From positions 496,001 through 560,000 of the forward strand of contig NZ_JAEPRQ010000002.1 of the NCBI RefSeq assembly GCF_016629665.1: DNA of 64,000 nucleotides, given 5' to 3'. Under the pieces are notes generated by a model. It saw only the letters and a list, made by a program, of their open reading frames with translations, did not search any database and was not told the origin of the DNA. Of the stretch, positions 1-64,000 are shown one piece after another; position 1 is the first letter of the stretch; each line of letters opens with the position of its first letter. The translations under genes were made by a program, and so were the position numbers. The DNA is from Paracoccus caeni. GTDB taxonomy: Bacteria > Pseudomonadota > Alphaproteobacteria > Rhodobacterales > Rhodobacteraceae.

Positions 1-350
1 GCAGTCGCAACCTGACCGACCGTCAGTTGCAAGTGATCGCCGATGCACAGGGCCTCGTCGGTCTCAACTATGCCTCGGGCTTCCTGCGCAAGGACGGAAA
101 GCGCCTGCCGCTGGAAGGCTTTGATACGATCCTGCGCCACCTTGATCACCTGCTTGGCTTCCTTGGTGAAGACGGTGTCGCGCTTGGCTCTGATTTCGAT
201 GGCGCACTGATGCCGCGTGATCTGCCCGATGTCGCCGCGCTCCCCGCGCTGATTAAGGCCATGCAGGACCACGGTTACGGCGACGCGCTGATCCGCAAGA
301 TCGCCAGCGAAAACTGGATCGGCCTGCTCGCCCGAACCTGGGGCGGCTGA
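1..350 (+). CDS. Membrane dipeptidase (peptidase M19), C-terminal part, truncated by window edge
   Basis: The reading frame is open from the first base (first whole codon at 3) to the stop at 348-350, so only about the last 115 residues are present. M19 (renal dipeptidase-like) enzymes are zinc hydrolases that cleave dipeptides. The fragment has the family pattern after the catalytic histidines: a segment reading SRNLTDRQ, then GLVGLNYASGF, then the ALGSDFDG motif, and a final helix with ENWIGLLARTWGG typical of the family C-terminus. The N-terminal zinc ligands lie outside the window. The next gene converges on it across a bidirectional terminator. Family assignment is from recognised motifs; substrate is unknown. 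Confidence 0.8.
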   Translation, partial: SRNLTDRQLQVIADAQGLVGLNYASGFLRKDGKRLPLEGFDTILRHLDHLLGFLGEDGVALGSDFDGALMPRDLPDVAALPALIKAMQDHGYGDALIRKIASENWIGLLARTWGG

Positions 351-412
351 GTTCTTCTTCACGCAAATATCCCGGGGGGTCCGGGGGCAGCGCCCCCGGC
401 GTCCGAAAGAAC

Positions 413-443
413 AAAAAAGCCCGGCACTTACCGGGCTTTCTTC
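413..443. terminator. Bidirectional intrinsic terminator between convergent genes
   Basis: A perfect 9-bp stem (416-424 with 431-439) with a 6-nt loop has an A-run on its left and T-rich sequence on its right, so it can end transcription from both sides: the M19 gene (+) and the RodZ-like gene (-). A second perfect GC stem, 381-388 with 392-399 and a 3-nt loop, lies just upstream. Confidence 0.75.
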
Positions 444-461
444 ATTCAATCTCGATCCCGT

Positions 462-1760
462 TTACTCGGTCGCCTGCACTTCACCTTCGGGCATCGGCGC
501 CTGCGCCATCGCCACCATCTGCGCCAGTTCAGGGTCGGCATTCAGATCGGCCAGCGCGTAGGTCGTCATCAGATGCGTCTGCGACAGCTCGATATTCTTC
601 ACCACCTGCGGGCCCGGCGCGGCGGGGCCATAGGTCTGGCCGTTCACCGCGAAATAGACCGCGCCAGAGTTGCCGGTGCGCAGCAACGGCGCCTCTTCCA
701 GACTGGGCAGGGTGAAGCGCTCACCCGCATCCATGATCTTTTCAAGCAGGACGGTGCCATCGCTGCTGGTCACCCGCACCCAAGCCGGACGCGCCGCCAG
801 AAGCTCCAGCGCCGGGGCATCGGCGGCGACGGTCATCGCCCCCGGCTGACCCTCGGGCATATGCGGGCCCATTTCGGTGCTGCTGGTCGCATTGGCCTGT
901 GCCAGCGCGTTCTGAATGGCACTGGCGGGATCGACCACCGGATGCAGGGTCTGCTGCCCTTCGGCAACGACCGTCTCGGTGGGCAGGTCGGGCGCGATCA
1001 GGCCCGGATCGATGGCCGCAATCGGCCCGTCACGCGCGGTCAGGACCGGCGCTTCCAGTATCTGCGGACGATAAAGCCGGTCCAGACCCTCAGGTTCGGG
1101 CAGGTTCTGCGCCAGTTCGGCCGGATCGGTCATGTCCAGCGCTGGGCCGGTCATGCCTGCCGTCTCGGTCGGATCCAAGGCCGTCACCACGCCCGGCGTC
1201 TCGTCACCGGGGCTCAGCGTCACCCGCTGCACTTCTTGCAGCACGGTCCAGCCGCCATAGCCCAACCCCGCCACCAGCAGGATCAGCACCATCACCGCGC
1301 CAATCGCCCGAGGCTCGACACTCGACCAGAAGCTTTCTTCCTGCGGAATGAACAAGGCACGCGGATTTGCCAGCGCCTCTGCCGGGTCCGAGGGACGCCG
1401 CGCCGGTTTCGGTCCGGCGGCGGAAGGGGCCATGCCATGCGTCGGCTGAAAGCCCGATTCCAGACAGAAGCGGCGGAAGGTCCAGTCCGGGTCCATGCCA
1501 AGATAACGGGCATAGGACCGGACATAGCCGGCAATGAAGCTGGGCGTATCAAACGCGCTGATATCGCAATTTTCTATGGCGGCGACGTAAGAGGCACGGA
1601 TTCTCAGCTCTCGCTGCACATCCAGAAGCGATTTTCCCAATGTCGCCCGCTCGCCCCGCATGATGTCACCGAGGCGTGTGTCTTCGTCGAGGAAATGATC
1701 AACGATCTCCTCCACCCGCATATTCTCCTCTGCCGGGGTATCATCCCGCAGCCTGCTCAT
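462..1760 (-). CDS. RodZ-like helix-turn-helix membrane protein (DUF4115 C-terminus)
   Basis: A 432-residue protein with the RodZ layout: a cytoplasmic HTH_25-type domain at about residues 30-95 (LGKSLLDVQRELRIRASYV, then FIAGYVRSYARYLGMD), a single membrane helix at about 152-172, a long low-complexity acidic/proline-rich periplasmic linker, and a DUF4115-like beta domain at about 315-395 (ARPAWVRVTSSDGTVLLEK). RodZ couples MreB to the cell envelope in rods. This protein may have that role or a looser one, because many alphaproteobacterial coccoid rods keep RodZ-like proteins. The linker is longer than in E. coli RodZ. It is monocistronic as far as seen, ending at the shared terminator at 413-443. 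Confidence 0.75.
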   Translation of the reverse strand: MSRLRDDTPAEENMRVEEIVDHFLDEDTRLGDIMRGERATLGKSLLDVQRELRIRASYVAAIENCDISAFDTPSFIAGYVRSYARYLGMDPDWTFRRFCLESGFQPTHGMAPSAAGPKPARRPSDPAEALANPRALFIPQEESFWSSVEPRAIGAVMVLILLVAGLGYGGWTVLQEVQRVTLSPGDETPGVVTALDPTETAGMTGPALDMTDPAELAQNLPEPEGLDRLYRPQILEAPVLTARDGPIAAIDPGLIAPDLPTETVVAEGQQTLHPVVDPASAIQNALAQANATSSTEMGPHMPEGQPGAMTVAADAPALELLAARPAWVRVTSSDGTVLLEKIMDAGERFTLPSLEEAPLLRTGNSGAVYFAVNGQTYGPAAPGPQVVKNIELSQTHLMTTYALADLNADPELAQMVAMAQAPMPEGEVQATE

Positions 1761-1873
1761 TTTTGGTCTGCCCTATCGCCCGTCTGTTATTGCCCCGACC
1801 GAATCGGACGGTAACAACGTTTATTTAACGGCAGGTTATCACGCTGACGAGAGCAGTTCACCCGTGGAATTCG

Positions 1874-3103
1874 TTACGCACTCAATTCTGAGCGATTCAG
1901 TGCGCAGTGCGACCACAATGCATCCATAGCGCGGACCAAATGGTCGATCTGCTTCGGATCGTGCACAGGTGACGGGGTAAAGCGCAGCCGCTCGGTGCCG
2001 CGCGGGACGGTCGGGAAATTGATCGGCTGGACGTAGATGCCATAGTCGTTCAGCAGCATGTCGGACAGCATCTTGCAATGGACCGGATGCCCGACATGGA
2101 CCGGGACGATATGGCTGCCATGATCGATGATCGGCATGCCAAGCCCTTGCAGCCGCATTTTCAGGATTCTGGCGTGCAATTGCTGGGCATCGCGCAGCTT
2201 TTGCCCCTCGGCCGATTTCAGGAACCGGATCGAGGCCGCCGCCCCTGCCGCCACCGCAGGCGGCAGCGAGGTGGTGAAGATAAAGCCCGGCGCATAGGAC
2301 CGGATCGCGTCCACCATCTTCGCGCTGGCCGCGATATAGCCGCCGAAGACGCCAAAGGCCTTGCCCAGGGTGCCGTTGAAAATATCGATGCGGTCGGTCA
2401 GCCCGTCACGCTCGGCCACGCCGCCACCGCGGGGGCCATACATGCCGACGGCATGAACCTCATCCAGATAGGTCAATGCGCCGAATTCATCGGCCAGATC
2501 GCAGATCGCCTCGATCGTGCCAAAATCGCCATCCATCGAATAGATCGATTCGAAAGCGATCAGCTTCGGCGCAGCAGGATCGTCGGCCTGCAGCAATTCG
2601 CGCAGATGGGCCACGTCATTGTGGCGGAAAATCCGCTTCTCGCCGCCATTGCGCTTGATCCCCTCGATCATCGAGGCATGGTTCAGCGCGTCGGAATAGA
2701 TGATCAGGCCGGGGAACAGCTTCGGCAGGGTCGAAAGCGTCGCATCATTGGCGATATAGGCGCTGGAAAAGACCAGGGCGGCCTCTTTCCCGTGCAGATC
2801 GGCAAGTTCGGCTTCCAGCCGCTTGTGATAGATCGTCGTCCCCGAGATATTCCGTGTCCCGCCCGAGCCTGCGCCCACGGCGTCCAGCGCCTCGTGCATG
2901 GCGGCCAGAACCACCGGATGCTGACCCATTCCCAGATAGTCGTTGCCGCACCACACGGTCACGTCCTGACGCACGCCATCGGGGCGGGTCCAGACGGCAT
3001 GGGGGAACTGGCCATTCGTCCGCTCGATATCGATGAAGGTGCGGTAGCGACCTTCCTCGTGCAAGCGGCCTATGGCCTGATCCAGAGCGGCGTCATAATT
3101 CAT
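1874..3103 (-). CDS. hemA: 5-aminolevulinate synthase (C4 pathway of heme synthesis)
   Basis: This cytosolic PLP enzyme condenses glycine with succinyl-CoA to 5-aminolevulinate, the first step of tetrapyrrole synthesis in alphaproteobacteria. The 409-residue product has the usual length and near-identity blocks: [59 protein letters not shown] and the PLP-lysine motif [10 protein letters not shown] with Lys248. The start at 3103 is chosen because an AAGGGAA Shine-Dalgarno sequence lies upstream and [11 protein letters not shown] matches the family N-terminus; an upstream in-frame start at 3139 would add 12 residues. It is divergent from the M20 peptidase gene across a 167-bp intergenic region. 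Confidence is very high. Confidence 0.97.
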
Positions 3104-3270
3104 TGCGGAGCGTTCCCTTGCATAGCTGGCTGGGTGCAATCATTGTCCGATCACGCACGGTGCAACGTTGATAACGCCCAAATCACCAAAATGACAGGGC
3201 GAAATTGTCGCAGTGAGACTAAAGCATCATTGCGAAAACCTATAAAACCACTCGGAAAACGGAGGCTCTC

Positions 3271-4656
3271 ATGTCCGATGATATGAAACTTGAACAGGTT
3301 CTGAAGGCGCTGGATGAGGATCTTCCGAACGCGCTTGACCGGCTGCTGGGCTTCCTGCGCATTCCCTCGATCTCGACTGATCCGGCGCATAAGGGCGATG
3401 TCCGCAAGGCGGCGGAATGGCTGCGCGATGAACTGGCGTCACTGGGCTTTGACGTCGCTGTCCGCGACACGCCGGGTCATCCGATGGTCGTCGCCCATTC
3501 GCAAAAGGGCAGCGCCCGCCCGCTTCTGTTCTACGGTCACTATGACGTGCAGCCCGTCGATCCGCTGTCGCTGTGGGAGTTTGATCCTTTCGACGCCCAG
3601 ATCGCCGACACGCCCAACGGCCCGGTGATCCGCGCGCGCGGATCGTCCGACGACAAGGGCCAGTTGATGACCTTCGTCGAGGCGTTCCGTGCATGGAAGG
3701 CCGTCCATGGCGAATTGCCCAGCGATCTGGTGCTGCTTCTGGAAGGGGAAGAGGAATCCGGCTCGCCCTCTCTGCAGCCCTTCATGCGCGAGAATGCAGA
3801 CGAGCTTCGCGCCTCGCTGGCGATGATCTGCGATACCGAGCTTTATTCGGATGGTCGCCCGGCCATCGTCACGCAGTTGCGCGGGCTGGTCGGCGAAGAG
3901 GTGATCATCCGCGCCGCCGACCGCGATCTGCATTCCGGCATGTATGGCGGCGTCGCGGCCAACCCGATCATGGTGCTGGCCGAGGCATTGGCCGCGCTGA
4001 AGGATGAGAATGGCCGGGTCGTGCTGGAGGGGTTCTATGACGGCGTCGAGGATCTGAGCAATCAGAAGCGCGCCGATTGGGAATCGCTGGGCTTTGACGT
4101 GGCGGATTATCTGGGGCGTATCGGCCTGCAAAACCCAATCGGCGAAAAGGGCCGCACGCCCCTGGAAATGATGTGGAACCAGCCCACGGCGGAAATCAAC
4201 GGCATCACCGGCGGCTATACCGGCGACGGCTTCAAGACCGTCCTGCCCGCCGAGGCCCGCGCCAAGGTCAGCTTCCGGCTGACCGGCAAGCAAGACCCGG
4301 CAAAGGTCCGCGCCGCCTTCCGTGCCCATATCGCCCGTTTCCTGCCCGCCGATTGCAGTGTCGAGTTTCACGAACATGGCGGCAGCCCGGCCAGCGTCAT
4401 GGACACCGCCGATCCGGCCTATACATCGGTCCGGGCGGCGCTCTCTGATGAATGGGGACGCGAGGCGGCCTTTATCGGCTCGGGCGGCTCGATCCCGATT
4501 GCGGGGGATTTCAAGCATATCCTCGGGATGGATTCGGTGCTGGTGGGCTTTGCCCATGACGACGACCGCATCCATTCCCCGAACGAGAAATATGACGTTG
4601 AAAGCTTCGCCAAGGGCTCCCGCTCCTGGGCGCGGATCGTGGCGGCGTTGCGGTAA
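3271..4656 (+). CDS. M20 family zinc dipeptidase/metallohydrolase
   Basis: A 461-residue M20/M25/M40 peptidase of the type annotated as dipeptidase. The co-catalytic zinc centre is visible: YGHYDVQP (His90), GSSDDKGQ (bridging Asp near 127), the catalytic pair in EGEEESGS (near 160), CDTE near 190, and the last histidine in DDRIHSPNEKYD near the C-terminus. The dimerisation (lid) domain lies between about 200 and 370 and begins with RDLHSGMYGG. The start is preceded by a GGAGG site. It is probably cytosolic, acting on short peptides or an N-acyl amino acid; the exact substrate cannot be told. The gene is the sole rightward gene in this stretch. Confidence 0.9.
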   Translation: MSDDMKLEQVLKALDEDLPNALDRLLGFLRIPSISTDPAHKGDVRKAAEWLRDELASLGFDVAVRDTPGHPMVVAHSQKGSARPLLFYGHYDVQPVDPLSLWEFDPFDAQIADTPNGPVIRARGSSDDKGQLMTFVEAFRAWKAVHGELPSDLVLLLEGEEESGSPSLQPFMRENADELRASLAMICDTELYSDGRPAIVTQLRGLVGEEVIIRAADRDLHSGMYGGVAANPIMVLAEALAALKDENGRVVLEGFYDGVEDLSNQKRADWESLGFDVADYLGRIGLQNPIGEKGRTPLEMMWNQPTAEINGITGGYTGDGFKTVLPAEARAKVSFRLTGKQDPAKVRAAFRAHIARFLPADCSVEFHEHGGSPASVMDTADPAYTSVRAALSDEWGREAAFIGSGGSIPIAGDFKHILGMDSVLVGFAHDDDRIHSPNEKYDVESFAKGSRSWARIVAALR

Positions 4657-4677
4657 CGTTACCGGGCGGCGGCGACC

Positions 4678-5586
4678 TCAGACTTTGGTTGCCGCCACCG
4701 ACGGGGTCACGGCCCTGCCCCGCAGCCGCGCCTCGCGGAAGGTGATGTAGCTGATCGCGCCGATCATCAGCCCGCCGCCGATCAGCACCCACCCGTCCAG
4801 CGGCTCGTGAAAGACCAGCACCCCCAGCAGGCTGGCCCAGACCAGTTGCAGGAACACCACCGGCTGCGTCACCGTCATCGGCGCGGCGGCAAAAGCCCGC
4901 GTCATCGTGTAATGGCCAAGCGTCGCAAAGACCGCGACCAGCCCCAGCCAGCCCACCTGCCCCCATGTCGGCGGCACCCAAGCGGCCAGTGCAATCGGCG
5001 CAAGGCCGATCGACACCGTCAGCGACATCATCGCGACGACGACCGAGGCCGGCACCTGATCCGAAATCCGCTTCGCCACCAGATAGGACGCGCCAAACGC
5101 GACCGAGGCCAGTATCTGCGACAGATGCCCCGGATCAAGTTCGCGCAGACCGGGCCGCAGCACGATCAGCGCACCGATCAGGGCGATCACGATGGCCCCG
5201 ATCCGCCGCGCCGCCAGTCGCTCGCCCATGATCAGGGCCGCGCCGATGGTGACGATGATCGGATTGAGAAAGCCGATGGCCGTGACCTCGGCCACGGTGA
5301 TCCGCGACATCGCATAGAACCACGCGATCACCGCAACCACATGCAGCGCGCCCCGCCCGACGAACAGCCCCCAGATCTGCGGCGAGAATCCCCGCCGCAG
5401 CGCCGGAACCAGCGCCGGGATCAGAAAGACCAGTCCGATGAGAAACCGGATGAATGCCGCCTGCGAGGCGGGCAGCGCCCCATCCAGTCCGCGCACGATC
5501 CCGTTCACCGCGACAAAGCAAAGGCCCGTCGCCAGCATCCAGCCAATCCCGATCAGGTCGCGGCGCGTATCACTCTGCATTTGCAT
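4678..5586 (-). CDS. DMT/EamA family transporter
   Basis: An inner membrane protein of about 302 residues with roughly ten hydrophobic segments arranged as two EamA repeats (about 10-140 and 155-290). Hallmarks are RFLIGLVFLIPAL after TM2, EVTAIGFLNPIIVTIGAALIMGERL at the end of repeat 1, and the equivalent AAPMTVTQPVVFLQLVWASLLGVLVFHEPL in repeat 2. The drug/metabolite transporter superfamily generally exports small metabolites; the cargo is unknown. ATG codons at 5586 and 5580 are both possible starts, and neither has a clear Shine-Dalgarno. The gene converges with the M20 peptidase and lies downstream of argO on the same strand with a 39-bp gap. Confidence 0.85.
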   Translation of the reverse strand: MQMQSDTRRDLIGIGWMLATGLCFVAVNGIVRGLDGALPASQAAFIRFLIGLVFLIPALVPALRRGFSPQIWGLFVGRGALHVVAVIAWFYAMSRITVAEVTAIGFLNPIIVTIGAALIMGERLAARRIGAIVIALIGALIVLRPGLRELDPGHLSQILASVAFGASYLVAKRISDQVPASVVVAMMSLTVSIGLAPIALAAWVPPTWGQVGWLGLVAVFATLGHYTMTRAFAAAPMTVTQPVVFLQLVWASLLGVLVFHEPLDGWVLIGGGLMIGAISYITFREARLRGRAVTPSVAATKV

Positions 5587-5625
5587 GATCTGCAATTGAG
5601 CAGATTTCCCGTGCCATGCAAGCGC

Positions 5626-6219
5626 CTATCCGGCGATCAGGGCCAAAGCGATGGCCCACATGACACAACCGACACAGATCTCCAGCACTTGCCAGGCGCG
5701 CGGTCGGGCAAAAACCGGCGTCAGCAGCCGCGCCCCGTAGCCCAGCGAGAAGAAGAACAGAAACGACGCGCAGATCGCCCCTGCCGCAAAAGCCATCTTA
5801 TCCGGCCATTGCGCCGAAATCGCGCCCAGCAGCACCACCGTATCCAGCCAGACATGCGGGTTGAGCCAGGTCAGCGCCGCAATCGTCGCCAAAGTGGCGG
5901 CCAGCCCCGCCTGCCGCCCCTCGGGCCGCAACGCACCTCCGCCCGCCAGCGCCGCGCGGAAGGACCGCGCCCCATACCAGATCAGAAACGCCGCCCCCGC
6001 CCATCGCATCGCATCGGCAAACCACGGCATCGCCGTCGCGATCCCCGACATGCCCGACACGCCAGCCGCGATCAGCACCGAATCCGACAGCGCGCAGAAC
6101 AGCACGACCGCCAGAACATGCCGCCGCATCAGCCCCTGCTTCAGCACGAAGGCATTCTGCGCCCCGATGGCAAGGATCAGCGAAAACCCGGTTCCGAAAC
6201 CGGCAAGCCATGAAATCAT
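5626..6219 (-). CDS. argO: LysE/ArgO family basic amino acid exporter
   Basis: A 197-residue inner membrane protein with five to six hydrophobic segments and the LysE-family signature near the N-terminus, GFSLILAIGAQNAFVLKQGL, where the AQNxFVLKQG stretch is characteristic of ArgO/LysE. A second family block, TWLNPHVWLDTVVLLG, follows TM3. ArgO exports arginine (and canavanine, lysine) and is activated by ArgP. A strong AGGAGG ribosome site precedes the ATG. A LysR regulator of the ArgP type is divergently transcribed 84 bp away, which is the standard genetic arrangement and supports the call. Confidence 0.9.
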   Translation of the reverse strand: MISWLAGFGTGFSLILAIGAQNAFVLKQGLMRRHVLAVVLFCALSDSVLIAAGVSGMSGIATAMPWFADAMRWAGAAFLIWYGARSFRAALAGGGALRPEGRQAGLAATLATIAALTWLNPHVWLDTVVLLGAISAQWPDKMAFAAGAICASFLFFFSLGYGARLLTPVFARPRAWQVLEICVGCVMWAIALALIAG

Positions 6220-6303
6220 CGACGCCTCCTGATTTCGCTTGCTGATGCCATGGGCGCCGATTTAGCTAAAGTGAATTTACCTTATCCCAATGAAGCTGCG
6301 CTA
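6220..6303. promoter_or_regulatory. argO-argP divergent intergenic regulatory region
   Basis: This 84-bp region separates the divergent exporter and LysR regulator genes and is relatively AT-rich (6259-6283). It is where an ArgP (T-N11-A type) site and the two promoters must lie. No single operator can be fixed by eye, so the call rests on gene arrangement and family knowledge. Confidence 0.5.
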
Positions 6304-7164
6304 ATGATCGACTATCCCGCCCTTGCCGCCCTGACCGAAGTGCTGCGCCGCGGCTCGTTCGAGGCGGCGGCTTCTGCGCTGAACGTTACGCCTTCGGCAA
6401 TTTCGCAACGCATCCGCGCGCTTGAAGACCGGATGGGCGCGGTGCTGGTTGATCGCGGCCCGCCCGTCACCGGAACCGAGACCGGCCACCGCCTCGCCGC
6501 GCATCTGGATCAGGTGCGGCTCTTGGAAAGCACCCTGCCCGACCGCAGCGACCGCCCGCCGGTCCTGCGGATCGCGGTCAATGCCGACAGTCTGGCAAGC
6601 TGGGTGATGCCGGTGCTGCCCTCGGCGCCGGGCTTCGTCGATCTGGTCATCGACGATCAGGATCATGCGCTGGATTGGCTGCGCAGCGGTCAGGTCATCG
6701 CCGCGATCACCAGCGACAGCCGCCCGGTCACCGGCTGCGACAGCTTCCCCCTGGGCCGGATGCGCTACCGCGCCACCGCAAGCGTCGATTTCGCCCGCAA
6801 GCATTTCAAGGGCGGCGTGACGGCGGCGAACCTTTCCACCGCACCGTCGCTTTGCTTCAACGCCAAGGACACGCTGCAAAGCCGCTGGGCGCAGATGGCC
6901 ACCGGGCAAAAGATCACCCTGCCGATGCACCGCATCCCGTCGTCGCAGGCTTTTGTCGAGGCAACGCGCCTTGGACTTGGCTGGGCGATGAACCCCGAGA
7001 TCATGATCCGCGAGGAACTGGCCAGTCGCCGCCTGATGGACCTGAAATCCGCGCTGCCGCTGGACGTGCCGCTTTACTGGCAGGTCAGCCGCATCACCGC
7101 GCGAGCCATCGCCCCTCTGACCGAGGCGATCCGCAAGACCGCCCGTGCAACCCTGCTGAGTTGA
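6304..7164 (+). CDS. argP: LysR-family regulator ArgP
   Basis: A 286-residue LysR-type regulator. The N-terminal winged HTH is clear: DYPALAALTEVLRRGSF, then AASALNVTPSAISQRIRALED (about residues 2-60), matching the ArgP/IciA subgroup. The effector-binding domain begins near residue 85 and contains LRIAVNADSLASWVMP. ArgP activates argO when arginine is bound and responds to lysine. The ATG at 6304 is chosen because homologues start with the short MIDYPAL-type leader; the in-frame start at 6250 would extend into the promoter region. Its position divergent from argO is the strongest functional evidence. Confidence 0.88.
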   Translation: MIDYPALAALTEVLRRGSFEAAASALNVTPSAISQRIRALEDRMGAVLVDRGPPVTGTETGHRLAAHLDQVRLLESTLPDRSDRPPVLRIAVNADSLASWVMPVLPSAPGFVDLVIDDQDHALDWLRSGQVIAAITSDSRPVTGCDSFPLGRMRYRATASVDFARKHFKGGVTAANLSTAPSLCFNAKDTLQSRWAQMATGQKITLPMHRIPSSQAFVEATRLGLGWAMNPEIMIREELASRRLMDLKSALPLDVPLYWQVSRITARAIAPLTEAIRKTARATLLS

Positions 7165-7484
7165 CCCCATAGCGCTGCCACGGGGGGAGGTCGCGGCACG
7201 CGACGAGGGGGCAGAGCCCCCTTCCCCCGCCCCCGGCAAGGTCCGTCGGTCGAAGATAAGTGAGCGCGATGAAGAATGGGGAGAGCAGAGGGCAGTGCCC
7301 GACCGCGGGTGGGCGCCTGCGACAATGGTTATACGCGCTTTATCGTGCCACCCCGTCGTCGCTATCTGTTGCGCGCAGCCTCACCAAAATGCCCGCCCGT
7401 CCGGGCGGTCGGGCACTGCCCGGCGTCGCCCAAGGGCGACTTGATTCCGGGCGGGTGCTCTGACTTCAGCGAGGCAAGGGCCGC
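7165..7484. other. 320-bp gene-free region with GC-rich hairpins and a long inverted repeat
   Basis: No convincing gene is seen here. The left third carries GC-rich stems (around 7182-7240) of the gggggcagagccccc type common between Rhodobacteraceae genes. The remainder is dominated by a perfect 17-bp inverted repeat described separately. Short frames in the region have no homology or ribosome sites that would support them. Confidence 0.6.
7290..7421. repeat. Perfect 17-bp inverted repeat spanning 132 bp
   Basis: Positions 7290-7306 and 7405-7421 are exact reverse complements, separated by 98 bp. Inside the left arm, gggtgggcg partly matches the inverted sequence inside the right arm, so a longer imperfect stem is possible. 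There is no open frame across it. It could be a miniature inverted-repeat element, a structured RNA, or a converted pair of terminators; nothing in the sequence decides between these. Confidence 0.6.
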
Positions 7485-8228
7485 CTACAACTGAGCGGCG
7501 ACCTCTTCCGACAGATCGAAATTGCCGGTGACGTTCTGCACGTCGTCATCGTCTTCCAGCGTGTCGATCAGCTTCATCAGCTTCTGCGCCGTCTCGACAT
7601 CGGCAATCTCGGTCGGCGATTGCGGCTTCCAGATCAGCTTCGCCGTCTCGGATTCGCCAAGCGCCGCCTCAAGTGCGGTCGAGACCTCGTTCAGCGCGGT
7701 ATCCGCGCAATAGATCCAGTGGCCTTCCTCGTCGGTCTCGACATCATCCGCGCCCGCTTCGATGGCGGCTTCCATCACCGTGTCGGCATCGCCCGCAGAC
7801 AGCGGATACATGATCTCGCCCACCCGGTCGAACATGAAGCTGACCGAGCCCGTCTGCCCCAGATCGCCGCCCGATTTGGTGAAATAGCTGCGCACGTTCG
7901 AGGCGGTGCGGTTGCGGTTGTCGGTCATCGCCTCGACGACCAACGCGATACCGTTGGGGCCGTAACCCTCGTAGCGGATTTCTTCGTAATTCTCGGCGTC
8001 GCCGCCCTGCGATTTCTTGATCGCGCGGTCGATCACGTCCTTGGGGACGGAATTCGACTTGGCCTCTTTCACGGCCAGCCGCAGACGCGGGTTCTTTTCG
8101 GGATCAGGGTCGCCCATCTTGGCGGCAACGGTGATCTCTTTCGACAGTTTCGAGAACAGCTTCGAACGGGCGGCGTCCTGCCGGCCCTTGCGATGCTGAA
8201 TATTGGCCCATTTGGAATGGCCTGCCAT
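7485..8228 (-). CDS. yebC: YebC/PmpR family protein (translation factor/regulator)
   Basis: A 247-residue protein with the diagnostic N-terminus [20 protein letters not shown] and the block [21 protein letters not shown]. Family blocks [15 protein letters not shown] and [11 protein letters not shown] follow at about residues 85-115. YebC proteins were first described as DNA-binding regulators (PmpR). More recent work on the family points to ribosome binding that relieves stalling at proline-rich stretches. The start at 8228 has an AAGGA site 7 nt upstream and matches the conserved MAGHSKW start. It is a single gene here; full length and intact. Confidence 0.95.
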
Positions 8229-8315
8229 GGTCGGTCCTTCGCAATGCAATCATTCTGGATTCGGCTGCTTTTAGTCCAGCCACCCCCGCCGTCGCAAGAC
8301 GAAGACGCAAACGAA

Positions 8316-8344
8316 AGCGCCGCCCACAAGACCGGGGCGGCGCT
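8316..8344 (-). terminator. Intrinsic terminator after the DUF1127 gene
   Basis: A perfect 10-bp GC-rich stem (8316-8325 with 8335-8344) lies 31 bp beyond the DUF1127 stop codon and is followed on the minus strand by a T-containing stretch. It sits between that gene and the yebC promoter region. Confidence 0.65.
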
Positions 8345-8375
8345 GAAACTGCATTGATCCGTGATCCCTGCCCGA

Positions 8376-8603
8376 TCAGGGCAGCATCGCCACGCCCATG
8401 ATCCGGCGAATTTCGGCGTCGCGGTTCAACCCGCGCGCATCAAGTTCGGCATCCGGCACGCGCGACAGGCTTTCAAGCGCCTGCATCCGCGACGAAGTTT
8501 CGAACAGGATCACCACGCCACGCCACAGCGCCTTGAAGGGCGCGGCGAAGGCGGAAAGGGTCAGGGCCGAGATTTTCGTCTCAAGCGTTGCAGTGCTGGC
8601 CAT
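8376..8603 (-). CDS. Small DUF1127 (YjiS-like) protein
   Basis: A 75-residue protein with the DUF1127 pattern: a short hydrophobic/aromatic segment LKALWRGVVILFE-like (here FKALWRGVVILFETSSRM) then the conserved arginine- and aspartate-rich tail LSRVPDAELDARGLNRDAEIRRIM. DUF1127 proteins are small, often stress-induced, and in Rhodobacter and Agrobacterium relatives have been tied to RNA turnover and phosphate or carbon regulation. The ATG at 8603 has an AAGGAG site. Two perfect palindromes lie upstream, and a terminator follows. Exact role here is unknown. Confidence 0.85.
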   Translation of the reverse strand: MASTATLETKISALTLSAFAAPFKALWRGVVILFETSSRMQALESLSRVPDAELDARGLNRDAEIRRIMGVAMLP

Positions 8604-8645
8604 GTGCAAACTCCTTCGTGTGACACAAAGCGGTTTCCTCCCTGC

Positions 8646-8704
8646 CCGATATATCGGAACTTCCCCCCGCATCTTCAATCGCCAATGCCGCAATGCAGCA
8701 TTGC
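8646..8704 (-). promoter_or_regulatory. Paired palindromes upstream of the DUF1127 gene
   Basis: Two perfect palindromes lie between the DUF1127 start and the SLC13 gene end: a 12-mer at 8646-8657 (ccgatatatcgg) and a 15-mer at 8690-8704 with 7-bp arms around a central A. They are positioned as operators for the small gene, but no family of regulator can be assigned. Confidence 0.45.
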
Positions 8705-8729
8705 AGAAATCACAAGGCGGGCTTCCCCT

Positions 8730-10511
8730 TCAGAGCTGCCAGAACATCGCAATCGCGAAACAGGCGGCAAGGCCGGTGACGATATCCATCGGCACACCGA
8801 CCCGGATGAAGTCGCTGAACTTGTAGCCGCCCGGACCATAGACCATCAGATGCGTCTGATAGCCGATGGGCGTCGCGAAGGCGACCGAGGCCGAGAACAT
8901 CACCGCCACCACATAGGCCCGCGGATCATGCCCAAGCTGCTGTGCCAGCGCGATGGCAATGGGCGTCAGGATCACCGCGACCGCGTTGTTCGACAGGATC
9001 TCGGTCATCACAAGGCCAAGGAAATAGACGCAGACCAGCGTCAGGAACGGCGGCATGTCCTTCAGATACGGCGCCGCCAGATCGACGATCAGTTGCACCG
9101 TGCCGGTATGTTCCAGCGCCTCGCCAATCGCCAGCATGGCGAAGATCATCGCCATCAGCCGGGCATCGACAAAGCCGAAGGCCTCATCAGGATCAACGCA
9201 ACGCGCGATGAGAACCACTGCCGAGGCGAGAAACGCCAACGCCATGATCGGCGCGACATCCATCGCCGCCAGACCGACGACGGCAATCAGCGACAGGATC
9301 GCAACCGGCGCAAGGTTGCGGCGGAACGCCTTTGCCGTCGATTTGGTGACGTTGACCAATTCCATATCGTTGGCCAGACGCCCGATATCTTCGGGCGTGC
9401 CCTCCAACAGCAGCGTATCGCCGACCCGCACCACCATGTCGTCCATCTGCCGCCCGACATTCTGGTTCCGCCGATGCGCTGCGATCACATAGATCCCGTA
9501 ACGACGCCGCAGACGCATATCGCCCAGACGCCGTCCGACGATCCGCGCACCCGGCGTGATCAGCACTTCGACCATTTCAGTGGCGACTGAACTCAGCTCG
9601 TCAACAAGCTGGAAATCCTTGCTTTTCTGCATTTCCATCAGGTTCGACATTTCGGTCCGCAGAACCACGCGGTCGCCGGGTTCCAGCACCACCTCGGACA
9701 TATCGCGACGAAGCGAGGCATCGCCGCGCAGAACGTCGATCACCCGCACCGCCTCGCGCTTGAAGATCGGCACTTCCAGCACTTTCTGGCCAACCAGCTT
9801 GCTGTCGGCGGGAACGGCGACCTCGGTGAAATATTTCATGTCGCGCTGCTGCGCGCCCAAAGTGCCGCTCAGCGTGGTTCTTTCGGGCAGCAGGCGGCGA
9901 CCGATCAGGACGTAATAGCCGACCCCGGCAATGGCGACGCAGATGCCGACCGGCGTGATGTCGAAGATGCCGAACGGCTCCATCCCCTGCCGCCGCACGA
10001 CGCCATCGACCAGAAGGTTGGTCGAGGTGCCGATCAGCGTCAGCATTCCGCCCAGAATGGTGATGTAACTGAGCGGCATCAGCAGCCGCGACGGGCCGAA
10101 ACCTGCCTTCAGGCCGACCTGAATCATGATCGGGATCATCACCGCCACGACAGGCGTATTGTTCATGATCGACGAGGCGCAGATGACAAAGGCGAACAAC
10201 GCCGCAATCGTCATCTTCGGGTGCTCGCTGGCCTTGGATGAGACCAGCACGGACATCATCTCAAGCGATCCGGTTCTCAGCAGCGCGCCCATGATGATGA
10301 ACATGAAGGCGATGGTCCACGGCGCCGAGTTCGACAGCACGCCCACCGCCGAATCCAGCGGCATCAGGCCCAGCACCAGCATGACCCCCGCCGAGGCGAT
10401 GGCGATGACCTCGGGCGGGTGCTTCTCCCAGACGAACAGCGCGAAGGTGACCCCCATGATCACCAGCGCGGCAACGGTTGCCGTCATCCCGGTCAGTTCA
10501 ATTCCGAACAT
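8730..10511 (-). CDS. SLC13/DASS-type permease with two TrkA-C (RCK_C) domains
   Basis: A 593-residue inner membrane protein with the CitMHS/ArsB-like fold split in two. N-terminal membrane half (about 10-195) holds FALFVWEKHPPEVIAI, SIMNNTPVVAVMIPIM and LTLIGTSTNLLVDG; two cytosolic TrkA-C domains follow (about 225-300 and 310-385, with LEPGDRVVLRTE and VRVGDTLLLEGTPEDIG); the C-terminal membrane half (about 400-593) has TEILSNNAVAVILTPIAIALA. This layout is typical of anion permeases annotated for sulfate, dicarboxylate or unknown substrates. The start has a GGAGAG site. It is probably monocistronic, with the YmdB-like gene 89 bp upstream on the same strand. Confidence 0.88.
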   Translation of the reverse strand: MFGIELTGMTATVAALVIMGVTFALFVWEKHPPEVIAIASAGVMLVLGLMPLDSAVGVLSNSAPWTIAFMFIIMGALLRTGSLEMMSVLVSSKASEHPKMTIAALFAFVICASSIMNNTPVVAVMIPIMIQVGLKAGFGPSRLLMPLSYITILGGMLTLIGTSTNLLVDGVVRRQGMEPFGIFDITPVGICVAIAGVGYYVLIGRRLLPERTTLSGTLGAQQRDMKYFTEVAVPADSKLVGQKVLEVPIFKREAVRVIDVLRGDASLRRDMSEVVLEPGDRVVLRTEMSNLMEMQKSKDFQLVDELSSVATEMVEVLITPGARIVGRRLGDMRLRRRYGIYVIAAHRRNQNVGRQMDDMVVRVGDTLLLEGTPEDIGRLANDMELVNVTKSTAKAFRRNLAPVAILSLIAVVGLAAMDVAPIMALAFLASAVVLIARCVDPDEAFGFVDARLMAMIFAMLAIGEALEHTGTVQLIVDLAAPYLKDMPPFLTLVCVYFLGLVMTEILSNNAVAVILTPIAIALAQQLGHDPRAYVVAVMFSASVAFATPIGYQTHLMVYGPGGYKFSDFIRVGVPMDIVTGLAACFAIAMFWQL

Positions 10512-10600
10512 CTGCTCTCCGCATCATCGGGCCGTGGCCCACGCTGTCACTGTGAATAAAAGGCAACCTCAACATGCCGATAACGGGCAATCCGGGCTGG

Positions 10601-11416
10601 TCACATGGCGGGCGAGGGCTGCAAACGCCCTCCCTGACGGACCGGCGTGATGCTGCGCGCCATGCCGGTGCGATCATCGGTCTCGACCAGCGCACCGCAC
10701 AGCGTCGCCTCGCCTTCGGCGGGGGTGAAACGCTCGCGGTTCATGCCGGTGACGAAACGGCGAAGGGGTTCGGTCTTCTCCATGCCGATGACGCTGTCGT
10801 AATCGCCGCACATTCCGGCATCCGAAAGATAGGCCGTGCCGCGCGACAGGATCTGCGCATCGGCGGTCGGCACATGGGTATGGGTGCCCAGAACGGCGCT
10901 GGCGCGACCGTCGCAGAAATGGCCCGCGCCCATCTTTTCGCTGGTGGCCTCGGCATGGAAATCGACCAGTGTTGCCTGCACCATGCCGCCGGGCGGATGG
11001 GCGCGCAGCACCGCGTCAAGCGCCGAAAACGGGTCGTCATAGGGCCGCGACATGAACACCTGCCCAAGCGCCTGCACGACCAGCAGCTTGCGTCCGCGCG
11101 CATCGCTGACGACGGCATGACCCCGCCCCGGCGCGTCCTTGGCAAAGTTCAGCGGCCGGACGATCCGCGGCTCGCGGTCGATAAAGGCCATCATGTCTTT
11201 CTGATCGAAGGCATGATCGCCCAGTGTCAGGCAGTCCGCACCCGATTCCAGCAGCAATTGCGCATGACCGGCGGTGCAGCCGCGTCCTCCGCTGGCATTC
11301 TCGGCATTCACCACGACAAGATCCGCCTTCAGCGCCGCCCGCAACTGCGGCAAACGCTCGACGATCCCGCGGCGACCAGAGCGGCCCATAACATCGCCAA
11401 GAAATAAAATCCTCAT
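10601..11416 (-). CDS. YmdB/TIGR00282-type metallophosphoesterase
   Basis: A 271-residue calcineurin-like phosphoesterase. The N-terminal metal motif MRILFLGDVMGRSGR, the VVNAENASGGRG segment (the NAEN motif), LTLGDHAFDQ, the VDFHAEATSEK block and the late GTHTHVPTADA motif together identify the YmdB family. These enzymes hydrolyse 2',3'-cyclic nucleotides in some bacteria and affect development or RNA decay, probably in the cytosol. Length is standard for the family. The annotation is solid at family level; the physiological role in this organism is not shown by the sequence. Confidence 0.9.
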   Translation of the reverse strand: MRILFLGDVMGRSGRRGIVERLPQLRAALKADLVVVNAENASGGRGCTAGHAQLLLESGADCLTLGDHAFDQKDMMAFIDREPRIVRPLNFAKDAPGRGHAVVSDARGRKLLVVQALGQVFMSRPYDDPFSALDAVLRAHPPGGMVQATLVDFHAEATSEKMGAGHFCDGRASAVLGTHTHVPTADAQILSRGTAYLSDAGMCGDYDSVIGMEKTEPLRRFVTGMNRERFTPAEGEATLCGALVETDDRTGMARSITPVRQGGRLQPSPAM

Positions 11417-11681
11417 ACGCGACCGCTATACGAAAGATTTCCGTCGCTCAAGCAGGATTGGTTCCGGGCGGGGTCGTCGCGCCAAAGGCTGCGCGGCGAA
11501 CGGCGCTCGCCGCAGCGGATTCGTTTGCGGCTTTCTAGCAGGCCGGGCGCACGAAGTCGCTGAACATGCAAAACAACAAGCTGAAAAGTTCCGATGGACA
11601 CCACGTCACTGCCCCCCATTGCTTGTCAGTTCCGCACCACCAAAGTATATCGTGCCGACCCCCAGACACAGCGAGATTTCG

Positions 11682-12287
11682 ATGGGACTGTTTACCCAAG
11701 CAGAGACCGAAGAGTTCATCAACCTTCGCCAAATCTCGGACCCGAGGGCCAAAACCATTCGTGGCCACAGACGGACCTGGATGGTCGCCGGAACGATACT
11801 TTGCGGCAGCTATACCAATATAAATGAACACTTTAACGCGCGCGGTCAGGTTAAGATCGGCAAATATTGCGCAATCGGACGGTTCGTCTCGATCCATTCA
11901 GGCAATCACCGGACCGATCTTCCGAACCAACAGGTTCATTTCAATGAAAGATTCGGTTTCAAGGAAATCCTGACCCGCTCGACGGTCGAGATCGGGCATA
12001 ATGTCTGGATCGGCGACAAAGCGAATATCCTATCCGGTGTCACCGTCGGACATGGCGCGGTGATCGCCGCCGGAGCGACCGTAACCTCGGATGTGCCTCC
12101 ATTTGCAATCGTTGGCGGTGTGCCGGCACGGCTTATCCGGTCACGTTTCTCCAAATCCGTTGTCAGACAGATGCTGGAAATAAAGTGGTGGGATTGGTCG
12201 GACGAGAAAATCCAACGCAACCAGGCCTTCTTTGAAAAGGCGCTTCATCCCAGACAAAGATTCGATCTTTTCTCGCTGATTGTCTGA
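11682..12287 (+). CDS. Left-handed beta-helix (CatB-like) O-acetyltransferase
   Basis: A 201-residue hexapeptide-repeat acyltransferase. Hexapeptide turns run from about residue 60 (VKIGKYCAIGRFVSIHSG) and resume at STVEIGHNVWIGDKANILSG, TVGHGAVIAAGATV, ending in VPPFAIVGGVPARLI, with the WWDWSDEKI block that follows the helix in CatB/LacA/antibiotic acetyltransferases. It probably transfers acetyl from acetyl-CoA to a hydroxyl on a sugar or small molecule. The start at 11682 is the only ATG that fits the family length; upstream frame is not conserved-looking. The 265 bp before it hold no recognisable gene. Confidence 0.85.
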   Translation: MGLFTQAETEEFINLRQISDPRAKTIRGHRRTWMVAGTILCGSYTNINEHFNARGQVKIGKYCAIGRFVSIHSGNHRTDLPNQQVHFNERFGFKEILTRSTVEIGHNVWIGDKANILSGVTVGHGAVIAAGATVTSDVPPFAIVGGVPARLIRSRFSKSVVRQMLEIKWWDWSDEKIQRNQAFFEKALHPRQRFDLFSLIV

Positions 12288-12415
12288 TCCGAACATGGGC
12301 TGATCGCGCCGGACAGTTCGCCCCCCAAAAGCGACCTGCGCAGTCAAGCCGTGGCCCTATCTGACCGTGTCTGCCCACATTTTATGCAAAAACTGTGATC
12401 CGATCACGATTTTCT

Positions 12416-12440
12416 GGAACCAAAAGTTTAGTTTGCCGTT
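12416..12440 (+). promoter_or_regulatory. Putative EcfG general-stress promoter of the MBL-fold gene
   Basis: GGAAC at 12416-12420 and CGTT at 12437-12440 are separated by 16 nt, an exact match to the alphaproteobacterial EcfG promoter pattern GGAAC-N16/17-CGTT. The expected start site near 12447 gives a short leader containing the GAGGGGG ribosome site before the ATG at 12466. Confidence 0.7.
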
Positions 12441-12465
12441 AACCACCTATACCTGAGGGGGTTGT

Positions 12466-13251
12466 ATGGCCGAGCATCTCTTGGATCTGGGCAACGGATT
12501 CTGGAACATTCGCGGAAATCTGCGCCTTGTCGGCGTGATGAACATCGGGACTCAGTCCTCGCTGGTGCGATTATCCTCGGGGCGGTTCGTCTTTCTGGAT
12601 TCCTATGGTTTCGGCACCGAAATCACCCGTCAAATCGCCGAGTTGACCGATCGCGGGCGTCTGGTCGAGGCGGTGTTGAACCTGCATCCCTTCCATACCC
12701 TGCATTGCCGGACCATCGCCGCCCGCTTCCCGCGCGCGCGTCTTTATGGCTCGCGGCGCCATCGCGAGATCATCCCCGATCTGGACTGGCAGCCGGTCAC
12801 TGTCGATTCGGCCGAATTTGCCGAGCTTTACGCCGATGACCTGCGGTTTTCCCTGCCAGCGGGGATCGAATTCATCAGCAGCAATCCCCGCATCCATGCC
12901 GGATCGGTTCTGGCCTATCATCCTGCCAGCAGGAACCTGCATGTCGATGACACGCTGATCGTGCTGCCGCATCTGGTGCGCCAGATCCTGCGACAGCCGC
13001 CGGTCAGCTTTCACCCAACGACCGCCGACGCGCTGGAGCACCGACCGGACGCGGCCGAGGATTTCAGCGACTGGGCCCATCGGCTGGCCAGCGCATGGCA
13101 GGATGTCCGCACCGTCTGCGCCGCCCATTCCGGCATCGCCAGCATGCGCGAGGACGGCTTTGGCAAGGCGTTGCTGGCCGCCCTGCATCTGATCGAGCCG
13201 AAACTGGCCGAGGTCACCCGCGCCCGCGCGGGCAGGCTCAGAAGCGGATGA
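12466..13251 (+). CDS. Degenerate metallo-beta-lactamase-fold protein, probably stress-induced
   Basis: A 261-residue protein resembling MBL-fold proteins annotated as hypothetical in Rhodobacteraceae. After an N-terminal strand region (RLVGVMNIGTQSSLVRL, LDSYGF) there is NLHPFHTLHCR at about 73-83, a histidine cluster in the position of the HxHxDH motif but without the aspartate, then HVDDTL near 161 and an AAHSG segment near 220 that could supply further ligands. Function is unknown; a hydrolase with an altered metal site or a non-enzymatic relative are both possible. Its promoter matches the EcfG consensus, which suggests induction in general stress. The 3' end overlaps the convergent alcohol dehydrogenase gene by 14 bp. 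Confidence 0.65.
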   Translation: MAEHLLDLGNGFWNIRGNLRLVGVMNIGTQSSLVRLSSGRFVFLDSYGFGTEITRQIAELTDRGRLVEAVLNLHPFHTLHCRTIAARFPRARLYGSRRHREIIPDLDWQPVTVDSAEFAELYADDLRFSLPAGIEFISSNPRIHAGSVLAYHPASRNLHVDDTLIVLPHLVRQILRQPPVSFHPTTADALEHRPDAAEDFSDWAHRLASAWQDVRTVCAAHSGIASMREDGFGKALLAALHLIEPKLAEVTRARAGRLRSG

Positions 13252-14362
13252 TCTGCCGGATGGCGCTGCCATCTGCCAGCCGGTCAAAACCCTCGTTGAT
13301 CTGATCAAGGCGCAGCTCGTGCGTCACCAGCCGGTCGATGGGCAGCTTGCCCGCCATCATCAGCCCGGCATAGCGGGGAATATCGCGCACCGGCACGCAA
13401 GAGCCCATATAGCTGCCGCGCAGGATTTTCTCGCCCGTGGTCAGCGTGACCGGCGAGACCGGAAGCCGCGCCTCGGGCCGGGGAAGACCGGCGGTGACCA
13501 CGGTGCCGCCACGCCGCGCGGCCTCATAGGCGAATTCAAGCGCCGGAACCGCGCCTGCAAGCTCTACCGCCAGATCGACACCGCCGCCGGTGATCCGCCG
13601 CAGACGATCCAAAGCATCGGGATCGGCGGGATTGACGGTATGGGTCGCCCCAAGCTCCTGCGCGATCTTCAGCTTTTCGTCGGACAGATCGACGGCGATG
13701 ATCTGACCCGCGCCTGCCGCGACCGCGCCCAGCAGCGCGGCCAGTCCGACGCCACCAAGCCCGACAATCGCGCAGCTTTGCCCGGCCCGAAGCGCGCCCG
13801 TATTCACCACCGCCCCTACCCCGGTCAGCACCGCACATCCCAGAAGCGCCGCCCGGTCCAGCGGAATTTCGGGGGCGATCCTGACGCAGGACGCCTCGGC
13901 CACGACGGCATGGCCCGCGAAGGCCGAAACGCCGATATGGTGGTCGATCACCTCGCCGCCGGCATGGATGCGCTTCCCGCCCGAGATCAGGCTGCCCTTG
14001 CCCGCCGCTACCGCCGCCGGCTCGCACAAGGCGGGCCGCCCCTCGGCGCAGGGCAGGCAATGGCCGCAAGACGGCGCGAAGACCAGAACCACATGATCGC
14101 CGGGCGCAAAGCGGGTGACATGGGGGCCGACGGACTTGACCACGCCCGCCGCCTCGTGCCCCAGAACCAGCGGCATGTTTCGCGGACGGTCGCCGTTGAT
14201 CACCGACAGATCGGAATGACACAGACCCGCCGCCGCAATACGGACCAGCAATTCGCCGGGACCGGGATCGTCCAGATCAATCTGGGTCAGGTGCAGGGGC
14301 TTGCTGTCGCGATAGGGTCGGGGCAGGCCCGATTGCCGCAAGATCGCTCCGGTCGTTTGCAT
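13238..14362 (-). CDS. Zinc-dependent alcohol dehydrogenase (MDR family)
   Basis: A 374-residue medium-chain dehydrogenase. Catalytic zinc ligands are visible in AAGLCHSDLSV and LGHEAAGVV; the structural zinc loop is CGHCLPCAEGRPALC at about 98-112; the nucleotide-binding motif is AIVGLGGVGLAALLGAV near 193, with an acidic residue at the end of the next strand (IIAVDLSDEKL) favouring NAD. It resembles class III-like alcohol dehydrogenases without the full formaldehyde dehydrogenase signature. The start at 14362 fits the family N-terminus. It lies downstream of, and in the same direction as, a thioesterase and a 3-hydroxyisobutyrate dehydrogenase-like gene, which may form a small operon for short-chain acid or alcohol metabolism. 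Confidence 0.88.
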   Translation of the reverse strand: MQTTGAILRQSGLPRPYRDSKPLHLTQIDLDDPGPGELLVRIAAAGLCHSDLSVINGDRPRNMPLVLGHEAAGVVKSVGPHVTRFAPGDHVVLVFAPSCGHCLPCAEGRPALCEPAAVAAGKGSLISGGKRIHAGGEVIDHHIGVSAFAGHAVVAEASCVRIAPEIPLDRAALLGCAVLTGVGAVVNTGALRAGQSCAIVGLGGVGLAALLGAVAAGAGQIIAVDLSDEKLKIAQELGATHTVNPADPDALDRLRRITGGGVDLAVELAGAVPALEFAYEAARRGGTVVTAGLPRPEARLPVSPVTLTTGEKILRGSYMGSCVPVRDIPRYAGLMMAGKLPIDRLVTHELRLDQINEGFDRLADGSAIRQIIRF

Positions 14363-14420
14363 GGCGCTGTCCTCCCCCGCCGGGCAGAGTTTCGCCTGCA
14401 CCTGAACCTGTCAAGCCATC

Positions 14421-14807
14421 CTAGCCGCGCGCCGCCACATGGGTCGAGGTCAGGTCCAGCAGCACCCGGTCGGCATCGTCGCGCACCAATGTCCTGACGG
14501 TCGAGACGCGGCGCCCCCGTTTGACCCATTCCGCCCGCGCCGTCAGCCTGCCCTCGCGGGTGTTGGCCAGCAATTGCGCATTCAGTGTGACCGCGACAGG
14601 AAAGCTTTCCATCCCGGTGCTCACCGGCTCGCCGCCCAGAACCAGATTGGTCGCGATGACATCGGCAAACCAGACAAGCGCGCCTGCGTGGATGGTGCCG
14701 AAGGGGTTCAGAATCCCTTCGGTCACCGGCATCTCGCCCAAGGCTTCGCTGTCACTGACCCCGGTGATAGAGAACTCGATCTTCCCGGTCATGGTCTGTT
14801 CGATCAT
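14421..14807 (-). CDS. PaaI-type hotdog thioesterase
   Basis: A 128-residue single hotdog domain. The active-site helix reads LNPFGTIHAGALVWFADVIAT, with the HAGALVWFAD pattern of the PaaI/YdiI group that hydrolyses acyl- or aryl-CoA thioesters. The C-terminal strands AEWVKRGRRVSTVRTLV and LLDLTSTHV complete the fold. The ATG at 14807 has a GAGG site close by; a longer upstream reading frame starts inside the intergenic region and is not needed. It sits 26 bp after the dehydrogenase gene on the same strand, so the two are probably co-transcribed. Confidence 0.85.
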   Translation of the reverse strand: MIEQTMTGKIEFSITGVSDSEALGEMPVTEGILNPFGTIHAGALVWFADVIATNLVLGGEPVSTGMESFPVAVTLNAQLLANTREGRLTARAEWVKRGRRVSTVRTLVRDDADRVLLDLTSTHVAARG

Positions 14808-14833
14808 CTGCGCCTCACGTCTTTTTCGTCGGT

Positions 14834-15700
14834 TCAGGGGGTCAGCCGCGCGATCAGGGACGAGGTGTCCCATCTGCCGCCGCCCATGATCTGCACATCC
14901 TTGTAGAACTGATCGATCAGCGCGGTGACGGGCATCGGCGCGCCGACCTCGTCCCCCGCGGCCAGACAGATCGCCAGATCCTTGCGCATCCAGTCCACCG
15001 CGAAGCCGTGGTTGAACTGCCCCGCCGCCATGGTCTTGTGCCGGTTCACCATCTGCCAGCTTCCCGCCGCGCCCTGACTGATCACCTCGACCACCTTTTC
15101 GACATCAAGGCCCGCCTTCTGGGCGAAGGCCAGCGATTCCGACAGCGCCTGCACCAGCCCGGCAATGGCGATCTGGTTGCACATCTTGGTCATCTGGCCC
15201 GCGCCGACCGGACCCATCAGGCGGCAAATCTTGGCATAGGCGTCGATCACCGGCGCGGCGCGGTCGAAATCCGCAGCCTCACCGCCGCACATCACCGACA
15301 ACTGGCCATTCTCGGCCCCCGCCTGCCCGCCCGAGACCGGCGCATCGACATAGCCAAGCCCCGCAGCCACCGCCTTTTCGGCAAGCTCGCGCGTCACCGA
15401 GGCAGAGACCGTCGTGTGATCGACAAAGACCGCGCCCGTAGCCATGCCTGCGAACGCGCCGTCCGGGCCGGTGCAGACCTGCCGCAGATCGTCGTCATTG
15501 CCGACGCAGGCCATCACGAATTCGGCACCTTCCGCCGCCTCGCGCGGTGTGATGGCCATGCTGCCGCCATGGGCGGCGGCCCAGGCTTCGGCCTTGCTGG
15601 CGGTGCGGTTATAGACCGTGACCTGATGGCCCGCAGCCTGCAAATGCCCCGCCATCGGGTTGCCCATCACCCCAAGCCCCAGAAACGCCACCTTTGCCAT
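14834..15700 (-). CDS. 3-hydroxyisobutyrate dehydrogenase-family NAD(P) oxidoreductase
   Basis: A 288-residue beta-hydroxyacid dehydrogenase. The Rossmann motif is at the N-terminus (MAKVAFLGLGVMGNPMAGHL), followed by YNRTASKAEAW; the substrate motif DAPVSGGQAGAENGQLSVMCGG is near residues 120-141 and the catalytic lysine is in GAGQMTKMCNQ near 170. The family includes 3-hydroxyisobutyrate, tartronate semialdehyde and glyoxylate/succinic semialdehyde reductases; the sequence alone does not choose among them. Neighbouring thioesterase and alcohol dehydrogenase genes fit a role in branched short-chain acid breakdown, which is inference. Confidence 0.9.
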   Translation of the reverse strand: MAKVAFLGLGVMGNPMAGHLQAAGHQVTVYNRTASKAEAWAAAHGGSMAITPREAAEGAEFVMACVGNDDDLRQVCTGPDGAFAGMATGAVFVDHTTVSASVTRELAEKAVAAGLGYVDAPVSGGQAGAENGQLSVMCGGEAADFDRAAPVIDAYAKICRLMGPVGAGQMTKMCNQIAIAGLVQALSESLAFAQKAGLDVEKVVEVISQGAAGSWQMVNRHKTMAAGQFNHGFAVDWMRKDLAICLAAGDEVGAPMPVTALIDQFYKDVQIMGGGRWDTSSLIARLTP

Positions 15701-15884
15701 CCGCCGTCTTCCTTCTCATCGCGTGATATTTCCGCAGCGCCTGCGGAACATGATGTGCCAATGGTCCGGCCGCGTTGAAATGCCGCCGATCCTGCCTTAT
15801 GAGCACCCCACCACCCCGACGCGCCATGGTCAAGGCCAGCGGCCCCAGACAGGTATCAGACCGGCACATGGATTCCTGCCCGAC

Positions 15885-18299
15885 ATGCTGACACTTTTCC
15901 GCTGGCTTCTGCGCATGACGGTCGCGCTGATCGTGCTTCTGGTTCTGGCCGCGATCCTGACATGGTATTTCGCCGTCCGCTCGCTGCCCGATTACAATGC
16001 GACCTATGCGGTGCAGGGGATTTCCGGCCCGGTCGAGATCGTCCGCAGCACCGAAAACGTCCCGCATATCTTCGGCCAAAGCGATGAGGACGTGTTCTTC
16101 GCCCTTGGCCTTGCCCATGCGCAGGACCGGCTTTTCCAGATGACCCTGCTGCGCCGCGCCGCCCAAGGCCGGCTGGCCGAGGTCTATGGCGCGGGTGCCT
16201 TTCCCTCCGACGATCTGGCCCGGCGGCTGGAACTTTACCGCACCGCCTCGGATTCGCTGGCCGCACAGGATGCGCCGACCAAAGCCGCGCTGGAAGCCTA
16301 TGCCGCCGGTGTGAATCAGTGGATCGCCGAGGTGAACGAACAGGCGCTTGGCCGGGGCGCGCCGGAATTCTTTCTGGCGCCGCAGGACATCGCCTATTGG
16401 CAGCCCGCCGATTCCCTTGCGATCCTGAAGCTACTGGCGATCACCTCCAGCGATGCGGCAGCGGCTGAAATCCTGCGGGCAAGGCTGTCGCTGGCATGGC
16501 CGGAACGCGGACCAGAATTGCTGCTTGGCGAAGGCGGCACCGGCCCCCTGCCCCGCTACGAGTCGCTCTTTCCCGGTGCCCGCTTTGCCGCGCCCGAAAG
16601 CCGTCGTCCCGCCACGAATGATCGCAGCGTCGGCGACGTTCTGGTCCCCGGTCGCGGCCTTGGCGCAAACGCCTTTGCAGCGGTGGCCGAGCGCACGGCG
16701 GCGAATGGCGCGCTGCTGGCCAATGATCCGCAGGCCCCGCTGATCGCACCGGCGCTTTATTATCTGGCGCGGCTGCAACTCGGTTCCGGCGGCGTCATCG
16801 GCGCAACGATACCGGGGATGCCGGTGATCTTCTCGGGCCGTAACCCGCAACTTGCCTGGGGTCTGTCGCCTGCGCCGCTCGACGATGCCGACATCGCCAT
16901 CGAAGAGGTGCAGCCCGGCGCGGCGCATCGCTATCGCGGGCTGGACGGCTGGACCGATTTCAACAGCCGCAGCGAGGTGATCCGCGTTCTGGACGAACCC
17001 GACCGCACCGTCATTCTGCGGTTCAGCCGCAATGGCCCGCTGATCCCGGGGCTGGACCCCGGTCTGGCCGATGTAACGCCGCAGGGCTTCGTTCCGGCGC
17101 TTCGCTGGACCGGATTTTCGCGGACCGACACGACGATGACCGCGCTGATGGGGCTGATGCACGCCCATGACATCGACAGCGCGGCATCGGTGATGCAACA
17201 GGTGGTCGCGCCCTCAATGACCGTGTCGCTGGCCGATGCGTCGGGCATCCGGCAGCAGATCGTCGGGGTCGAGCCGGTCCGGGCCGAAGGGCATCCGACG
17301 GGCGGCGCCATGCCGGTTCCGGGTTGGGACGCCAATGCCGACTGGACCGGCATCCGGCAGATCGCGGCGAACCGCTCTGACCCCGGTAGCGAGTTGGTCA
17401 TCGCGACCGAAGAACGTGGCGCGATGGCGATGCGGCGCGGGCGGCTGACCCGGCTGCTGGAGGATCGCGAAATCCATTCGCGCGACAGCTTCATCGCCGC
17501 GCAGCTTGACATGGTCAGCCCGGCGGCCCGCTCGCTTCTGCCGTTGGTCGGTGCCGATCTGTGGTTCACCGACGAGCCCGCCGCCGCAGGCACGCCCGAG
17601 CGTCAGCGTCAGGATGCGTTGAACCTGCTGGCCGAATGGGACGGCGCAATGAACGAGCATCTGCCCGAGCCGCTGATCTACGCGGCTTGGATGGGCGCGT
17701 TGCAGGACCGCCTGATCCGCGACGAGTTGGGGCCGCTTTCCGACGATATCCTGCAACTGCATCCGGGTTTCATCGATGCCGTCTTCCGCAACCGCAACGG
17801 CGCGGCGGCATGGTGCGACATCGTCCAAAGCGCCCCGGTCGAGGATTGCACCACCATCGCCCGGCAGGCACTGGACCGCGCCATTCTGGCCCTGACCGAG
17901 CGGTATGGCCCGGATGTGACAAGCTGGCGGTGGGGCGACGCGCATCAGGCGCGGCACGTTCATCCGGGATTGGGCCGGATGCCTGCATTGCGGTGGATCG
18001 TGAACCTGACGCAGTCGATCTCGGGCGGGGCATTTTCGGTCAATCGCACCGATACGATGGGCTTCGGCGCCACCCCGTTCGAGGCGATCAGCGGGCCGGG
18101 CTATCGCGGGGTCTATGACCTTGCCGATCCCGACAGCTCGGTCTTTATCACCTCGACCGGGCAATCGGGGCATCCGCTGTCACGCCACTACGACGATCTG
18201 GCCGATCTGTGGCGGCGCGGCGAGTATATCGGCATGTCACTGGACCCCGACCTTGCGCGCGCGGCGGCGACCGGCATCACCAATCTGGTGCCGCAGTGA
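15885..18299 (+). CDS. Penicillin acylase family protein, catalytic serine apparently replaced
   Basis: An 804-residue protein of the S45 Ntn-hydrolase family, which in related species cleaves beta-lactam amides or N-acyl-homoserine lactones in the periplasm. A membrane anchor lies at residues 8-28. The alpha part has NVPHIFGQSDEDVFFALGLAHAQDRLFQM, characteristic of the family; beta-part landmarks are LLANDPQAPLIAP, PGMPVIFSGRNPQLAWGLS and a C-terminal SGPGYRGVYDL/TGQSGHPLSRHYDD. The usual self-cleavage point has G-S-N before an aromatic residue; here the aligned stretch is GLGANAFAA, with Ala for the nucleophile. This predicts no autoprocessing and no activity unless the alignment is shifted. 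Start 15885 gives a plausible anchor. It is divergent from the dehydrogenase gene. Confidence 0.82.
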   Translation: MLTLFRWLLRMTVALIVLLVLAAILTWYFAVRSLPDYNATYAVQGISGPVEIVRSTENVPHIFGQSDEDVFFALGLAHAQDRLFQMTLLRRAAQGRLAEVYGAGAFPSDDLARRLELYRTASDSLAAQDAPTKAALEAYAAGVNQWIAEVNEQALGRGAPEFFLAPQDIAYWQPADSLAILKLLAITSSDAAAAEILRARLSLAWPERGPELLLGEGGTGPLPRYESLFPGARFAAPESRRPATNDRSVGDVLVPGRGLGANAFAAVAERTAANGALLANDPQAPLIAPALYYLARLQLGSGGVIGATIPGMPVIFSGRNPQLAWGLSPAPLDDADIAIEEVQPGAAHRYRGLDGWTDFNSRSEVIRVLDEPDRTVILRFSRNGPLIPGLDPGLADVTPQGFVPALRWTGFSRTDTTMTALMGLMHAHDIDSAASVMQQVVAPSMTVSLADASGIRQQIVGVEPVRAEGHPTGGAMPVPGWDANADWTGIRQIAANRSDPGSELVIATEERGAMAMRRGRLTRLLEDREIHSRDSFIAAQLDMVSPAARSLLPLVGADLWFTDEPAAAGTPERQRQDALNLLAEWDGAMNEHLPEPLIYAAWMGALQDRLIRDELGPLSDDILQLHPGFIDAVFRNRNGAAAWCDIVQSAPVEDCTTIARQALDRAILALTERYGPDVTSWRWGDAHQARHVHPGLGRMPALRWIVNLTQSISGGAFSVNRTDTMGFGATPFEAISGPGYRGVYDLADPDSSVFITSTGQSGHPLSRHYDDLADLWRRGEYIGMSLDPDLARAAATGITNLVPQ

Positions 18300-18358
18300 G
18301 GCGGCAGGCGGCGTAATAGGGAAATCCCTGCACTTGTGAGGGAAAGCAGCAGAGGGGC

Positions 18359-18964
18359 TTATTCGGCCCCTTCGTCCGTCTTCTCCAGCGCATGCGCCTT
18401 ATAAAGCCCGGCATTCGCCATCAGGAATACGAACAGTACCACCGGCATGCCGAAGGTCTTGAAATAAACCCATGTCGTCTCGGACATGAAGCGCCAGACA
18501 AGCTCGTTCGCCACGGCCAGCGCGAAGAACAGCAATGTCATCCGCAGGGTCAGCTTGCGCCAGCCCTCGGCATCCATTGGCAGCGCCTCGCCCAGCACCA
18601 GACGCAGCCATTCCTTGCCCGCAAGCAGGCTGTAGCCCAATACTACGCCGAAGAGCAGATAGATGATCGTCGGCTTCATCTTGAAGAAGCGCGGGTCGTT
18701 CAGCCAGACCGAGAGACCGCCGAAAACCACCACCAGAACCAGCGTGGCGATCTGCATGGGGGCCAGCTTGCCGGTCAGCTTCCACTGAATCAGCGTGGCG
18801 ACCGCAAGGACCGGGATGAAGACCAGCGTGGCAAAGACCAGCGCGGTGTAATCCTGTCCCCAAAGCGTGACCGTCTCGCCGCGCTTCCACATGAAGACCG
18901 CGAAGAACAGCAGCAGCGGTCCAAGCTCCAGCGCCGGTTTGACCCAGGGTTTCGGTTCTTTCAT
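18359..18964 (-). CDS. yciB: Inner membrane protein YciB (septation protein A family)
   Basis: A 201-residue protein with five hydrophobic segments and the family blocks LELGPLLLFFAVF, FKMKPTIIYLLFG, and WRKLTLRMTLLFFALAVANELVWRF. YciB (also named IspZ) is linked to envelope integrity and intracellular septation in enterobacteria and Shigella. The ATG at 18964 has an AAGGAG site; the longer reading frame upstream is the antisense or overlapping shadow of the neighbouring EamA gene. The neighbouring gene ends 17 bp upstream on the same strand, so co-transcription is likely. Confidence 0.9.
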   Translation of the reverse strand: MKEPKPWVKPALELGPLLLFFAVFMWKRGETVTLWGQDYTALVFATLVFIPVLAVATLIQWKLTGKLAPMQIATLVLVVVFGGLSVWLNDPRFFKMKPTIIYLLFGVVLGYSLLAGKEWLRLVLGEALPMDAEGWRKLTLRMTLLFFALAVANELVWRFMSETTWVYFKTFGMPVVLFVFLMANAGLYKAHALEKTDEGAE

Positions 18965-18981
18965 CGCTTGCTCCTTCGGTC

Positions 18982-19881
18982 TCAGGCGGCCATTTCCACG
19001 ATCAGGGCGCCGGCGGCGATCAGCGCCATCAGCGCCACACGCACCGGCCCCACCTTTTCGCGCAGGACGAGCCAGCCGACAAGGGCTGCGAACACGGTCG
19101 AGGTTTCGCGCAGCACCGCCGCGCGACCGACATCGTCGATCCGGGTGGCCAGCATGATCGAGCCGAAGCTGGCAAAGGCGACCAGCGCGCCGATAAATCC
19201 GCGCACCGCAAGCGCCGGGATCTCGTCGCGCCGCAGCCGGACAAGCCGCGGCAGCGTCCAGAGCGGCATGAAGAGGGAATCGAACAGGAAAAACCATGCA
19301 AGGAAGGTGAATGGATCGGGCGAGAGCCGTATCCCCCATGCGTCATAGGTGGTGTAAAGCGCCACGAATGCCCCGGTCACCACCGCCCAGCACAGCGCCG
19401 GAACCAGCGTGTCGCGGCCGACGGTGACGTGGCGGAGGTTATAGGCGGCAAGGCCAAAGATCGCCCCGACCAGCAGCAGCACGCCCAGCCACTGGATCAG
19501 GTTGAAATGTTCGTGAAAGACCAGCCCGGCGGCGATGACGGCGAATAGCGGCCCGCTGCCCCGGACCACCGGATAGACCACGGTATAGGCGCCGCGCTGA
19601 TAGGTCTGGGCCTGCGCGACCTTGTAGGCGATGTGGATCACCATGGCGCCGAACAGGACCGGCCAGAGCGCGGGCTCGGGCCAGGGCACCACGAACAGGG
19701 CCAGTGGCAGGGCGATCAGGCCATAGCAGATGTCGATGACGGCGCGGCTGATCCATGGGTCGTGGCGGCCCTTTTGCAGGGCTCCGAACAGCGCGTGCAG
19801 GAAGGCCGCCGACAAAGCCAGCATGGTCGCGACGCGCGCGCCCTCGGGCGTGCCGGTGATCTGGTTGATCCATTCGCTCAT
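18982..19881 (-). CDS. EamA-family transporter
   Basis: A 299-residue inner membrane protein with ten predicted membrane segments in two EamA repeats. Notable are AFLHALFGALQKGRHDPWISR near the start, VVRGSGPLFAVIAAGLVFHEHF at the end of repeat 1, and REKVGPVRVALMALIAAGALIVEMAA at the C-terminus. This is a different subgroup from the DMT exporter at 4678-5586. Substrate unknown. It lies directly upstream of yciB; the pair may be one transcription unit. Confidence 0.83.
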   Translation of the reverse strand: MSEWINQITGTPEGARVATMLALSAAFLHALFGALQKGRHDPWISRAVIDICYGLIALPLALFVVPWPEPALWPVLFGAMVIHIAYKVAQAQTYQRGAYTVVYPVVRGSGPLFAVIAAGLVFHEHFNLIQWLGVLLLVGAIFGLAAYNLRHVTVGRDTLVPALCWAVVTGAFVALYTTYDAWGIRLSPDPFTFLAWFFLFDSLFMPLWTLPRLVRLRRDEIPALAVRGFIGALVAFASFGSIMLATRIDDVGRAAVLRETSTVFAALVGWLVLREKVGPVRVALMALIAAGALIVEMAA

Positions 19882-20113
19882 GACGCCTTGATGCGGCGGG
19901 ATTGCACGACATGCAAGCCGCGCAACGGCTGCGGGCGTTGCTGTCGATATTTGCGCAACGGAGATATCAGGGCGATGGTTTTGTCAGGAAATGCTGGGAT
20001 TTTGGCTGCACAAAGCATGCACCGCGCGGGCACGGGATGTGCACAGCCTGTACACCGCTTGCGAACGGTGGGTGTTGCGGCTTTGATACCGGGATGAGGA
20101 TGCCGGGGACAAA

Positions 20114-20686
20114 ATGATGCGCAAATTTGGCAAGGCGGTGCTGGCGATGCTTCTTGGCGGGGGAAGTCCGGGCGTCGCGGCGGCGCAAGACGATCAGCTT
20201 GTGGAACGCTTCCATGACGCGGTCGCGGAAGGTGCCGTCGATGCGGTCAGGGAGATGCTGGCGGTGACGCCCTCGCTTGCAACCTCGGTCGGGCGGTTCG
20301 GGTTTCAGCCGATGCAGTTGCAGGACGTTTATTTCGAGGAACGCATTCTGGACCTGCTGCTCGCTCAGGGGGCCGAGATCAACGGCGGCAATGATGAGGG
20401 GGTAACGCTTCTGCATATCGTCACCGAACCCGAGGCGGTGCCGGTCCTGATCGCCAAAGGCGCCGATCCCGAGGCGCGGGATATTCGCGGGTGGACGCCG
20501 CTGATCATGCAGGTTTCGAGTCAGGAAAACGGGCCTGATGTGGTGGCGGCCCTGCTTGAGGCGGGCGCTGACCCGGAAGCGGTGGGAAAGGACGGCAAGA
20601 CGGCGCTTGATATGGCGCTGGAGGGCGACGCCGACCCGGAATTGATCGCGATCCTGAAACAGGCGGCGGGCCAAAACCCTCGATGA
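20114..20686 (+). CDS. Secreted ankyrin-repeat protein
   Basis: A 190-residue protein with a signal peptide ending near GVAAAQ (about residue 24) followed by four to five ankyrin repeats. Recognisable repeat pieces are LDLLLAQGAEINGGNDEGVTLLHI, VPVLIAKGADPEARDIRGWTPLI and VVAALLEAGADPEAVGKDGKTALDMAL. Such periplasmic ankyrin proteins mediate protein contacts; in some bacteria they protect or partner catalases or toxins, but nothing here indicates a partner. Two adjacent ATG codons (20114 and 20117) are possible starts. It converges with the DUF1223 gene after a 9-bp gap. Confidence 0.85.
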   Translation: MMRKFGKAVLAMLLGGGSPGVAAAQDDQLVERFHDAVAEGAVDAVREMLAVTPSLATSVGRFGFQPMQLQDVYFEERILDLLLAQGAEINGGNDEGVTLLHIVTEPEAVPVLIAKGADPEARDIRGWTPLIMQVSSQENGPDVVAALLEAGADPEAVGKDGKTALDMALEGDADPELIAILKQAAGQNPR

Positions 20687-20695
20687 AGGACGGCT

Positions 20696-21712
20696 TCAGT
20701 CCAGACGGATCGCGGCGAGGATCGGGCCGGGATGGTCCGAGTCGCGTCTGTCGCTTTGGACCAGCACGACATGGCGGGTATCGGCGGGCATCTGGTCGTC
20801 GGCCGCGCCATCGGGATTGACGGTCATGCGCAGCGGGTTCGCGCCGTCCCATTCCGCCAGACGATCCATCGACAGAACCACATTCGTATAGGTGACCACC
20901 CTGCCCCGGTTCTCGCCCGCCGTCACCTCGACCTTGCGCTCGGGTGCGTAGCGGACCAGCAGGATATCGACCGAGCCGCCAAGATCGGACAGCGGCATCA
21001 GTTCGATCGTCTCGCCGTTTTCAGTGCTTTCGCGGCGGACGCTGACCATGGCCGGAGAGACGCGGTTGGCGTCGATCAGACCCATGAGTTGCGACGGGCC
21101 CGGCGCGACCGCCGTATCCTGACCGTCCACGATCAGTTGCGGCGTATAGACCGAACGCTCGCCCGAGGCGCGGGCGTAAAGTTCCTGCCGCTCGGTAAAT
21201 TCGGGGCGGGCAAAGCTGTCGGCCCAGCCAAGATAGTCCCAGTAATCGACGTGATAGGACAGCGGCAGCACATCCGGCTGATTGGCCAGATTGGACAGCA
21301 TCGCATCGGCGGGCGGACAGGACGAACAGCCCTGTGAGGTGAAAAGCTCGACCACCACCGGCAGCGCCGGGGGCGCGAAATCATAGTTCTCCATCGGCGG
21401 CGGAGCCATGTCCGAGGCGGCGAAGGCGTTATAGGTCGCGGTTTCGGGCGGCGCGAAAGCCTGACCCATGGCCGGTGCGGCGCGTCCGGCATCGTTTGGC
21501 GCGACAATGACCGGAGCCGCGGGGAAGCCGCCATTCGCGCCCTCATGCCCGGACCTGCCGCTGGAAGGTGCGGAACTGGCGGACATTGTGTCCTGCGCCA
21601 TGGCAACGCCGCCCATCAAAGGGGCAATGACCGCAAGAAGGATGCTTCTTGTCGTCAGGCGCTGTAGCATTGCGAGCACATAGCGATCATCTGAGGCTGT
21701 CGCAGATGTCAT
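20696..21712 (-). CDS. DUF1223 thioredoxin-fold secreted protein
   Basis: The core of this protein of about 338 residues is a DUF1223 domain: VVVELFTSQGCSSCPPADAMLSNLA with a CxxC thioredoxin-like motif, YHVDYWDYLGWADSF, and YTPQLIVDGQ. The family is secreted or periplasmic with unknown function, possibly redox. An N-terminal signal-like segment SILLAVIAPLMGGVAMAQD is followed by a roughly 70-residue proline/alanine-rich linker longer than usual. Start choice is uncertain: ATG codons at 21712 and 21670 are both in frame and neither has a strong ribosome site; 21670 would put the signal peptide at the extreme N-terminus. Confidence 0.8.
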   Translation of the reverse strand: MTSATASDDRYVLAMLQRLTTRSILLAVIAPLMGGVAMAQDTMSASSAPSSGRSGHEGANGGFPAAPVIVAPNDAGRAAPAMGQAFAPPETATYNAFAASDMAPPPMENYDFAPPALPVVVELFTSQGCSSCPPADAMLSNLANQPDVLPLSYHVDYWDYLGWADSFARPEFTERQELYARASGERSVYTPQLIVDGQDTAVAPGPSQLMGLIDANRVSPAMVSVRRESTENGETIELMPLSDLGGSVDILLVRYAPERKVEVTAGENRGRVVTYTNVVLSMDRLAEWDGANPLRMTVNPDGAADDQMPADTRHVVLVQSDRRDSDHPGPILAAIRLD

Positions 21713-21955
21713 CAATCCAGTCGTCCAATTCCGTGAAAGTCGAGGATCTGCATAGACCCAGCCAGGACAAATGAACAAATCAACGCTTTGTTAGCAGCAG
21801 CGAGAACACAGAAGCGTGCCTCTTGAGCAACAGCGAAAGGAATGGTATGCGATTGCATACAATTCTGATGCGACTCCCTTGCACCCGCCCGACGCATCGG
21901 GCAAAGCAGGTCACGCAAGCCAGACCCATCCAATTCGCAGACAGGGAGGCCCCCG

Positions 21956-24727
21956 ATGCCGATCCAAACCGGAACCGATACCGCCAAGACCCGCCGCACG
22001 CTGAAATCGGGCGCGCAGACGGTTGATTATTACTCGATCGCCGCCGCTACCGAAGCCGGCCTTGGCGATTTTTCCAAGTTGCCCGCGTCGCTTAAAGTGG
22101 TGCTGGAAAACATGCTGCGCTTTGAGGATGGTGGTCGCACCGTCAGCGTGGATGACATCAAGGCTTTCGCCGAATGGGCTGAAAAGGGTGGGAAAAACCC
22201 GCGCGAGATCGCCTATCGCCCGGCCCGCGTTCTGATGCAGGACTTCACCGGCGTTCCCGCCGTGGTCGATCTTGCGGCAATGCGCGACGGCATCAAGGCG
22301 CTTGGCGGCGACCCGCAGAAGATCAACCCGCTGAACCCGGTCGATCTGGTCATCGACCACTCGGTCATGATCGACGAATTCGGCACCCCCCGTGCGTTCG
22401 AGCGCAACGTGGAGCTGGAATACGAGCGTAACCTTGAGCGTTATACCTTCCTGAAATGGGGGCAGAACGCATTCAACAACTTCCGCGTTGTTCCGCCCGG
22501 CACCGGCATCTGCCATCAGGTGAACCTTGAATATCTGGCCCAGACCGTCTGGACCGATACCGATCAAAACGGCGCGACCGTCGCCTATCCCGACACGCTG
22601 GTCGGCACCGATTCGCACACCACCATGGTCAACGGCCTTGCCGTCCTTGGCTGGGGCGTCGGCGGGATCGAGGCCGAGGCCGCGATGCTGGGTCAGCCGA
22701 TCTCGATGCTGATCCCGGAAGTGGTGGGTTTCAAGATCACCGGCGCGCTGCGCGAAGGTCTGACCGCCACCGATCTGGTGCTGAAGGTCGTGCAGATGCT
22801 GCGCAAGCATGGCGTGGTCAACAAATTCGTCGAATTCTATGGCGACGGTCTGGACAACATGCCGCTGGCCGACCGCGCGACCATCGCCAACATGGCCCCG
22901 GAATATGGCGCCACCTGCGGCTTCTTCCCGATCGATGACGAAACGCTGCGCTATCTGCGCCAGACCGGCCGCGAGGAAGATCGCATCGCGCTGGTCGAGG
23001 CCTATGCGAAAGAGAACGGTTTCTGGCGCGGCAAGGATTACGCGCCGGTCTATTCCTCGACGCTGGAGCTGGATCAGGGCGATGTCGTGCCCGCCATCTC
23101 GGGTCCGAAACGTCCGCAGGATCACGTGGCCCTGACCGACTCGGCCTTCGAGTTCCAGAAATACATCTGCGGCACCCGCAAGCTGCCCGATCCGGCGCGC
23201 GCGGAAATCAAGGATTGGAACGAAGAAGGCGGCGCCCCTGCCCCGACCGACCTGCCCGGCCATCACGACGGCTATAATTCCGGCACCGTCGAGGGGCAGG
23301 ATTACAAGCTGCATGACGGCTCGGTGGTGATTGCGGCGATTACGTCCTGCACCAACACCTCGAACCCCTATGTGCTGATGGCCGCCGGTCTGGTGGCGCG
23401 CAAGGCACGCGCGCTTGGCCTGACCCGCAAGCCCTGGGTGAAAACCTCGCTGGCTCCGGGCTCGCAGGTGGTCGAGGAATATCTGAAGGCCGCAAATCTT
23501 CAGGACGATCTGGACGCGCTTGGCTTTAACCTTGTTGGTTTCGGCTGCACCACCTGCATCGGCAACTCGGGCCCGTTGCAGCCCGAGATTTCCAAGTCGA
23601 TCAACGACAATGATCTGGTCGCGGTGTCGGTCCTGTCGGGCAACCGCAACTTCGAAGGCCGGATCAGCCCGGATGTCCGCGCCAACTATCTGGCCTCGCC
23701 GCCGCTGGTCGTGGCTTATGCCATTGCCGGTGACATGAATATCGACGTCACCCGCGAGCCGCTGGCCTATACCGCCGAAGGTAAGCCGGTCTTCCTGAAA
23801 GACATCTGGCCAAGCTCGAAAGAGGTTGCCGAGCTGGTCGAGACCGTCGTGACCCGCGAGATGTTCCAGGCCAAATATGCCGACGTGTTCAAGGGTGACG
23901 AGCGTTGGCAGGCGGTCGAAGTGACCGACAGCGAGACCTATGACTGGCCGCCGACCTCGACCTATATCCAGAACCCGCCCTATTTCCGCGGCATGGCGCA
24001 GGAAGCAGGCGAGATCCACAATATCAGCAACGCCCGCATTCTGGCGCTGCTGGGCGACATGATCACCACCGACCACATCAGCCCGGCCGGTTCCTTCAAG
24101 GCCGACACCCCGGCAGGCCGCTATCTGACCGAGCGTCAGGTCGCGCCGCGTGATTTCAACAGCTACGGCTCGCGCCGGGGCAACCACGAAATCATGATGC
24201 GCGGCACCTTCGCCAATATCCGCATCAAGAACGAGATGCTGGACGGGGTCGAAGGCGGCTTCTCGAAAGACGTGTCGGGCAATCAGGCGGCGATCTATGA
24301 CGCGGCCATGTCCTATGCCGATCAGGGCACGCCGCTGATCGTCATCGGCGGCATCGAATACGGTGCCGGTTCCTCGCGCGACTGGGCGGCGAAGGGGACG
24401 AACCTTCTGGGCGTCAAGGCGGTCATCGCCGAAAGCTTCGAGCGTATCCACCGCTCGAACCTCGTGGGCATGGGCGTGGTGCCGTTCGAGTTCACCGACG
24501 GCCAGAACCGCAAGAACCTGAACCTGAAGGGCGACGAGGTGATCTCGATCGGCGGGCTTGAGGGCGATTTCAAACCGCTGTCGCTGGTTCCGGCGACGAT
24601 CACCTATGCCGATGGCACGGTGAAAGAGATCCAGATCAAGGCCCGCGTCGATACCGAGGTCGAGATTGAATACCTCAAGAACGGCGGCGTGCTGCAATAC
24701 GTGCTGCGCAATCTGGCGAAAAGCTGA
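21956..24727 (+). CDS. acnA: Aconitate hydratase A
   Basis: A 923-residue AcnA/IRP1-type aconitase that interconverts citrate and isocitrate in the TCA cycle using a [4Fe-4S] cluster. Cluster cysteines are in [12 protein letters not shown] near 461 and [14 protein letters not shown] near 527-530. Other family signatures include [39 protein letters not shown] and the swivelling domain motif [43 protein letters not shown] region near 800-840. The GGGAGG site precedes the ATG. A strong intrinsic terminator follows. Full length and intact. A very long antisense open frame opposite this gene is a codon-usage artefact. Confidence 0.98.
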
Positions 24728-24750
24728 TCGTCAGCGTCATGGAAAAGGAA

Positions 24751-24777
24751 AACCCCGGCCATCGCGCCGGGGTTTTT
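24751..24777 (+). terminator. Intrinsic terminator of acnA
   Basis: A perfect 9-bp stem (24751-24759 with 24766-24774) with a 6-nt loop is followed by a run of T. It lies 24 bp after the acnA stop codon. Confidence 0.9.
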
Positions 24778-24871
24778 CAATTGTCAAAGCCGTGTCCGGG
24801 CGATCTGGCGGGTTCGCGAAGCAGCCTTGCCCCCGCCGGGACCGGGGGCGCCGATGCGGCAGCCGCTGCGG

Positions 24872-25795
24872 TCAGTATTTCAGGCCGGTATCACACAGCA
24901 CCGTCGCAACGGTGGCGTTTCCGCCCAACCGGCCCGACGCCAGCAGCTTGGCCGCCGCGCAGACATTGGCTGCGGCGGAATAGCCGACATACAGACCTTC
25001 GCGGATCGCAAGCTGTCGGTGCCAGTGTTCGACCTCTTCATCCGTCACCGTCAGGCTGAAATCCATCAGCCCGGCATCCCAATGCGGCGGGATCGCACCA
25101 TAGCTGGTGCCCTGAACGATATGGCGGGGCTTGGTGACAGGCCGTCCTGCCAGTGGTTCGCTTCCCTCTGGCTCAACCGCGACGCATAGGGTTGCGGGAT
25201 TGGCGGCCTTCAGCGCGCGGGCCACGCCAATAAAAGTGCAGCCGGTGCCGACCGCCGCGACCCAGCCATCCACCCTGCCGCCATATTGTTCAAGGATCTC
25301 CGGCCCGGTGCTGGTCTCATGGGCAAGGATGCCTTCCACCGCATTGAACTGATCGACATAAAAAGCCGCTTCCTCGCGACCGATCCGGGCGGCTTCGTCG
25401 GCTGCGGCAGTCACATCGGCGCCGGTGACCTGCCCCGGGGCTCCGTCAACCTGCGGGACCAGAACCACCTTTGCGCCCAGCCCCTCCATCATCCGGGCAC
25501 GGGCGGGGCTGTTGCCCGCCGACATCGTCGCGATGAACGGATGACCCAGCGCGGCGCATACCACCGCAAGACCCGCCCCCATATTGCCGCTGGTCATCTC
25601 GACCACCGGCATTCCCGGTTTCAGCCGCCCGTCCTGTCGCGCGGCAAGCAGGATGGCCTTGGCCGCGCGATCCTTCACACTGCCGCCGGGCTGCAGAAAT
25701 TCGGCCTTGGCAACAATCCGGCCCGGTCCGGCATGGATCCGGTCCAAGGAGACCAGCGGCGTGTGGCCGATCAGATCGAGGGCCGAGGTCAACAT
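24872..25795 (-). CDS. PLP-dependent cysteine synthase-family enzyme
   Basis: A 307-residue fold-type II PLP enzyme. The PLP lysine is in QPGGSVKDRAAKA near residue 41; the substrate-binding loop is EMTSGNMGAG (TSGNTG in classical CysK); the phosphate-binding loop is VGTGCTFIGVA (GTGGT in CysK); and VEPEGSEPLAG is near 205. The two substitutions Met for Thr and Cys for Gly separate it from canonical O-acetylserine sulfhydrylase and suggest a related activity on another substrate. An AGGAG site precedes the ATG. It is opposite in direction to acnA and the iron operon, and has no clear operon partner. Confidence 0.85.
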   Translation of the reverse strand: MLTSALDLIGHTPLVSLDRIHAGPGRIVAKAEFLQPGGSVKDRAAKAILLAARQDGRLKPGMPVVEMTSGNMGAGLAVVCAALGHPFIATMSAGNSPARARMMEGLGAKVVLVPQVDGAPGQVTGADVTAAADEAARIGREEAAFYVDQFNAVEGILAHETSTGPEILEQYGGRVDGWVAAVGTGCTFIGVARALKAANPATLCVAVEPEGSEPLAGRPVTKPRHIVQGTSYGAIPPHWDAGLMDFSLTVTDEEVEHWHRQLAIREGLYVGYSAAANVCAAAKLLASGRLGGNATVATVLCDTGLKY

Positions 25796-26427
25796 GGCTG
25801 CTCCTGTCCTGAACGTGTCTGGTCAGTCCGTTTTAGGGGAAGTGTCGAACGGCGGCTATGGGTGCCAAGCCACCGCTCGCGGCAGAGGACATGACAGAGC
25901 GGATACCCATTTTCGGATCATCTGACGGAAAGTTGAAACGCCCTCACTAAGCGAGACAGTGGCTCCCACCGAAAGCATCGGACAGCGGGGTGCTGGCGCA
26001 TGACCTGCGACGCGCGGTGCGTCATTTGGGCAAATCGCTTGCAGAGGCTGGCTGCTGCGCGCCTGTCCACCCCGTGCCGCAAGCGACCCAGAGCGCTTCG
26101 CTGCAACCCGAAGCGGTGCCTTTCTGCACATCGTGCAAATCATTGTCCGTTACCGCTAAGTCCAACAAAAAACGTAAATTTTTCTTGACCGACTACTTTT
26201 GTAGGCTATTTGATTGACGCAGGTTGCAAGCTGCATCGGCGGACAGGACGGGGCCTCTGGCTTTTCCCGAACCGCAGTCACCCAGACATGCGGCAGATCG
26301 GTTCGTGATCGGGCCGCGCGCTGCAAGCGACCATCGGGCCCGGCGTGACCTTTTCTTCAGGTGCCGGATTTCGGTTAGCCATTCATTTCCCGCGCATATC
26401 GCGGGGTATTTCAGGAAAGGGACAGGA
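25796..26427. other. 632-bp gene-free region upstream of the iron transport operon
   Basis: No credible gene is seen. Near the operon, an AT-rich stretch (26158-26215) carries TTGACC at 26185-26190 and a small inverted repeat ctac-tttt-gtag, suggesting the operon promoter lies here. A stem of 6 bp (26389-26394 with 26400-26405, loop catat) sits in the leader just before the ribosome site. No confident Fur, Irr or RirA box could be fixed by eye. Confidence 0.5.
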
Positions 26428-27423
26428 ATGAAAAAGACGATCACGGCAATGAGCACCGCCACGGCGATCGTGCTAGGGATGGCGACCGTCGCCACCGCCG
26501 ACACCGTGACCATCTATTCCGGTCGGGGTGAGGCACTGGTCGCGCCCCTGATCAAGCAGTTCGAAGCAGAGACCGGCATCACCGCCGAGGTCCGCTATGG
26601 CTCGACCTCGGAAATGGCGACGCTGCTGCAGGAAGAGGGCGCCGATACGCCCGCAGATGTGTTCTGGGCGCAGGACGCCGGTGCGCTTGGCGCGCTGTCG
26701 GGTCAGTTCGCGGTGCTGCCGGACGGGTTCAGCGACGACGTGCTGGAAATCTTCCGCGACAATGACAACAAATGGGTCGCCACTTCGGGCCGTTCGCGGG
26801 TTCTGGTCCACTCGACCGAGCGTGTGGCCGAAGCCGATCTGCCGCAGTCGATCACCGATCTGACCGACGAGAAATACAAGGGCCGCGTTGCATGGGCGCC
26901 GACCAACGGCTCGTTCCAGGCTTTCGTGACCGCTTTCCGCGTGGCCGAAGGTGACGAGGCTGCAAAAGCGTGGATCGATGGCATGATCGCCAACGAAGCC
27001 AAGGTCTATCGCAACAACGGCACCCAGATCGAAGCCATCGCCAATGGCGAAGTCGATTACGGTCTGGTCAACAACTACTATCTGGGCCGCTATGTCGGCG
27101 CGAATGCCGACTATCCGGTGGCGCAGACCCATTTCGGCGCTGGCGATATCGGCAACCTGCTGCTGGTCGCCGGTGCAGGCGTGATCGAAGTTTCGGACAA
27201 TCAGGAAAACGCGCAGAAATTCGTGGAATTCCTGCTGTCGCCGACCGCACAGCAATACATCACCGTCGAGGGTAACGAATATCCGGTGCGCGAAGGGATC
27301 ATCCCCGATCCGACGCTGGAGCCGCTGCAAACCCTGCAAGAGATCAGCCCCAAGGTCGATATCAACGCCATCGGCGATCTGGACGGGACGCTGAAGCTTT
27401 TGGGCGACGCCGGGCTGCTGTGA
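26428..27423 (+). CDS. Ferric iron ABC transporter, periplasmic binding protein
   Basis: A 331-residue class II solute-binding protein. A signal peptide (MKKTITAMS to VATAD, about 25 residues) precedes the mature start VTIYSGRGEALVAPLI. Family marks are YGSTSEMATLLQEEG, ADVFWAQDAGALG and the iron-site region NNGTQIEAIANGEVDYGLVNNYYLGRY, whose adjacent tyrosines (near 225-227) are typical Fe(III) ligands in FbpA/FutA proteins. The start has a GGAAAGGGACAGGA site. It is the first gene of a three-gene importer operon with the permease 7 bp downstream. Confidence 0.92.
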   Translation: MKKTITAMSTATAIVLGMATVATADTVTIYSGRGEALVAPLIKQFEAETGITAEVRYGSTSEMATLLQEEGADTPADVFWAQDAGALGALSGQFAVLPDGFSDDVLEIFRDNDNKWVATSGRSRVLVHSTERVAEADLPQSITDLTDEKYKGRVAWAPTNGSFQAFVTAFRVAEGDEAAKAWIDGMIANEAKVYRNNGTQIEAIANGEVDYGLVNNYYLGRYVGANADYPVAQTHFGAGDIGNLLLVAGAGVIEVSDNQENAQKFVEFLLSPTAQQYITVEGNEYPVREGIIPDPTLEPLQTLQEISPKVDINAIGDLDGTLKLLGDAGLL

Positions 27424-27430
27424 GCCTCGG

Positions 27431-29047
27431 ATGAGCCTGAACACAACATTCCGGGGGGCTGGACGCAGGTCCGGCCCTTCGGTTCTTTTGCTGATCCCGG
27501 CGCTTCTGGTCGGCATCGGCACCTGTCTGCCTGTCTTCTGGCTGGTGATGCGCGCGCTTGAGGCCGACCCGGCAGAACTGTCCGCAATCGTCTTCCGCCA
27601 ACGCAACCTGTTGCTGATGCTGAACACGATGAAGCTGGTGGCGGTCGTGCTGGCCATCGGCACGGCGATTGCCCTGCCCGCTGCATGGCTGGTCACCCGC
27701 AGCGATCTGCGCGGGCGTGGCGTGGTGTCGTTCCTGATGGCGATGCCGCTGGCCGTGCCGGGCTATGTCATGGCCTATGCGATCATCGGCATGTCGGGCT
27801 ATTACGGCTTTGCGAAACACTGGTTCGGGATCACCCTGCCGCCCTTGCGCGGATTGTGGGGGGCCGGGCTGGCGCTGTCGCTTTACACCTTCCCCTATCT
27901 GTTCCTGAACCTGCGCTCGGCCTTTCTGGGCATGGACCCGGCGCTGGAGGAAACCGCCCGCAGTCTAGGCCAGTCGCGGGCATCGATCTTTCGTCATGTG
28001 ATGCTGCCGCAGCTTTGGCCCGCGCTGGTGGCAAGCTGGCTGGTCGTCGGGCTGTACGTGATCGGCGATTTCGGGGCGATTGCGTTGATGCGCTATGAGG
28101 TCTTCAGCTACGCGATCTACACCCAATATAGCGGCGCGTTCGACCGCACCTATGCGGCGTGGCTGTCGCTGATGCTGCTGGCGGTCACGGTCGCGGCGCT
28201 GTTTGCGCAGCATGCGGTGACGCGAAACCGGCGCTTTTCGCGCACCGGCACGGGATCTGCGCGCAAGGCCCAACCGATGCCGCTTGGGCGGATGCGTGTG
28301 CTGGCATGGGGGTTTGTCGCGTTGGTGGTGATCGCCTCGCTGGGCATGCCGCTTCTGGTGCTGGCGCATTGGATGCGGCTGGGCCTGCCGCAGATGGATT
28401 GGGGGCATCTGGGGCAAACGGCGCTGGCGACGCTTGGGACGGCGGGACCGGCGGCGTTCCTGACCGTGCTGCTGGCCGTGCCGGTGGTACTGCTGATCTT
28501 GCGCCATCCGGGGCCGCTGGCGACGGTGATCGACCGGCTGGCCTATCTGGGCTACGCCACCCCGCCGCTGGCCTTCGCGCTGGCGATGGTATTCTTCGCG
28601 CTGCAGGCGGTGCCGTTTTTTTACCAAAGCTACGCGATCCTGATCTTCGCCTATGTGATGAGCTTTCTGGCCCTTGCCTTCGGCCCGATCCGCATGGGCC
28701 TGTTGCAGATCGGCGCGCGTCAGGAAGAGGCCGCGCGATCATTGGGCGCCACGCCCCTGCGGTCCTTCGCCTCGGTGGTGATGCCGCGCTTGCGCAGGCC
28801 CTTTGTCGCAGGCGGGCTGTTGGTCTTTATCATGGTGGTCAAGGAACTGCCGATCACGCTGATCCTTGCGCCGACCGGCTACACAACCCTGTCGATGAAC
28901 GTCTTCGGGCGCACGAATGAGGGCATGATGGCCGAGGCCGCGCCCTTCGCGCTGAGCATTATCCTGTTCTCGAGTCTTTTCGTCGGGCTGTTCCTGAAAT
29001 ACGAAAGCAAAAGCGACCGCCAGAAAGCCGAATCCAGCCCGCGATGA
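27431..29047 (+). CDS. Ferric iron ABC transporter, fused permease
   Basis: A 538-residue inner membrane protein with about twelve hydrophobic segments made of two tandem BPD_transp_1 domains, as in FbpB/SfuB-type permeases. The two EAA loops, which dock on the ATPase, are visible: EETARSLGQSRASIFRHVMLP near 178 and EEAARSLGATPLRSFASVVMP near 435. MSGYYGFAKHWFG between early segments is typical of the iron group. The gene overlaps the ATPase gene by 4 bp (ATGA), indicating translational coupling. It works with the upstream binding protein and downstream ATPase to import Fe(III). Confidence 0.92.
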   Translation: MSLNTTFRGAGRRSGPSVLLLIPALLVGIGTCLPVFWLVMRALEADPAELSAIVFRQRNLLLMLNTMKLVAVVLAIGTAIALPAAWLVTRSDLRGRGVVSFLMAMPLAVPGYVMAYAIIGMSGYYGFAKHWFGITLPPLRGLWGAGLALSLYTFPYLFLNLRSAFLGMDPALEETARSLGQSRASIFRHVMLPQLWPALVASWLVVGLYVIGDFGAIALMRYEVFSYAIYTQYSGAFDRTYAAWLSLMLLAVTVAALFAQHAVTRNRRFSRTGTGSARKAQPMPLGRMRVLAWGFVALVVIASLGMPLLVLAHWMRLGLPQMDWGHLGQTALATLGTAGPAAFLTVLLAVPVVLLILRHPGPLATVIDRLAYLGYATPPLAFALAMVFFALQAVPFFYQSYAILIFAYVMSFLALAFGPIRMGLLQIGARQEEAARSLGATPLRSFASVVMPRLRRPFVAGGLLVFIMVVKELPITLILAPTGYTTLSMNVFGRTNEGMMAEAAPFALSIILFSSLFVGLFLKYESKSDRQKAESSPR

Positions 29048-30063
29048 CTGACACGCCCCTTCTCTCTGTCCGCAATCTGAAGCGGCAATTCGGCAAGGCC
29101 GGTCCTGCCGCCGTCGAGGATGTGTCCTTCGATCTGGCTCCGGGTGAGATTCTGGCGCTGATCGGGCCTTCGGGCTGCGGCAAGACCACGACGCTGCGGA
29201 TGATCGCCGGGTTCGAGCCGCCGGATCATGGCGCGATCAGCCTGCGAGGCCGCGACATCACCGCGACCCCGGCCGAGAAGCGCGGGATCGGCATGGTGTT
29301 TCAGGATTATGCGCTGTTTCCGCATATGGATGTGGCCCGCAACATTCTGTTCGGCGCGCGCGAGAAGACCCCGCAGACGGTGGCACGGGCATTGTCGATG
29401 GTGGGGCTGGACGGCTATGGCAGCCGCTATCCCGATGAACTGTCGGGCGGGCAGCAGCAGCGAATCGCACTGGCCCGCAGCTTTGCCGCCGAACCTTCGC
29501 TGATCCTGCTGGACGAGCCGTTTTCCAATCTCGACGCCGCGCTGCGCCATGCGACGCGGCGCGAGATCCGGGCTTTGCTGAAAAACGCGGGGATCGGCAT
29601 CATCATCGTGACCCACGATCAGGAAGAGGCGCTGAGTTTCGCCGACCGGCTGGCGCTGATGCGCGATGGCCGGATCGTGCAGCATGGGACGGGGCAGCAA
29701 ATCTATGACCGCCCGGTCGATGCCTTCGTGGCGACCTTTCTTGGCCGCACCAATCTGGTCCCCGGCACGGCACGTGGCGAGCTTTGCGACACGCCGCTTG
29801 GCACGGTGCGGCTTGCGGCCCCCGCCGAGGGACAGGTGACGCTGTCGATGCGGCCCGAATTGCTGGAATTGCAGGCGGCGGCAGAGGCAGGCAATGGCCG
29901 CGTGACCGGGGTCGAATTCAAGGGCCATGACATGACCTATTGGGTCGATTGCGCCGGGCGCGAAATGCAGGTGGATGTTATGAACGGCCCGCGTTTGGGC
30001 GAAGGTGCTGCGGTCGATCTCAGCCTGCGGGGCGAGGCCGTGGTGCTGCGCGATCCGGCATAG
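29044..30063 (+). CDS. Ferric iron ABC transporter, ATP-binding subunit
   Basis: A 339-residue ABC ATPase. Walker A GPSGCGKTTTLR near 40-50, Q-loop MVFQDYALFPHMD, signature ELSGGQQQRIALARS near 135, Walker B LILLDEPFSNLD near 157, and H-loop IIIVTHDQEEA near 190. A TOBE_2-like C-terminal domain follows from about 235 (FLGRTNLVPGTA, MRPELLEL). It powers the iron importer. The start overlaps the permease stop by 4 bp. The glyoxalase gene starts 13 bp after its stop, and could be read through from the same promoter. Confidence 0.93.
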   Translation: MTDTPLLSVRNLKRQFGKAGPAAVEDVSFDLAPGEILALIGPSGCGKTTTLRMIAGFEPPDHGAISLRGRDITATPAEKRGIGMVFQDYALFPHMDVARNILFGAREKTPQTVARALSMVGLDGYGSRYPDELSGGQQQRIALARSFAAEPSLILLDEPFSNLDAALRHATRREIRALLKNAGIGIIIVTHDQEEALSFADRLALMRDGRIVQHGTGQQIYDRPVDAFVATFLGRTNLVPGTARGELCDTPLGTVRLAAPAEGQVTLSMRPELLELQAAAEAGNGRVTGVEFKGHDMTYWVDCAGREMQVDVMNGPRLGEGAAVDLSLRGEAVVLRDPA

Positions 30064-30076
30064 CGAGGGAACAGCA

Positions 30077-30472
30077 ATGGCGAAATACATTCATTCGATG
30101 ATCCGGGTTCTGGACGAGGCACGCTCGGTCGCCTTTTACCGCGATGTCTTCGGGCTGGAGATCGCCGAGCGGCTGGATTTTCCCGATTTCACACTGGTCT
30201 ATCTGTCGAATGCCGAAAGCGAGACCGAGCTGGAACTGACCATCAACAAGGGTCGGACCAAGCCTTACGATCTGGGCGACGGCTACGGCCATATCGCCTT
30301 TTCGGTCGATGATCTTCAGGCGACACATGCCCGGCTGGAGGCGGCAGGCCATGCGCCCCGCAAGCTGGTCGATTTCGCACCGGGGGGCGAGGTGATCGCG
30401 CGGTTCTTCTTTATCGCCGATCCGGACGGCTATCAGATCGAGGTTCTTCAGCGCGGCGGGCGCTACAAATAG
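30077..30472 (+). CDS. gloA: Lactoylglutathione lyase (glyoxalase I)
   Basis: A 131-residue VOC-fold enzyme that isomerises the methylglyoxal-glutathione hemithioacetal. Metal ligands of GloA are evident: His in KYIHSMIRV near residue 5, Glu in ESETELELT near 53-57, His in GDGYGHIAFSV near 73, and Glu in DGYQIEVLQ near 121. DVFGLEIAERLDFPDFTLVYL is a typical family block. It follows the iron transport genes with only a 13-bp gap and may share their transcript; the next gene is another VOC protein 60 bp on. Confidence 0.92.
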   Translation: MAKYIHSMIRVLDEARSVAFYRDVFGLEIAERLDFPDFTLVYLSNAESETELELTINKGRTKPYDLGDGYGHIAFSVDDLQATHARLEAAGHAPRKLVDFAPGGEVIARFFFIADPDGYQIEVLQRGGRYK

Positions 30473-30532
30473 GTTGCTGACGGGAATTGTCAGCACCACC
30501 CGGCGATGATCTGCGGGAAAGGAGATTTTCCC

Positions 30533-30928
30533 ATGCTAGATCACGTAGGCTACACGGTTTCCGATATTGCCACCTCGCGGCGTTTCTATGAACAGGCGCT
30601 TCAGCCACTGGGCATCTCGGTCCTGATGGAAGTGACCGAGGAGATGACCGGGGGGCATGGCAGCCATCTGGGCTTTGGCCGCGATGAGGTGCCGTTCTTC
30701 TGGATCGGCAGCGGCAAGGCGGCCTCGGCAGGGGTGCATGTCGCCTTTGCTGCCACCGATGAGGCGACGGTTGCGGCGTTTCATGCGGCGGCATTGGCTG
30801 CCGGTGGCCGCGACAACGGTGCGCCCGGTCTGCGGCCGGACTATCATCCAGGTTACTTCGCGGCCTTCGTCATCGATCCCGACGGCAACAATCTTGAGGC
30901 GGTGTTTCATCGCGGGGGGGCGGCATGA
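30533..30928 (+). CDS. VOC family protein
   Basis: A 131-residue vicinal oxygen chelate protein. N-terminal block MLDHVGYTVSDIATSRRFYEQALQPLGI and C-terminal block AAFVIDPDGNNLEAVFHRG place it in the glyoxalase/bleomycin-resistance/dioxygenase superfamily, with candidate metal ligands His4, His75 region (AGVHVAFAA) and Glu near 123. The AAAGGAG site fixes the ATG at 30533. It overlaps the following GFA gene by 4 bp. Neighbours (glyoxalase I, GFA protein) suggest an aldehyde detoxification group, though the specific reaction is unknown. Confidence 0.87.
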   Translation: MLDHVGYTVSDIATSRRFYEQALQPLGISVLMEVTEEMTGGHGSHLGFGRDEVPFFWIGSGKAASAGVHVAFAATDEATVAAFHAAALAAGGRDNGAPGLRPDYHPGYFAAFVIDPDGNNLEAVFHRGGAA

Positions 30929-31338
30929 AAACCTATCACGGAAGCTGTTTCTGCGGCGCTGTGCGCTTCGAGGCGGATGGCGATCTAGCCGAGGGCACGA
31001 TGCGCTGTAACTGCCGGTTCTGCCGCAAGACCCGCTATTGGGAAATGCGCCTGCCCGATCCCGACGGGTTCCGGCTGCTGTCGGGGTCCGAGCATCTGCG
31101 CGAGACGCCACGGGCGGATGGTGCCGATCTGGACATGCATCACTGGTTCTGTGTGCGCTGCGGAACGCGGCTCTGGACCGCTGGCAGTATCGAAGAAATG
31201 GGCGGGCGGTTCGTGCAGGTGGTGGTTCCTGCGCTGGATGATGTGCCCGAGGCCGAGTTGATCGCGGCGCCGGTTTATTACGCGGATGGAGCGGCGGATA
31301 ACTGGTGGAACCCGGCAGCGGAGACGCGGCATTTGTGA
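30925..31338 (+). CDS. GFA family (CENP-V/glutathione-dependent formaldehyde-activating) zinc protein
   Basis: A 137-residue GFA-domain protein. The zinc cysteines are clear: GSCFCGAVRF near 6-8, CNCRFCRKTRYWE near 32-37, and WFCVRCGTRLW near 74-77. Members of this family include Gfa, which aids formation of S-hydroxymethylglutathione from formaldehyde, and many homologues without proven activity. It starts by an ATGA overlap with the VOC gene, so the two are co-translated. Together with gloA this resembles an aldehyde stress cluster. Confidence 0.88.
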   Translation: MKTYHGSCFCGAVRFEADGDLAEGTMRCNCRFCRKTRYWEMRLPDPDGFRLLSGSEHLRETPRADGADLDMHHWFCVRCGTRLWTAGSIEEMGGRFVQVVVPALDDVPEAELIAAPVYYADGAADNWWNPAAETRHL

Positions 31339-31342
31339 TCTC

Positions 31343-31363
31343 GGTGCGTGCAGAGCACGCACC
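31343..31363. repeat. Perfect 9-bp palindromic stem with 3-nt loop
   Basis: Arms 31343-31351 and 31355-31363 are exact reverse complements around the loop aga, just after the GFA stop. Elements of this ggtgcgtgc/gcacgcacc type are common intergenic repeats in Rhodobacteraceae. It may also act as a terminator, but no T-run follows. Confidence 0.6.
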
Positions 31364-31466
31364 CTACGGTGGTGAAGGTGCGATGGCCACTTTTGGCTTC
31401 GGTTGTCACCGGGTTTTCCTTCACCGCTTTCCATGCTATGTCGCCTTCAGCAAAGGAGTATGTGCC

Positions 31467-31487
31467 ATGGACAATCCCGCAATCTGA
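31467..31487 (+). CDS. Possible 6-residue leader peptide before the CatB-like gene
   Basis: An ATG-to-TGA frame of six codons (MDNPAI) sits 31 bp before the acetyltransferase gene and has its own AAAGGAG ribosome site at good spacing. Chloramphenicol acetyltransferase genes in other bacteria are controlled by such short leaders through translation attenuation. A sequestering hairpin over the acetyltransferase ribosome site is not clearly seen, so this is only suggestive. Confidence 0.3.
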   Translation: MDNPAI

Positions 31488-31518
31488 CCCTTCCCGTTCA
31501 GATTAGAAAGGATACTCC

Positions 31519-32172
31519 ATGCCCGTCAGCTTTCTTGACGCTTCTTCTGCATATCCCATGCATTTTCCCGATGGCCGCGAAAACCGTGGTCTGGTCCATC
31601 TCAACCGGGTGATCGATCACCCCAATCTTGAGATCGGCGATTTCACCTATGCCAGCAGCTTTGACCCGCCAACGGACTGGGCGGCGCGGCTGGCCCCCTA
31701 TACCTATCCCGGCGCGCCCGAGCGATTGCGGATCGGGAAATTCGGGCAGATCGCCGATGGGGTCAGGATCATCACCGCTTCGGCCAATCATCCGATGGGT
31801 GGGATCTCGACCTATCCTTTCGCGATCTTCGATCAGACGCGATTGATGGATTACGTCCGTCAACTGGGCAACCTGCCGGATACGATCATCGGCCATGATG
31901 TCTGGCTGGGCGACGGTGCGGTGATCCTGCCCGGCGCGCGGATCGGCAATGGCGTGATCGTCGGCGCGGGGGCGGTAGTCGCGGGCGAGGTGCCCGATTA
32001 CGCCGTGGTCGCGGGCAATCGGGCGCGAATTATCCGCATGCGCTTTGCCCCGGATCAGATCGAACGGCTGAATGCGCTGCAATGGTGGCACTGGCCGGTC
32101 GCGGCAATAGACCGCGCGACCAGCGCGCTGGCGAAGGGGGACATTGATGCCTTGTCACGCCTTGCGCCCTGA
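31519..32172 (+). CDS. CatB-related xenobiotic O-acetyltransferase
   Basis: A 217-residue left-handed beta-helix acetyltransferase. The N-terminal block NRGLVHLNRVIDHPNLEIGDFTYAS and the sequence ITASANHPMGGISTYPF, containing the catalytic histidine position, match the CatB/Vat (XAT) group. Hexapeptide turns follow (IIGHDVWLGDGAVILPGARIG, VIVGAGAVVAGEVPDYAVVAGN) and the C-terminal LNALQWWHWPVAAI helix. XAT enzymes acetylate chloramphenicol or streptogramins, but most chromosomal members have other or unknown substrates. An AAAGGA site precedes the ATG, and a tiny upstream frame lies in the leader. Confidence 0.88.
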   Translation: MPVSFLDASSAYPMHFPDGRENRGLVHLNRVIDHPNLEIGDFTYASSFDPPTDWAARLAPYTYPGAPERLRIGKFGQIADGVRIITASANHPMGGISTYPFAIFDQTRLMDYVRQLGNLPDTIIGHDVWLGDGAVILPGARIGNGVIVGAGAVVAGEVPDYAVVAGNRARIIRMRFAPDQIERLNALQWWHWPVAAIDRATSALAKGDIDALSRLAP

Positions 32173-32182
32173 ACGGCGGGGA

Positions 32183-32686
32183 TTATTTCCCGTCCATCGC
32201 GGCCTCATTAATGCCGCCTTCGGCAAGGGCCGTCATATGCTTGTCGCCGCTGCGGGTGTGATCAAGACAATCTTGCAGCACCGCCGCATCCTCGTCAAAG
32301 CCAAGGCGATTGGCGAAGGTGCGGACGCAGCCGTAACCGGCAATCGCGTAATGGGCCATGCGCTGATATTGGGTAATGATCGCGGCGTCCTGCGCGTCCT
32401 CATCTGCAAACTCGGTCTCAAGCGCGTGCTTTTTGGCCTCGAACAGGATGCCTTCCATCCCCCGGCAATGCTCGCCGGTGGGGTCGATGTCATGGCGGCT
32501 GCAAATCTCGGCCAGCGCCTCCATGCCGCGGGCGATGCCCTGATTGCCGGAGATAAGCGCCTCGGCCAGTTCCTTCGACTTGGCGGCACCGCCAAGCGCG
32601 GTCACGACAGGCATCGACTGACGACAGGCAGAATAGAGGTCTTTGAGCTGGTCCAGATAAAGGTCTTCAAGATTTTTAACGGGCAT
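32183..32686 (-). CDS. DUF892 (YciE/YciF-type) stress protein, host copy
   Basis: A 167-residue ferritin-like helical bundle protein. It opens with the family block KNLEDLYLDQLKDLYSACRQ, then GIARGMEALAEICSRHDIDP and QYQRMAHYAIAGYGCVRTFA, which carry the Glu/His residues of the possible di-metal site. DUF892 proteins are induced by osmotic, oxidative and starvation stress. The ATG at 32686 has a GGAGAGGAC site. An exact GGAAC-N16-CGTT promoter lies upstream. It converges with the CatB-like gene. A second DUF892 gene is carried by the prophage at 46471-46962. Confidence 0.88.
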   Translation of the reverse strand: MPVKNLEDLYLDQLKDLYSACRQSMPVVTALGGAAKSKELAEALISGNQGIARGMEALAEICSRHDIDPTGEHCRGMEGILFEAKKHALETEFADEDAQDAAIITQYQRMAHYAIAGYGCVRTFANRLGFDEDAAVLQDCLDHTRSGDKHMTALAEGGINEAAMDGK

Positions 32687-32758
32687 CGTCCTCTCCATCA
32701 CGCTGCGACAGGGGCATTTGTCAGGCCAGGCCCTGCGCTGGTGCATTCCCAACAACTG

Positions 32759-32783
32759 AACGCCAAGGTGCGTTTTGCGTTCC
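32759..32783 (-). promoter_or_regulatory. Putative EcfG general-stress promoter of the host DUF892 gene
   Basis: Read on the minus strand, GGAAC (32783-32779) and CGTT (32762-32759) are separated by 16 nt, an exact match to the EcfG pattern. The leader to the ATG at 32686 would be about 65 nt. Confidence 0.7.
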
Positions 32784-32915
32784 CGGTCCCCCGGCCGGGT
32801 TGCGAAGTATTAATCCGGCGCCAAAGCGGACGCCGGGGCAGGCTTGACAGCGGCAACATCGTCGGGCAGCAAGTGCGGCCGGGCATCAGACATAACTCAA
32901 ACCATTGGTGACACC

Positions 32916-34769
32916 ATGTTCGCGTGGTTCGAACGACGCATTGATCCCTATCCCCTTGAATCGCCCGGCATGCCGCCACGCACACTGGGCCGGTTCCTTC
33001 TTCATTACAGCCGGGGCGCGCTGCCTTGGCTGATCCTGCTGTGCCTGTGTTCCTCGATCATCGCGCTGATCGAGGTGGCTCTGTTCGGCTGGCTTGGCAG
33101 CGTCATCGACGAGCTGTCGCAAACACCGCGCGAAGAGTTCTGGGCGACGCATAGCGCGTGGCTTGGAATGATGGCCGTGGTGCTGCTGGTGGTGCTGCCG
33201 GTCCTTAACACGCTGGCCTCGTTCATCCTGCACCAGTCGCTGATGGGGAATTTCCCGCAGCGCATCCGCTGGCAGGCGCATCGCTATCTGATCCGCCAGT
33301 CGATCGGCTATTTTCAGGACGAATTTGCCGGCCGGATCGCGCAGCGGCTGATGCAAACGGCGCTGGCCGTGCGCGAGGTGATGATGAAGGTCATGGATGT
33401 GGGCAGCTATGTCCTCATCTACTTCATCGGCGCGCTGGTGCTGGCGGGCAGTCAGGACTGGCGGCTGGCGCTGCCCTTCCTTGCATGGGCCGTAGCTTAC
33501 GGCATCATGCTGTGGCAGATCGTGCCGCGTCTGGGCCGGGTGGCGCAGGCGCAGGCCGATGCACGTTCGCAGATGACCGGACGGGTGGTGGACAGCTACA
33601 CCAATATCGCGACGGTCAAGCTGTTCTCGCATTCCGCGCGGGAAGAGGCGTGGATGAAGGAAGGCATGGACGGCTTCCTGAAAACCGTTCACGCCCAGAT
33701 GCGGCTGAGCAGCGTTCAGGACATCACGCTGAACATCATCAACGTGGCGCTGGTGGCATCGGTCACCGGGCTGGGCCTTTGGCTGTGGTCGCATGGAATG
33801 ATCGCGGTCGGTGCAGTGGCGGTGGCGGTTCCGCTGGCGATGCGGCTGAACAATATGGCGCATTGGATCATGTGGGAATTCGCCGCCCTGTTCGAGAATA
33901 TCGGCACGGTGCGGGACGGGATTTCAAGCCTTGCCCTGCCGCGCGAGGTTCGCGACGTGCCGGGTGCGAAGCCGCTGGTCCGTGGTCCGGGTGACGTGCG
34001 CTTTGACAATGTCACCTTCCGCTATCGCGGGGTCGAGGGCGCGCGTCCGATGGCGGTGCTGGATGATCTGACGCTGCATATCAAACCAGGCGAAAGGGTC
34101 GGTCTGGTCGGCCGGTCAGGCGCGGGGAAATCCACGCTGGTCAATCTGCTGCTACGTTTCCACGATATCGAGGGCGGGCGCATCTCGATCGACGGGCAGG
34201 ATGTCAGTCAGGTCACGCAGGACAGTCTGCGGGCGGCGATTGGCGTGGTGACGCAGGACAGCTCGCTTCTGCATCGCTCGGTCCGGGACAACATCGCCTA
34301 TGGGCGTCCCGATGCCAGCGACGATCAGATCGCCCATGCCCTGAAGATGGCCGAGGCGCATGGTTTCGTGCCGGGGCTGTCCGACAGCTATGGCCGACGC
34401 GGGCTTGAGGCGCATGTGGGCGAGCGTGGCGTGAAGCTGTCCGGTGGTCAGCGGCAACGGATCGCCATTGCCCGGGTGGCGCTGAAGGATGCGCCGATTC
34501 TGGTGCTGGACGAGGCGACAAGTGCGCTGGACAGCGAAGTCGAGGCCGCAATTCAGTCGCGGCTGGAGGCGCTGATGCAGGGCAAGACGGTGATCGCGAT
34601 TGCGCATCGGCTGTCCACCATTGCCGCGATGGACCGGCTGATCGTCATGGATGAGGGCCGGATCATCGAAGAGGGCAGCCACGCCCAGTTGCTGGCACGC
34701 GGCGGTCTGTATGAGCGCCTGTGGAGCCGTCAATCGGGTGGCTTCCTGCTGACCGACGGCGCGGCCTGA
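32916..34769 (+). CDS. ABC exporter, fused membrane and ATP-binding domains
   Basis: A 617-residue half-transporter. Six hydrophobic segments make an ABC_membrane domain (about 35-330, with FPQRIRWQAHRYLIRQSIGYFQ and AQADARSQMTGRVVDSYTNIATVKLF). The ATPase domain (about 360-600) has Walker A GRSGAGKSTLVN, Q-loop VVTQDSSLLHRSVRDNIAYG, signature GVKLSGGQRQRIAIARV, Walker B ILVLDEATSALD and H-loop AIAHRLST. It belongs to the MsbA/multidrug exporter type and would act as a homodimer; the substrate cannot be told. The ATG at 32916 has only a weak ribosome site. A TTGACA at 32846-32851 may be part of its promoter. Confidence 0.9.
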   Translation: MFAWFERRIDPYPLESPGMPPRTLGRFLLHYSRGALPWLILLCLCSSIIALIEVALFGWLGSVIDELSQTPREEFWATHSAWLGMMAVVLLVVLPVLNTLASFILHQSLMGNFPQRIRWQAHRYLIRQSIGYFQDEFAGRIAQRLMQTALAVREVMMKVMDVGSYVLIYFIGALVLAGSQDWRLALPFLAWAVAYGIMLWQIVPRLGRVAQAQADARSQMTGRVVDSYTNIATVKLFSHSAREEAWMKEGMDGFLKTVHAQMRLSSVQDITLNIINVALVASVTGLGLWLWSHGMIAVGAVAVAVPLAMRLNNMAHWIMWEFAALFENIGTVRDGISSLALPREVRDVPGAKPLVRGPGDVRFDNVTFRYRGVEGARPMAVLDDLTLHIKPGERVGLVGRSGAGKSTLVNLLLRFHDIEGGRISIDGQDVSQVTQDSLRAAIGVVTQDSSLLHRSVRDNIAYGRPDASDDQIAHALKMAEAHGFVPGLSDSYGRRGLEAHVGERGVKLSGGQRQRIAIARVALKDAPILVLDEATSALDSEVEAAIQSRLEALMQGKTVIAIAHRLSTIAAMDRLIVMDEGRIIEEGSHAQLLARGGLYERLWSRQSGGFLLTDGAA

Positions 34770-34777
34770 CCACAAAA

Positions 34778-34805
34778 GCCGCAGGGTTTGAAAAAATCCT
34801 GCGGC
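34778..34805. terminator. Weak hairpin after the ABC exporter gene
   Basis: An 8-bp stem (34778-34785 with 34798-34805) with an A-rich loop lies 8 bp after the exporter stop. It lacks a clear T-run on the plus strand, so termination there is uncertain. Confidence 0.4.
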
Positions 34806-34858
34806 AAATCAGGCGGTTTGGGCTAGGTCTTGCAAAAGTCCAGCCAAGTGAGCGCCAG

Positions 34859-35239
34859 ATGCCCGATTCGACCCCTCCCGGTGACCCGACCATCCGCACC
34901 ATCGCCATGCCCGCCGATACCAATCCGGCAGGCGACATCTTTGGCGGCTGGCTGATGAGCCAGATGGACCTTGCCGCAGGGACCGTCGCGGCGCTGACCG
35001 CACGGGGCCGGGCATCGACAGTGGCGGTCGAGGGGATGAAGTTTCACCGCCCGGTCAAGGTCGGGGACGAGGTCTCGCTTTACGCCGATCTAAGCCATGT
35101 CGGACGAAGCTCGATGCGGATCCATGTCGAGGCGTGGCGCAGGCCGCGCGACAGCGACGTCAGCATGCAGGTGACCGAGGCGACCTTCACCTTTGTCGCG
35201 CTGGACGAGAATGGCGCGGCGCGGCCTGTTCGGGGCTGA
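34859..35239 (+). CDS. Acyl-CoA thioesterase (YciA-type hotdog)
   Basis: A 126-residue hotdog thioesterase of the YciA/BACH group, which hydrolyses short- to medium-chain acyl-CoAs. The diagnostic block is IRTIAMPADTNPAGDIFGGW followed by LMSQMDLAAG, where the Asp of the NPAGDIFGG motif is catalytic; VEGMKFHRPVKVGDEVSLYADL follows, and the C-terminal strand ATFTFVALDENG. The ATG at 34859 gives the usual length; longer frames upstream lack homology. A terminator at 35315-35347 ends both this gene and the convergent cold-shock gene. Confidence 0.88.
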   Translation: MPDSTPPGDPTIRTIAMPADTNPAGDIFGGWLMSQMDLAAGTVAALTARGRASTVAVEGMKFHRPVKVGDEVSLYADLSHVGRSSMRIHVEAWRRPRDSDVSMQVTEATFTFVALDENGAARPVRG

Positions 35240-35314
35240 GGCAACCGGGCGGGCGTCGCAATCGGTATTTTTGCAACGAAGAAGCGGCGGGCGTGATCTG
35301 GCCCCAAAACGAAA

Positions 35315-35347
35315 AAGGCCGGGCGAAGCGGATGCTTGCCCGGCCTT
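35315..35347. terminator. Bidirectional intrinsic terminator (thioesterase and cold-shock genes)
   Basis: A perfect 10-bp GC-rich stem (35315-35324 with 35338-35347) has A-runs on its left and Ts on its right. It lies 16 bp beyond the end of the minus-strand cold-shock gene. Confidence 0.85.
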
Positions 35348-35363
35348 TCGGAATGCGAAGCGA

Positions 35364-35570
35364 TCAGGCCAGAGCCAGATTGGTCGCCGATTCGCGGCCG
35401 TCGCGGCCTTTTTCAACGTCGAAGGTCACGGCCTGACCGTCGTTCAGACGGTTGATGCCTGCACGCTCGACTGCCGAGATGTGAACGAAAATGTCACGGC
35501 CGCCGGTTTCCGGGGCGATAAAGCCGTAGCCTTTTTCGGTGTTGAACCATTTCACGGTGCCATTAGCCAT
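35364..35570 (-). CDS. Cold-shock domain protein (CspA family)
   Basis: A 68-residue OB-fold RNA chaperone. RNP1 (NTEKGYGFIAP, residues about 10-20) and RNP2 (RDIFVHISAV, about 25-34) are intact, and the C-terminus GQAVTFDVEKGRDGRESATNL is typical of alphaproteobacterial CspA. It binds single-stranded RNA and helps translation in cold or stationary phase. The ATG has an AGGAG site. The 270-bp region upstream, up to the tRNA, contains no other gene and probably holds a long leader, as is usual for csp genes. Confidence 0.95.
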   Translation of the reverse strand: MANGTVKWFNTEKGYGFIAPETGGRDIFVHISAVERAGINRLNDGQAVTFDVEKGRDGRESATNLALA

Positions 35571-35801
35571 CGTGTCTTCTCCTGATTTGTGCTGTCCGCA
35601 GAATGCGACAGCCCGGCCGGTCAGTTCTCAAAGCAGACTGTGGCAATAAGAGCAGACAGATAGCAGATGGAAGCAACGTAGCACCGATTGGCTAACACGA
35701 TCCCGACCGGCCCGCAAGAGATCGTGAGGTGCGGTGTCAACAATCGGCGGAACCATGAATACGCGAATTTCGGGGTCGTGAATGGATCACCGTTTCACCG
35801 C

Positions 35802-35830
35802 TTGACGCCACCCGGCGCAGCCCATATCAG
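35802..35830 (+). promoter_or_regulatory. Promoter of tRNA-Trp
   Basis: TTGACG (35802-35807) and TATCAG (35825-35830) are separated by 17 nt and lie 11 nt before the first base of the tRNA, as expected for a sigma-70 type tRNA promoter. Confidence 0.7.
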
Positions 35831-35841
35831 AGCCGCACCGC

Positions 35842-35917
35842 AGGGGTATAGCTCAGTTGGTAGAGCATCGGTCTCCAAAACCGAGGGTCGTGGGTTCGAG
35901 TCCCCCTGCCCCTGCCA
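35842..35917 (+). tRNA. tRNA-Trp (anticodon CCA), likely prophage attachment site
   Basis: A 76-nt cloverleaf with encoded CCA end. The 7-bp acceptor stem pairs AGGGGTA with TGCCCCT (one G-T pair); the anticodon loop CTCCAAA gives CCA for Trp; the T-loop is TTCGAGT and the discriminator base is G. The T stem has one mismatch at its second pair. The phage integrase gene ends 71 bp beyond and points towards it, a standard sign that the tRNA 3' end was the integration target. The tRNA itself is complete. Confidence 0.95.
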
Positions 35918-35987
35918 TTGATAACATTGAATTATTTCGACTCGCGCCACCGAACAGCTATGGGCAGTTGGGAGCGCAGTTGGGAAT

Positions 35988-37031
35988 TTATGTTCTCGAT
36001 TCGTGTTGAACACGCTTCATCATCGCGCTTTCTGCCAGTCCGCCATCGCGCTTCAGATAGTGCGCATCGAGGATCATCTCGACATCCTTGAGGGAGTGGC
36101 CGGTGATCGTCGCAATCTCGGCTGTGCTGCATCCCGCAAGGGCTAATCGAGTCACCGATGTGCCCCGTGTGTCGTGGAATGTCGGCCCCTTGATTCCCGG
36201 GCCGATGATCCCCGCGGCAACGCAGGCCTTGCGCCACGTGGTCCTGAAGCCGTCTCCGGTCCAGGGCTTACCCTCTTCGTTGGTCATGATCGTCACGGCC
36301 CGCTTGGGCGTGCTGTCCAGAACATCCTTCAGCGGTGCGCCGATCGGGATAGTTACCCGCCGCCCACCTTTGTTCTGGCGTAGCCGGATATGAGTGCCGT
36401 CATAGGCCTTCCATGTGAGCCTAAGCAGGTCGCCCTGACGCTGCCCAGTCCATACCCCGAGCATGTATCCAAGCCAGACGCGTTTGGGTGCGACCTCTTT
36501 CAGGGCCGTTTCTGCGTCAGTATCCCAGATGATTTCGGCGCGCCCGGATTTGTAGAGCTTGCCCGGTTTCTCGCAGGGATTGCAGGTGATGCGGCCCCGG
36601 TCCTTCGCCCAAGCAAGAATCGCCGCCATTGTCGCGAAGATATAATCCGCCTGCCTCCGAGATGTTTTCGCCATACCGTCGCGCCAGTCTAGCATATCGC
36701 CTCGAGTGGCAGGATCCGGCAGCGCCACCAATGGCAGTGTGCCGTACTTGCCTTCGATCGCGCGAATATTGCGGATGTAATCCTTCTTGGTCCGGTCGGC
36801 CAAGTCGATGAACTTCGGGCTGTCCTGATAGGCATTGATGATTGCCTGCAACGTGCCCTCTCGCGGCGGCACTCGTTGCCTGGTCGCTTTGTTATAGGCG
36901 TCCATAAATGCAGCGTCGCCGGGTTTGCCCGGCAGCCGGGGCCCGCCCTTCCATGCATAGAAGTAGGTTACCCGCGACCCGTCGGCCAGCCTCTTGCTGA
37001 CGCGATTAATGCCCTTTAGCCGCACGTGCAT
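35988..37031 (-). CDS. Tyrosine-family phage integrase
   Basis: A 347-residue site-specific recombinase. The catalytic residues are Arg198 (WTGQRQGDLL), His286 and Arg289 (FHDTRGTS), His312 (ITGHSL) and Tyr325 (DAHYLKR), all in the expected order and spacing. A SAM-like core-binding domain lies at about 60-145. The start at 37031 is preferred because MHVRLKGINRV is a typical phage integrase start; an alternative start at 37091 would add 20 residues and overlap the small gene upstream further. It is the last gene of the leftward operon, directed at tRNA-Trp, and catalyses integration and excision. Confidence 0.93.
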   Translation of the reverse strand: MHVRLKGINRVSKRLADGSRVTYFYAWKGGPRLPGKPGDAAFMDAYNKATRQRVPPREGTLQAIINAYQDSPKFIDLADRTKKDYIRNIRAIEGKYGTLPLVALPDPATRGDMLDWRDGMAKTSRRQADYIFATMAAILAWAKDRGRITCNPCEKPGKLYKSGRAEIIWDTDAETALKEVAPKRVWLGYMLGVWTGQRQGDLLRLTWKAYDGTHIRLRQNKGGRRVTIPIGAPLKDVLDSTPKRAVTIMTNEEGKPWTGDGFRTTWRKACVAAGIIGPGIKGPTFHDTRGTSVTRLALAGCSTAEIATITGHSLKDVEMILDAHYLKRDGGLAESAMMKRVQHESRT

Positions 37032-37215
37032 CCTGTTCTGCCTTCCACTTTTGGAACGGCGTAAGGTTATCCGATTCCCCGGAACTGTCATGGTGGATTA
37101 TGATTGTGCCATTGGGCTCGATCAGCGTCCGTGTAATCGGCAGACCGCAGGCCTGCGCTCCCTTGATCGCGCGAGACACATCCGCCTGCGTGAAGCTCGA
37201 TTTCCTGTTGGCCAT
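37006..37215 (-). CDS. Small phage protein, possible excisionase-position gene
   Basis: A 69-residue basic/polar protein (MANRKSSFTQADVSRAIKGA at the N-terminus) whose first part, FTQADVSRAIKGAQACGLPI, recurs in phage proteins encoded just before integrases. Its stop overlaps the integrase start by 26 bp, so the two are translationally coupled. The position fits a recombination directionality factor, but the sequence is not a recognised excisionase family member, and the role is inferred from position only. Confidence 0.7.
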   Translation of the reverse strand: MANRKSSFTQADVSRAIKGAQACGLPITRTLIEPNGTIIIHHDSSGESDNLTPFQKWKAEQDARAAKGH

Positions 37216-37478
37216 CAGAAAAGCTCCCTTTGATCCTCGGCAATTGCCGCCGTCTGTGCGACCCCTGCCCTCTCCATCCACTGGCCGAATGCGCCGGCGA
37301 GCGCGGCTTTTGCCGCCTCGGCAGACTTCGCCTCGCCGCGCTGTTCGGTGACGTAACACCACCACGTCGCCCGGCCGTCCCCGAGGGGATAGACCGCGCC
37401 GATCTTCGCAGCACGGCTGAGGGCATGGATTCGCCCGGTCGGGGGCTCAGGCTGGTCGAAGATCAGGTGCGCAATCAT
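37215..37478 (-). CDS. Hypothetical phage protein
   Basis: An 87-residue protein not recognised at family level. It has a strand-rich first half (GAVYPLGDGRATWWCYV) and an alanine-rich helix (KSAEAAKAALAGAFGQWMERAG). It shares one base with the next gene downstream and overlaps the methyltransferase gene upstream by 4 bp, so it is clearly part of the coupled leftward operon. Such small proteins are frequent next to phage methyltransferases; no function can be assigned. Confidence 0.7.
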   Translation of the reverse strand: MIAHLIFDQPEPPTGRIHALSRAAKIGAVYPLGDGRATWWCYVTEQRGEAKSAEAAKAALAGAFGQWMERAGVAQTAAIAEDQRELF

Positions 37479-38080
37479 AACGCGATCTCGAATTTATCGG
37501 TCTGGTTGCCCCAGATATCGCGGCCTTCCCACGGCTCGCGCGCGAACAGCTCGCATCCCCAGACTTCAGGCAGCAACTTGTCGATCATCTGCCGCATCTC
37601 GGGTGGTTTGCGGCTATGCTCGCGGCGGATACCTTCGATCGCATCAGGGATTGCCTCGGGCGCAACGATCAGGTTGCGCTGGCCCTTGTCCCTAATTTTG
37701 GGCTGGCCGATTTTGCCGACGATGAACGGCTCGGTTGCGGAACGCAGGCAATAGCCGGTGCCCATGTTTACGTTCCAGTGCCGGGTCCGTTTGGTCCAGC
37801 TGCCACCTGTCACGTATTTGAAGTCCCACGCCCTCATGACCTCCAGCGCCGCTGGCAGATGCGGCCACGTCGACCACATGAACAGCAGGCAATCTGGTCC
37901 GGCCAGATGCGCCACCGGCAACGCTGCGATCGCCTCGGTCGGCATGGTGGCATATTGTGCCTCGGGGGATTTTGCATAGCCCGCGTCGGAACGCATCTCA
38001 TAGGCCCACGGTGGGTCCGCAAGGATTACGCCATATTTCATCTGGGTTAGGTTGGTGAAGGGCCAGTCATCGTGGATCAT
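37475..38080 (-). CDS. MT-A70 family adenine-N6 methyltransferase
   Basis: A 201-residue methyltransferase with the catalytic DPPW motif in VILADPPWAYEM (residues 22-25) and the later blocks CLLFMWSTWPHL and NMGTGYCLRSATEPFIVGK, typical of the MT-A70 (beta-class-like) family that methylates adenine N6. In phages these enzymes may protect DNA from host restriction or affect packaging and gene timing. It overlaps its upstream HNH gene and downstream gene by 4 bp each, consistent with coordinated expression in the early operon. No cognate restriction endonuclease beyond the HNH protein is present. Confidence 0.9.
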   Translation of the reverse strand: MIHDDWPFTNLTQMKYGVILADPPWAYEMRSDAGYAKSPEAQYATMPTEAIAALPVAHLAGPDCLLFMWSTWPHLPAALEVMRAWDFKYVTGGSWTKRTRHWNVNMGTGYCLRSATEPFIVGKIGQPKIRDKGQRNLIVAPEAIPDAIEGIRREHSRKPPEMRQMIDKLLPEVWGCELFAREPWEGRDIWGNQTDKFEIAL

Positions 38081-38718
38081 CGCTTGCCCTTTCGGGTTTC
38101 GCGAACCCTGTGCTCCAGCTTGGTGACCGCCATAATCGTCGGCTTCAGCTCATCCGGGGCGGCATCGTAATTCCGTCCGAAGCGCCCGTTCAGGCGAGGC
38201 AGCATCGCTTGCGGGATCAGTTCCCAGTTTGATGGGTCGCAGTTTATCTTGTTGCCGTCCAAGCACTTCAGCACGTGCCCCGGGGGGATCGGCCCGTTTG
38301 CCTTCTCCCAAAGATAGCGGTGCTTGTGGACAGGTCTGGTCGCAGCGCCTGTCCAGGGATTGGTTTCATCGACGATCATCACGACATAGCCGTCCTTGCT
38401 GTCGATCCGCTCATGACCGGCGCCGCGATGGTTGTGCGGCATGTTTCCGGGCTTGAAGGCGGTGGCGAGACACTTCGCCTTGACTTCAGGCGCCATAGGC
38501 TTGCCCTTGTTCAGCGGCACCTGACCCTTGGCAAAACACCCGGTGCGTCCAGTCATCCAGCCCCTCCGTTTGCAGAGCGCCTTGAAGTTGTTGAGCGACA
38601 CGTCATCACGTTCGAAGCGGGCGCAGAACATGGCATGCAGTTCTCGGCGCGGCATTTCCTTGCGCGCTTCGATCCACGACAACTCATCGTCGTGATACGT
38701 GATCGCCCGGCCCTTCAC
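38077..38718 (-). CDS. HNH endonuclease
   Basis: A 213-residue protein with an HNH nuclease domain in its middle: RPVHKHRYLWEKANGPIPPG, then HVLKCLDGNKINCDPSNWELI, which matches the HNH_3 type seen in phage homing or packaging nucleases. An N-terminal segment (SWIEARKEMPRRELHAMFCARF) looks like a small helix-turn-helix. The start is GTG at 38718 overlapping the upstream stop. It is encoded immediately before the MT-A70 methyltransferase; a restriction-modification-like pairing is possible but unproven. A free-standing homing role is the alternative. Confidence 0.85.
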   Translation of the reverse strand: MKGRAITYHDDELSWIEARKEMPRRELHAMFCARFERDDVSLNNFKALCKRRGWMTGRTGCFAKGQVPLNKGKPMAPEVKAKCLATAFKPGNMPHNHRGAGHERIDSKDGYVVMIVDETNPWTGAATRPVHKHRYLWEKANGPIPPGHVLKCLDGNKINCDPSNWELIPQAMLPRLNGRFGRNYDAAPDELKPTIMAVTKLEHRVRETRKGKR

Positions 38719-38957
38719 TCTGGTTTCGCCAGCATTGGCAGATGGTTCAGAAAGCGATCGCCATGGTCAGCGACCAGCTTGCATGCGCGCAAAGACAGAT
38801 CGGCGTTGCGCATGATCTGATCCGAGATTGACACGATGGCATCCGCACGCTTGGCCTCTTGTTCGATCTGCTCCAGGGACAGCCCCTCATCCGAGAGGCG
38901 CTCGAGCTGCGCGAACAGATGATTGTTCAGATCGGTGAGCTTGTTTTTCATCTTCAT
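38715..38957 (-). CDS. Small helical phage protein
   Basis: An 80-residue, mostly helical protein (LFAQLERLSDEGLSLEQIEQEAKR, then IVSISDQIMRNADLSLRACKLVADHG). Similar small proteins with an ADAIVSISDQI-like helix precede HNH genes in other proviruses; function unknown. ATG codons at 38957 and 38951 are possible; the second has better spacing to AAGGA. It overlaps the HNH gene by 4 bp. The 104 bp upstream (38958-39061) contain no gene. Confidence 0.7.
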   Translation of the reverse strand: MKMKNKLTDLNNHLFAQLERLSDEGLSLEQIEQEAKRADAIVSISDQIMRNADLSLRACKLVADHGDRFLNHLPMLAKPE

Positions 38958-39061
38958 ATTCCTTGCGTTTTCCTAAGCCGGCGCATGCGGGCGACCCCGT
39001 TCCGTTAGTCGCTAGAGAGCGCTGATGCGCGGAATCGATCAGCTGGATGAGCCGCGGGCCA

Positions 39062-39424
39062 TCAGCACCACCCCGACTTGTCTTTGCCACGCAGGCGTTC
39101 GGCATCCGCAGTTGCCTCCGGCAGCAGCTTGAACAGCAGCAGCACCGCCAGCGCCGCGCACATCGCAACCAGCGATTCCGGCACTGACACAGGCATGAGC
39201 TGGACCGCCGCCGGTGTCTCGTTGATCAGTTGGCCGTCGCCGGGGAAGATGAACCGCAGCAGCTCGAGCGGATCAACGTGATCGGTGCCGTAGAAAACCG
39301 GCGGCATCTTCCCGGTCATCGGCGTGTCGTCGATCGCGCAAGCGCTGGCCGTGTCCATCACCGGCCGAAAGCCGGTACCGGGGATCCAACAGGGATAATT
39401 CGGGGTGCAGATCAGGGGCGTCAT
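39062..39424 (-). CDS. Hypothetical phage protein with one membrane segment
   Basis: A 120-residue protein of unknown function. Its first half is polar with three cysteines; near residues 80-100 a hydrophobic stretch (ESLVAMCAALAVLLLFKLL) predicts one membrane helix, followed by a short charged tail. It starts in a 4-bp overlap with the upstream small gene, so it belongs to the leftward operon. No homology recognised. Confidence 0.65.
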   Translation of the reverse strand: MTPLICTPNYPCWIPGTGFRPVMDTASACAIDDTPMTGKMPPVFYGTDHVDPLELLRFIFPGDGQLINETPAAVQLMPVSVPESLVAMCAALAVLLLFKLLPEATADAERLRGKDKSGWC

Positions 39425-39588
39425 GGCGCACCCTGCTCATCAAGGTGTGCATTGATCTGCGCAATCGCCTCTTCGACCGTGTTTGCCTCGCCATGCCCTT
39501 CGGTTTCGTCATTGAACCAGACGAACGGCGTACTGGGCACGTCGAGCCGTACGATCTCGACCCCACGATGAACGATCGGCGCGTTCAT
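39421..39588 (-). CDS. Small acidic hypothetical phage protein
   Basis: A 55-residue protein starting MNAPIVHRGVEIVRL and ending in an acidic helix (NTVEEAIAQINAHLDEQ). It overlaps both neighbours by 4 bp (ATGA), which is the main reason to accept such a short gene. Function not recognisable. Confidence 0.7.
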   Translation of the reverse strand: MNAPIVHRGVEIVRLDVPSTPFVWFNDETEGHGEANTVEEAIAQINAHLDEQGAP

Positions 39589-39752
39589 AGAAGCACCCAG
39601 AGAGCGGCGATGGTGGCAACGGTCGCTACAATCGCCATCAGGACATCGCGCCCGCGCGTCGATTGCAGCGGCGTCGGCTCGACGAAATCATAGACCGGCA
39701 CATCGATTGGATGGGCGGGCTGTTCGGGGGGAAGGTTTTCGTGACGGGTCAT
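39585..39752 (-). CDS. Small phage protein with C-terminal membrane helix
   Basis: A 55-residue protein: a proline-rich start (MTRHENLPPEQPAHP), then a C-terminal hydrophobic helix (VLMAIVATVATIAALWVLL). The stop overlaps the next ATG by 4 bp. It resembles tail-anchored small early phage proteins in layout only. The 112 bp upstream before the DUF2303 gene hold no gene. Confidence 0.65.
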   Translation of the reverse strand: MTRHENLPPEQPAHPIDVPVYDFVEPTPLQSTRGRDVLMAIVATVATIAALWVLL

Positions 39753-39864
39753 CGGCCTGTACTTTGAAGGGATGGCCGGGGCGCGGGAGGTGACAACTCG
39801 GGACAGCCTTTCATCAGCTGATGCGCCCCGGCACCGGCGCGACCACCGCGCCGGGTCTCTGTGG

Positions 39865-40848
39865 TCAGGCCGCGCCGATTTCGGGCACGCCCATCATCAA
39901 GGGAACTGAGGTGCGCTCATGTGCGCTGCGCATCGCCTCTCGCGCGGCATCGCGGAGGGCAACGTCGGGGTTGTAGAGTGTGACGATGAATTTCACCTCT
40001 GACCCAGCCTTGCGGTAGCGGAACCGCGCAGCCAGCCGATACAGCGCGCCTTCCTCGAAAACAGGGATTGCGATCATGAACAGGTTGGGCAGTTTTAAAG
40101 GTTGCCCATCGGGATCGCGATGCTCGGTGAGGAACTGGACATGTGCTTCGCCGGTGTCCCGGTTGGTCGAGACATTCAGATGCCCAACCTCATGCGCCTT
40201 GAATTCACGAGAAAGCATGTTCAGCGCCGCATACTGACCGAAGCGACCTTGCACCTTTGCCGCGATCTCGATCATGCGGATTTCCCACTGTTCGGCAGAA
40301 TCCGTGTTGTTGCCGAGCAGTGCGGGCGTAGGATCAAGAAAATCCTTGGCGTTCTCTTCGATGAACTCGCCAAAAACATCCTTGTCCAATGCTTTTCCGC
40401 TGATCGCGGTCCAGCGCTTCCACTCTTCTGATACCGGGAAGTGGTAGGTGCCCGTATGGCGACCGTAGCTGGCCGTCGGATCGCCATTCAGAGGATCGAC
40501 CGTAGACGCGCCCTCGCCGTGATAGTCGATCACCGTCGTCAGTTTCGGTGTCGGTGTGATCTGTCCGAACAATGCAGTTGCGTCGCTCTTAAATCGGTTG
40601 GTCCAGTCGATCAGGCTGTCGAGATCGTGGAGCGTTGCCTTGCCCGTGCGCTGCAGCGGCACAAGCGCCTCTCGCGCGTCGCGATGTTGCTTGGTTAGAT
40701 CGTGGAGCTTGATGCCCTCAGGGGCGGCGATGATATACGGGACTTGCGGCTTTTCGTCGCTCGGTGTCTCGACATACTGGAAATCACCAACGCGACCGAG
40801 CTCGGCAATGATGGTTTCTGCGATATTCTTGGGTGCTTCGGTTGTCAC
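39865..40848 (-). CDS. DUF2303 family phage protein
   Basis: A 327-residue protein of the DUF2303 (YfdQ-like) family, common in the early operons of tailed phages. Typical are PYIIAAPEGIKLHDLTKQ, LTTVIDYHGEGASTVDP, ALLGNNTDSAEQWEIR-like middle and SREFKAHEVGHLNVSTNRDTGEAHVQF. The family function is unknown; association with recombination or replication functions is often noted from context. The GTG start at 40848 has an AAGGAG site 8 nt away. It follows a 123-residue gene with a 12-bp gap. Confidence 0.85.
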   Translation of the reverse strand: MTTEAPKNIAETIIAELGRVGDFQYVETPSDEKPQVPYIIAAPEGIKLHDLTKQHRDAREALVPLQRTGKATLHDLDSLIDWTNRFKSDATALFGQITPTPKLTTVIDYHGEGASTVDPLNGDPTASYGRHTGTYHFPVSEEWKRWTAISGKALDKDVFGEFIEENAKDFLDPTPALLGNNTDSAEQWEIRMIEIAAKVQGRFGQYAALNMLSREFKAHEVGHLNVSTNRDTGEAHVQFLTEHRDPDGQPLKLPNLFMIAIPVFEEGALYRLAARFRYRKAGSEVKFIVTLYNPDVALRDAAREAMRSAHERTSVPLMMGVPEIGAA

Positions 40849-40860
40849 TGTCGTTTCTCC

Positions 40861-41232
40861 TTACTCGGCGGTGCGCAGTTCGCGCTTTCCGCCCACATCG
40901 CGGATCTCCATCCGGCTTTGTGCGGGGTTGTGGGTGGTCAGGGCGCCGCTGCCGGTGATCCAGCCAACAGCTTTGTGCTTAGGCGGCTTCGGGCCGACGA
41001 TCTTGTCTTCGATCGACATCTCGACCTGACCAAACCGATCCAGTTTCATGTCGATGGTGATCGTGATTTTGCCCTTCGCGCCGGTCGCGAAATCCTGCGC
41101 GAACTGGCGCATCTCGACGTGGTTAGCCTCGATCCGTTCGAGCAGATCGGGGAGGTAATCGCCGTTGTCGGCGAGAGACAGCATCTGATCGAGGCTGCGA
41201 AGTTCGGGCGGACGTCCGGCTGTATCGTCCAT
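40861..41232 (-). CDS. Hypothetical early phage protein
   Basis: A 123-residue protein, second in the leftward operon. The ATG at 41232 has an AAAGGAAC site; the longer frame upstream contains the promoter region and is rejected. Helical N-terminus (SLDQMLSLADNGDYLPDLLERI) then a beta-rich part (GKITITIDMKLDRFGQVEMSIED). It resembles small phage proteins paired with DUF2303; no function is known. Confidence 0.72.
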   Translation of the reverse strand: MDDTAGRPPELRSLDQMLSLADNGDYLPDLLERIEANHVEMRQFAQDFATGAKGKITITIDMKLDRFGQVEMSIEDKIVGPKPPKHKAVGWITGSGALTTHNPAQSRMEIRDVGGKRELRTAE

Positions 41233-41348
41233 GATTGTTCCTTTCGGTAAAAAGAGAAAAAGCCCGCGACCTACAGGCGACTGAGAGGTCGCGGGCCAGT
41301 TGGGGTGCGATGCAGGAAACGGCACCCTTGCTGGCAGCACGAGGCGAG

Positions 41349-41483
41349 CTACCAGCCCACAGCGGTGCGCAGTGCGCTGCCGCCGATCTGAATGGCATGG
41401 GCCGCGAAGGACGGCGCGGTGTTGATAACGACCGTGATCAGCGCGAGCTGGGCGGCCCGAAGACAAATGATCTGTGAAGACAC
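41349..41483 (-). CDS. Small hydrophobic early phage protein (GTG start)
   Basis: A 44-residue protein starting at GTG 41483, preceded by a perfect AAGGAGG ribosome site. It has one hydrophobic stretch (LRAAQLALITVVINTAPSFA) and a small glycine-rich end. It is the first gene after the leftward promoter. Its size and hydrophobicity resemble early membrane proteins of temperate phages such as superinfection or lysogeny modulators, but no homology is recognised. Confidence 0.55.
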   Translation of the reverse strand: MSSQIICLRAAQLALITVVINTAPSFAAHAIQIGGSALRTAVGW

Positions 41484-41520
41484 GACAGAAAGCCCTCCTT
41501 TCGCTCGTTTCGATACGAAC

Positions 41521-41572
41521 TCATAACTTCGCAATATGCGTGGCGTCAAGATAAATACTTCGCATATTGCGT
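41521..41572 (-). promoter_or_regulatory. Leftward early promoter with two operators
   Basis: On the minus strand, TTGACG (41549-41544) and TTATGA (41526-41521) have a 17-nt spacer. A near-palindromic operator (core cgcaatatgcg, about 41530-41540) lies inside the spacer, and a second copy, inverted, lies just upstream at 41561-41571. This is the promoter of the long leftward operon, predicted to be shut by the XRE repressor. Confidence 0.8.
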
Positions 41573-41668
41573 AGCCTTGTGGTGAAGACGCGATTCGCGG
41601 CTCCTGCCACTGGCCTTGGTCAGTGCGTAAGACTGGGTCACGCGGAAGGAGTTGACGGACAACCAAGG

Positions 41669-41677
41669 TTATCCACA
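41669..41677. promoter_or_regulatory. Consensus DnaA box
   Basis: TTATCCACA, an exact match to the DnaA box consensus TTATNCACA, lies between the leftward promoter and the repressor gene. A single box is weak evidence for an origin. Confidence 0.45.
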
Positions 41678-41777
41678 GATTCGCCGTGCGATGAAGTTGG
41701 GGGTGTCAAGTCAAGGCGTTGCCTGCGGCGCGATGTTCCGCTTACGTTCGCCTAAAGGTTGCTGCTGGGAGGGAACT

Positions 41778-41948
41778 ATGACTGACGAGAGGCTACTTGA
41801 AGCAATGAAGGCCGCGCGGGCGGAAACAGGTTTGCCGCTCGACTTCTGGGCGGATTTAACAGACGGCCTCCCCTATAGCTTTGCCACGATCCTATGCGGG
41901 AGATCGTCTATTTTCCCGAAATACATGAACTCAAGGGTGAGCCCATGA
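41778..41948 (+). CDS. Small hypothetical phage protein in the immunity region
   Basis: A 56-residue protein (MTDERLLEAMKAARAETGLP at the N-terminus) with a GGGAGGGAAC ribosome site before the ATG. It ends with its 3' 76 bp antisense to the repressor gene. LDFWADLTDGLPYSFATILCG has no recognised family. The coding call rests on its start signals and composition only. Confidence 0.45.
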   Translation: MTDERLLEAMKAARAETGLPLDFWADLTDGLPYSFATILCGRSSIFPKYMNSRVSP

Positions 41949-42133
41949 GCCTTCCGTATCTTCTTTGCCGCTTCGAGGCTAAGCGGACGAATGGCGTTTT
42001 CGAAGGGGCCGTATGTGTTTTCACTCATGCCCGCACGCTCCGCGAATGACCGCTTTGTGAGTTCAAGCGCCTCGCGAGCCGCCTTAAGGCGTGCTGCCAC
42101 AGCGTTTATGTCGTCGCCCAACTCTTCAAGCAT
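41873..42133 (-). CDS. XRE-family prophage repressor
   Basis: An 86-residue single-domain helix-turn-helix protein. The HTH (about residues 14-70) includes ARLKAAREALELTKRSFAERAGMS, then ENTYGPFENAIRPLSLEAAKKI. It lacks the C-terminal LexA/S24 protease domain that lets many repressors respond to RecA, so induction must work differently, or through an antirepressor. Its promoter has an operator between -35 and -10, implying autoregulation. It is divergent from a Cro-like gene, the usual arrangement for a lysogeny switch. Confidence 0.85.
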   Translation of the reverse strand: MLEELGDDINAVAARLKAAREALELTKRSFAERAGMSENTYGPFENAIRPLSLEAAKKIRKAHGLTLEFMYFGKIDDLPHRIVAKL

Positions 42134-42157
42134 TTGGTGCCCTCTCTCACAGGGCGG

Positions 42158-42231
42158 ATCATAGCTTCGCGATATGCGAAGTTAACTGACCGAAATGCGT
42201 GTTGACGATAGCTGCGCAATATGCGTAGTTT
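42158..42231. promoter_or_regulatory. Divergent repressor/Cro promoters with two operators
   Basis: Minus strand: TTAACT (42185-42180) and TATGAT (42163-42158), spacer 16 nt, drive the repressor; the spacer contains the operator cttcgcgatatgcgaag (42165-42181). Plus strand: TTGACG (42202-42207) and TAGTTT (42226-42231), spacer 18 nt, drive the Cro-like gene; the spacer overlaps the operator ctgcgcaatatgcgtag (42212-42228). The shared core links these with the leftward promoter operators. Confidence 0.78.
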
Positions 42232-42236
42232 CTGGC

Positions 42237-42452
42237 ATGGAAAGGTTCTCTCATATTTGGCCGTCTGTTGCAGCGCTCGCTGCCGATCTTGGCCTCCCTT
42301 ACACAACCGTCCACTCTTGGGGCGTGCGGGGTCGCATCCCCGCAGATCGATTTATCGAGTTGATGGAGGCGGCACGTCGGCGCGGTCATTCGCTCAGCCT
42401 TGAAGATTTAGTGCAGCCTATGCGGCCTCGGTCTTCTGAGGACGCGGCATGA
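42237..42452 (+). CDS. Cro-like helix-turn-helix protein
   Basis: A 71-residue protein with a short HTH: HIWPSVAALAADLGLPYTTVHSWGVRGRIPADR, in which the Gly-Leu-Pro turn and VHSW recognition helix resemble Cro/YdaS-type phage proteins. The start at 42237 is chosen because the operator and -10 element lie in the sequence that a longer start (42195) would translate. The expected transcription start falls at or within a base or two of this ATG, so the message may be leaderless. It opens the rightward early genes. Confidence 0.72.
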   Translation: MERFSHIWPSVAALAADLGLPYTTVHSWGVRGRIPADRFIELMEAARRRGHSLSLEDLVQPMRPRSSEDAA

Positions 42453-42796
42453 ACCACCATGCCGCGCCCTCCTTTGAAGCCCCACCGTTTCACTCTGCAT
42501 GTGATCAATATGGGGCATGTTCGATGAAAAATCTTTCACAACAGAAGGCTAGCGCCGACGCGGAGCGCAAGGGGATGGCCGAGCTGATTTGGCGGACGTT
42601 TCGCGCGCCGTCGCAGGCAGAGGTCGCGCGACGCACCGCCGACTATCTGCGTGATGAGGTGCCGGATCGGACGGTGACCGAACGGACCGTCATCAACTGG
42701 CTGCAATGCCGCCACGACATGCCCCATTGGGCTGCGCGCCGGATCCAGTCCTATGCCGAGGCGGTCGAACGCCTCGCCCGTCGGATCGAGGGGTGA
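42449..42796 (+). CDS. Early phage protein with HTH-like region
   Basis: A 115-residue protein overlapping the Cro-like gene by 4 bp. The segment APSQAEVARRTADYLRDEVP, then RTVTERTVINWLQCRHDMPHWAARRI (about residues 53-100) resembles a DNA-binding helix-turn-helix as in phage CII-like or transcription regulators. Regulatory function is a guess from this and from its position as the second rightward gene. Confidence 0.65.
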   Translation: MNHHAAPSFEAPPFHSACDQYGACSMKNLSQQKASADAERKGMAELIWRTFRAPSQAEVARRTADYLRDEVPDRTVTERTVINWLQCRHDMPHWAARRIQSYAEAVERLARRIEG

Positions 42797-42799
42797 CGC

Positions 42800-42919
42800 A
42801 TGTGGGTCGTCCAGACGGTTGTCATCCTCCCCTGCTTTACCGTGGTGCGGCTCGCCCGCGCCGTGGTGATCCGGCTGAAAAAAAGGGTGAAAAATTCTTC
42901 AGAGAGGGCTCGAAAGTGA
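42800..42919 (+). CDS. 39-residue small phage peptide, possible membrane protein
   Basis: An ATG-to-TGA frame of 39 codons directly after the HTH gene (4-bp gap). The first half is hydrophobic (MWVVQTVVILPCFTVVRLA) and the second half strongly basic (RLKKRVKNSSERARK), a layout of a small membrane peptide with a positive cytosolic tail. No ribosome site stands out, so it may be coupled to the preceding gene. Confidence 0.4.
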   Translation: MWVVQTVVILPCFTVVRLARAVVIRLKKRVKNSSERARK

Positions 42920-42923
42920 ACGT

Positions 42924-43217
42924 ATGCGGAGCGCTATTGTGCTGATCGAGCCCAGATTCGACCATATTGATCCCCAATCCTGCCGCGCCATGTGGTGCAA
43001 CGTCCTTTCGTTTGCGTGGGAAGATGCACTGGACCCGCCGCGTGTCTTGAACTGGCGGCAAGTAAATGAAACGCGCAAATGGTTCGGCAGCCCTGATTTC
43101 TTCAGGGTCTGCCAGTGGGCCGGTGTTGACGCCGATGATTTTCTGTCCCGCTATCAGGCGGCATTGGATTCCACCGCGGCCTACCGTTCGCATCGCAGAA
43201 CGGGGATCGCCGCATGA
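42924..43217 (+). CDS. Hypothetical early phage protein
   Basis: A 97-residue protein: SCRAMWCNVLSFAWEDALDPPR, VNETRKWFGSPDFFRVCQWAG. The last part with WFGSPDFFRVCQWAGVDADDFL looks like a phage protein family found before replication genes, in which a helix pair resembles HTH modules. It overlaps the next gene by 4 bp. No function is recognised. Confidence 0.65.
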   Translation: MRSAIVLIEPRFDHIDPQSCRAMWCNVLSFAWEDALDPPRVLNWRQVNETRKWFGSPDFFRVCQWAGVDADDFLSRYQAALDSTAAYRSHRRTGIAA

Positions 43218-43846
43218 CGGATACCGTCGAATTCTGGGCTTATCCGCTGCAATATGGTGATCGGCTGAAGGGGTACGACTGGATGCCGCTTTACGTCGAC
43301 CGGCTCTTGTCGTCGCATTTCGTTGCTTCTGCGATCCACGCGGGCCGGCGGCAGGATATCGGGACGGCGCTGCTGCTTTGGGCGGCGAGCATGCGAGAAG
43401 ATCCCGCAGGCACCTTACCAGACAATGACATCGACCTCGCCCAAGCAGCGCGGTTCGGCGCCGATGTCGAACAGTGGCGCGAAGCGCGCGAGGGCGCGCT
43501 TTATGGCTGGCGCCCTGTCCATATCGACAATGCCCCTGCCGGTGCCAAGCCCCGCCTCGGGCATCCGGTTATTGCTGAGATCGTGCGCGATCAGTTCACG
43601 CGCAAGCGGGGCCGCGAGCGCGGGCGTGAGGTCGCCGCCTGGGCGACGATGAAATCGAGGATACGGGCGAAGCTCAAGGAAGGCGTTGGCACCAAGCGCA
43701 TCGCCGAAAATGAGTTCGCTGTCGAGCAGATCGGTGAATGGCTTCGAGACAACAATCTCTACGTGACCACGGAAAACGTCCGGGTTGCCGCAGGGACGGT
43801 GTTGGGAACGCCGAAGGTTGTTTCGATGAATGGAGGGGATGTCTGA
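43214..43846 (+). CDS. Early phage protein, possibly DUF1376/replication-initiator-like
   Basis: A 210-residue protein. The N-terminal part (WMPLYVDRLLSSHFVASAIHAGRR, ALLLWAASMREDPAGTLPDNDIDLAQAARF) follows the pattern of DUF1376 proteins, which sit in phage replication modules and fold as a winged helix. The C-terminus is basic and helical (RIRAKLKEGVGTKRIAENEFAVEQIG). Just downstream lie repeated AACTGTAAT motifs that could be its binding sites, so a replication or regulatory role is plausible but inferred. Confidence 0.6.
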   Translation: MTDTVEFWAYPLQYGDRLKGYDWMPLYVDRLLSSHFVASAIHAGRRQDIGTALLLWAASMREDPAGTLPDNDIDLAQAARFGADVEQWREAREGALYGWRPVHIDNAPAGAKPRLGHPVIAEIVRDQFTRKRGRERGREVAAWATMKSRIRAKLKEGVGTKRIAENEFAVEQIGEWLRDNNLYVTTENVRVAAGTVLGTPKVVSMNGGDV

Positions 43847-43869
43847 CCGCTTTCCGGCACTGATGTAAG

Positions 43870-43965
43870 CAACTGTAATCCTGCTGAAATCAACTGAAAT
43901 GAACTGTAATGATTACAGTTGATGGCAGTAATATTTCAGCACGTTTTCAGCACCTCAACTGTAAT
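43870..43965. repeat. Cluster of iteron-like AACTG(T/A)AAT repeats
   Basis: Copies of (C/G)AACTG(T/A)AAT occur at 43870, 43891, 43901 (direct), 43912-43921 (inverted, forming a palindrome with the previous copy) and 43956-43965. TGAAAT and its complement ATTTCA also recur between them. The stretch is AT-rich relative to its surroundings and gene-free (43847-44081). Confidence 0.65.
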
Positions 43966-44081
43966 TGCCCTACAGGAAAGGTACATAACATCACACCGAC
44001 AAAGACACAGACATAGACATCCTTAAGAGGCGCGCCCGCACGGTTGCGCCGGTTGAGAGGTCGGCAGGCTGAGAAAAGGGA

Positions 44082-44660
44082 ATGATGGCAATGTCGGGTG
44101 TGAATGCAGAAGCGAAGGCGCGGGTTGAGGCGCTGCTGCTGGAACCGCTTGCGGGGCTGAAGCGCAAGCGCGGACGCGGCGCCGAGGATCATGACAAGGC
44201 GATGGAGCGGTTGCGCTGTGATCTCGCCTATATGACCGATGACGAATTGCGCGGCATGGTCGAGTTGATCACCGCGCACGCTGTCTCGACCAAGGGCGTC
44301 TGGCCGGATGAAGGCCTGATCCGGGTCTGGGCATTTGACCTGCGCAAGCCGCCGGCGCGCGAGGCCACATATCCGCCCAGCCTGATGCGGTCGGAAATGG
44401 GCGACCGGGCCGTCGCCGAGGGCTGGGCGATCGAGCTTTATGCCGTGGCCAAGCGATATGGCCCCCCTCCCCCGCCCCGCTACATGCAGGGGAAGCTGAA
44501 AGAGGAAGCCGCGAACAACGCGCACCGGGTGCGGGTGATCGAACAGAACCGCGCCGCCGGGCGGGCAACAGATGACGAACTGGCGTGGTTGCGCCGCCGT
44601 GATGCGGACATGGCAGAGATCCATGCCATCCGGGCTGAAAAAAGGGAGAGTGCAGCATGA
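44082..44660 (+). CDS. Hypothetical phage protein
   Basis: A protein of about 190 residues, helical and charged, unknown family. Pieces include LLLEPLAGLKRKRGRGAEDH, YMTDDELRGMVELITAHAVS, WPDEGLIRVWAFDLRKPP and a C-terminal AWLRRRDADMAEIHAIRAEK helix. Three in-frame ATG codons (44082, 44085, 44091) follow a GAAAAGGGA site; the actual start may be any of them. It overlaps the next gene by 4 bp. It lies right after the repeat cluster and may be under its control. Confidence 0.65.
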   Translation: MMAMSGVNAEAKARVEALLLEPLAGLKRKRGRGAEDHDKAMERLRCDLAYMTDDELRGMVELITAHAVSTKGVWPDEGLIRVWAFDLRKPPAREATYPPSLMRSEMGDRAVAEGWAIELYAVAKRYGPPPPPRYMQGKLKEEAANNAHRVRVIEQNRAAGRATDDELAWLRRRDADMAEIHAIRAEKRESAA

Positions 44661-45390
44661 ACGAACAGAGCAGGACGGTTTTCGATGGTTCAGCCGGTGC
44701 GCTGCGGCTCGCAGCAGAACAGATGCGCCTTGCTGCCCTCATCGCCAGATCGACGCCCGCCGCCGGTTGCGGGCCTGCCATCCCGATCGCGCCGGCCCGC
44801 GGACCGGCTCGGGTGGTGACGCCGAAGGTGGTTATGCCCGACCCAAATCGAAGACTGGATACAAGATCGAGGAAACGGGCTGGCGCGGCTTTCAGGCGGC
44901 GCAGGCTATGGACATCTTCGACGATCTCGACCGCCGCGCCGCCAAGCTCAAGGATGCCGATGGCAGGCCGTCCCAATCGCCGTTCACCAAAGGACAGGTG
45001 AATATCGCCCGCCTTTACCGGGATCTGGTCGAACGGCACGATGCAGGTGGCATGAAACTGGCCAGTCTTGAGGGCCGCACCGGCGGCAGCGGATCAGCCG
45101 GACGGGATTTCATGGACGCCTATGTGGCAGAGGGGCGCGCAATCCAGAGGTTGCGCGAGGCAATCGGCGGTGGTGTTGCGCTGGAGGTGCGCCGCGTCCG
45201 TCGATCTGCCCGAGGTGGGGAATGCGCGCGCCTGATCCACGATCGTGTGCTGGTCGATGCGATTTGCTTGCATGGGAAGAGCTTCCGTGACGTGCTTGAC
45301 GAACATGGGTGGTCAGACGCGGGTCCGAACATCAAAGCTCTCATACCGGCGCTCAGCGCGGCACTGGATCGGATGCAGGGTTACGGGTGA
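44657..45390 (+). CDS. Phage protein encoded in two frames, candidate -1 frameshift
   Basis: The start at 44657 overlaps the previous gene by 4 bp and gives an N-terminal part ending in RVVTPKVVMPDPN. That frame continues only to 45001 with poor coding character. Coding character resumes in the -1 frame as SKTGYKIEETGWRGFQAAQAM, then FDDLDRRAAKLKDADG to a C-terminal domain ending at 45390. At the crossover lies C CCA AAT (44842-44848), which fits the X_XXY_YYZ slippery pattern for -1 frameshifting and gives a 244-residue product. A true mutation or a sequencing error would look the same. Function unknown; its C-terminus (FRDVLDEHGWSDAGPNIKALI) is HTH-like. Confidence 0.5.
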
Positions 45391-45455
45391 AATTTTCTTC
45401 AGAATGCTGCTTGCGCGCTTATATCGCACGGGCGTATATTTCTATCCATCATCAA

Positions 45456-45500
45456 GACGTGCGCCCGCTAGGATCATCCCTCGCGGGCGCACGTCGTTTT
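45456..45500. terminator. Strong hairpin terminator A of the cargo region
   Basis: A perfect 13-bp stem (45456-45468 with 45483-45495) with a 14-nt loop and a T-run on its right. It ends both the rightward early gene and the leftward gene at 45499-45927. Its arm gacgtgcgcccgc is shared with hairpins at 46094 and 46414. Confidence 0.8.
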
Positions 45501-45927
45501 ATCTCGAGCAATGCTCCCCTGTTCCACATCCAATTTCGGTCGGTGTCAAAAACACTCCGACACCTAACCCCATGGCTCCGCCTCCCAAGATGCTGCCAAC
45601 CTTGCTGCCGATCCGTTCCCCAAACACCTTACCGGCGTAATATCCGACGGTTGGTCCGGCGGCGCGGCGCGCCACAGCCGTAACTGCCTTCTTCGAAACC
45701 TTTCCTGCTGTAGATGAACCGGAAGAGTCTGTCGCATCAGAACTGTCCGCTTCGTCGAAGAACGACTCCGCATAGGACTGCGTGTCCATTTCACTAAGCG
45801 ACTGCGCACGCATCTCCGCTTGATCGCGAAGCATCGCGTGGCATCCACCACAGTTTTGGTTAGAACCTGCGGAATGTGTCGGTGTGGCAAATGCGAGAAT
45901 GAGCAGGCTAGTCCAAATTCGTTTCAT
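45499..45927 (-). CDS. Secreted glycine-zipper protein with a CxxCH motif (phage cargo)
   Basis: A 142-residue protein with a clear signal peptide (MKRIWTSLLILAFATPTHSAG). The mature N-terminus has NCGGCH, the CxxCH pattern used for covalent heme c attachment. A serine/aspartate-rich stretch (EADSSDATDSSGSSTAG) leads to a C-terminal glycine-zipper region (GYYAGKVFGERIGSKVGSILGGG) able to insert in a membrane. It is transcribed against the phage late genes, has an AAGGAGGTC ribosome site and its own terminator, so it is probably expressed from the prophage. A superinfection-exclusion or envelope role is inference; heme binding by a single CxxCH is possible but not certain. Confidence 0.7.
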   Translation of the reverse strand: MKRIWTSLLILAFATPTHSAGSNQNCGGCHAMLRDQAEMRAQSLSEMDTQSYAESFFDEADSSDATDSSGSSTAGKVSKKAVTAVARRAAGPTVGYYAGKVFGERIGSKVGSILGGGAMGLGVGVFLTPTEIGCGTGEHCSR

Positions 45928-46093
45928 CAGATTGACCTCCTTGATCGCTTTCCGTGAAGTGGACCAACGAGTTCGATTCGAGGGAAGTAACTCTCCCGTC
46001 ATAGCTAGATGGCGACAGGCGTCAGTTGCGAAGATACATCGCATGCCACAATGACCGTCGCGCCCATCAGATCGGATACTGGAGGACGCTGCA

Positions 46094-46129
46094 GACGTGC
46101 GCCCGCTGAGATCAACTCTCGCGGGTTTT
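46094..46129 (-). terminator. Hairpin terminator B of the cargo region
   Basis: The arm gacgtgcgcccgc (46094-46106) recurs, but the right arm retains only gcggg (46121-46125) followed by TTTT, giving a 5-bp stem. It lies 15 bp past the stop of the leftward gene at 46144-46317. Confidence 0.6.
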
Positions 46130-46143
46130 CATCGTTTCAGGCG

Positions 46144-46317
46144 TCAGGCCTGCCGGCGCGGGCTCGGCGTCATCGTACCGGTCTGAAACTCTAGCCGCTC
46201 TAGCAGCGCCTTATATCGCGAATTGTGGCTGTAAGGTCGAAGCGCATCCAAGATCATGTCCCACTCTTCTGGCGACAAAGCGGGACTAAACGTGGCTCTA
46301 ATAAACTGCTGCGTCAT
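46144..46317 (-). CDS. Small hypothetical cargo protein
   Basis: A 57-residue protein (MTQQFIRATFSPALSPEEWD at the N-terminus). The middle is helical (PEEWDMILDALRPYSHNSRYKALLERLEFQ). The ATG at 46317 has a GGAG site 8 nt upstream. It is transcribed leftward between two hairpins of the same family, so it forms an independent unit. No homology recognised. Confidence 0.6.
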   Translation of the reverse strand: MTQQFIRATFSPALSPEEWDMILDALRPYSHNSRYKALLERLEFQTGTMTPSPRRQA

Positions 46318-46413
46318 GGCGTTACTCCGGGGTGGAAGCACAACCTATGGGCATTGTCGTCGTTGCCCCAGAGGGCAATGATACCTACTCGCGACCTGTC
46401 CAGTTCTGCTTAA

Positions 46414-46454
46414 GATGTGCGCCCGCAGGGTTCTTTACCTTTCGGGCGCACATC
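46414..46454. terminator. Hairpin terminator C of the cargo region
   Basis: A perfect 12-bp stem (46414-46425 with 46443-46454). It lies 17 bp beyond the stop of the leftward DUF892 gene. The arm gatgtgcgcccg differs at one position from hairpins A and B. Confidence 0.75.
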
Positions 46455-46470
46455 ACCTGATCAGGTGCCG

Positions 46471-46962
46471 CTATTTCTTCTTGGCACTCTTCGCAGCATT
46501 CACCGCTGTCACTGCGAGTGCGGTCAGCTTGTTGTTTGCGGCCTTCTCTTCGTCGAGGATGGACGTCAGCAGCGTATGGGCCTCGTCGTGTCCCAGCTCT
46601 TTCGCCCATTCGCGCAGCGTCCCATAGCGGGCGATCTCGTAATGCTCGACCGCCTGGGCCGCGCCGATCAGCGCAACGTCGAGCGCGTGACCCGACGCCT
46701 CTTCGATTAGGCCATCGGCTTCCTTGATAAGACCGTCCATGGCATCGCACTTTTCGCCCTTCGCCTCCTGGCCGAGCGACTTGAATACCGCCTCAAGGGT
46801 CTTGATGTGGCCCTTGGTTTCTTTGAGATGATCGTCGATGGCATTCTTAAGTTCCGCGTTGTTCACGGATTTGGAAACTTTCGGCAACGCTTTGGAAAGG
46901 GCGTTCTCGGCCCAGTAGACATCTTGCAGGGTGTGATCGAATGCATCTTGCAGGGTTTTCAT
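46471..46962 (-). CDS. DUF892 (YciE/YciF-type) stress protein, prophage copy
   Basis: A 163-residue ferritin-like helical protein. It has the family opening KTLQDAFDHTLQDVYWAENALSK, then DHLKETKGHIKTLEAVFKSL, VALIGAAQAVEHYEIARYGTL and ILDEEKAANNKLTALA, with the Glu/His positions (DHLKET, EHYEIARYG, DEE) of a possible di-iron or manganese site. The gene has a GGAGGAGAGC site and an EcfG-type promoter in front of it. A host paralogue is at 32183-32686. The prophage may thus supply a stress-protective protein in lysogens. Confidence 0.88.
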   Translation of the reverse strand: MKTLQDAFDHTLQDVYWAENALSKALPKVSKSVNNAELKNAIDDHLKETKGHIKTLEAVFKSLGQEAKGEKCDAMDGLIKEADGLIEEASGHALDVALIGAAQAVEHYEIARYGTLREWAKELGHDEAHTLLTSILDEEKAANNKLTALAVTAVNAAKSAKKK

Positions 46963-47007
46963 GCCTTGCTCTCCTCCGGTGTTTTCCCTCGTCGCAACTG
47001 GCGATCA

Positions 47008-47033
47008 AACGTCGCCTTCGGTCACACCGTTCC
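47008..47033 (-). promoter_or_regulatory. Putative EcfG general-stress promoter of the prophage DUF892 gene
   Basis: On the minus strand, GGAAC (47033-47029) and CGTT (47011-47008) are separated by 17 nt, an exact EcfG pattern. The predicted leader to the ATG at 46962 is about 38 nt and holds the ribosome site. Confidence 0.72.
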
Positions 47034-47118
47034 GTTCAGATGCTCACGTCAGAGGGGAAGCTGCCGCAGCCCCCGGCAGGCGCGCAGGTGGAAGGCCTAC
47101 ATCCTGTAGAGGTGGACC

Positions 47119-47841
47119 ATGCTCAAAATCTCCGTCCGAGATCAGGATGTGCAGAAAGCGTTGCGCCACCTCAGCGAGCGCGATGCCAAGGTTGCGATCA
47201 CCTGGGCTTTGAACGACGCCGCCGCCGACGTGCTCCAGCACGTTCAGGACCGGATGGATGAGGTATTTGACCGCCCAACCCGGTTCACGAAAAACGCCTT
47301 CACCATTCGCGGCGCGCGGCCATCAAAGCTTGAGGCCGAGGTGATGGAGCGCCCGACGGTGGGCAAGCGCCATTACCTCAAGACACAGGAATTCGGCGGA
47401 CCGCGCGGGCAGACGGGACTGGAAGGCTTGCTGAGTGCGCGTCTTGCCTATGATGGACACATTCAGGCTGCGGTACCTGCATCCGGCGCAAAGCTCGATG
47501 CCTTCGGCAACTGGTCCACGGGCGAGCGCAATCAGGCGCTGTCGGCAGTCCAGTCTCAGCGGGACAAAACCGCCAACACAACCGACACATCGCGCAAGCG
47601 CAACCGCAAGCGCGCCGGGTTCTTCGTGCCGCGCGCCGGTTCGAAACTGTCGCCCGGCATCTGGAGGCGGAACCCGGATGGCTCGATCCAGAAGGTGCTG
47701 CACTTCACGTCGGTCGCGCCGGTCTATCGCGAGCGCCTTGGGTTCTTCGACGGGGCTGCCGAGGTCTATGCCGACCGGCTGCCGGGTCACCTGCGTCGGA
47801 CCCTCGCCAAGATGGTCGAGCGCCGGGCGGCCAAGGCCTGA
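47119..47841 (+). CDS. Phage minor tail/virion-like protein encoded before the terminase
   Basis: A 240-residue protein. The block VAITWALNDAAADVLQHVQDRMDEVFDRPTRF is typical of phage proteins annotated as minor tail or head-tail (GPZ-like), followed by KNAFTIRGARPSKL, AGFFVPRAGSKLSPGIWRR and a basic C-terminus RTLAKMVERRAAKA. The start has a GAGGTGG site. Its place before the terminase genes, apart from other tail genes, is unusual. The 118 bp up to the terminase small subunit hold no gene and could include the packaging site. Confidence 0.65.
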   Translation: MLKISVRDQDVQKALRHLSERDAKVAITWALNDAAADVLQHVQDRMDEVFDRPTRFTKNAFTIRGARPSKLEAEVMERPTVGKRHYLKTQEFGGPRGQTGLEGLLSARLAYDGHIQAAVPASGAKLDAFGNWSTGERNQALSAVQSQRDKTANTTDTSRKRNRKRAGFFVPRAGSKLSPGIWRRNPDGSIQKVLHFTSVAPVYRERLGFFDGAAEVYADRLPGHLRRTLAKMVERRAAKA

Positions 47842-47959
47842 GGGATCGATGCGGGTCCTTCCCCGCAAGTGATCTGTCGGGGGTCATTCGCGCCCCGATG
47901 TTCGCAACTTTTATGGGAATTTTCTGCGCTAGGAGATGGGGTTGTTGTTGGGGTCTGGC

Positions 47960-48628
47960 ATGTCTGAACATGATGACCCGCCGCAGCTGCTGCCGGTCGA
48001 GGTGGATGACGATCTGGCGCAGATGCTGCGCCGGTTCCCTCTGCCGGAAACGGTTCTCGACGCGGATATGAACCAGGAAGAGATTGCCCGCGCGCTCGAC
48101 GTGACGGTCAACACCATCTCGAAATGGATCCGCGATGGAATGCCGGTGGCGCAGGTTGGTGGCAATGGTCGCGCCTATATCCTGCGCCTGTCGCATTGCT
48201 GGGCGTGGCGGATGGCGCGCGAGGCCGACACCGAGCAGCGCAACCGGCACAACGAGAACCAGATCAGCCTGTTGCGGGCGGAAGCGCTCGGGGTCACGGT
48301 CGGGGATCAGGCCGCGCAGCTGTCGGCGCGCGAGCGCCGCGAACTGGCCGAAGCCGATATGCGCTGGTCGGAAGCTCAGTTGCGCCGCGGCAAGCTCGCG
48401 CCTGTCGCCGATCTGATCGACCTGCTGGAAAGCATCGGCAAGATCGTCCGCGATGGTCTTGAGGGGATGCCCGATCGTCTGGAACGCGAACTGGACCTCA
48501 ATGCTGTCCAGGTGGCGGCGGTGGATCAGATCGCGAAGGATATTCTGACGGCGATCGCAGACCGGATCGAAGAGGAAGAGCTTGGTGACGTTGCCGATGT
48601 CGATCTCGGCGCAAGGCTCTTGATCTGA
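47960..48628 (+). CDS. Terminase small subunit
   Basis: A 222-residue DNA-binding packaging protein. The N-terminal HTH (about 30-65: NQEEIARALDVTVNTISKWIRDGMPV) and the AQVGGNGRAYILRL wing resemble Nu1-type small terminases, which recognise the packaging site. A central helical region (AEADMRWSEAQLRRGKLAPVADLI) and an acidic C-terminus follow. ATG 47960 is preferred over 47936, whose AGGAG abuts the start with no spacing. It overlaps no gene; the large subunit starts 3 bp after its stop. Confidence 0.85.
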   Translation: MSEHDDPPQLLPVEVDDDLAQMLRRFPLPETVLDADMNQEEIARALDVTVNTISKWIRDGMPVAQVGGNGRAYILRLSHCWAWRMAREADTEQRNRHNENQISLLRAEALGVTVGDQAAQLSARERRELAEADMRWSEAQLRRGKLAPVADLIDLLESIGKIVRDGLEGMPDRLERELDLNAVQVAAVDQIAKDILTAIADRIEEEELGDVADVDLGARLLI

Positions 48629-48630
48629 TC

Positions 48631-50820
48631 ATGGGCGTGATGATGGACCGCTTCGAGCCGTTGCCGCCCTATGCGGATCCTCGGGTCGCCCTGAAACAGG
48701 CTTTGCCTGCGTGGCGCCCGGCGCAGCGCATCAGCGTCACCGAGGCCGCTGAAAAATACATGCGTGTCAACGTGTCAGGGCAATGGCAGCCGTTCCGACG
48801 CGATGTTACACCCTACATGGTCGAGCCGACCGATATGATCGCCTCGCGGTCCTATCGTGGATTGTCGTTTTGCGGCCCATCGCAATCCGGCAAGACGCAG
48901 ATGCTGCAATCGGCGATCGCCTACATGATTACCGCTGATCCGGGTCGGGTCGCGCTGTTCCAGATGACGCGCGAGGCCGCGGCGGAGTTCGAACGCAACA
49001 AGATCGCACCTATGGTGCGCAACAGCCCAGAGTTGCGCAACAGACAGGCGCATGGTCGGGGCGCCGATAATATCTATCACAAGCTGTTCACCGGCGGGAC
49101 GCAGCTCACCCTCGACTGGCCGACCATCACCAAGATGAGCTCGGCCACCATCCGCATGGTTCTGGGAACCGACTACGACCACTTCCCGGAAAGCATAGAT
49201 GGCGAGGGCGACGGCTATTCGCTGATGCGGGCACGGGCGCGAACCTACCTGTCGCGCGGCATGGTGGTTGTTGAAAGCAGCCCCGGCGCTCCGCTGAAGG
49301 ACGAATCGTGGCGGCCGGTTTCGCCGCATGACTGCCCGCCGGTCGAATATGGCGTCTTGTCGCTCTATCCGCTCGGCACGCGTGGTCGCTGGTACTGGCC
49401 GTGCCCGAACTGCGAAGCCGAGTTCGAGCCGACCTTCAAGCGTTTGAAGTATCCGAAGGATGCTGACCCGATGGAGGCCGGGGAAGCGGCAAAGATGATC
49501 TGTCCGCATTGTGGGTTCGGGTTCGGGCACGATCTGAAGCGTGAGCTGAACTCGGCTGGCCGCTGGCTGCATGAAAGCCGCGAGATGGATGACCGGGGTT
49601 TGCCCAAGCTGGTGCCGATCGACAGCGGCATCGTGCGCAAGACCGATATGCTGAGCTACTGGCTGGACGGCGCGGCGGCGGCGTTCGCCTCGTGGCGCGA
49701 GCTGGTCACGACCTATGAACAGGCGGTCGAGACGTTTGAGACCACCGGCGACGAAGAGAAGCTGAAAACGGCGATGAACACGGGACAGGCGCAGCCCTAT
49801 TTCCCGCGTTCTGCGGATTCGGGTCTGGAGGTGACCGTGCAGGGCTTGAGGGACAAGGCGCGCGGCCTCGATCTGCCAAAGGGGATTGCGCCCAGCTGGG
49901 CGCGGTACCTGACCATCTCGGTCGACGTGCAGGGCACCCGCTTCGATGTCGGCGTGACCGCATGGGGCGAGAACGGTCAGCACATGCCGATCGACAGGTT
50001 CGACATCTTCACCCTGCCGGGCGGGGATCCGACGCGGATGCTGAAACCATTCGAGACCGCCGAGGATTGGGCCGCGCTCGTGCCGATGGCCGAACGGTCC
50101 TGGCCGATTGCCGGGACAGAGGCGCGGATGAAGGCGGTGGCGATCGGCGTTGACCTTCACGGCGGCGGCGCCACGACAGACAACGCCTATCGGTTCTACC
50201 GCGGTCGCAAGAAGGCCGGACAGCGTGATCTGTGGCACCTGACTCGAGGCGAAGGGGGGCTGAAACATCGCGACCGGGTCTGGAAGAAAGCACCGGAAAG
50301 CGCGAGCCAGCGCAGCAGGCGGCGGCGGGTCGCCAAGGATATCGAGATCCTGTTCATGGCAACGGATCGGCTGAAGGATGCTGTGATGGCGTCGCTCCGC
50401 GCCGAGGCAGGCACAATCAATTCCTGCCTGATCCCGGAATGGATGGGCGACGATCACCTGACCGAGATGACGGCTGAGCGCCGCGGGACCAAAGGCTGGG
50501 AAAAGCGACCGGGTATGGTACGCAACGAAAGCCTCGATCATCTGGTGCAGGCGCGCGCCATGCATATCATCCGGGGCGGCGAGAAGATCGATTGGATGCA
50601 GCCGGCAGCTTGGGCCAGTTGGGATGCGCGAAACAGTTTCCTGATCCTCGCATCGAACGAGGAGGCTTCCGAGACCGAGGCACAGGACGTTGATCCAGTC
50701 TCAGATTCGGAACCCACCGTGAACGAACCTCGGAACCCACCGGTTCAGGATCAGAGCGGCCCGCCACGCCGCCAACGGCAGGCGGGCTGGCTAGGAAACA
50801 GGAGAGGAAAATGGCTGTGA
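48631..50820 (+). CDS. Terminase large subunit (GpA family)
   Basis: A 729-residue packaging ATPase and nuclease of the lambda GpA type (Terminase_GpA). Walker A is CGPSQSGKTQ (about residues 81-89), followed by FQMTREAAAEFERNKIAPM and the acidic FPESIDGEGDGYSL segment. A zinc-like CPNCEAEFEP and CPHCGFGFG pair lies near 260 and 290. The nuclease half holds LTISVDVQGTRFDVGVTAWG and VAIGVDLHGGGATT. It cuts and translocates phage DNA into proheads. Its C-terminal end overlaps the gpW-like gene by 10 bp. Confidence 0.93.
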   Translation: MGVMMDRFEPLPPYADPRVALKQALPAWRPAQRISVTEAAEKYMRVNVSGQWQPFRRDVTPYMVEPTDMIASRSYRGLSFCGPSQSGKTQMLQSAIAYMITADPGRVALFQMTREAAAEFERNKIAPMVRNSPELRNRQAHGRGADNIYHKLFTGGTQLTLDWPTITKMSSATIRMVLGTDYDHFPESIDGEGDGYSLMRARARTYLSRGMVVVESSPGAPLKDESWRPVSPHDCPPVEYGVLSLYPLGTRGRWYWPCPNCEAEFEPTFKRLKYPKDADPMEAGEAAKMICPHCGFGFGHDLKRELNSAGRWLHESREMDDRGLPKLVPIDSGIVRKTDMLSYWLDGAAAAFASWRELVTTYEQAVETFETTGDEEKLKTAMNTGQAQPYFPRSADSGLEVTVQGLRDKARGLDLPKGIAPSWARYLTISVDVQGTRFDVGVTAWGENGQHMPIDRFDIFTLPGGDPTRMLKPFETAEDWAALVPMAERSWPIAGTEARMKAVAIGVDLHGGGATTDNAYRFYRGRKKAGQRDLWHLTRGEGGLKHRDRVWKKAPESASQRSRRRRVAKDIEILFMATDRLKDAVMASLRAEAGTINSCLIPEWMGDDHLTEMTAERRGTKGWEKRPGMVRNESLDHLVQARAMHIIRGGEKIDWMQPAAWASWDARNSFLILASNEEASETEAQDVDPVSDSEPTVNEPRNPPVQDQSGPPRRQRQAGWLGNRRGKWL

Positions 50821-51017
50821 AAGCACCCTGGACGATCGAACAGTATCAGACGCTGGTCATGATGATCGCCAAGGGTGTTACCAGTCTTGAGGTCAACGGC
50901 GAGAAGGTCACCTATCGCAGCCTCGATGAAATGATGCGCCTTGAGCGCAGAATGGCGCGGGACCTTGGTCTCGTTGCCACACCGCGCCGCCAGTATCCGG
51001 CCTTCCGCAAGGGATAA
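50811..51017 (+). CDS. GpW-like head-tail joining protein
   Basis: A 68-residue protein with the gpW layout: helix MAVKAPWTIEQYQTLVMMIAKG, a beta hairpin SLEVNGEKVTYRSLDEMMRLE, and helix RRMARDLGLVATPRRQYP. Lambda gpW binds the portal vertex before tail attachment. The ATG at 50811 has an AGGAGAGG site within the terminase gene. The next gene, the portal, starts 5 bp after its stop. Confidence 0.82.
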   Translation: MAVKAPWTIEQYQTLVMMIAKGVTSLEVNGEKVTYRSLDEMMRLERRMARDLGLVATPRRQYPAFRKG

Positions 51018-51022
51018 TCCTG

Positions 51023-52576
51023 ATGAACATGATCGACAGGGCCATTTCGGCGATTGCGCCGCAATGGGGGTTAAGGCGTGCCCGGGCCAAACTGGCGATC
51101 ACCGCGCATTACGACGCTGCGAAGATTGGCCGTCGGACCTCTAGCCTTCGCGCCGCTCGCTCGGATGCCGACGGCGCCGCGCGAGGTCGCGACCGGATGG
51201 CCGCCTATGGCCGGGACATGGTCCGCAACACCCCGTTTGCCGAGCGGGCACAGAATGTGATTGCGGGATCGGTTGTCGGCGATGGCATCATTCCGAAGGT
51301 GACCTGCGCCTACCCCGATTTGAAGGAAGAGATGAGCAAACGGCTGCGCCAGCGAGGGCTGCGCAGGATCGAACAGCATTTTGATACCTGCCGGATCGAC
51401 CGGGTTGGCCGCCTGAACCTCTATGGCCTCCAGCAGTTGGTCATGAAAACCGTGGTCAACGCTGGCGAAGCTCTGATCCGCGTCTATACGGATGAAGTAC
51501 CGGGCGGTCTGCCGCTTCAGCTCGAGGTTCTTGAACCCGATTATCTCGACACGGGCCGTTACGGCTGGACGCCGGACGGTTCGGAGATCCGGGAAGGCAT
51601 CGAATACGATTCTGAGGGTCGCCGCTCGGCCTATTGGCTCTTTCCGGACCATCCCGGTGCCGATTGGTCGCCCCACAGCACGACCGGCGTGTCGGTCCGG
51701 GTTCCGGCGGATGAAATCTGGCACATTTACCGGCTGGACCGCCCGGGACAGAATCGCGGTGTGACATGGTTCGCGCCGGTGATGATGCGTCTTCAGGACC
51801 TGGGCGATTACAATGACGCCCAGCTGATGCGCCAAAAGATCGCGGCCTGTTTTGCAGCGTTTCGTTTCGGGGGCGACGGATCGCGTGAAAGCGCATTCGA
51901 TGAGCTTGAACCCGGACTGATTTACGATCTGGGCGACTCAGAGGATGTCAGGTTCGCCGCCCCACCTGGCGTGGACGGCTATGATGAGTTCACGCGCGGC
52001 GAGCTGCGATCCGTCGCGGCGGACCTTGGAATTTCCTATGAGGCTCTGACCGGTGATCTAAGCCAGGTCAATTTCAGTTCGGCCCGGATGGGACGGCTGG
52101 AGATGGATCAGAATGTCAGCGGCTGGCAGCATCTGATGATCATCCCCCAGATGATGCTGCCCCTTGCCGCCCGGTTCATCGACGCATGGGAAGCGATCGA
52201 CGCCGAAGAGTTCATCACGATAGGTCTTCCGGGTGATATCTGGGGGCACCTTGGCCTTTCTTGGGTTCCGCCGCGCAAGATCATCGTTGATCCGGCACGC
52301 GAGTTCTCAGCCCTGCGCGAGGCAGTCAGGTCGGGTTTCGCGTCACGTCAGCAAGTCATCCGACAACTCGGCATCGATCCTGAGCGCCTGCTTGAGGAAA
52401 TTGCTCAGGACCGCGATGAGGCCGACCGTTTGAAACTGCCCTTCGACAGCGATCCGCGTGCCGATGTTTCCCGACAGACCTCGGCGGGCATCGGCGTGGA
52501 AGATGTCATTGAGGAAATGCAGGCGCGGGCGCGCACTGCATCATCCGGGGGCAATAAGCTGAGGAGCATCCGATGA
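51023..52576 (+). CDS. Phage portal protein (lambda family)
   Basis: A 517-residue portal protein. It has family marks near ALIRVYTDEVPGGLPLQLEVL, HIYRLDRPGQNRGVTWFAPVM, RLQDLGDYNDAQLMRQKIAACFAAF, and the RSVAADLGISYEALTGDLSQVNFSSARM block that defines lambda-family portals. A dodecameric ring is expected at the head vertex for DNA entry and tail docking. The protein's C-terminal end overlaps the protease-capsid fusion by 4 bp, a coupling usual for these genes. Confidence 0.93.
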   Translation: MNMIDRAISAIAPQWGLRRARAKLAITAHYDAAKIGRRTSSLRAARSDADGAARGRDRMAAYGRDMVRNTPFAERAQNVIAGSVVGDGIIPKVTCAYPDLKEEMSKRLRQRGLRRIEQHFDTCRIDRVGRLNLYGLQQLVMKTVVNAGEALIRVYTDEVPGGLPLQLEVLEPDYLDTGRYGWTPDGSEIREGIEYDSEGRRSAYWLFPDHPGADWSPHSTTGVSVRVPADEIWHIYRLDRPGQNRGVTWFAPVMMRLQDLGDYNDAQLMRQKIAACFAAFRFGGDGSRESAFDELEPGLIYDLGDSEDVRFAAPPGVDGYDEFTRGELRSVAADLGISYEALTGDLSQVNFSSARMGRLEMDQNVSGWQHLMIIPQMMLPLAARFIDAWEAIDAEEFITIGLPGDIWGHLGLSWVPPRKIIVDPAREFSALREAVRSGFASRQQVIRQLGIDPERLLEEIAQDRDEADRLKLPFDSDPRADVSRQTSAGIGVEDVIEEMQARARTASSGGNKLRSIR

Positions 52577-54708
52577 ACGAACTTCTTCTTTACGGGTCCG
52601 TTGGATCCTCATTCTGGGACGAGGAATATTTCACGGCGCAGAGCGTGCGAGAAAACCTTGCCGACCTGGCGGGACCGCTGACCGTCAGGATCAATTCGGG
52701 CGGTGGCATCGCAACCGAGGGTCAAGCGATCTATTCTGCGTTGCGCGGCTACGATGGCCCGGTCACCGTGATCGTCGAAGGCATCGCCGCATCTGCCGCC
52801 AGCCTCATCGCAATGGCAGGCGACAGTATCAGCATGACGGCAGGCGCGCTGATGATGATCCATGATCCCGCGCAGATGTTCACTGACGGTCGGGGGACCC
52901 CCGAAGATCACCGCAAAGTCGCCGATATGCTCGACCTGATCGCGAACAACTATGCGGGCATCTATGCCAAGCGCGCCGGCATCCCGCTCGAAGAGGCGCG
53001 CAAGGTCATGAAGGACGAAACCTATTTCGATGCCGCCGGGGCGGTCGAGGCAGGTTTTGCGACGGATGTCGATGACGATGCGGACGGCCAGGAACCTGCG
53101 GCATTCGACTATCGCATCTACAAAAATGCCCCGGCCAAGCTCCGGGCAGTCGCAGGGACACTTGCGCGCCCACGCGCGCAATCTTCTGTGCTGGCCATGA
53201 TGGCCGGGAAAATCTCCAGCAGCGGCAAGAAAGGAAAAACCATGCCGAAATCCAAGGTCACGGCCCGTACGGCCGCTGAGGAAGACGAGAACATCACCGC
53301 CAACGAGGAGGCAGAGACCACGATGGCGGAAGACGACGATCAAGACACCGAAGCGGATCAGGACGACGACGCGACCGCCGAAGGTGACGATGACGAACCT
53401 GCTGCCGCAGAGGAAGATGAGCCCGAGGCGGAAGAGGACGATGAACCTACCGCGCGATCGGCTCGGATCATCGCTGTCGTCAACATGTGCGCGCATCACG
53501 GCGCGCCGGAACGGGCGGCAGATTTCGTCAATCGCGGCCTGTCCACGAAACAGGCTTACGCCGAGCTGACCGGTAAAGGGGGCAAGAAGGTGAAAATCAA
53601 TGGCCGTGGGCCGAGCGCCCGTATCGTCCGCGATGAACGCGAGACGCGCCGCCAAGGGCTCGAAGGCGCTATCGTTGCGCGCCTTTCGCGCGCGACCGAC
53701 GTGCGCGGCCCGGCGCGTGAATACATGCCGATGACGTTGGCCGAGATGGCGATGGCAGGTATGGGCCGCCGTGACCGGGTTTCGCGCGGTGCCGGTGAGC
53801 AGCGGGCGATTGAAATGGCGTTTTCGTCGCACACCACCAGCGACTTTCCGGCTGTCTTCGAAAATGCGCTCAATAAGCGCCTCGCAACTGCCTATGCCGC
53901 TGCAAACCCTGTCTATCGCGCGATCGCCGAACGGATCGACTTCACCGATTTTCGTCCGCACCCGATCGCTCAGGTGGGTGACTGGCCGACGCTGCTGCCG
54001 GTCGAGGAATCGGGCGAGATCAAATATGGAACGGTCAGCGACAAGAAGGAGAGCGTTGCACTGATCCCCTATGCTCGCGCCTTCCGCATCAGCCGTACCA
54101 TGATGATCAACGACGATCTTTCCGCGATTGACCGGATCATCAATACCCGTGGGCGGGCCGTAGCGGCATTCGAGGATGCGACGTTCTTTGCCATGATGCT
54201 GTCGGGGGCGAATGCCGATGGCCCGACGCTCATCGAGACCACGCGGCAGGTCTTCCACACGACGGATGGCACCAAAGCCGCCACGGCTACGGCGGTGACG
54301 CCCGCAGGTGTTTCCGCAGGCTATGCGGCCATGCGCAAGCGCAAAGGCGTGTCGGGCGAATCCTTCCTGGCCGTTGAGCCCAAGATCCTGCTCACCGGCC
54401 CCGACAAGGAATTCGAGGCCATGCAACTGCTTGCGCCTATTCAGGCCGCGCAGGCGTCGAATGTGAACCCGTATGTGGGCCGCCTCTCTCCCGCGACCAC
54501 GCCCTATATCGCCGGGAATGCGTGGTACCTGTTCGCCGATCCCGCTGAGGTTCCTGTCTTCATGTACGGTTACCTGCAGGGCGAGGAAGGGCCGCGTCTG
54601 CGGACGGATGAACCTTTCGGACAGCAGGGCGTCGCCTATTCCGTTGAGCTCGATTTCGGTTGTGGCGCAACGGACTTCCGCGGCGGCTACAAAAACGCCG
54701 GCGCCTGA
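52573..54708 (+). CDS. Prohead protease-scaffold-major capsid fusion protein
   Basis: A 711-residue protein. Residues 1-170 are a ClpP-like head protease (RINSGGGIATEGQAIYSAL, EGIAASAASLIAMAGD with the nucleophilic Ser in GIAASAAS, and MMIHDP with the His). Residues about 230-300 are a very acidic repeat-like region, scaffold-like (EEDEPEAEEDDEPTA). Residues about 400-711 are the major capsid domain (AVFENALNKRLATAYAAANP, FRPHPIAQVGDWPTLLPVEE, VSGESFLAVEPKILL). Fused protease-capsid proteins are a known family. An internal in-frame ATG at 53242 has its own AAAGGA site. It may yield a separate scaffold/capsid product. Confidence 0.88.
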   Translation: MNELLLYGSVGSSFWDEEYFTAQSVRENLADLAGPLTVRINSGGGIATEGQAIYSALRGYDGPVTVIVEGIAASAASLIAMAGDSISMTAGALMMIHDPAQMFTDGRGTPEDHRKVADMLDLIANNYAGIYAKRAGIPLEEARKVMKDETYFDAAGAVEAGFATDVDDDADGQEPAAFDYRIYKNAPAKLRAVAGTLARPRAQSSVLAMMAGKISSSGKKGKTMPKSKVTARTAAEEDENITANEEAETTMAEDDDQDTEADQDDDATAEGDDDEPAAAEEDEPEAEEDDEPTARSARIIAVVNMCAHHGAPERAADFVNRGLSTKQAYAELTGKGGKKVKINGRGPSARIVRDERETRRQGLEGAIVARLSRATDVRGPAREYMPMTLAEMAMAGMGRRDRVSRGAGEQRAIEMAFSSHTTSDFPAVFENALNKRLATAYAAANPVYRAIAERIDFTDFRPHPIAQVGDWPTLLPVEESGEIKYGTVSDKKESVALIPYARAFRISRTMMINDDLSAIDRIINTRGRAVAAFEDATFFAMMLSGANADGPTLIETTRQVFHTTDGTKAATATAVTPAGVSAGYAAMRKRKGVSGESFLAVEPKILLTGPDKEFEAMQLLAPIQAAQASNVNPYVGRLSPATTPYIAGNAWYLFADPAEVPVFMYGYLQGEEGPRLRTDEPFGQQGVAYSVELDFGCGATDFRGGYKNAGA

Positions 54709-54728
54709 TCGGGCGCAGGTCACTGAGC

Positions 54729-54760
54729 AGACAAAGGGCGCCTACGGGCGTCCTTTGTCT
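54729..54760 (+). terminator. Stable hairpin with UACG loop after the capsid gene
   Basis: A 14-bp stem (54729-54742 with 54747-54760; one G-T pair) closed by the tetraloop TACG next to a C-G pair, the highly stable UNCG class. It lies 20 bp after the capsid stop and 25 bp before the next gene. It may be a partial terminator or an RNA stability element. Confidence 0.7.
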
Positions 54761-54785
54761 TTCATCGACAGCGAAAGGGAAAAAC

Positions 54786-55136
54786 ATGGCAAAGAACTTC
54801 ATCCAACCCGGCCACGTGGTCACAGTGCCTGCGCCCGCCAGTGTGGCCAGTGGCGCACTCGTTCAGGTCGGCGTACTGGTCGGCGTGGCGCAGTTCGCCG
54901 CGGAGCCTGCAGAGCCGGTCGAGATCGCGCTTGAGGGGGTACACGAACTGGCAAAGGTGTCGGCACAGGCTTGGACCGTTGGTCAGGCGATCTACATTTC
55001 GTCGACTGGTCTCGCGACCACCGCTACCGCTGCAGGGAATGTCTTCATCGGCGTCGCCCTCGCTGCCGCTGCAAACCCGTCGCCGACCGGTGTTGTCCGC
55101 CTCAACGGTGCCGCACCCGCAGCGCCTGCCGCCTGA
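54786..55136 (+). CDS. DUF2190-type capsid cement-like protein
   Basis: A 116-residue protein of the DUF2190 family, which forms decoration or cement on capsids. MAKNFIQPGHVVTVPAPASV is the typical start, and GEALV-like middle with VAQFAAEPAEPVEIALEGVHELAKV, then NVFIGVALAAAANPSPTG follow. A GGGAAAAAC leader precedes it. Its stop overlaps the next start by one base (TGATG). Confidence 0.85.
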   Translation: MAKNFIQPGHVVTVPAPASVASGALVQVGVLVGVAQFAAEPAEPVEIALEGVHELAKVSAQAWTVGQAIYISSTGLATTATAAGNVFIGVALAAAANPSPTGVVRLNGAAPAAPAA

Positions 55137-55462
55137 TGACATCCCTGTTCAACGGCCTGACGGGCCTGCTTTCCGGCGTGTTCGGGGCGCAGGTCCGGTA
55201 CGAACCTCAAAACAGCATCGACGCCCGGGACATCCAGTCGATCTTCCGGGAACAGCCGATCGAGGTTCAGGGGGCCGATGGGCAGAATGTTCTGATCGAC
55301 GCGCCGACATGGCGCGTCGAACGCAACCTCGCACCTGAGGTGCGGCGCGGCGATCACATCAGGATCGGCGATGGCCGCCGGTTCAAGGTCACCACCACAC
55401 ATAACAGCGGCTCGCCCAGCATTGACGCCTTTGTCATCTGCGAGCTGCAAGAGGTCAGCTGA
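55136..55462 (+). CDS. Head-tail connector/tail attachment protein
   Basis: A 108-residue protein with a beta-rich body: QPIEVQGADGQNVLIDAPTW, VRRGDHIRIGDGRRFKVTTT, FVICELQEVS. It resembles small lambda FII-like or Rhodobacter phage head-tail joining proteins by position and length; family assignment is weaker than for neighbours. It follows DUF2190 with a one-base overlap and precedes the tail terminator by 3 bp. Confidence 0.65.
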   Translation: MTSLFNGLTGLLSGVFGAQVRYEPQNSIDARDIQSIFREQPIEVQGADGQNVLIDAPTWRVERNLAPEVRRGDHIRIGDGRRFKVTTTHNSGSPSIDAFVICELQEVS

Positions 55463-55465
55463 ACC

Positions 55466-55888
55466 ATGGCCCATTATCGCAGTGAATATCGCCGATTGGT
55501 GCGCGAAGCGCTCGCGGCCCATCCGCGTTTCGCCGGTTTCACCATCATGAAAGTCTGGCCCGGCTCGGTCGATGACGAAACCCTGCCGGTGATCGGGGTT
55601 CTGACCCCGCAGGAGCCGAGCGCGCGAGACACGCAAAAGACGGTGACCAGACGGACGCTGCTGCAGATCGCGGTGCGGCGGATCGGCGATGAAGAGATCG
55701 AGGACACCCTCGACGATGACAGCGCCGAGATCGAGGCTGCGGTCCTCGCTGCGTTGCGCAATCCCGAACATCGCTGCGTCCTCGAGGACACCTCGGTGAT
55801 CAGCCACACGTCGTCTCGAAAAAATGTCGGCACCCTGGTGATGAGTTTCCGGGTGCAGTCCTGGCGGTCGGAACCGTCACTTCCCTGA
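55466..55888 (+). CDS. Tail terminator-like protein (gpU type)
   Basis: A 140-residue protein with a conserved-looking core ETLPVIGVLTPQEPSARDTQ, then RRTLLQIAVRRIGDEEIEDTLDDDSAEIE, and a final strand NVGTLVMSFRVQSW. The layout and position (after the connector, before the tail tube) match the gpU/tail terminator group, which caps the tail tube end. Recognised mainly by context. Confidence 0.68.
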   Translation: MAHYRSEYRRLVREALAAHPRFAGFTIMKVWPGSVDDETLPVIGVLTPQEPSARDTQKTVTRRTLLQIAVRRIGDEEIEDTLDDDSAEIEAAVLAALRNPEHRCVLEDTSVISHTSSRKNVGTLVMSFRVQSWRSEPSLP

Positions 55889-55913
55889 ACCACAACCCTG
55901 AAAGGAAACAGCG

Positions 55914-56342
55914 ATGGCTGATGGAATGATCGGCTACGGTTCCACCGTACGCATCGGTCGGGGGGCGACGCCCACCTTTACCGAACTTGCCCTGATCGGC
56001 GACCTCGATCTGCCTGACGAACAGATCGATGAGGTCGAGGTCACCCATATGAAATCGCCGGGCCGTCGTCGCCAGTTCATTGCGGGACTGATCGACAGCG
56101 GCGAGCTGACCATCCCGATGAACTACATCCCCAATTCGCCCTCGGATGTCCTTTGCAGGGAGCTGAAGGCCAGCGGCGAGGATGTGATCGTTGAAATCAC
56201 CATCACCGAGGGCGGCACCCCTGAGCAATTCGTCGGCTTCGTCAACGGCTATAACCGTTCGGCGCCGATCGATGACAAGATGACGGCAGAGGTAACCTTC
56301 CGCCTGTCCAGCTTCATCGAACCGGAAGCAGGTGAGCCGTGA
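55914..56342 (+). CDS. Phage tail tube protein
   Basis: A 142-residue protein of the phage tail tube family (TTP; gpV-like without an Ig domain). Typical are ELALIGDLDLPDEQIDEVEVTHMKSPGRRR, EFIAGLIDSGELTIPMNYIP and MTAEVTFRLSSFIEP. It has an AAAGGA ribosome site. It overlaps the tail chaperone gene by 4 bp (GTGA). It should form the inner tail tube hexamer rings. Confidence 0.85.
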   Translation: MADGMIGYGSTVRIGRGATPTFTELALIGDLDLPDEQIDEVEVTHMKSPGRRRQFIAGLIDSGELTIPMNYIPNSPSDVLCRELKASGEDVIVEITITEGGTPEQFVGFVNGYNRSAPIDDKMTAEVTFRLSSFIEPEAGEP

Positions 56343-57027
56343 GCGCGATTACAGGCGAAGTGACCGTCAAGCATGCCGGAAAGACCTACCGGCTTTATCT
56401 CGGCATCCGTGGGATTGGTCATCTGCAGCAGGAATTCGGCGCGGACCTCGCGCCGCTGTTCAAGGATGACACTGACCTGGACGCCGGGGTTCCTCCGGAA
56501 ATGACCCCGCTGCTGCGCGTGGTCGAGTTGGCGCTTTCCCGGCACCATACCGACGCGGACGACTATCTGGCGGATGATCTGCTCGCCGCCGATATGAGCT
56601 TGCCCGGCAAGCTCATCGCCGCTGCCATTCCGTCAGGCGCTGACGTAGATGCCGGAGGGTCCACCGGCGCGAAGACCACGGGAAAGCGGAAGGCGAGGCG
56701 CTAGACCTCGCCAAGCTCCATCGCGCCTGGCTGCTGCTCGATCTCGATCCGGAACGGTTCTGGGACATCACACCCCGGCTGGCCCTGATCGAGATTGAGA
56801 CCGCCCAGGAAAGACTGCGGCGGCAAGAAGATCTTGCGATCACCGCGGCATGGCTGTCGGCGGTCCTGCATCGGCAAAAGAAGGTGCCGAAGCTCGACAA
56901 GCTGCTGGCGCGTGGCAAAGGCAAGCCTGACGTGCAGATGTATCTTGCCGGTCTGAAGGCGCAACTGCCGCGCACCACAATGAGCCAGTGGCGCGCCCGC
57001 GCCGTCGGCGCACCACAATCCCCGTAA
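56339..57027 (+). CDS. Tail assembly chaperone pair with programmed -1 frameshift (G/GT type)
   Basis: The zero frame (GTG at 56339) gives a 121-residue protein (gpG-like; GTA chaperone family) with VTVKHAGKTYRLYLGIRGIG and HTDADDYLADDLL. It ends at 56704. The -1 frame continues open from there to a stop at 57025-57027 and codes for a helical T-like part (AKLHRAWLLLDLDPERFWDI, KKVPKLDKLLARGKGKPDVQM). The heptamer G GGA AAG (56680-56686), the lambda G/GT slippery sequence, is in the correct frame. A 229-residue fusion, made in minor amounts, is expected. Long and short forms regulate tape-measure assembly. Confidence 0.85.
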
Positions 57028-57043
57028 CCAAGGAAGTCAGCCG

Positions 57044-58927
57044 ATGGCGAGATCAGCAGTGGTGGGCCGACTTCGCGTTGGCCTGTCGGTCGATCAGAAA
57101 GAGTTCCAGCGCGGCATGGCCGAAGCGCGGACGGGGATCCAGCGCTTCAGCGGCGAGGTCAACCGCCGCCTCGGCGCGCTTGGCGATTTGCCGGGCGTGC
57201 GCTCGCTGCAGGACAGGCTCGGCGGCATCGGAAAGAATCTTGGCGCGGCGATCGCGACGGCAGCCGCGACCGCCACCGTCGCACTAGCCGGGCTGTCGGC
57301 GGCAGCGATCAATGCGGCCGGTGAGATCCAGAACCTGTCCCGCATGGCCAACGCCACGCCCGAAGAGTTCCAGGGCTGGGCCGCGGGTGCGCGCACCGTC
57401 GGCATCGAGCAGGAAAAGCTGTCGGACATCCTGAAAGACATGAACGATCGCGTCGGCGACTTCATCTCGACCGGCGGCGGTCCGATGAAGGATTTCTTCG
57501 AAGTGGTCGCGCCGAAAGTCGGGGTAACGGCGGATCAGTTCCGCAAACTGTCCGGACCGAAAGCCCTGCAACTCTATGTCGACACACTCGAAAAGGCGAA
57601 CCTGAACCAGCAGGATATGACCTTCTACATGGAGGCTATCGCCTCGGACAGCACGTTGCTGCTGCCGCTGCTGCGAGACGGCGGCAAGGCCATGGGGGAA
57701 TATGCCGCCCGGGCCGAAGAGCTTGGCGCGGTGATGAGCAACCGCACCGTCAAATCGCTGGCCGGCATGAAGCTGGCCCTTGGCGAGGTCGGCATGGTCA
57801 TGCGCGGCGTGCGCAACTCGCTCGGTGCTGCCTTCGCGCCCACCGCTACATACACCTCGCCCTTGCGTATGTATGAGGAGGCCACGACGCCGATCTTCAT
57901 CCTGCCCGGCGCGCAGGCGGAGGATGGTGGAACGGCCCGGCCGGGACGATATGATCTCGGGCTGGTCACAGATCACCGGCAGGCTCAGTACGTCGCGGCC
58001 ATCATGGGCCGGCGCACCCGCATGCAGCGGAGTTGGTCGGGCGTCCTGCCGGGTCAGGCATTTGATCTTGTCGCCCTATCGGTGATGCAGCTTGACCTTC
58101 CTGCCCCCTATCTGAGCCGCAGCGGGATTTATGAGGTCGAGATGATTCATCCCGGATTTGACCCGATCGGCCTGGAAGGGTCCGCTATGCGGTGCCCGGT
58201 TTCGCTACGCGAGACCTCGCCCGCAATCTATGCATGGAACCCGGCGACCGACGAACAGGATGTTACGATCGAAGCTTTCGACCCTGACGTGAAGGGGGTC
58301 AAACCACCGGAGAATGTGACCCTGCTCAGCGACGCATCGACCGTCATGACGTCCGGAGACACCACGATCGCGCGCATCCGGTTTTCTTTCGATCCGTCCC
58401 CCTCAAGCTCAACGCTTGGATATGGGTGGGAATATCGCCAGGGGAGCGATCCGTGGCAGGCAGGCGGCTCGGTCGAAAGCGACGTTGTCGATGGTGCCGG
58501 AAAGGTGTTCGGCTATCTCGCTCCGGTCGAACTGGGCAAACCATATCAGATACGGGTTTGGACGATCGCACCGTCTGGCACCTCAGAACAGGTCGTTGCG
58601 GGGCCGATCACGGCATCTGCCGGAGCATTTCTCGCACCCGCCCCGACACCTATCAGCGCGATCGGTGGTACCGGGCAGATCGCGGTCACTTTCAGGTCGC
58701 CGAACAATTCGCATTACCGTGCGATGGAAATCTACGTCGCCGATGTCGACAACGCCGGCGCCGCGGTTCTGCTCCTGGGTCCGATCTACGGATCGGCCAA
58801 TGCCGCGGTGACCGAGGTCCATACCGGCCTCGGGCCCGGGGCTACCCGGTATTACTTCGCGCGCTCGATCGACAGAAACGGGAACCCGTCGACCTTCAGC
58901 GCCAGCATCAGCGCCACCACCACCTAA
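57044..58927 (+). CDS. Tape measure N-terminus fused in frame to tail-tip protein C-terminus (deletion junction)
   Basis: A 627-residue chimera. Residues 1 to about 265 are a tape measure protein beginning (RLRVGLSVDQKEFQRGMAEA, then helical and SDILKDMNDRVGDFISTGGG), here far too short. At about residues 266-272, without a stop, the sequence becomes the end of a central tail-fibre/tip (J-like) protein: LRMYEEATTPIFILPGAQAE, GRYDLGLVTDHRQAQYVAAI, and two fibronectin-III-like modules near 420-625. Most of the tape measure and the distal tail genes (M, L, K, I and most of J equivalents) appear deleted at about 57836-57853. The product is unlikely to build a working tail. Confidence 0.85.
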   Translation: MARSAVVGRLRVGLSVDQKEFQRGMAEARTGIQRFSGEVNRRLGALGDLPGVRSLQDRLGGIGKNLGAAIATAAATATVALAGLSAAAINAAGEIQNLSRMANATPEEFQGWAAGARTVGIEQEKLSDILKDMNDRVGDFISTGGGPMKDFFEVVAPKVGVTADQFRKLSGPKALQLYVDTLEKANLNQQDMTFYMEAIASDSTLLLPLLRDGGKAMGEYAARAEELGAVMSNRTVKSLAGMKLALGEVGMVMRGVRNSLGAAFAPTATYTSPLRMYEEATTPIFILPGAQAEDGGTARPGRYDLGLVTDHRQAQYVAAIMGRRTRMQRSWSGVLPGQAFDLVALSVMQLDLPAPYLSRSGIYEVEMIHPGFDPIGLEGSAMRCPVSLRETSPAIYAWNPATDEQDVTIEAFDPDVKGVKPPENVTLLSDASTVMTSGDTTIARIRFSFDPSPSSSTLGYGWEYRQGSDPWQAGGSVESDVVDGAGKVFGYLAPVELGKPYQIRVWTIAPSGTSEQVVAGPITASAGAFLAPAPTPISAIGGTGQIAVTFRSPNNSHYRAMEIYVADVDNAGAAVLLLGPIYGSANAAVTEVHTGLGPGATRYYFARSIDRNGNPSTFSASISATTT

Positions 58928-58940
58928 ATCGGAGAGCAAG

Positions 58941-60575
58941 ATGGCTATGCCCGTCTATAGTCTGCCTGTTGCAAACGGGCAGGCCACGAAGCAGTCGCAT
59001 GACAGCGAGATGAACCGTGTCATCGCGGAGATCCTTGCCCGCTCTGCCAAAGCCTTCTTCAGCCGCAATTCCGCCGCCGAATTCGGCCAAGCCAATCTGC
59101 CGACGCAGCTGGGCCTGATCACCACGATCGAGGGCGACTGGATCGCCTCGCGGGCCCCTGGCCTCTTCGCAGACGATCCGCTCTTCGCGCCCGACGATCC
59201 GGATTCTCCGACCAATGGCCCATGGTGGGGCGTTCGCGCACGCGTGCCGACCAGTCAGCTCTTCGAGCGGGTGCTGCCCGAGGCCGAACCCGAGAACGGC
59301 GGGATGGTGCCGCTGATCGCCGCCGGTGAACGGGTGCTGATGTGGGTCGATGAGGATGGCAATGTCGCTGGTCACGGCCTGGCGGCGGGAACAGTCGATG
59401 TCGAGGGCACCGAGCCCTCCTATGTCCCGATCCTCGCAGCTGGTGAACAGGTGTTCATGTGGCTTCACGATGGGGAGGTGATGTTTCCGGGCAAGGCCGC
59501 GCCGGATCCTGCACAGGACGCGGCGTTCACCTATTCAGACAACAACAACCTGCACCGCTGGCGCACCGCCATCAGCAAGGTCGAGCTGGGCGAGCCCGGC
59601 GCCAAGGCCAAGATCGCGTTGATCGGCGACAGCTGGATCGAACAGGCGCCGATCCCGCGCGCGCTCTACAACCTGCTGGCCAAGGATTACGAGATGGCCG
59701 GCGGCGGCTTCCGGTCCGGCGTCCAGCACTTTGAATTCGTGCCGGGCGTGACGTGGACCGCCACCGGCTGGGATCAGACCGACGGCTCCAATCAGTCTGT
59801 CTTTCCCTATGGGGCGGGGCCGGACGGCAACTCGACCTGGACCACGGGCACCACGGCGGCGATCCAGTATCTCGACTTTGAGGCCACCGATATTCAGATC
59901 GTCTATCGCCACCACGGTGGCAGCTTCCGCTACTCGATCGACGGCGGCGCTTATGTCGAGGTGGTCTGCAACAACTCGCAGAGCCGAGCGGTCATCAACA
60001 TTTCCGGTCTGGCCGACGGGCCGCACAGTCTGCGCCTCGATGTGACCAATAACACCGGCGGTGGCACCGTCGTCATCGACTACATCTACACGACCCGCGC
60101 GCCGGTCGCGGGCGTCCAGGTGCTCAAGCTCGGCAATGGCGGCACGGCGGGCTTCTGGGTCAAGAACTATACCCAATACCTGACCACGCCGCTGGCCGAG
60201 ATGCAGCCTGATGTCGTCGTGGTCGTCCTCGGCACGAATGATTACCGCAGCGCCAATTCCCCGCCCTCGGTCTATGTCGAGGCTCTGCAGCAGATCGTGG
60301 ACGCCTGCCACCTGGCGGTGCCGGATATCGGCTTTGTGTTCGTCGTGCCCTCGGAATCGCAGGGGCCTGCGGTCACGCCGCTGGCGGATTACCGGGATGC
60401 GCTTTGGAACTGGGCGATCCCGCGCGGTCATCAGGTGATCTCGCTGCTGGATCGCTGGCCCGGTTTCCCGACCGCCAATGCGGCCGGTCTGTGGCGCGAC
60501 CAGTCCCATGTCAGCGATCCGCTGGGCGCGACCATGATTGCCAAAACCCTTGTCGAACTGAGCTTGAAAGGCTGA
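58941..60575 (+). CDS. Tailspike/fibre with SGNH esterase domain
   Basis: A 544-residue protein. N-terminal ~180 residues form a tail-attachment and linker region with two similar segments (GGMVPLIAAGERVLMWVDED near 120-140 and YVPILAAGEQVFMWLHDGEV near 161-180). The rest is an SGNH/GDSL hydrolase: LIGDSW with Ser231, VLGTND near 431-434 and the Asp-His pair in RDQSHVSD (520, 523). Phage SGNH domains remove acetyl groups from surface polysaccharides. It is probably the receptor-processing spike. It has a GGAGAG site and begins 13 bp after the chimera gene. Confidence 0.85.
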   Translation: MAMPVYSLPVANGQATKQSHDSEMNRVIAEILARSAKAFFSRNSAAEFGQANLPTQLGLITTIEGDWIASRAPGLFADDPLFAPDDPDSPTNGPWWGVRARVPTSQLFERVLPEAEPENGGMVPLIAAGERVLMWVDEDGNVAGHGLAAGTVDVEGTEPSYVPILAAGEQVFMWLHDGEVMFPGKAAPDPAQDAAFTYSDNNNLHRWRTAISKVELGEPGAKAKIALIGDSWIEQAPIPRALYNLLAKDYEMAGGGFRSGVQHFEFVPGVTWTATGWDQTDGSNQSVFPYGAGPDGNSTWTTGTTAAIQYLDFEATDIQIVYRHHGGSFRYSIDGGAYVEVVCNNSQSRAVINISGLADGPHSLRLDVTNNTGGGTVVIDYIYTTRAPVAGVQVLKLGNGGTAGFWVKNYTQYLTTPLAEMQPDVVVVVLGTNDYRSANSPPSVYVEALQQIVDACHLAVPDIGFVFVVPSESQGPAVTPLADYRDALWNWAIPRGHQVISLLDRWPGFPTANAAGLWRDQSHVSDPLGATMIAKTLVELSLKG

Positions 60576-60578
60576 ACC

Positions 60579-61322
60579 ATGAAAACGCGCGTCCTCGACA
60601 TCGGAAACATCGCTCTGCCCGGCACCGGCTATCCGCCGCTGGCGGCCTTCAAGATCCCGTTTCGCCCGCAGCTGGCCGGGGCTTTCTTCCTCGGCAGCGG
60701 CAGAGAGGTCGGGTTGACCGACTGGTCGGGCAAGACAAGCGGCGCGGTCGCTGTCGGCTCACCGTTGTGGGAAGAAGGTTATGCCGAGCTGAGCGGCGCC
60801 AACTACCTGCAGACCGGCGTGCCCGAGACGACGTTCATGACGCTGGTGGCGTGTGTGCGCAGCCTGACCAACTCGGAATCGGCTTTCATCGGTGGATGGG
60901 GCGGGCCGGGCAATGCCGGCGTCGCATTGGTGCGTTTTGCCACCAATGATCGGATCGCAGGGCTGGCCGGTCTCAGCAACGATACCCACCAGACCGTCAA
61001 TGCGAACGGCCCGATCATGAACCAATGGGCGATCTGTTCGCTGAAGGTCGGCGGCAGCAATATCTGGATCGAGAACCACAGCAGCGGCCAGACCTCCGGC
61101 GTCATCGACTACCCTGCTGGCCTGTCGCGAAAGATCAGCGCGAACGCGCATCCGCTTCGCCTCGGGCGCGGCTACACGCCGTCCTATGTAAACCCGGTGC
61201 AGATCAACAGCGCCCTGATGTACAACGCCAGTCTGACAATCACCGACACTCGCGAGGCCGCGCACCTGGTGCATGGTTATGCACAGCGCAGCCTCGGAAT
61301 CGATATCCCGTTTGTGACCTGA
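60579..61322 (+). CDS. Accessory fibre/lectin-like phage protein
   Basis: A 247-residue protein, starting 3 bp after the spike gene. Strand-rich with WEEGYAELSGANYLQTGVPE, MTLVACVRSLTNSES, MNQWAICSLKVGGSNIWIEN and HPLRLGRGYTPSYVNPVQ, a LamG/concanavalin-like pattern often found in phage adhesins. It may bind surface sugars or serve as a chaperone for the spike. Fold assignment is by pattern only. Confidence 0.6.
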   Translation: MKTRVLDIGNIALPGTGYPPLAAFKIPFRPQLAGAFFLGSGREVGLTDWSGKTSGAVAVGSPLWEEGYAELSGANYLQTGVPETTFMTLVACVRSLTNSESAFIGGWGGPGNAGVALVRFATNDRIAGLAGLSNDTHQTVNANGPIMNQWAICSLKVGGSNIWIENHSSGQTSGVIDYPAGLSRKISANAHPLRLGRGYTPSYVNPVQINSALMYNASLTITDTREAAHLVHGYAQRSLGIDIPFVT

Positions 61323-61329
61323 GTTGGGA

Positions 61330-61605
61330 ATGCTGGAAGCGCTGCGGGATTTCTGGGCCATCATCATGGCCTTCATCGGGCTTGGCGTCTGGCTCGTCAG
61401 AATGGAGGCCAAGATGGGAACCAACTCCAAAGACATCGCGCGTCTCGAAAAGCAGATCGAGCGCGAACGCCTCGATACCCGTGAAAAGCTGGAGGATCTG
61501 ACCGACATGATGCGTGAGCAAAACCGCGACATCAAAATCCTGCTCGGGCGCGGGCACATTCAGCACTGGGATGACCGCACGCAGCCGCCTGGTCGGGGAA
61601 GGTAG
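61330..61605 (+). CDS. Membrane-anchored coiled-coil phage protein
   Basis: A 91-residue protein with one N-terminal membrane helix (LRDFWAIIMAFIGLGVWLV) and a charged coiled coil (KDIARLEKQIERERLDTREK, DLTDMMREQNRDIKIL). This layout is shared by small phage proteins near lysis cassettes, for example XhlA-like haemolysin or accessory lysis proteins. The ATG at 61330 is preferred to the TTG at 61324. The role in lysis is inferred. Confidence 0.62.
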   Translation: MLEALRDFWAIIMAFIGLGVWLVRMEAKMGTNSKDIARLEKQIERERLDTREKLEDLTDMMREQNRDIKILLGRGHIQHWDDRTQPPGRGR

Positions 61606-61777
61606 CTGACGCCGTAACGCTGAAATGCGGGGGAAGCCTTAACGACCGGGTGAACAATCCAACGGACAGAGCTAGACTGTGCGCGAATGGCGCGCCGTAA
61701 GTTTACAGGAGAAGTTCGGAAACCCAAAAAAAGTGTATATTTTTTCAAGGCTGTAATTTAGTCGCTGTTTTTGCATC

Positions 61778-61807
61778 TTGCACTTCATTATCTAGTGATT
61801 TTCTATA
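61778..61807 (+). promoter_or_regulatory. Candidate promoter for the AT-rich cargo gene
   Basis: TTGCAC (61778-61783) and TTCTAT/TCTATA (61801-61807) have a 17-18 nt spacer. The surrounding DNA (61700-61810) is AT-rich compared with the prophage. The gene begins 42 bp on. Confidence 0.45.
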
Positions 61808-61849
61808 GGCGAAGATGCCGCGTCCTGAGGGGGGCAAGTTTCTCGCATC

Positions 61850-62425
61850 GTGTATTTAACGGGTCTGACTAAATTGAACCTTCGACATAATTTTACCGAG
61901 ATCTTGCTTCCGGCAATCTTGGCTGCGGCAGTGATGTCGCCATCGTATGTGCAGCCTCTTTGGTCCCAGGCGCCAGAGAGAGCTAATCTAGCTGATAGCG
62001 ATGAATCTATACGGAGATTAGAGGATGCCGTCCAACTGAGGAAAGGCGGTTCATCGGGTGATGTGAATAGCTATGAAGGTCTATGGCTTGATCTTCATCG
62101 CAAGATGGAAATATTAGAAATCAAGCCATTGAATGGGAGCCAGCTTCAGGTAGATTACGTGAGAATAGAATATCGCAACTTTGCTAGTGCGCAACCAACC
62201 AGAGGGTCGATTGTGGGCGAGCTTATTGGCGGGCGTCTACTTTTAGAAAGAGATACTGGAACTTTTGTGATGTTCCTCAGCCCTGAGAAGGGTGTGTTGG
62301 GAAGCTATGGAGCAGGGACATATTTGCCTGTTGCTTATGAAGGCGATTACACAAAACTTTTGGATATACGTGCGTCGGGGAAATTTAGAGAAATGTTACA
62401 AGGACTTGGAATAGAGCCAGAGTGA
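61850..62425 (+). CDS. AT-rich cargo protein of unknown function with N-terminal membrane segment
   Basis: A 191-residue protein, start GTG at 61850. Near the N-terminus, TEILLPAILAAAVMSPSYVQ forms a signal or anchor. The remainder is soluble and mixed (VNSYEGLWLDLHRKMEILEI, YVRIEYRNFASAQPTRG, LLLERDTGTFVMFLSPEKG). Its codon use is clearly AT-richer than every neighbour (for example ttagaaagagatactgga), a sign of recent transfer. It lies between fibre and lysis genes and has its own candidate promoter, so it is a moron, possibly for lysogenic conversion. No family recognised. Confidence 0.6.
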   Translation: MYLTGLTKLNLRHNFTEILLPAILAAAVMSPSYVQPLWSQAPERANLADSDESIRRLEDAVQLRKGGSSGDVNSYEGLWLDLHRKMEILEIKPLNGSQLQVDYVRIEYRNFASAQPTRGSIVGELIGGRLLLERDTGTFVMFLSPEKGVLGSYGAGTYLPVAYEGDYTKLLDIRASGKFREMLQGLGIEPE

Positions 62426-62632
62426 CCAAAAATAGATACGTTATTAGTGTGGCAAGACTGACGAACCCCGTTGTCGACATGATGGCAAATAATTGACGTC
62501 ACGCACCGTGACGGCTAATGCGCCGGTTGGCGATGGCGTATCAGCGTATTTTAATCGCCGCGCCTTCCGTGTCCGAAGACGCAGCTACCGGCCCTCCGTC
62601 TCCAGAGTGAAGTCGATGATACCGCAGGCGGC

Positions 62633-62827
62633 TTATTTTCGCGTCAGAATCTTGGTGAGGCGCTCCAACTCAGCGATCGTCTCGTCATAGCTGGTGCCGG
62701 ACTTGGGATATTCCGCCCTTAGCATGCGGTAGAACGCCAGTTGCTTTGGCAGGTCCTCGAGCGGGTAGGTTCCAGACCAATATCGCCCGGTCAGGGTGAA
62801 TGTCTTGTCGTCGTGAGTCGCCTTCAT
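62633..62827 (-). CDS. Small hypothetical protein, leftward
   Basis: A 64-residue protein (MKATHDDKTFTLTGRYWSGT, then YPLEDLPKQLAFYRMLRAEY) with a helical C-terminus SYDETIAELERLTKILTRK. The ATG at 62827 has an AAGG site. It is transcribed against the late genes. The preceding 62426-62632 stretch has no gene but a small inverted repeat (62499-62515). No family is recognised. Confidence 0.6.
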   Translation of the reverse strand: MKATHDDKTFTLTGRYWSGTYPLEDLPKQLAFYRMLRAEYPKSGTSYDETIAELERLTKILTRK

Positions 62828-62907
62828 GGCGGCCTTCTGCACGGTCCGCTCCGAACCAGCAACCCACACCCGCCCGCCTCGCGCGGGCTTTTTTCATGGA
62901 GATACCG

Positions 62908-63543
62908 ATGACTGCCGTGATGAACGCGGTGCGCGCGCAGCAAGCGCGCTGCGCCGCCTTGGGCTTCTGGCCCGGCCCGATTGATGGAATTGACGGCCCG
63001 CGCACCCGCGCCGCCTATGCCGCCGCTCTGGCGGCGCAGAAGGCCAAAGGCTTGCCGTTCCGCCATCCGACAGGGATCACACGGATCCATTGGCACTGGA
63101 CCGGTGGCGGGCATGAGCCGAACGCCACCGATCTGAAGGCCTATCACGCGCTGATCGACGGCGCGGGCAAAGTGCGCTGGCCGGTTGATCCGACCACGTC
63201 GCGCTCGCACACGTTGAATGCCAACAGCGGCGCCATTGGACTGTCAATCTGCGCGATGGCCGGGGCGAAAGAGCGCCCCTTCACGTGGGGCAAGGCACCG
63301 ATCACCGCGCAGCAGGTGTCCACACTGGTCCGCGAGACGGCCCGTCTGTGCCGTGTCTATGACATTCCGCTGTCGCGCTGGTCCGTGCTGTCGCACGCCG
63401 AGATCCAGCCGAGCCTTGGCGTCACCCAGAAGAACAAATGGGACATCACCGTCCTGCCCGGCATGTCCGGCCCGGCCGATCCCATCACTGTCGGCGACCG
63501 TCTGCGCGAGATGGTCCGCTGCGAACTGTTCGCGCTTTCCTGA
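62908..63543 (+). CDS. Phage endolysin (N-acetylmuramoyl-L-alanine amidase)
   Basis: A 211-residue lysin. N-terminal peptidoglycan-binding domain (residues about 8-45: RCAALGFWPGPIDGIDGPRT) precedes an Amidase_2-like zinc domain: His61/His63 in RIHWHWTGG, His163 in LSHAEIQPS and Asp179 in NKWDI, plus DLKAYHALIDGAGK and GAIGLSICAMAG. It cuts the amide between muramic acid and L-alanine. The ATG at 62908 has a GGAG site; upstream starts lack support. A holin-like gene follows 13 bp on. Confidence 0.87.
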   Translation: MTAVMNAVRAQQARCAALGFWPGPIDGIDGPRTRAAYAAALAAQKAKGLPFRHPTGITRIHWHWTGGGHEPNATDLKAYHALIDGAGKVRWPVDPTTSRSHTLNANSGAIGLSICAMAGAKERPFTWGKAPITAQQVSTLVRETARLCRVYDIPLSRWSVLSHAEIQPSLGVTQKNKWDITVLPGMSGPADPITVGDRLREMVRCELFALS

Positions 63544-63556
63544 AAGGAGCCTGACC

Positions 63557-63775
63557 ATGAAAACAACACTTGCAAACCAACTGTCGGCACTGCCGACCAA
63601 CAAGCTGCTGACCGGCTCGGGCGTTGGCTCGATTGTCAGCACGGCATGGGCCGAGGTCATGGCCTCTTATGCGCCGAGTCTGGCGGGGCCGGGGATGTCG
63701 GCGCTGGTCGGCTTCGTCGCGGCAATCGCGATCGGGTATTTTGTGCCTGATCGGGTGAACACGCCTGCGGAATAG
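63557..63775 (+). CDS. Holin-like small membrane protein
   Basis: A 72-residue protein with two hydrophobic segments: a short one near 22-38 (VGSIVSTAWAEVMASYAP) and a strong one near 46-64 (MSALVGFVAAIAIGYFVPD). An AAAGGAG site precedes the ATG. Position directly after the endolysin and its size fit a holin, which permeabilises the inner membrane to release the endolysin; homology is not secure. It is the last clear phage gene in the window. Confidence 0.7.
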   Translation: MKTTLANQLSALPTNKLLTGSGVGSIVSTAWAEVMASYAPSLAGPGMSALVGFVAAIAIGYFVPDRVNTPAE

Positions 63776-63847
63776 GTAGTTCTCGCGCGAAGCTTCCGTC
63801 TTCACTGCGAGGCCTTACATGAGGAATTCATCTTTGACGCTCAATCC

Positions 63848-64000
63848 CTAGCATGGCTCAATGTCACTTTCAGGCACTGACCGGCTAGGGTCCGTTCTCG
63901 GGGATGTCCAACACTCATGTGCGCGGTTAAGCTGCTCCTGGATGATTGGACATGCTTCAGAGATGCCACCCAACGCGACTATATAGCTTGGGGCGGCGTC
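63848..64000 (-). CDS. Possible 3' end of a leftward gene running off the window
   Basis: The minus strand has an open frame from the window edge to a TAG at 63850-63848 (about 50 codons; contains SYIVALGGISEACPIIQEQL). No family is recognised, and it is too short to judge. No repeat of the tRNA-Trp 3' end is present here, so it cannot be said whether it is phage or host DNA. Confidence 0.25.
   Translation of the reverse strand, partial: DAAPSYIVALGGISEACPIIQEQLNRAHECWTSPRTDPSRSVPESDIEPC

Follow-up and report, generated by a model that had tools for sequence, protein, structure and literature searches.

An in-frame tape measure-J fusion in a Pben1-like prophage of Paracoccus caeni, probably left by an internal deletion of the tail module

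The window analysed here (the whole stretch of DNA, 64,000 nucleotides in length) carries what is, judged from its sequence, a Pben1-like siphovirus prophage, and in it the start of a tape measure protein (TMP) gene is joined in frame to the end of a J-type tail-tip gene. The composition of this fusion is confirmed by the profile matches and alignments presented below. We consider it probable that a single internal deletion removed about 4.4 kb from the tail module, joined the remainders of TMP and J in frame and left the prophage tail-defective; the locus looks like ordinary prophage decay and not like a new kind of gene. The features of the prophage and of the fusion, in window coordinates, are as follows.

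35842-35917: tRNA-Trp, beside the integrase gene.
35988..37091, minus strand: prophage integrase (phrog_1, E 4.6e-36), beside tRNA-Trp.
37475-38080: MT-A70 family gene (E 1.9e-25), near the integrase and also present in a second prophage.
46471-46962, minus strand: DUF892 gene (E 1.1e-54), inside the prophage and before the terminase; probably cargo.
48631..50820, plus strand: terminase large subunit (phrog_15, E 2.6e-172).
51023..52576, plus strand: portal protein (phrog_21, E 9.5e-80).
52573..54708, plus strand: head protease and major capsid protein in one gene (phrog_4523, E 3.1e-107; phrog_133, E 1.8e-106).
55914..56342, plus strand: tail tube protein (PF16461, E 1.5e-11).
56339..56704, plus strand: small gene preceding TMP, at the place of a tail chaperone gene, with weak matches only (tail family phrog_2115, E 0.024; PF11836, E 0.039).
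57044..58927, plus strand: fusion ORF, open for 627 codons (627 aa).
57044..57841, plus strand: N-terminal 266 codons of TMP, with an ATG start and AAGGAAG just upstream.
57841..57842, plus strand: junction of codon 266 (Pro, TMP) and codon 267 (Thr, J), placed within a few bases.
57842..58927, plus strand: final ~360 codons of a J-type tail-tip/central-fibre gene, beginning within PF13550 (Phage-tail_3).
58941..60575, plus strand: downstream gene with a GDSL-type esterase domain (PF13472, E 3.5e-9; phrog_14987, of unknown function, E 2.6e-55; tail protein phrog_15881, E 9.9e-16).
61850-62425: 191-aa ORF between the tail and lysis genes, with low third-position GC (0.42) and no Pfam match at 0.01; possibly recent cargo.
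62800..63543, plus strand: endolysin, an amidase (phrog_5867, E 9.5e-42; PF01510, E 3.6e-10).

Further family matches in the prophage are to a small HTH regulator, a head-closure-like protein and, in part, a replication protein, and the rightmost recognised prophage gene is the endolysin. Neither 14-base nor 12-base words, the latter followed across 60000-64000 and beyond to the contig end, revealed an attR or other repeat of the tRNA-Trp end. The gene content is that of a defective prophage: integrase, regulator, terminase, portal, capsid, tail tube and endolysin are present, the end of TMP and the start of J are missing, and, to judge from the related genomes G071 and G085, the genes between TMP and J would be missing as well. 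With the other prophage genes judged mainly by their family matches, the lesion between TMP and J is the sole one noticed.

The PHROGs scan divides the ORF at the junction. Residues 4-269 match the TMP family phrog_2854 (profile positions 3-256 of 855, E 2.6e-78), residues 268-564 the tail fibre family phrog_5616 (positions 375-683 of 873, E 4.8e-23) and residues 385-625 the central tail fibre J family phrog_31 (E 5.7e-15). When the halves were scanned separately, as the original prediction had proposed, the TMP half matched tape measure families, apart from a few weak or unknown families, whereas the J half matched nothing but tail fibre, J and tail families. This split, with its 627 open codons, agrees with the original description of a tape-measure start of about 265 residues that runs without a stop into a J-like end. 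The fibronectin-like modules that were also predicted were not recovered: Pfam reported no FN3 domain for the fusion even at E values as high as 1, while phrog_31, a lambda-J-type profile, does align to the region. The Pfam matches were a partial PF13550 (profile 70-154 of 164, E 0.016) and a weak DUF4062 (E 0.048), both under the cut-off.

Each half is an incomplete version of a longer protein. For comparison we used 2,232 proteins, namely those matching at E up to 1e-20 among the 7,997 candidates with the most words in common in a search of 5.8 billion sequences. The TMP half is 92% identical to residues 1-266 of an intact 756-aa TMP (P0016) and 78% identical to the 768-aa TMP of G071, and the other TMP matches (92 among the best 120 of the 2,232) have a median length of 756.5 aa (range 401-848); the fusion lacks the C-terminal part that reaches the tail tip and covers only the stretch of phrog_2854 given above. 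The J half is 71% identical to residues 349-709 of an intact J (P0002) and 68% identical to the J of G085. Of the 27 other J proteins within the same best 120, 26 align with it from residue 350-382 onward and one (P0049) from residue 205. PF13550 spans residues 294-449 of P0002 (profile 12-161 of 164), and the fusion has neither the N-terminal half of J nor a whole PF13550.

Relatives with separate genes indicate what lay between the two parts. Counterparts of both halves occur in one relative only in G071 (TMP 78%, J 40%) and G085 (J 68%, TMP 38%). The TMP and J (731 aa) of G071 are separated by 1,775 bases with three small ORFs, those of G085 by 1,721 bases, again with three small ORFs. The first of the in-between genes of G071 has no PHROGs or Pfam match, the second belongs to the tail family phrog_2048 and the third matches phrog_2134 and DUF6950; in a second prophage of the P. 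caeni genome, called prophage A below, the counterpart of the first matches phrog_12948 and phrog_1302 (distal tail protein) and that of the second again phrog_2048. The original prediction was of a large deletion crippling the prophage tail, and the separate TMP and J genes of these relatives, with tail genes between them, support the deletion, from which we infer the tail defect. Its suggestion that lambda's M, L, K and I are what is missing holds in that intervening tail genes are gone, but G071 and G085 have three small ORFs and not four, and the lambda genes are only a rough guide to those lost here. By the coordinates of G071 about 4.4 kb is absent, and a single internal deletion would have taken the last ~500 TMP codons, about three tail genes (three in G071) and the first ~366 J codons, the number of genes being an estimate, as the content between TMP and J varies among relatives and amounts to seven annotated CDS in Pben1. 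In another genome of the genus (G091, contig C10, 441426-442600, L044) the J gene is seemingly split by a frame change into ORFs of 605 and 219 aa, which could also reflect faulty sequencing of a draft genome.

Comparison with intact relatives, also among the original proposals, located the join. In DNA alignments it falls at 57841/57842, within PF13550 of J: the four TMP genes used in the comparison are similar to the ORF as far as 57840-57842, and the J gene of G085 from 57842 onward. A codon-wise comparison with the TMPs of prophage A, G071, G017 and G113 and with the J genes of G085, G091 (two) and G071 found no obvious parental homology at the join, though a repeat of a few bases may exist there. 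What the fusion keeps are the two outer ends of the TMP-to-J stretch.

The fusion was found once and, on the searches made, looks unique. Matches at 1e-5 among the best 120 of the 2,232 proteins number 93 for the TMP half and 28 for the J half; the fusion is included in both counts and is the only protein of which this is true. Its protein cluster has one member, from one contig. No second fusion, defined as a match starting before residue 200 and ending after 350, appeared among the matches listed for 125 genomes of the genus (54 with a match, own genome included, up to ten candidates scored in each) or for 394 genomes of the family, a sample of a larger group (51 with a match, own genome included, up to three candidates scored in each). 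Of the matches extending over residue 268, three were inspected individually and rejected, one as J half only (G072, 206-626) and two as TMP half only (G318, 14-298; G073, 12-312); the run-on of protein P0005 (206-627) proved to be weak similarity across its first 60 residues. Of 79 locus-strand sources with a hit, 63 match the TMP half, 24 the J half and eight both, and these eight comprise five copies of the window itself and three sources with separate ORFs (L039, L040 and L074, the last probably on the same contig as L040). In the same set, a 756-aa ORF at each of L021 and L067 aligned over residues 90-452, but these were set aside, neither locus being among the matches to the J half alone at 1e-10. 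By itself the J half finds a match in 9 of 148 related genomes, own genome included. As a query, the fusion finds one locus in genome_contigs and 14 in viral_contigs, all by its TMP half, and there are three viral_contigs loci for an intact J (P0009) and 30 loci for the intact TMP P0016. A limited survey of the literature named no TMP-J fusion, which is no proof of absence from print.

The second prophage, differently deleted, lies on the same contig.

G000 contig C13, 180019-201990 (L003/L004), outside the window: prophage A, a remnant of about 22 kb bounded by an 18-base repeat.

The repeat consists of a tRNA-Gly end at 180019-180036 and a copy at 201973-201990. Prophage A has an integrase (phrog_1, E 2.5e-24). 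Its TMP gene is retained from about codon 31 onward, accompanied by three small ORFs and a separate J-class gene (phrog_5616), and its endolysin shares 97% identity with that of the window. Only about 90 bases lie between the stretches that match window positions 39869 and 57136, so that the head region and the TMP start are missing, and a stop stands directly upstream of the TMP frame. The losses of the two prophages differ and are nearly complementary.

A recombinant between two phages, one donating TMP and the other J, would give the same kind of ORF as an internal deletion of one phage, and we regard it as unlikely, though the best placed of the alternatives. The best TMP type and the best J type do sit in different phages in G071 and G085, with no relative found to be close in both halves, and dS between the window prophage and prophage A ranges from 0.17 to 0.79 depending on the gene, as in mosaic phages. 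However, P0046 (TMP, 67%) and P0009 (J, 68%) have the same sources and the same longest contig of 103,087 bases, which suggests that one phage may carry both types, and the outcome for the tail is identical either way.

That reads of two prophages, or of a collapsed region, were joined in the assembly, with the missing genes present in the cell, we hold to be improbable. Prophage A has a similar TMP on the same contig (91% DNA identity over 707 bases), and the similarity stops at the junction, which counts in favour of such an artefact. Neither the J half nor the missing part of J was found a second time in the 20 contigs of the genome, however; the intact J P0002 finds the fusion only (E up to 10) and the intact TMP P0016 the fusion and the second prophage only. 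With J genes of relatives standing in for the lost J sequence to its left, the join has no obvious shared sequence, and the genome is rated 99.67% complete. Searched against this genome, two of the three in-between genes of G071 drew blanks and the other gave a single match at E 0.25 interrupted by two stops, a weak control in that the diverged counterparts in prophage A were also missed.

The retained TMP part carries the mark of strong purifying selection. Over residues 52-266 the window and prophage A differ at 60 bases, 53 of them at third codon positions, and dN/dS is 0.035 (0.017 for residues 52-160 and 0.059 for residues 161-266, nearest the junction); the corresponding ratio is 0.123 in the endolysin and 0.082 in the MT-A70-like gene. 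These values fit a recent loss but give the deletion no date; they are those of selection on working TMPs across the whole divergence of the two prophages, and selection on the fusion is not needed to account for them. The least probable alternative, that the fusion is kept as useful, for instance as an inhibitor of tail assembly in invading related phages, has in its favour an open frame with a start and the precedent of Tab, a prophage protein which the available text of PMC10884400 describes as blocking tail assembly via TMP, but the fusion occurs only once, its low dN/dS is accounted for by selection on intact TMPs, and it is without the TMP C-terminus, to which the same text links the activity of Tab. 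The captured chimera kept for a use that the original prediction offered as its alternative accordingly finds no support in a fusion found once, whose in-frame join had a one-in-three chance. It is a long shot that the fusion is expressed and its TMP start recruits the tail tube or chaperone of related phages and, for want of the TMP end and of the first half of J, poisons tail assembly of superinfecting Pben1-like phages, or else that the window prophage, with its heads and tail tube, and prophage A, with its TMP body and tail tip, make up in part for each other's losses; were the fusion to act in trans, a single random deletion could create a phage-interference gene.

Under an internal deletion, the reading that we prefer, recent illegitimate recombination within one phage would have joined the remainders in frame, and the open frame would be a matter of chance, one in three. 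The available text of PMC10721106 places the C-terminal helix of lambda gpH in the tail tip and the hub domains on gpJ. When solved structures were searched with a profile built from 20 J proteins, none matched at E 0.01. Having lost the end of TMP and the first half of J, the presumed site of the hub if lambda is a guide, the fusion product would fail to initiate a tail. Induced cells would be expected to produce heads and to lyse while releasing no infectious tailed particles, the tail being presumably non-functional.

The closest described phage is Paracoccus siphovirus vB_PbeS_Pben1 (MK291441), whose TMP start is 76% identical to that of the fusion over residues 1-266 and which is presented in the available text of PMC6536676 as an active temperate siphovirus observed by electron microscopy. 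The window prophage shares with Pben1 the order terminase, portal, fused protease-capsid, tail protein and TMP, and the annotation of Pben1 likewise has head protease and major capsid as a single gene. In contrast to the window prophage, Pben1 has a full TMP, then the seven annotated CDS and then a whole 725-aa J-class tail fibre gene, which gave no match to the J half of the fusion in the comparison that matched the TMP start. The prophage tail modules of G071 and G085 hold a counterpart for each half, but as separate genes with the three small ORFs between. The locus is a clear example of tail loss by a prophage and is useful mainly for annotation, where an automatic pipeline could label the 627-aa ORF either tape measure or tail fibre protein. 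Cryptic prophages generally have essential structural genes deleted while other modules are retained; the pattern of loss here is the same, but the join happens to keep the frame open.
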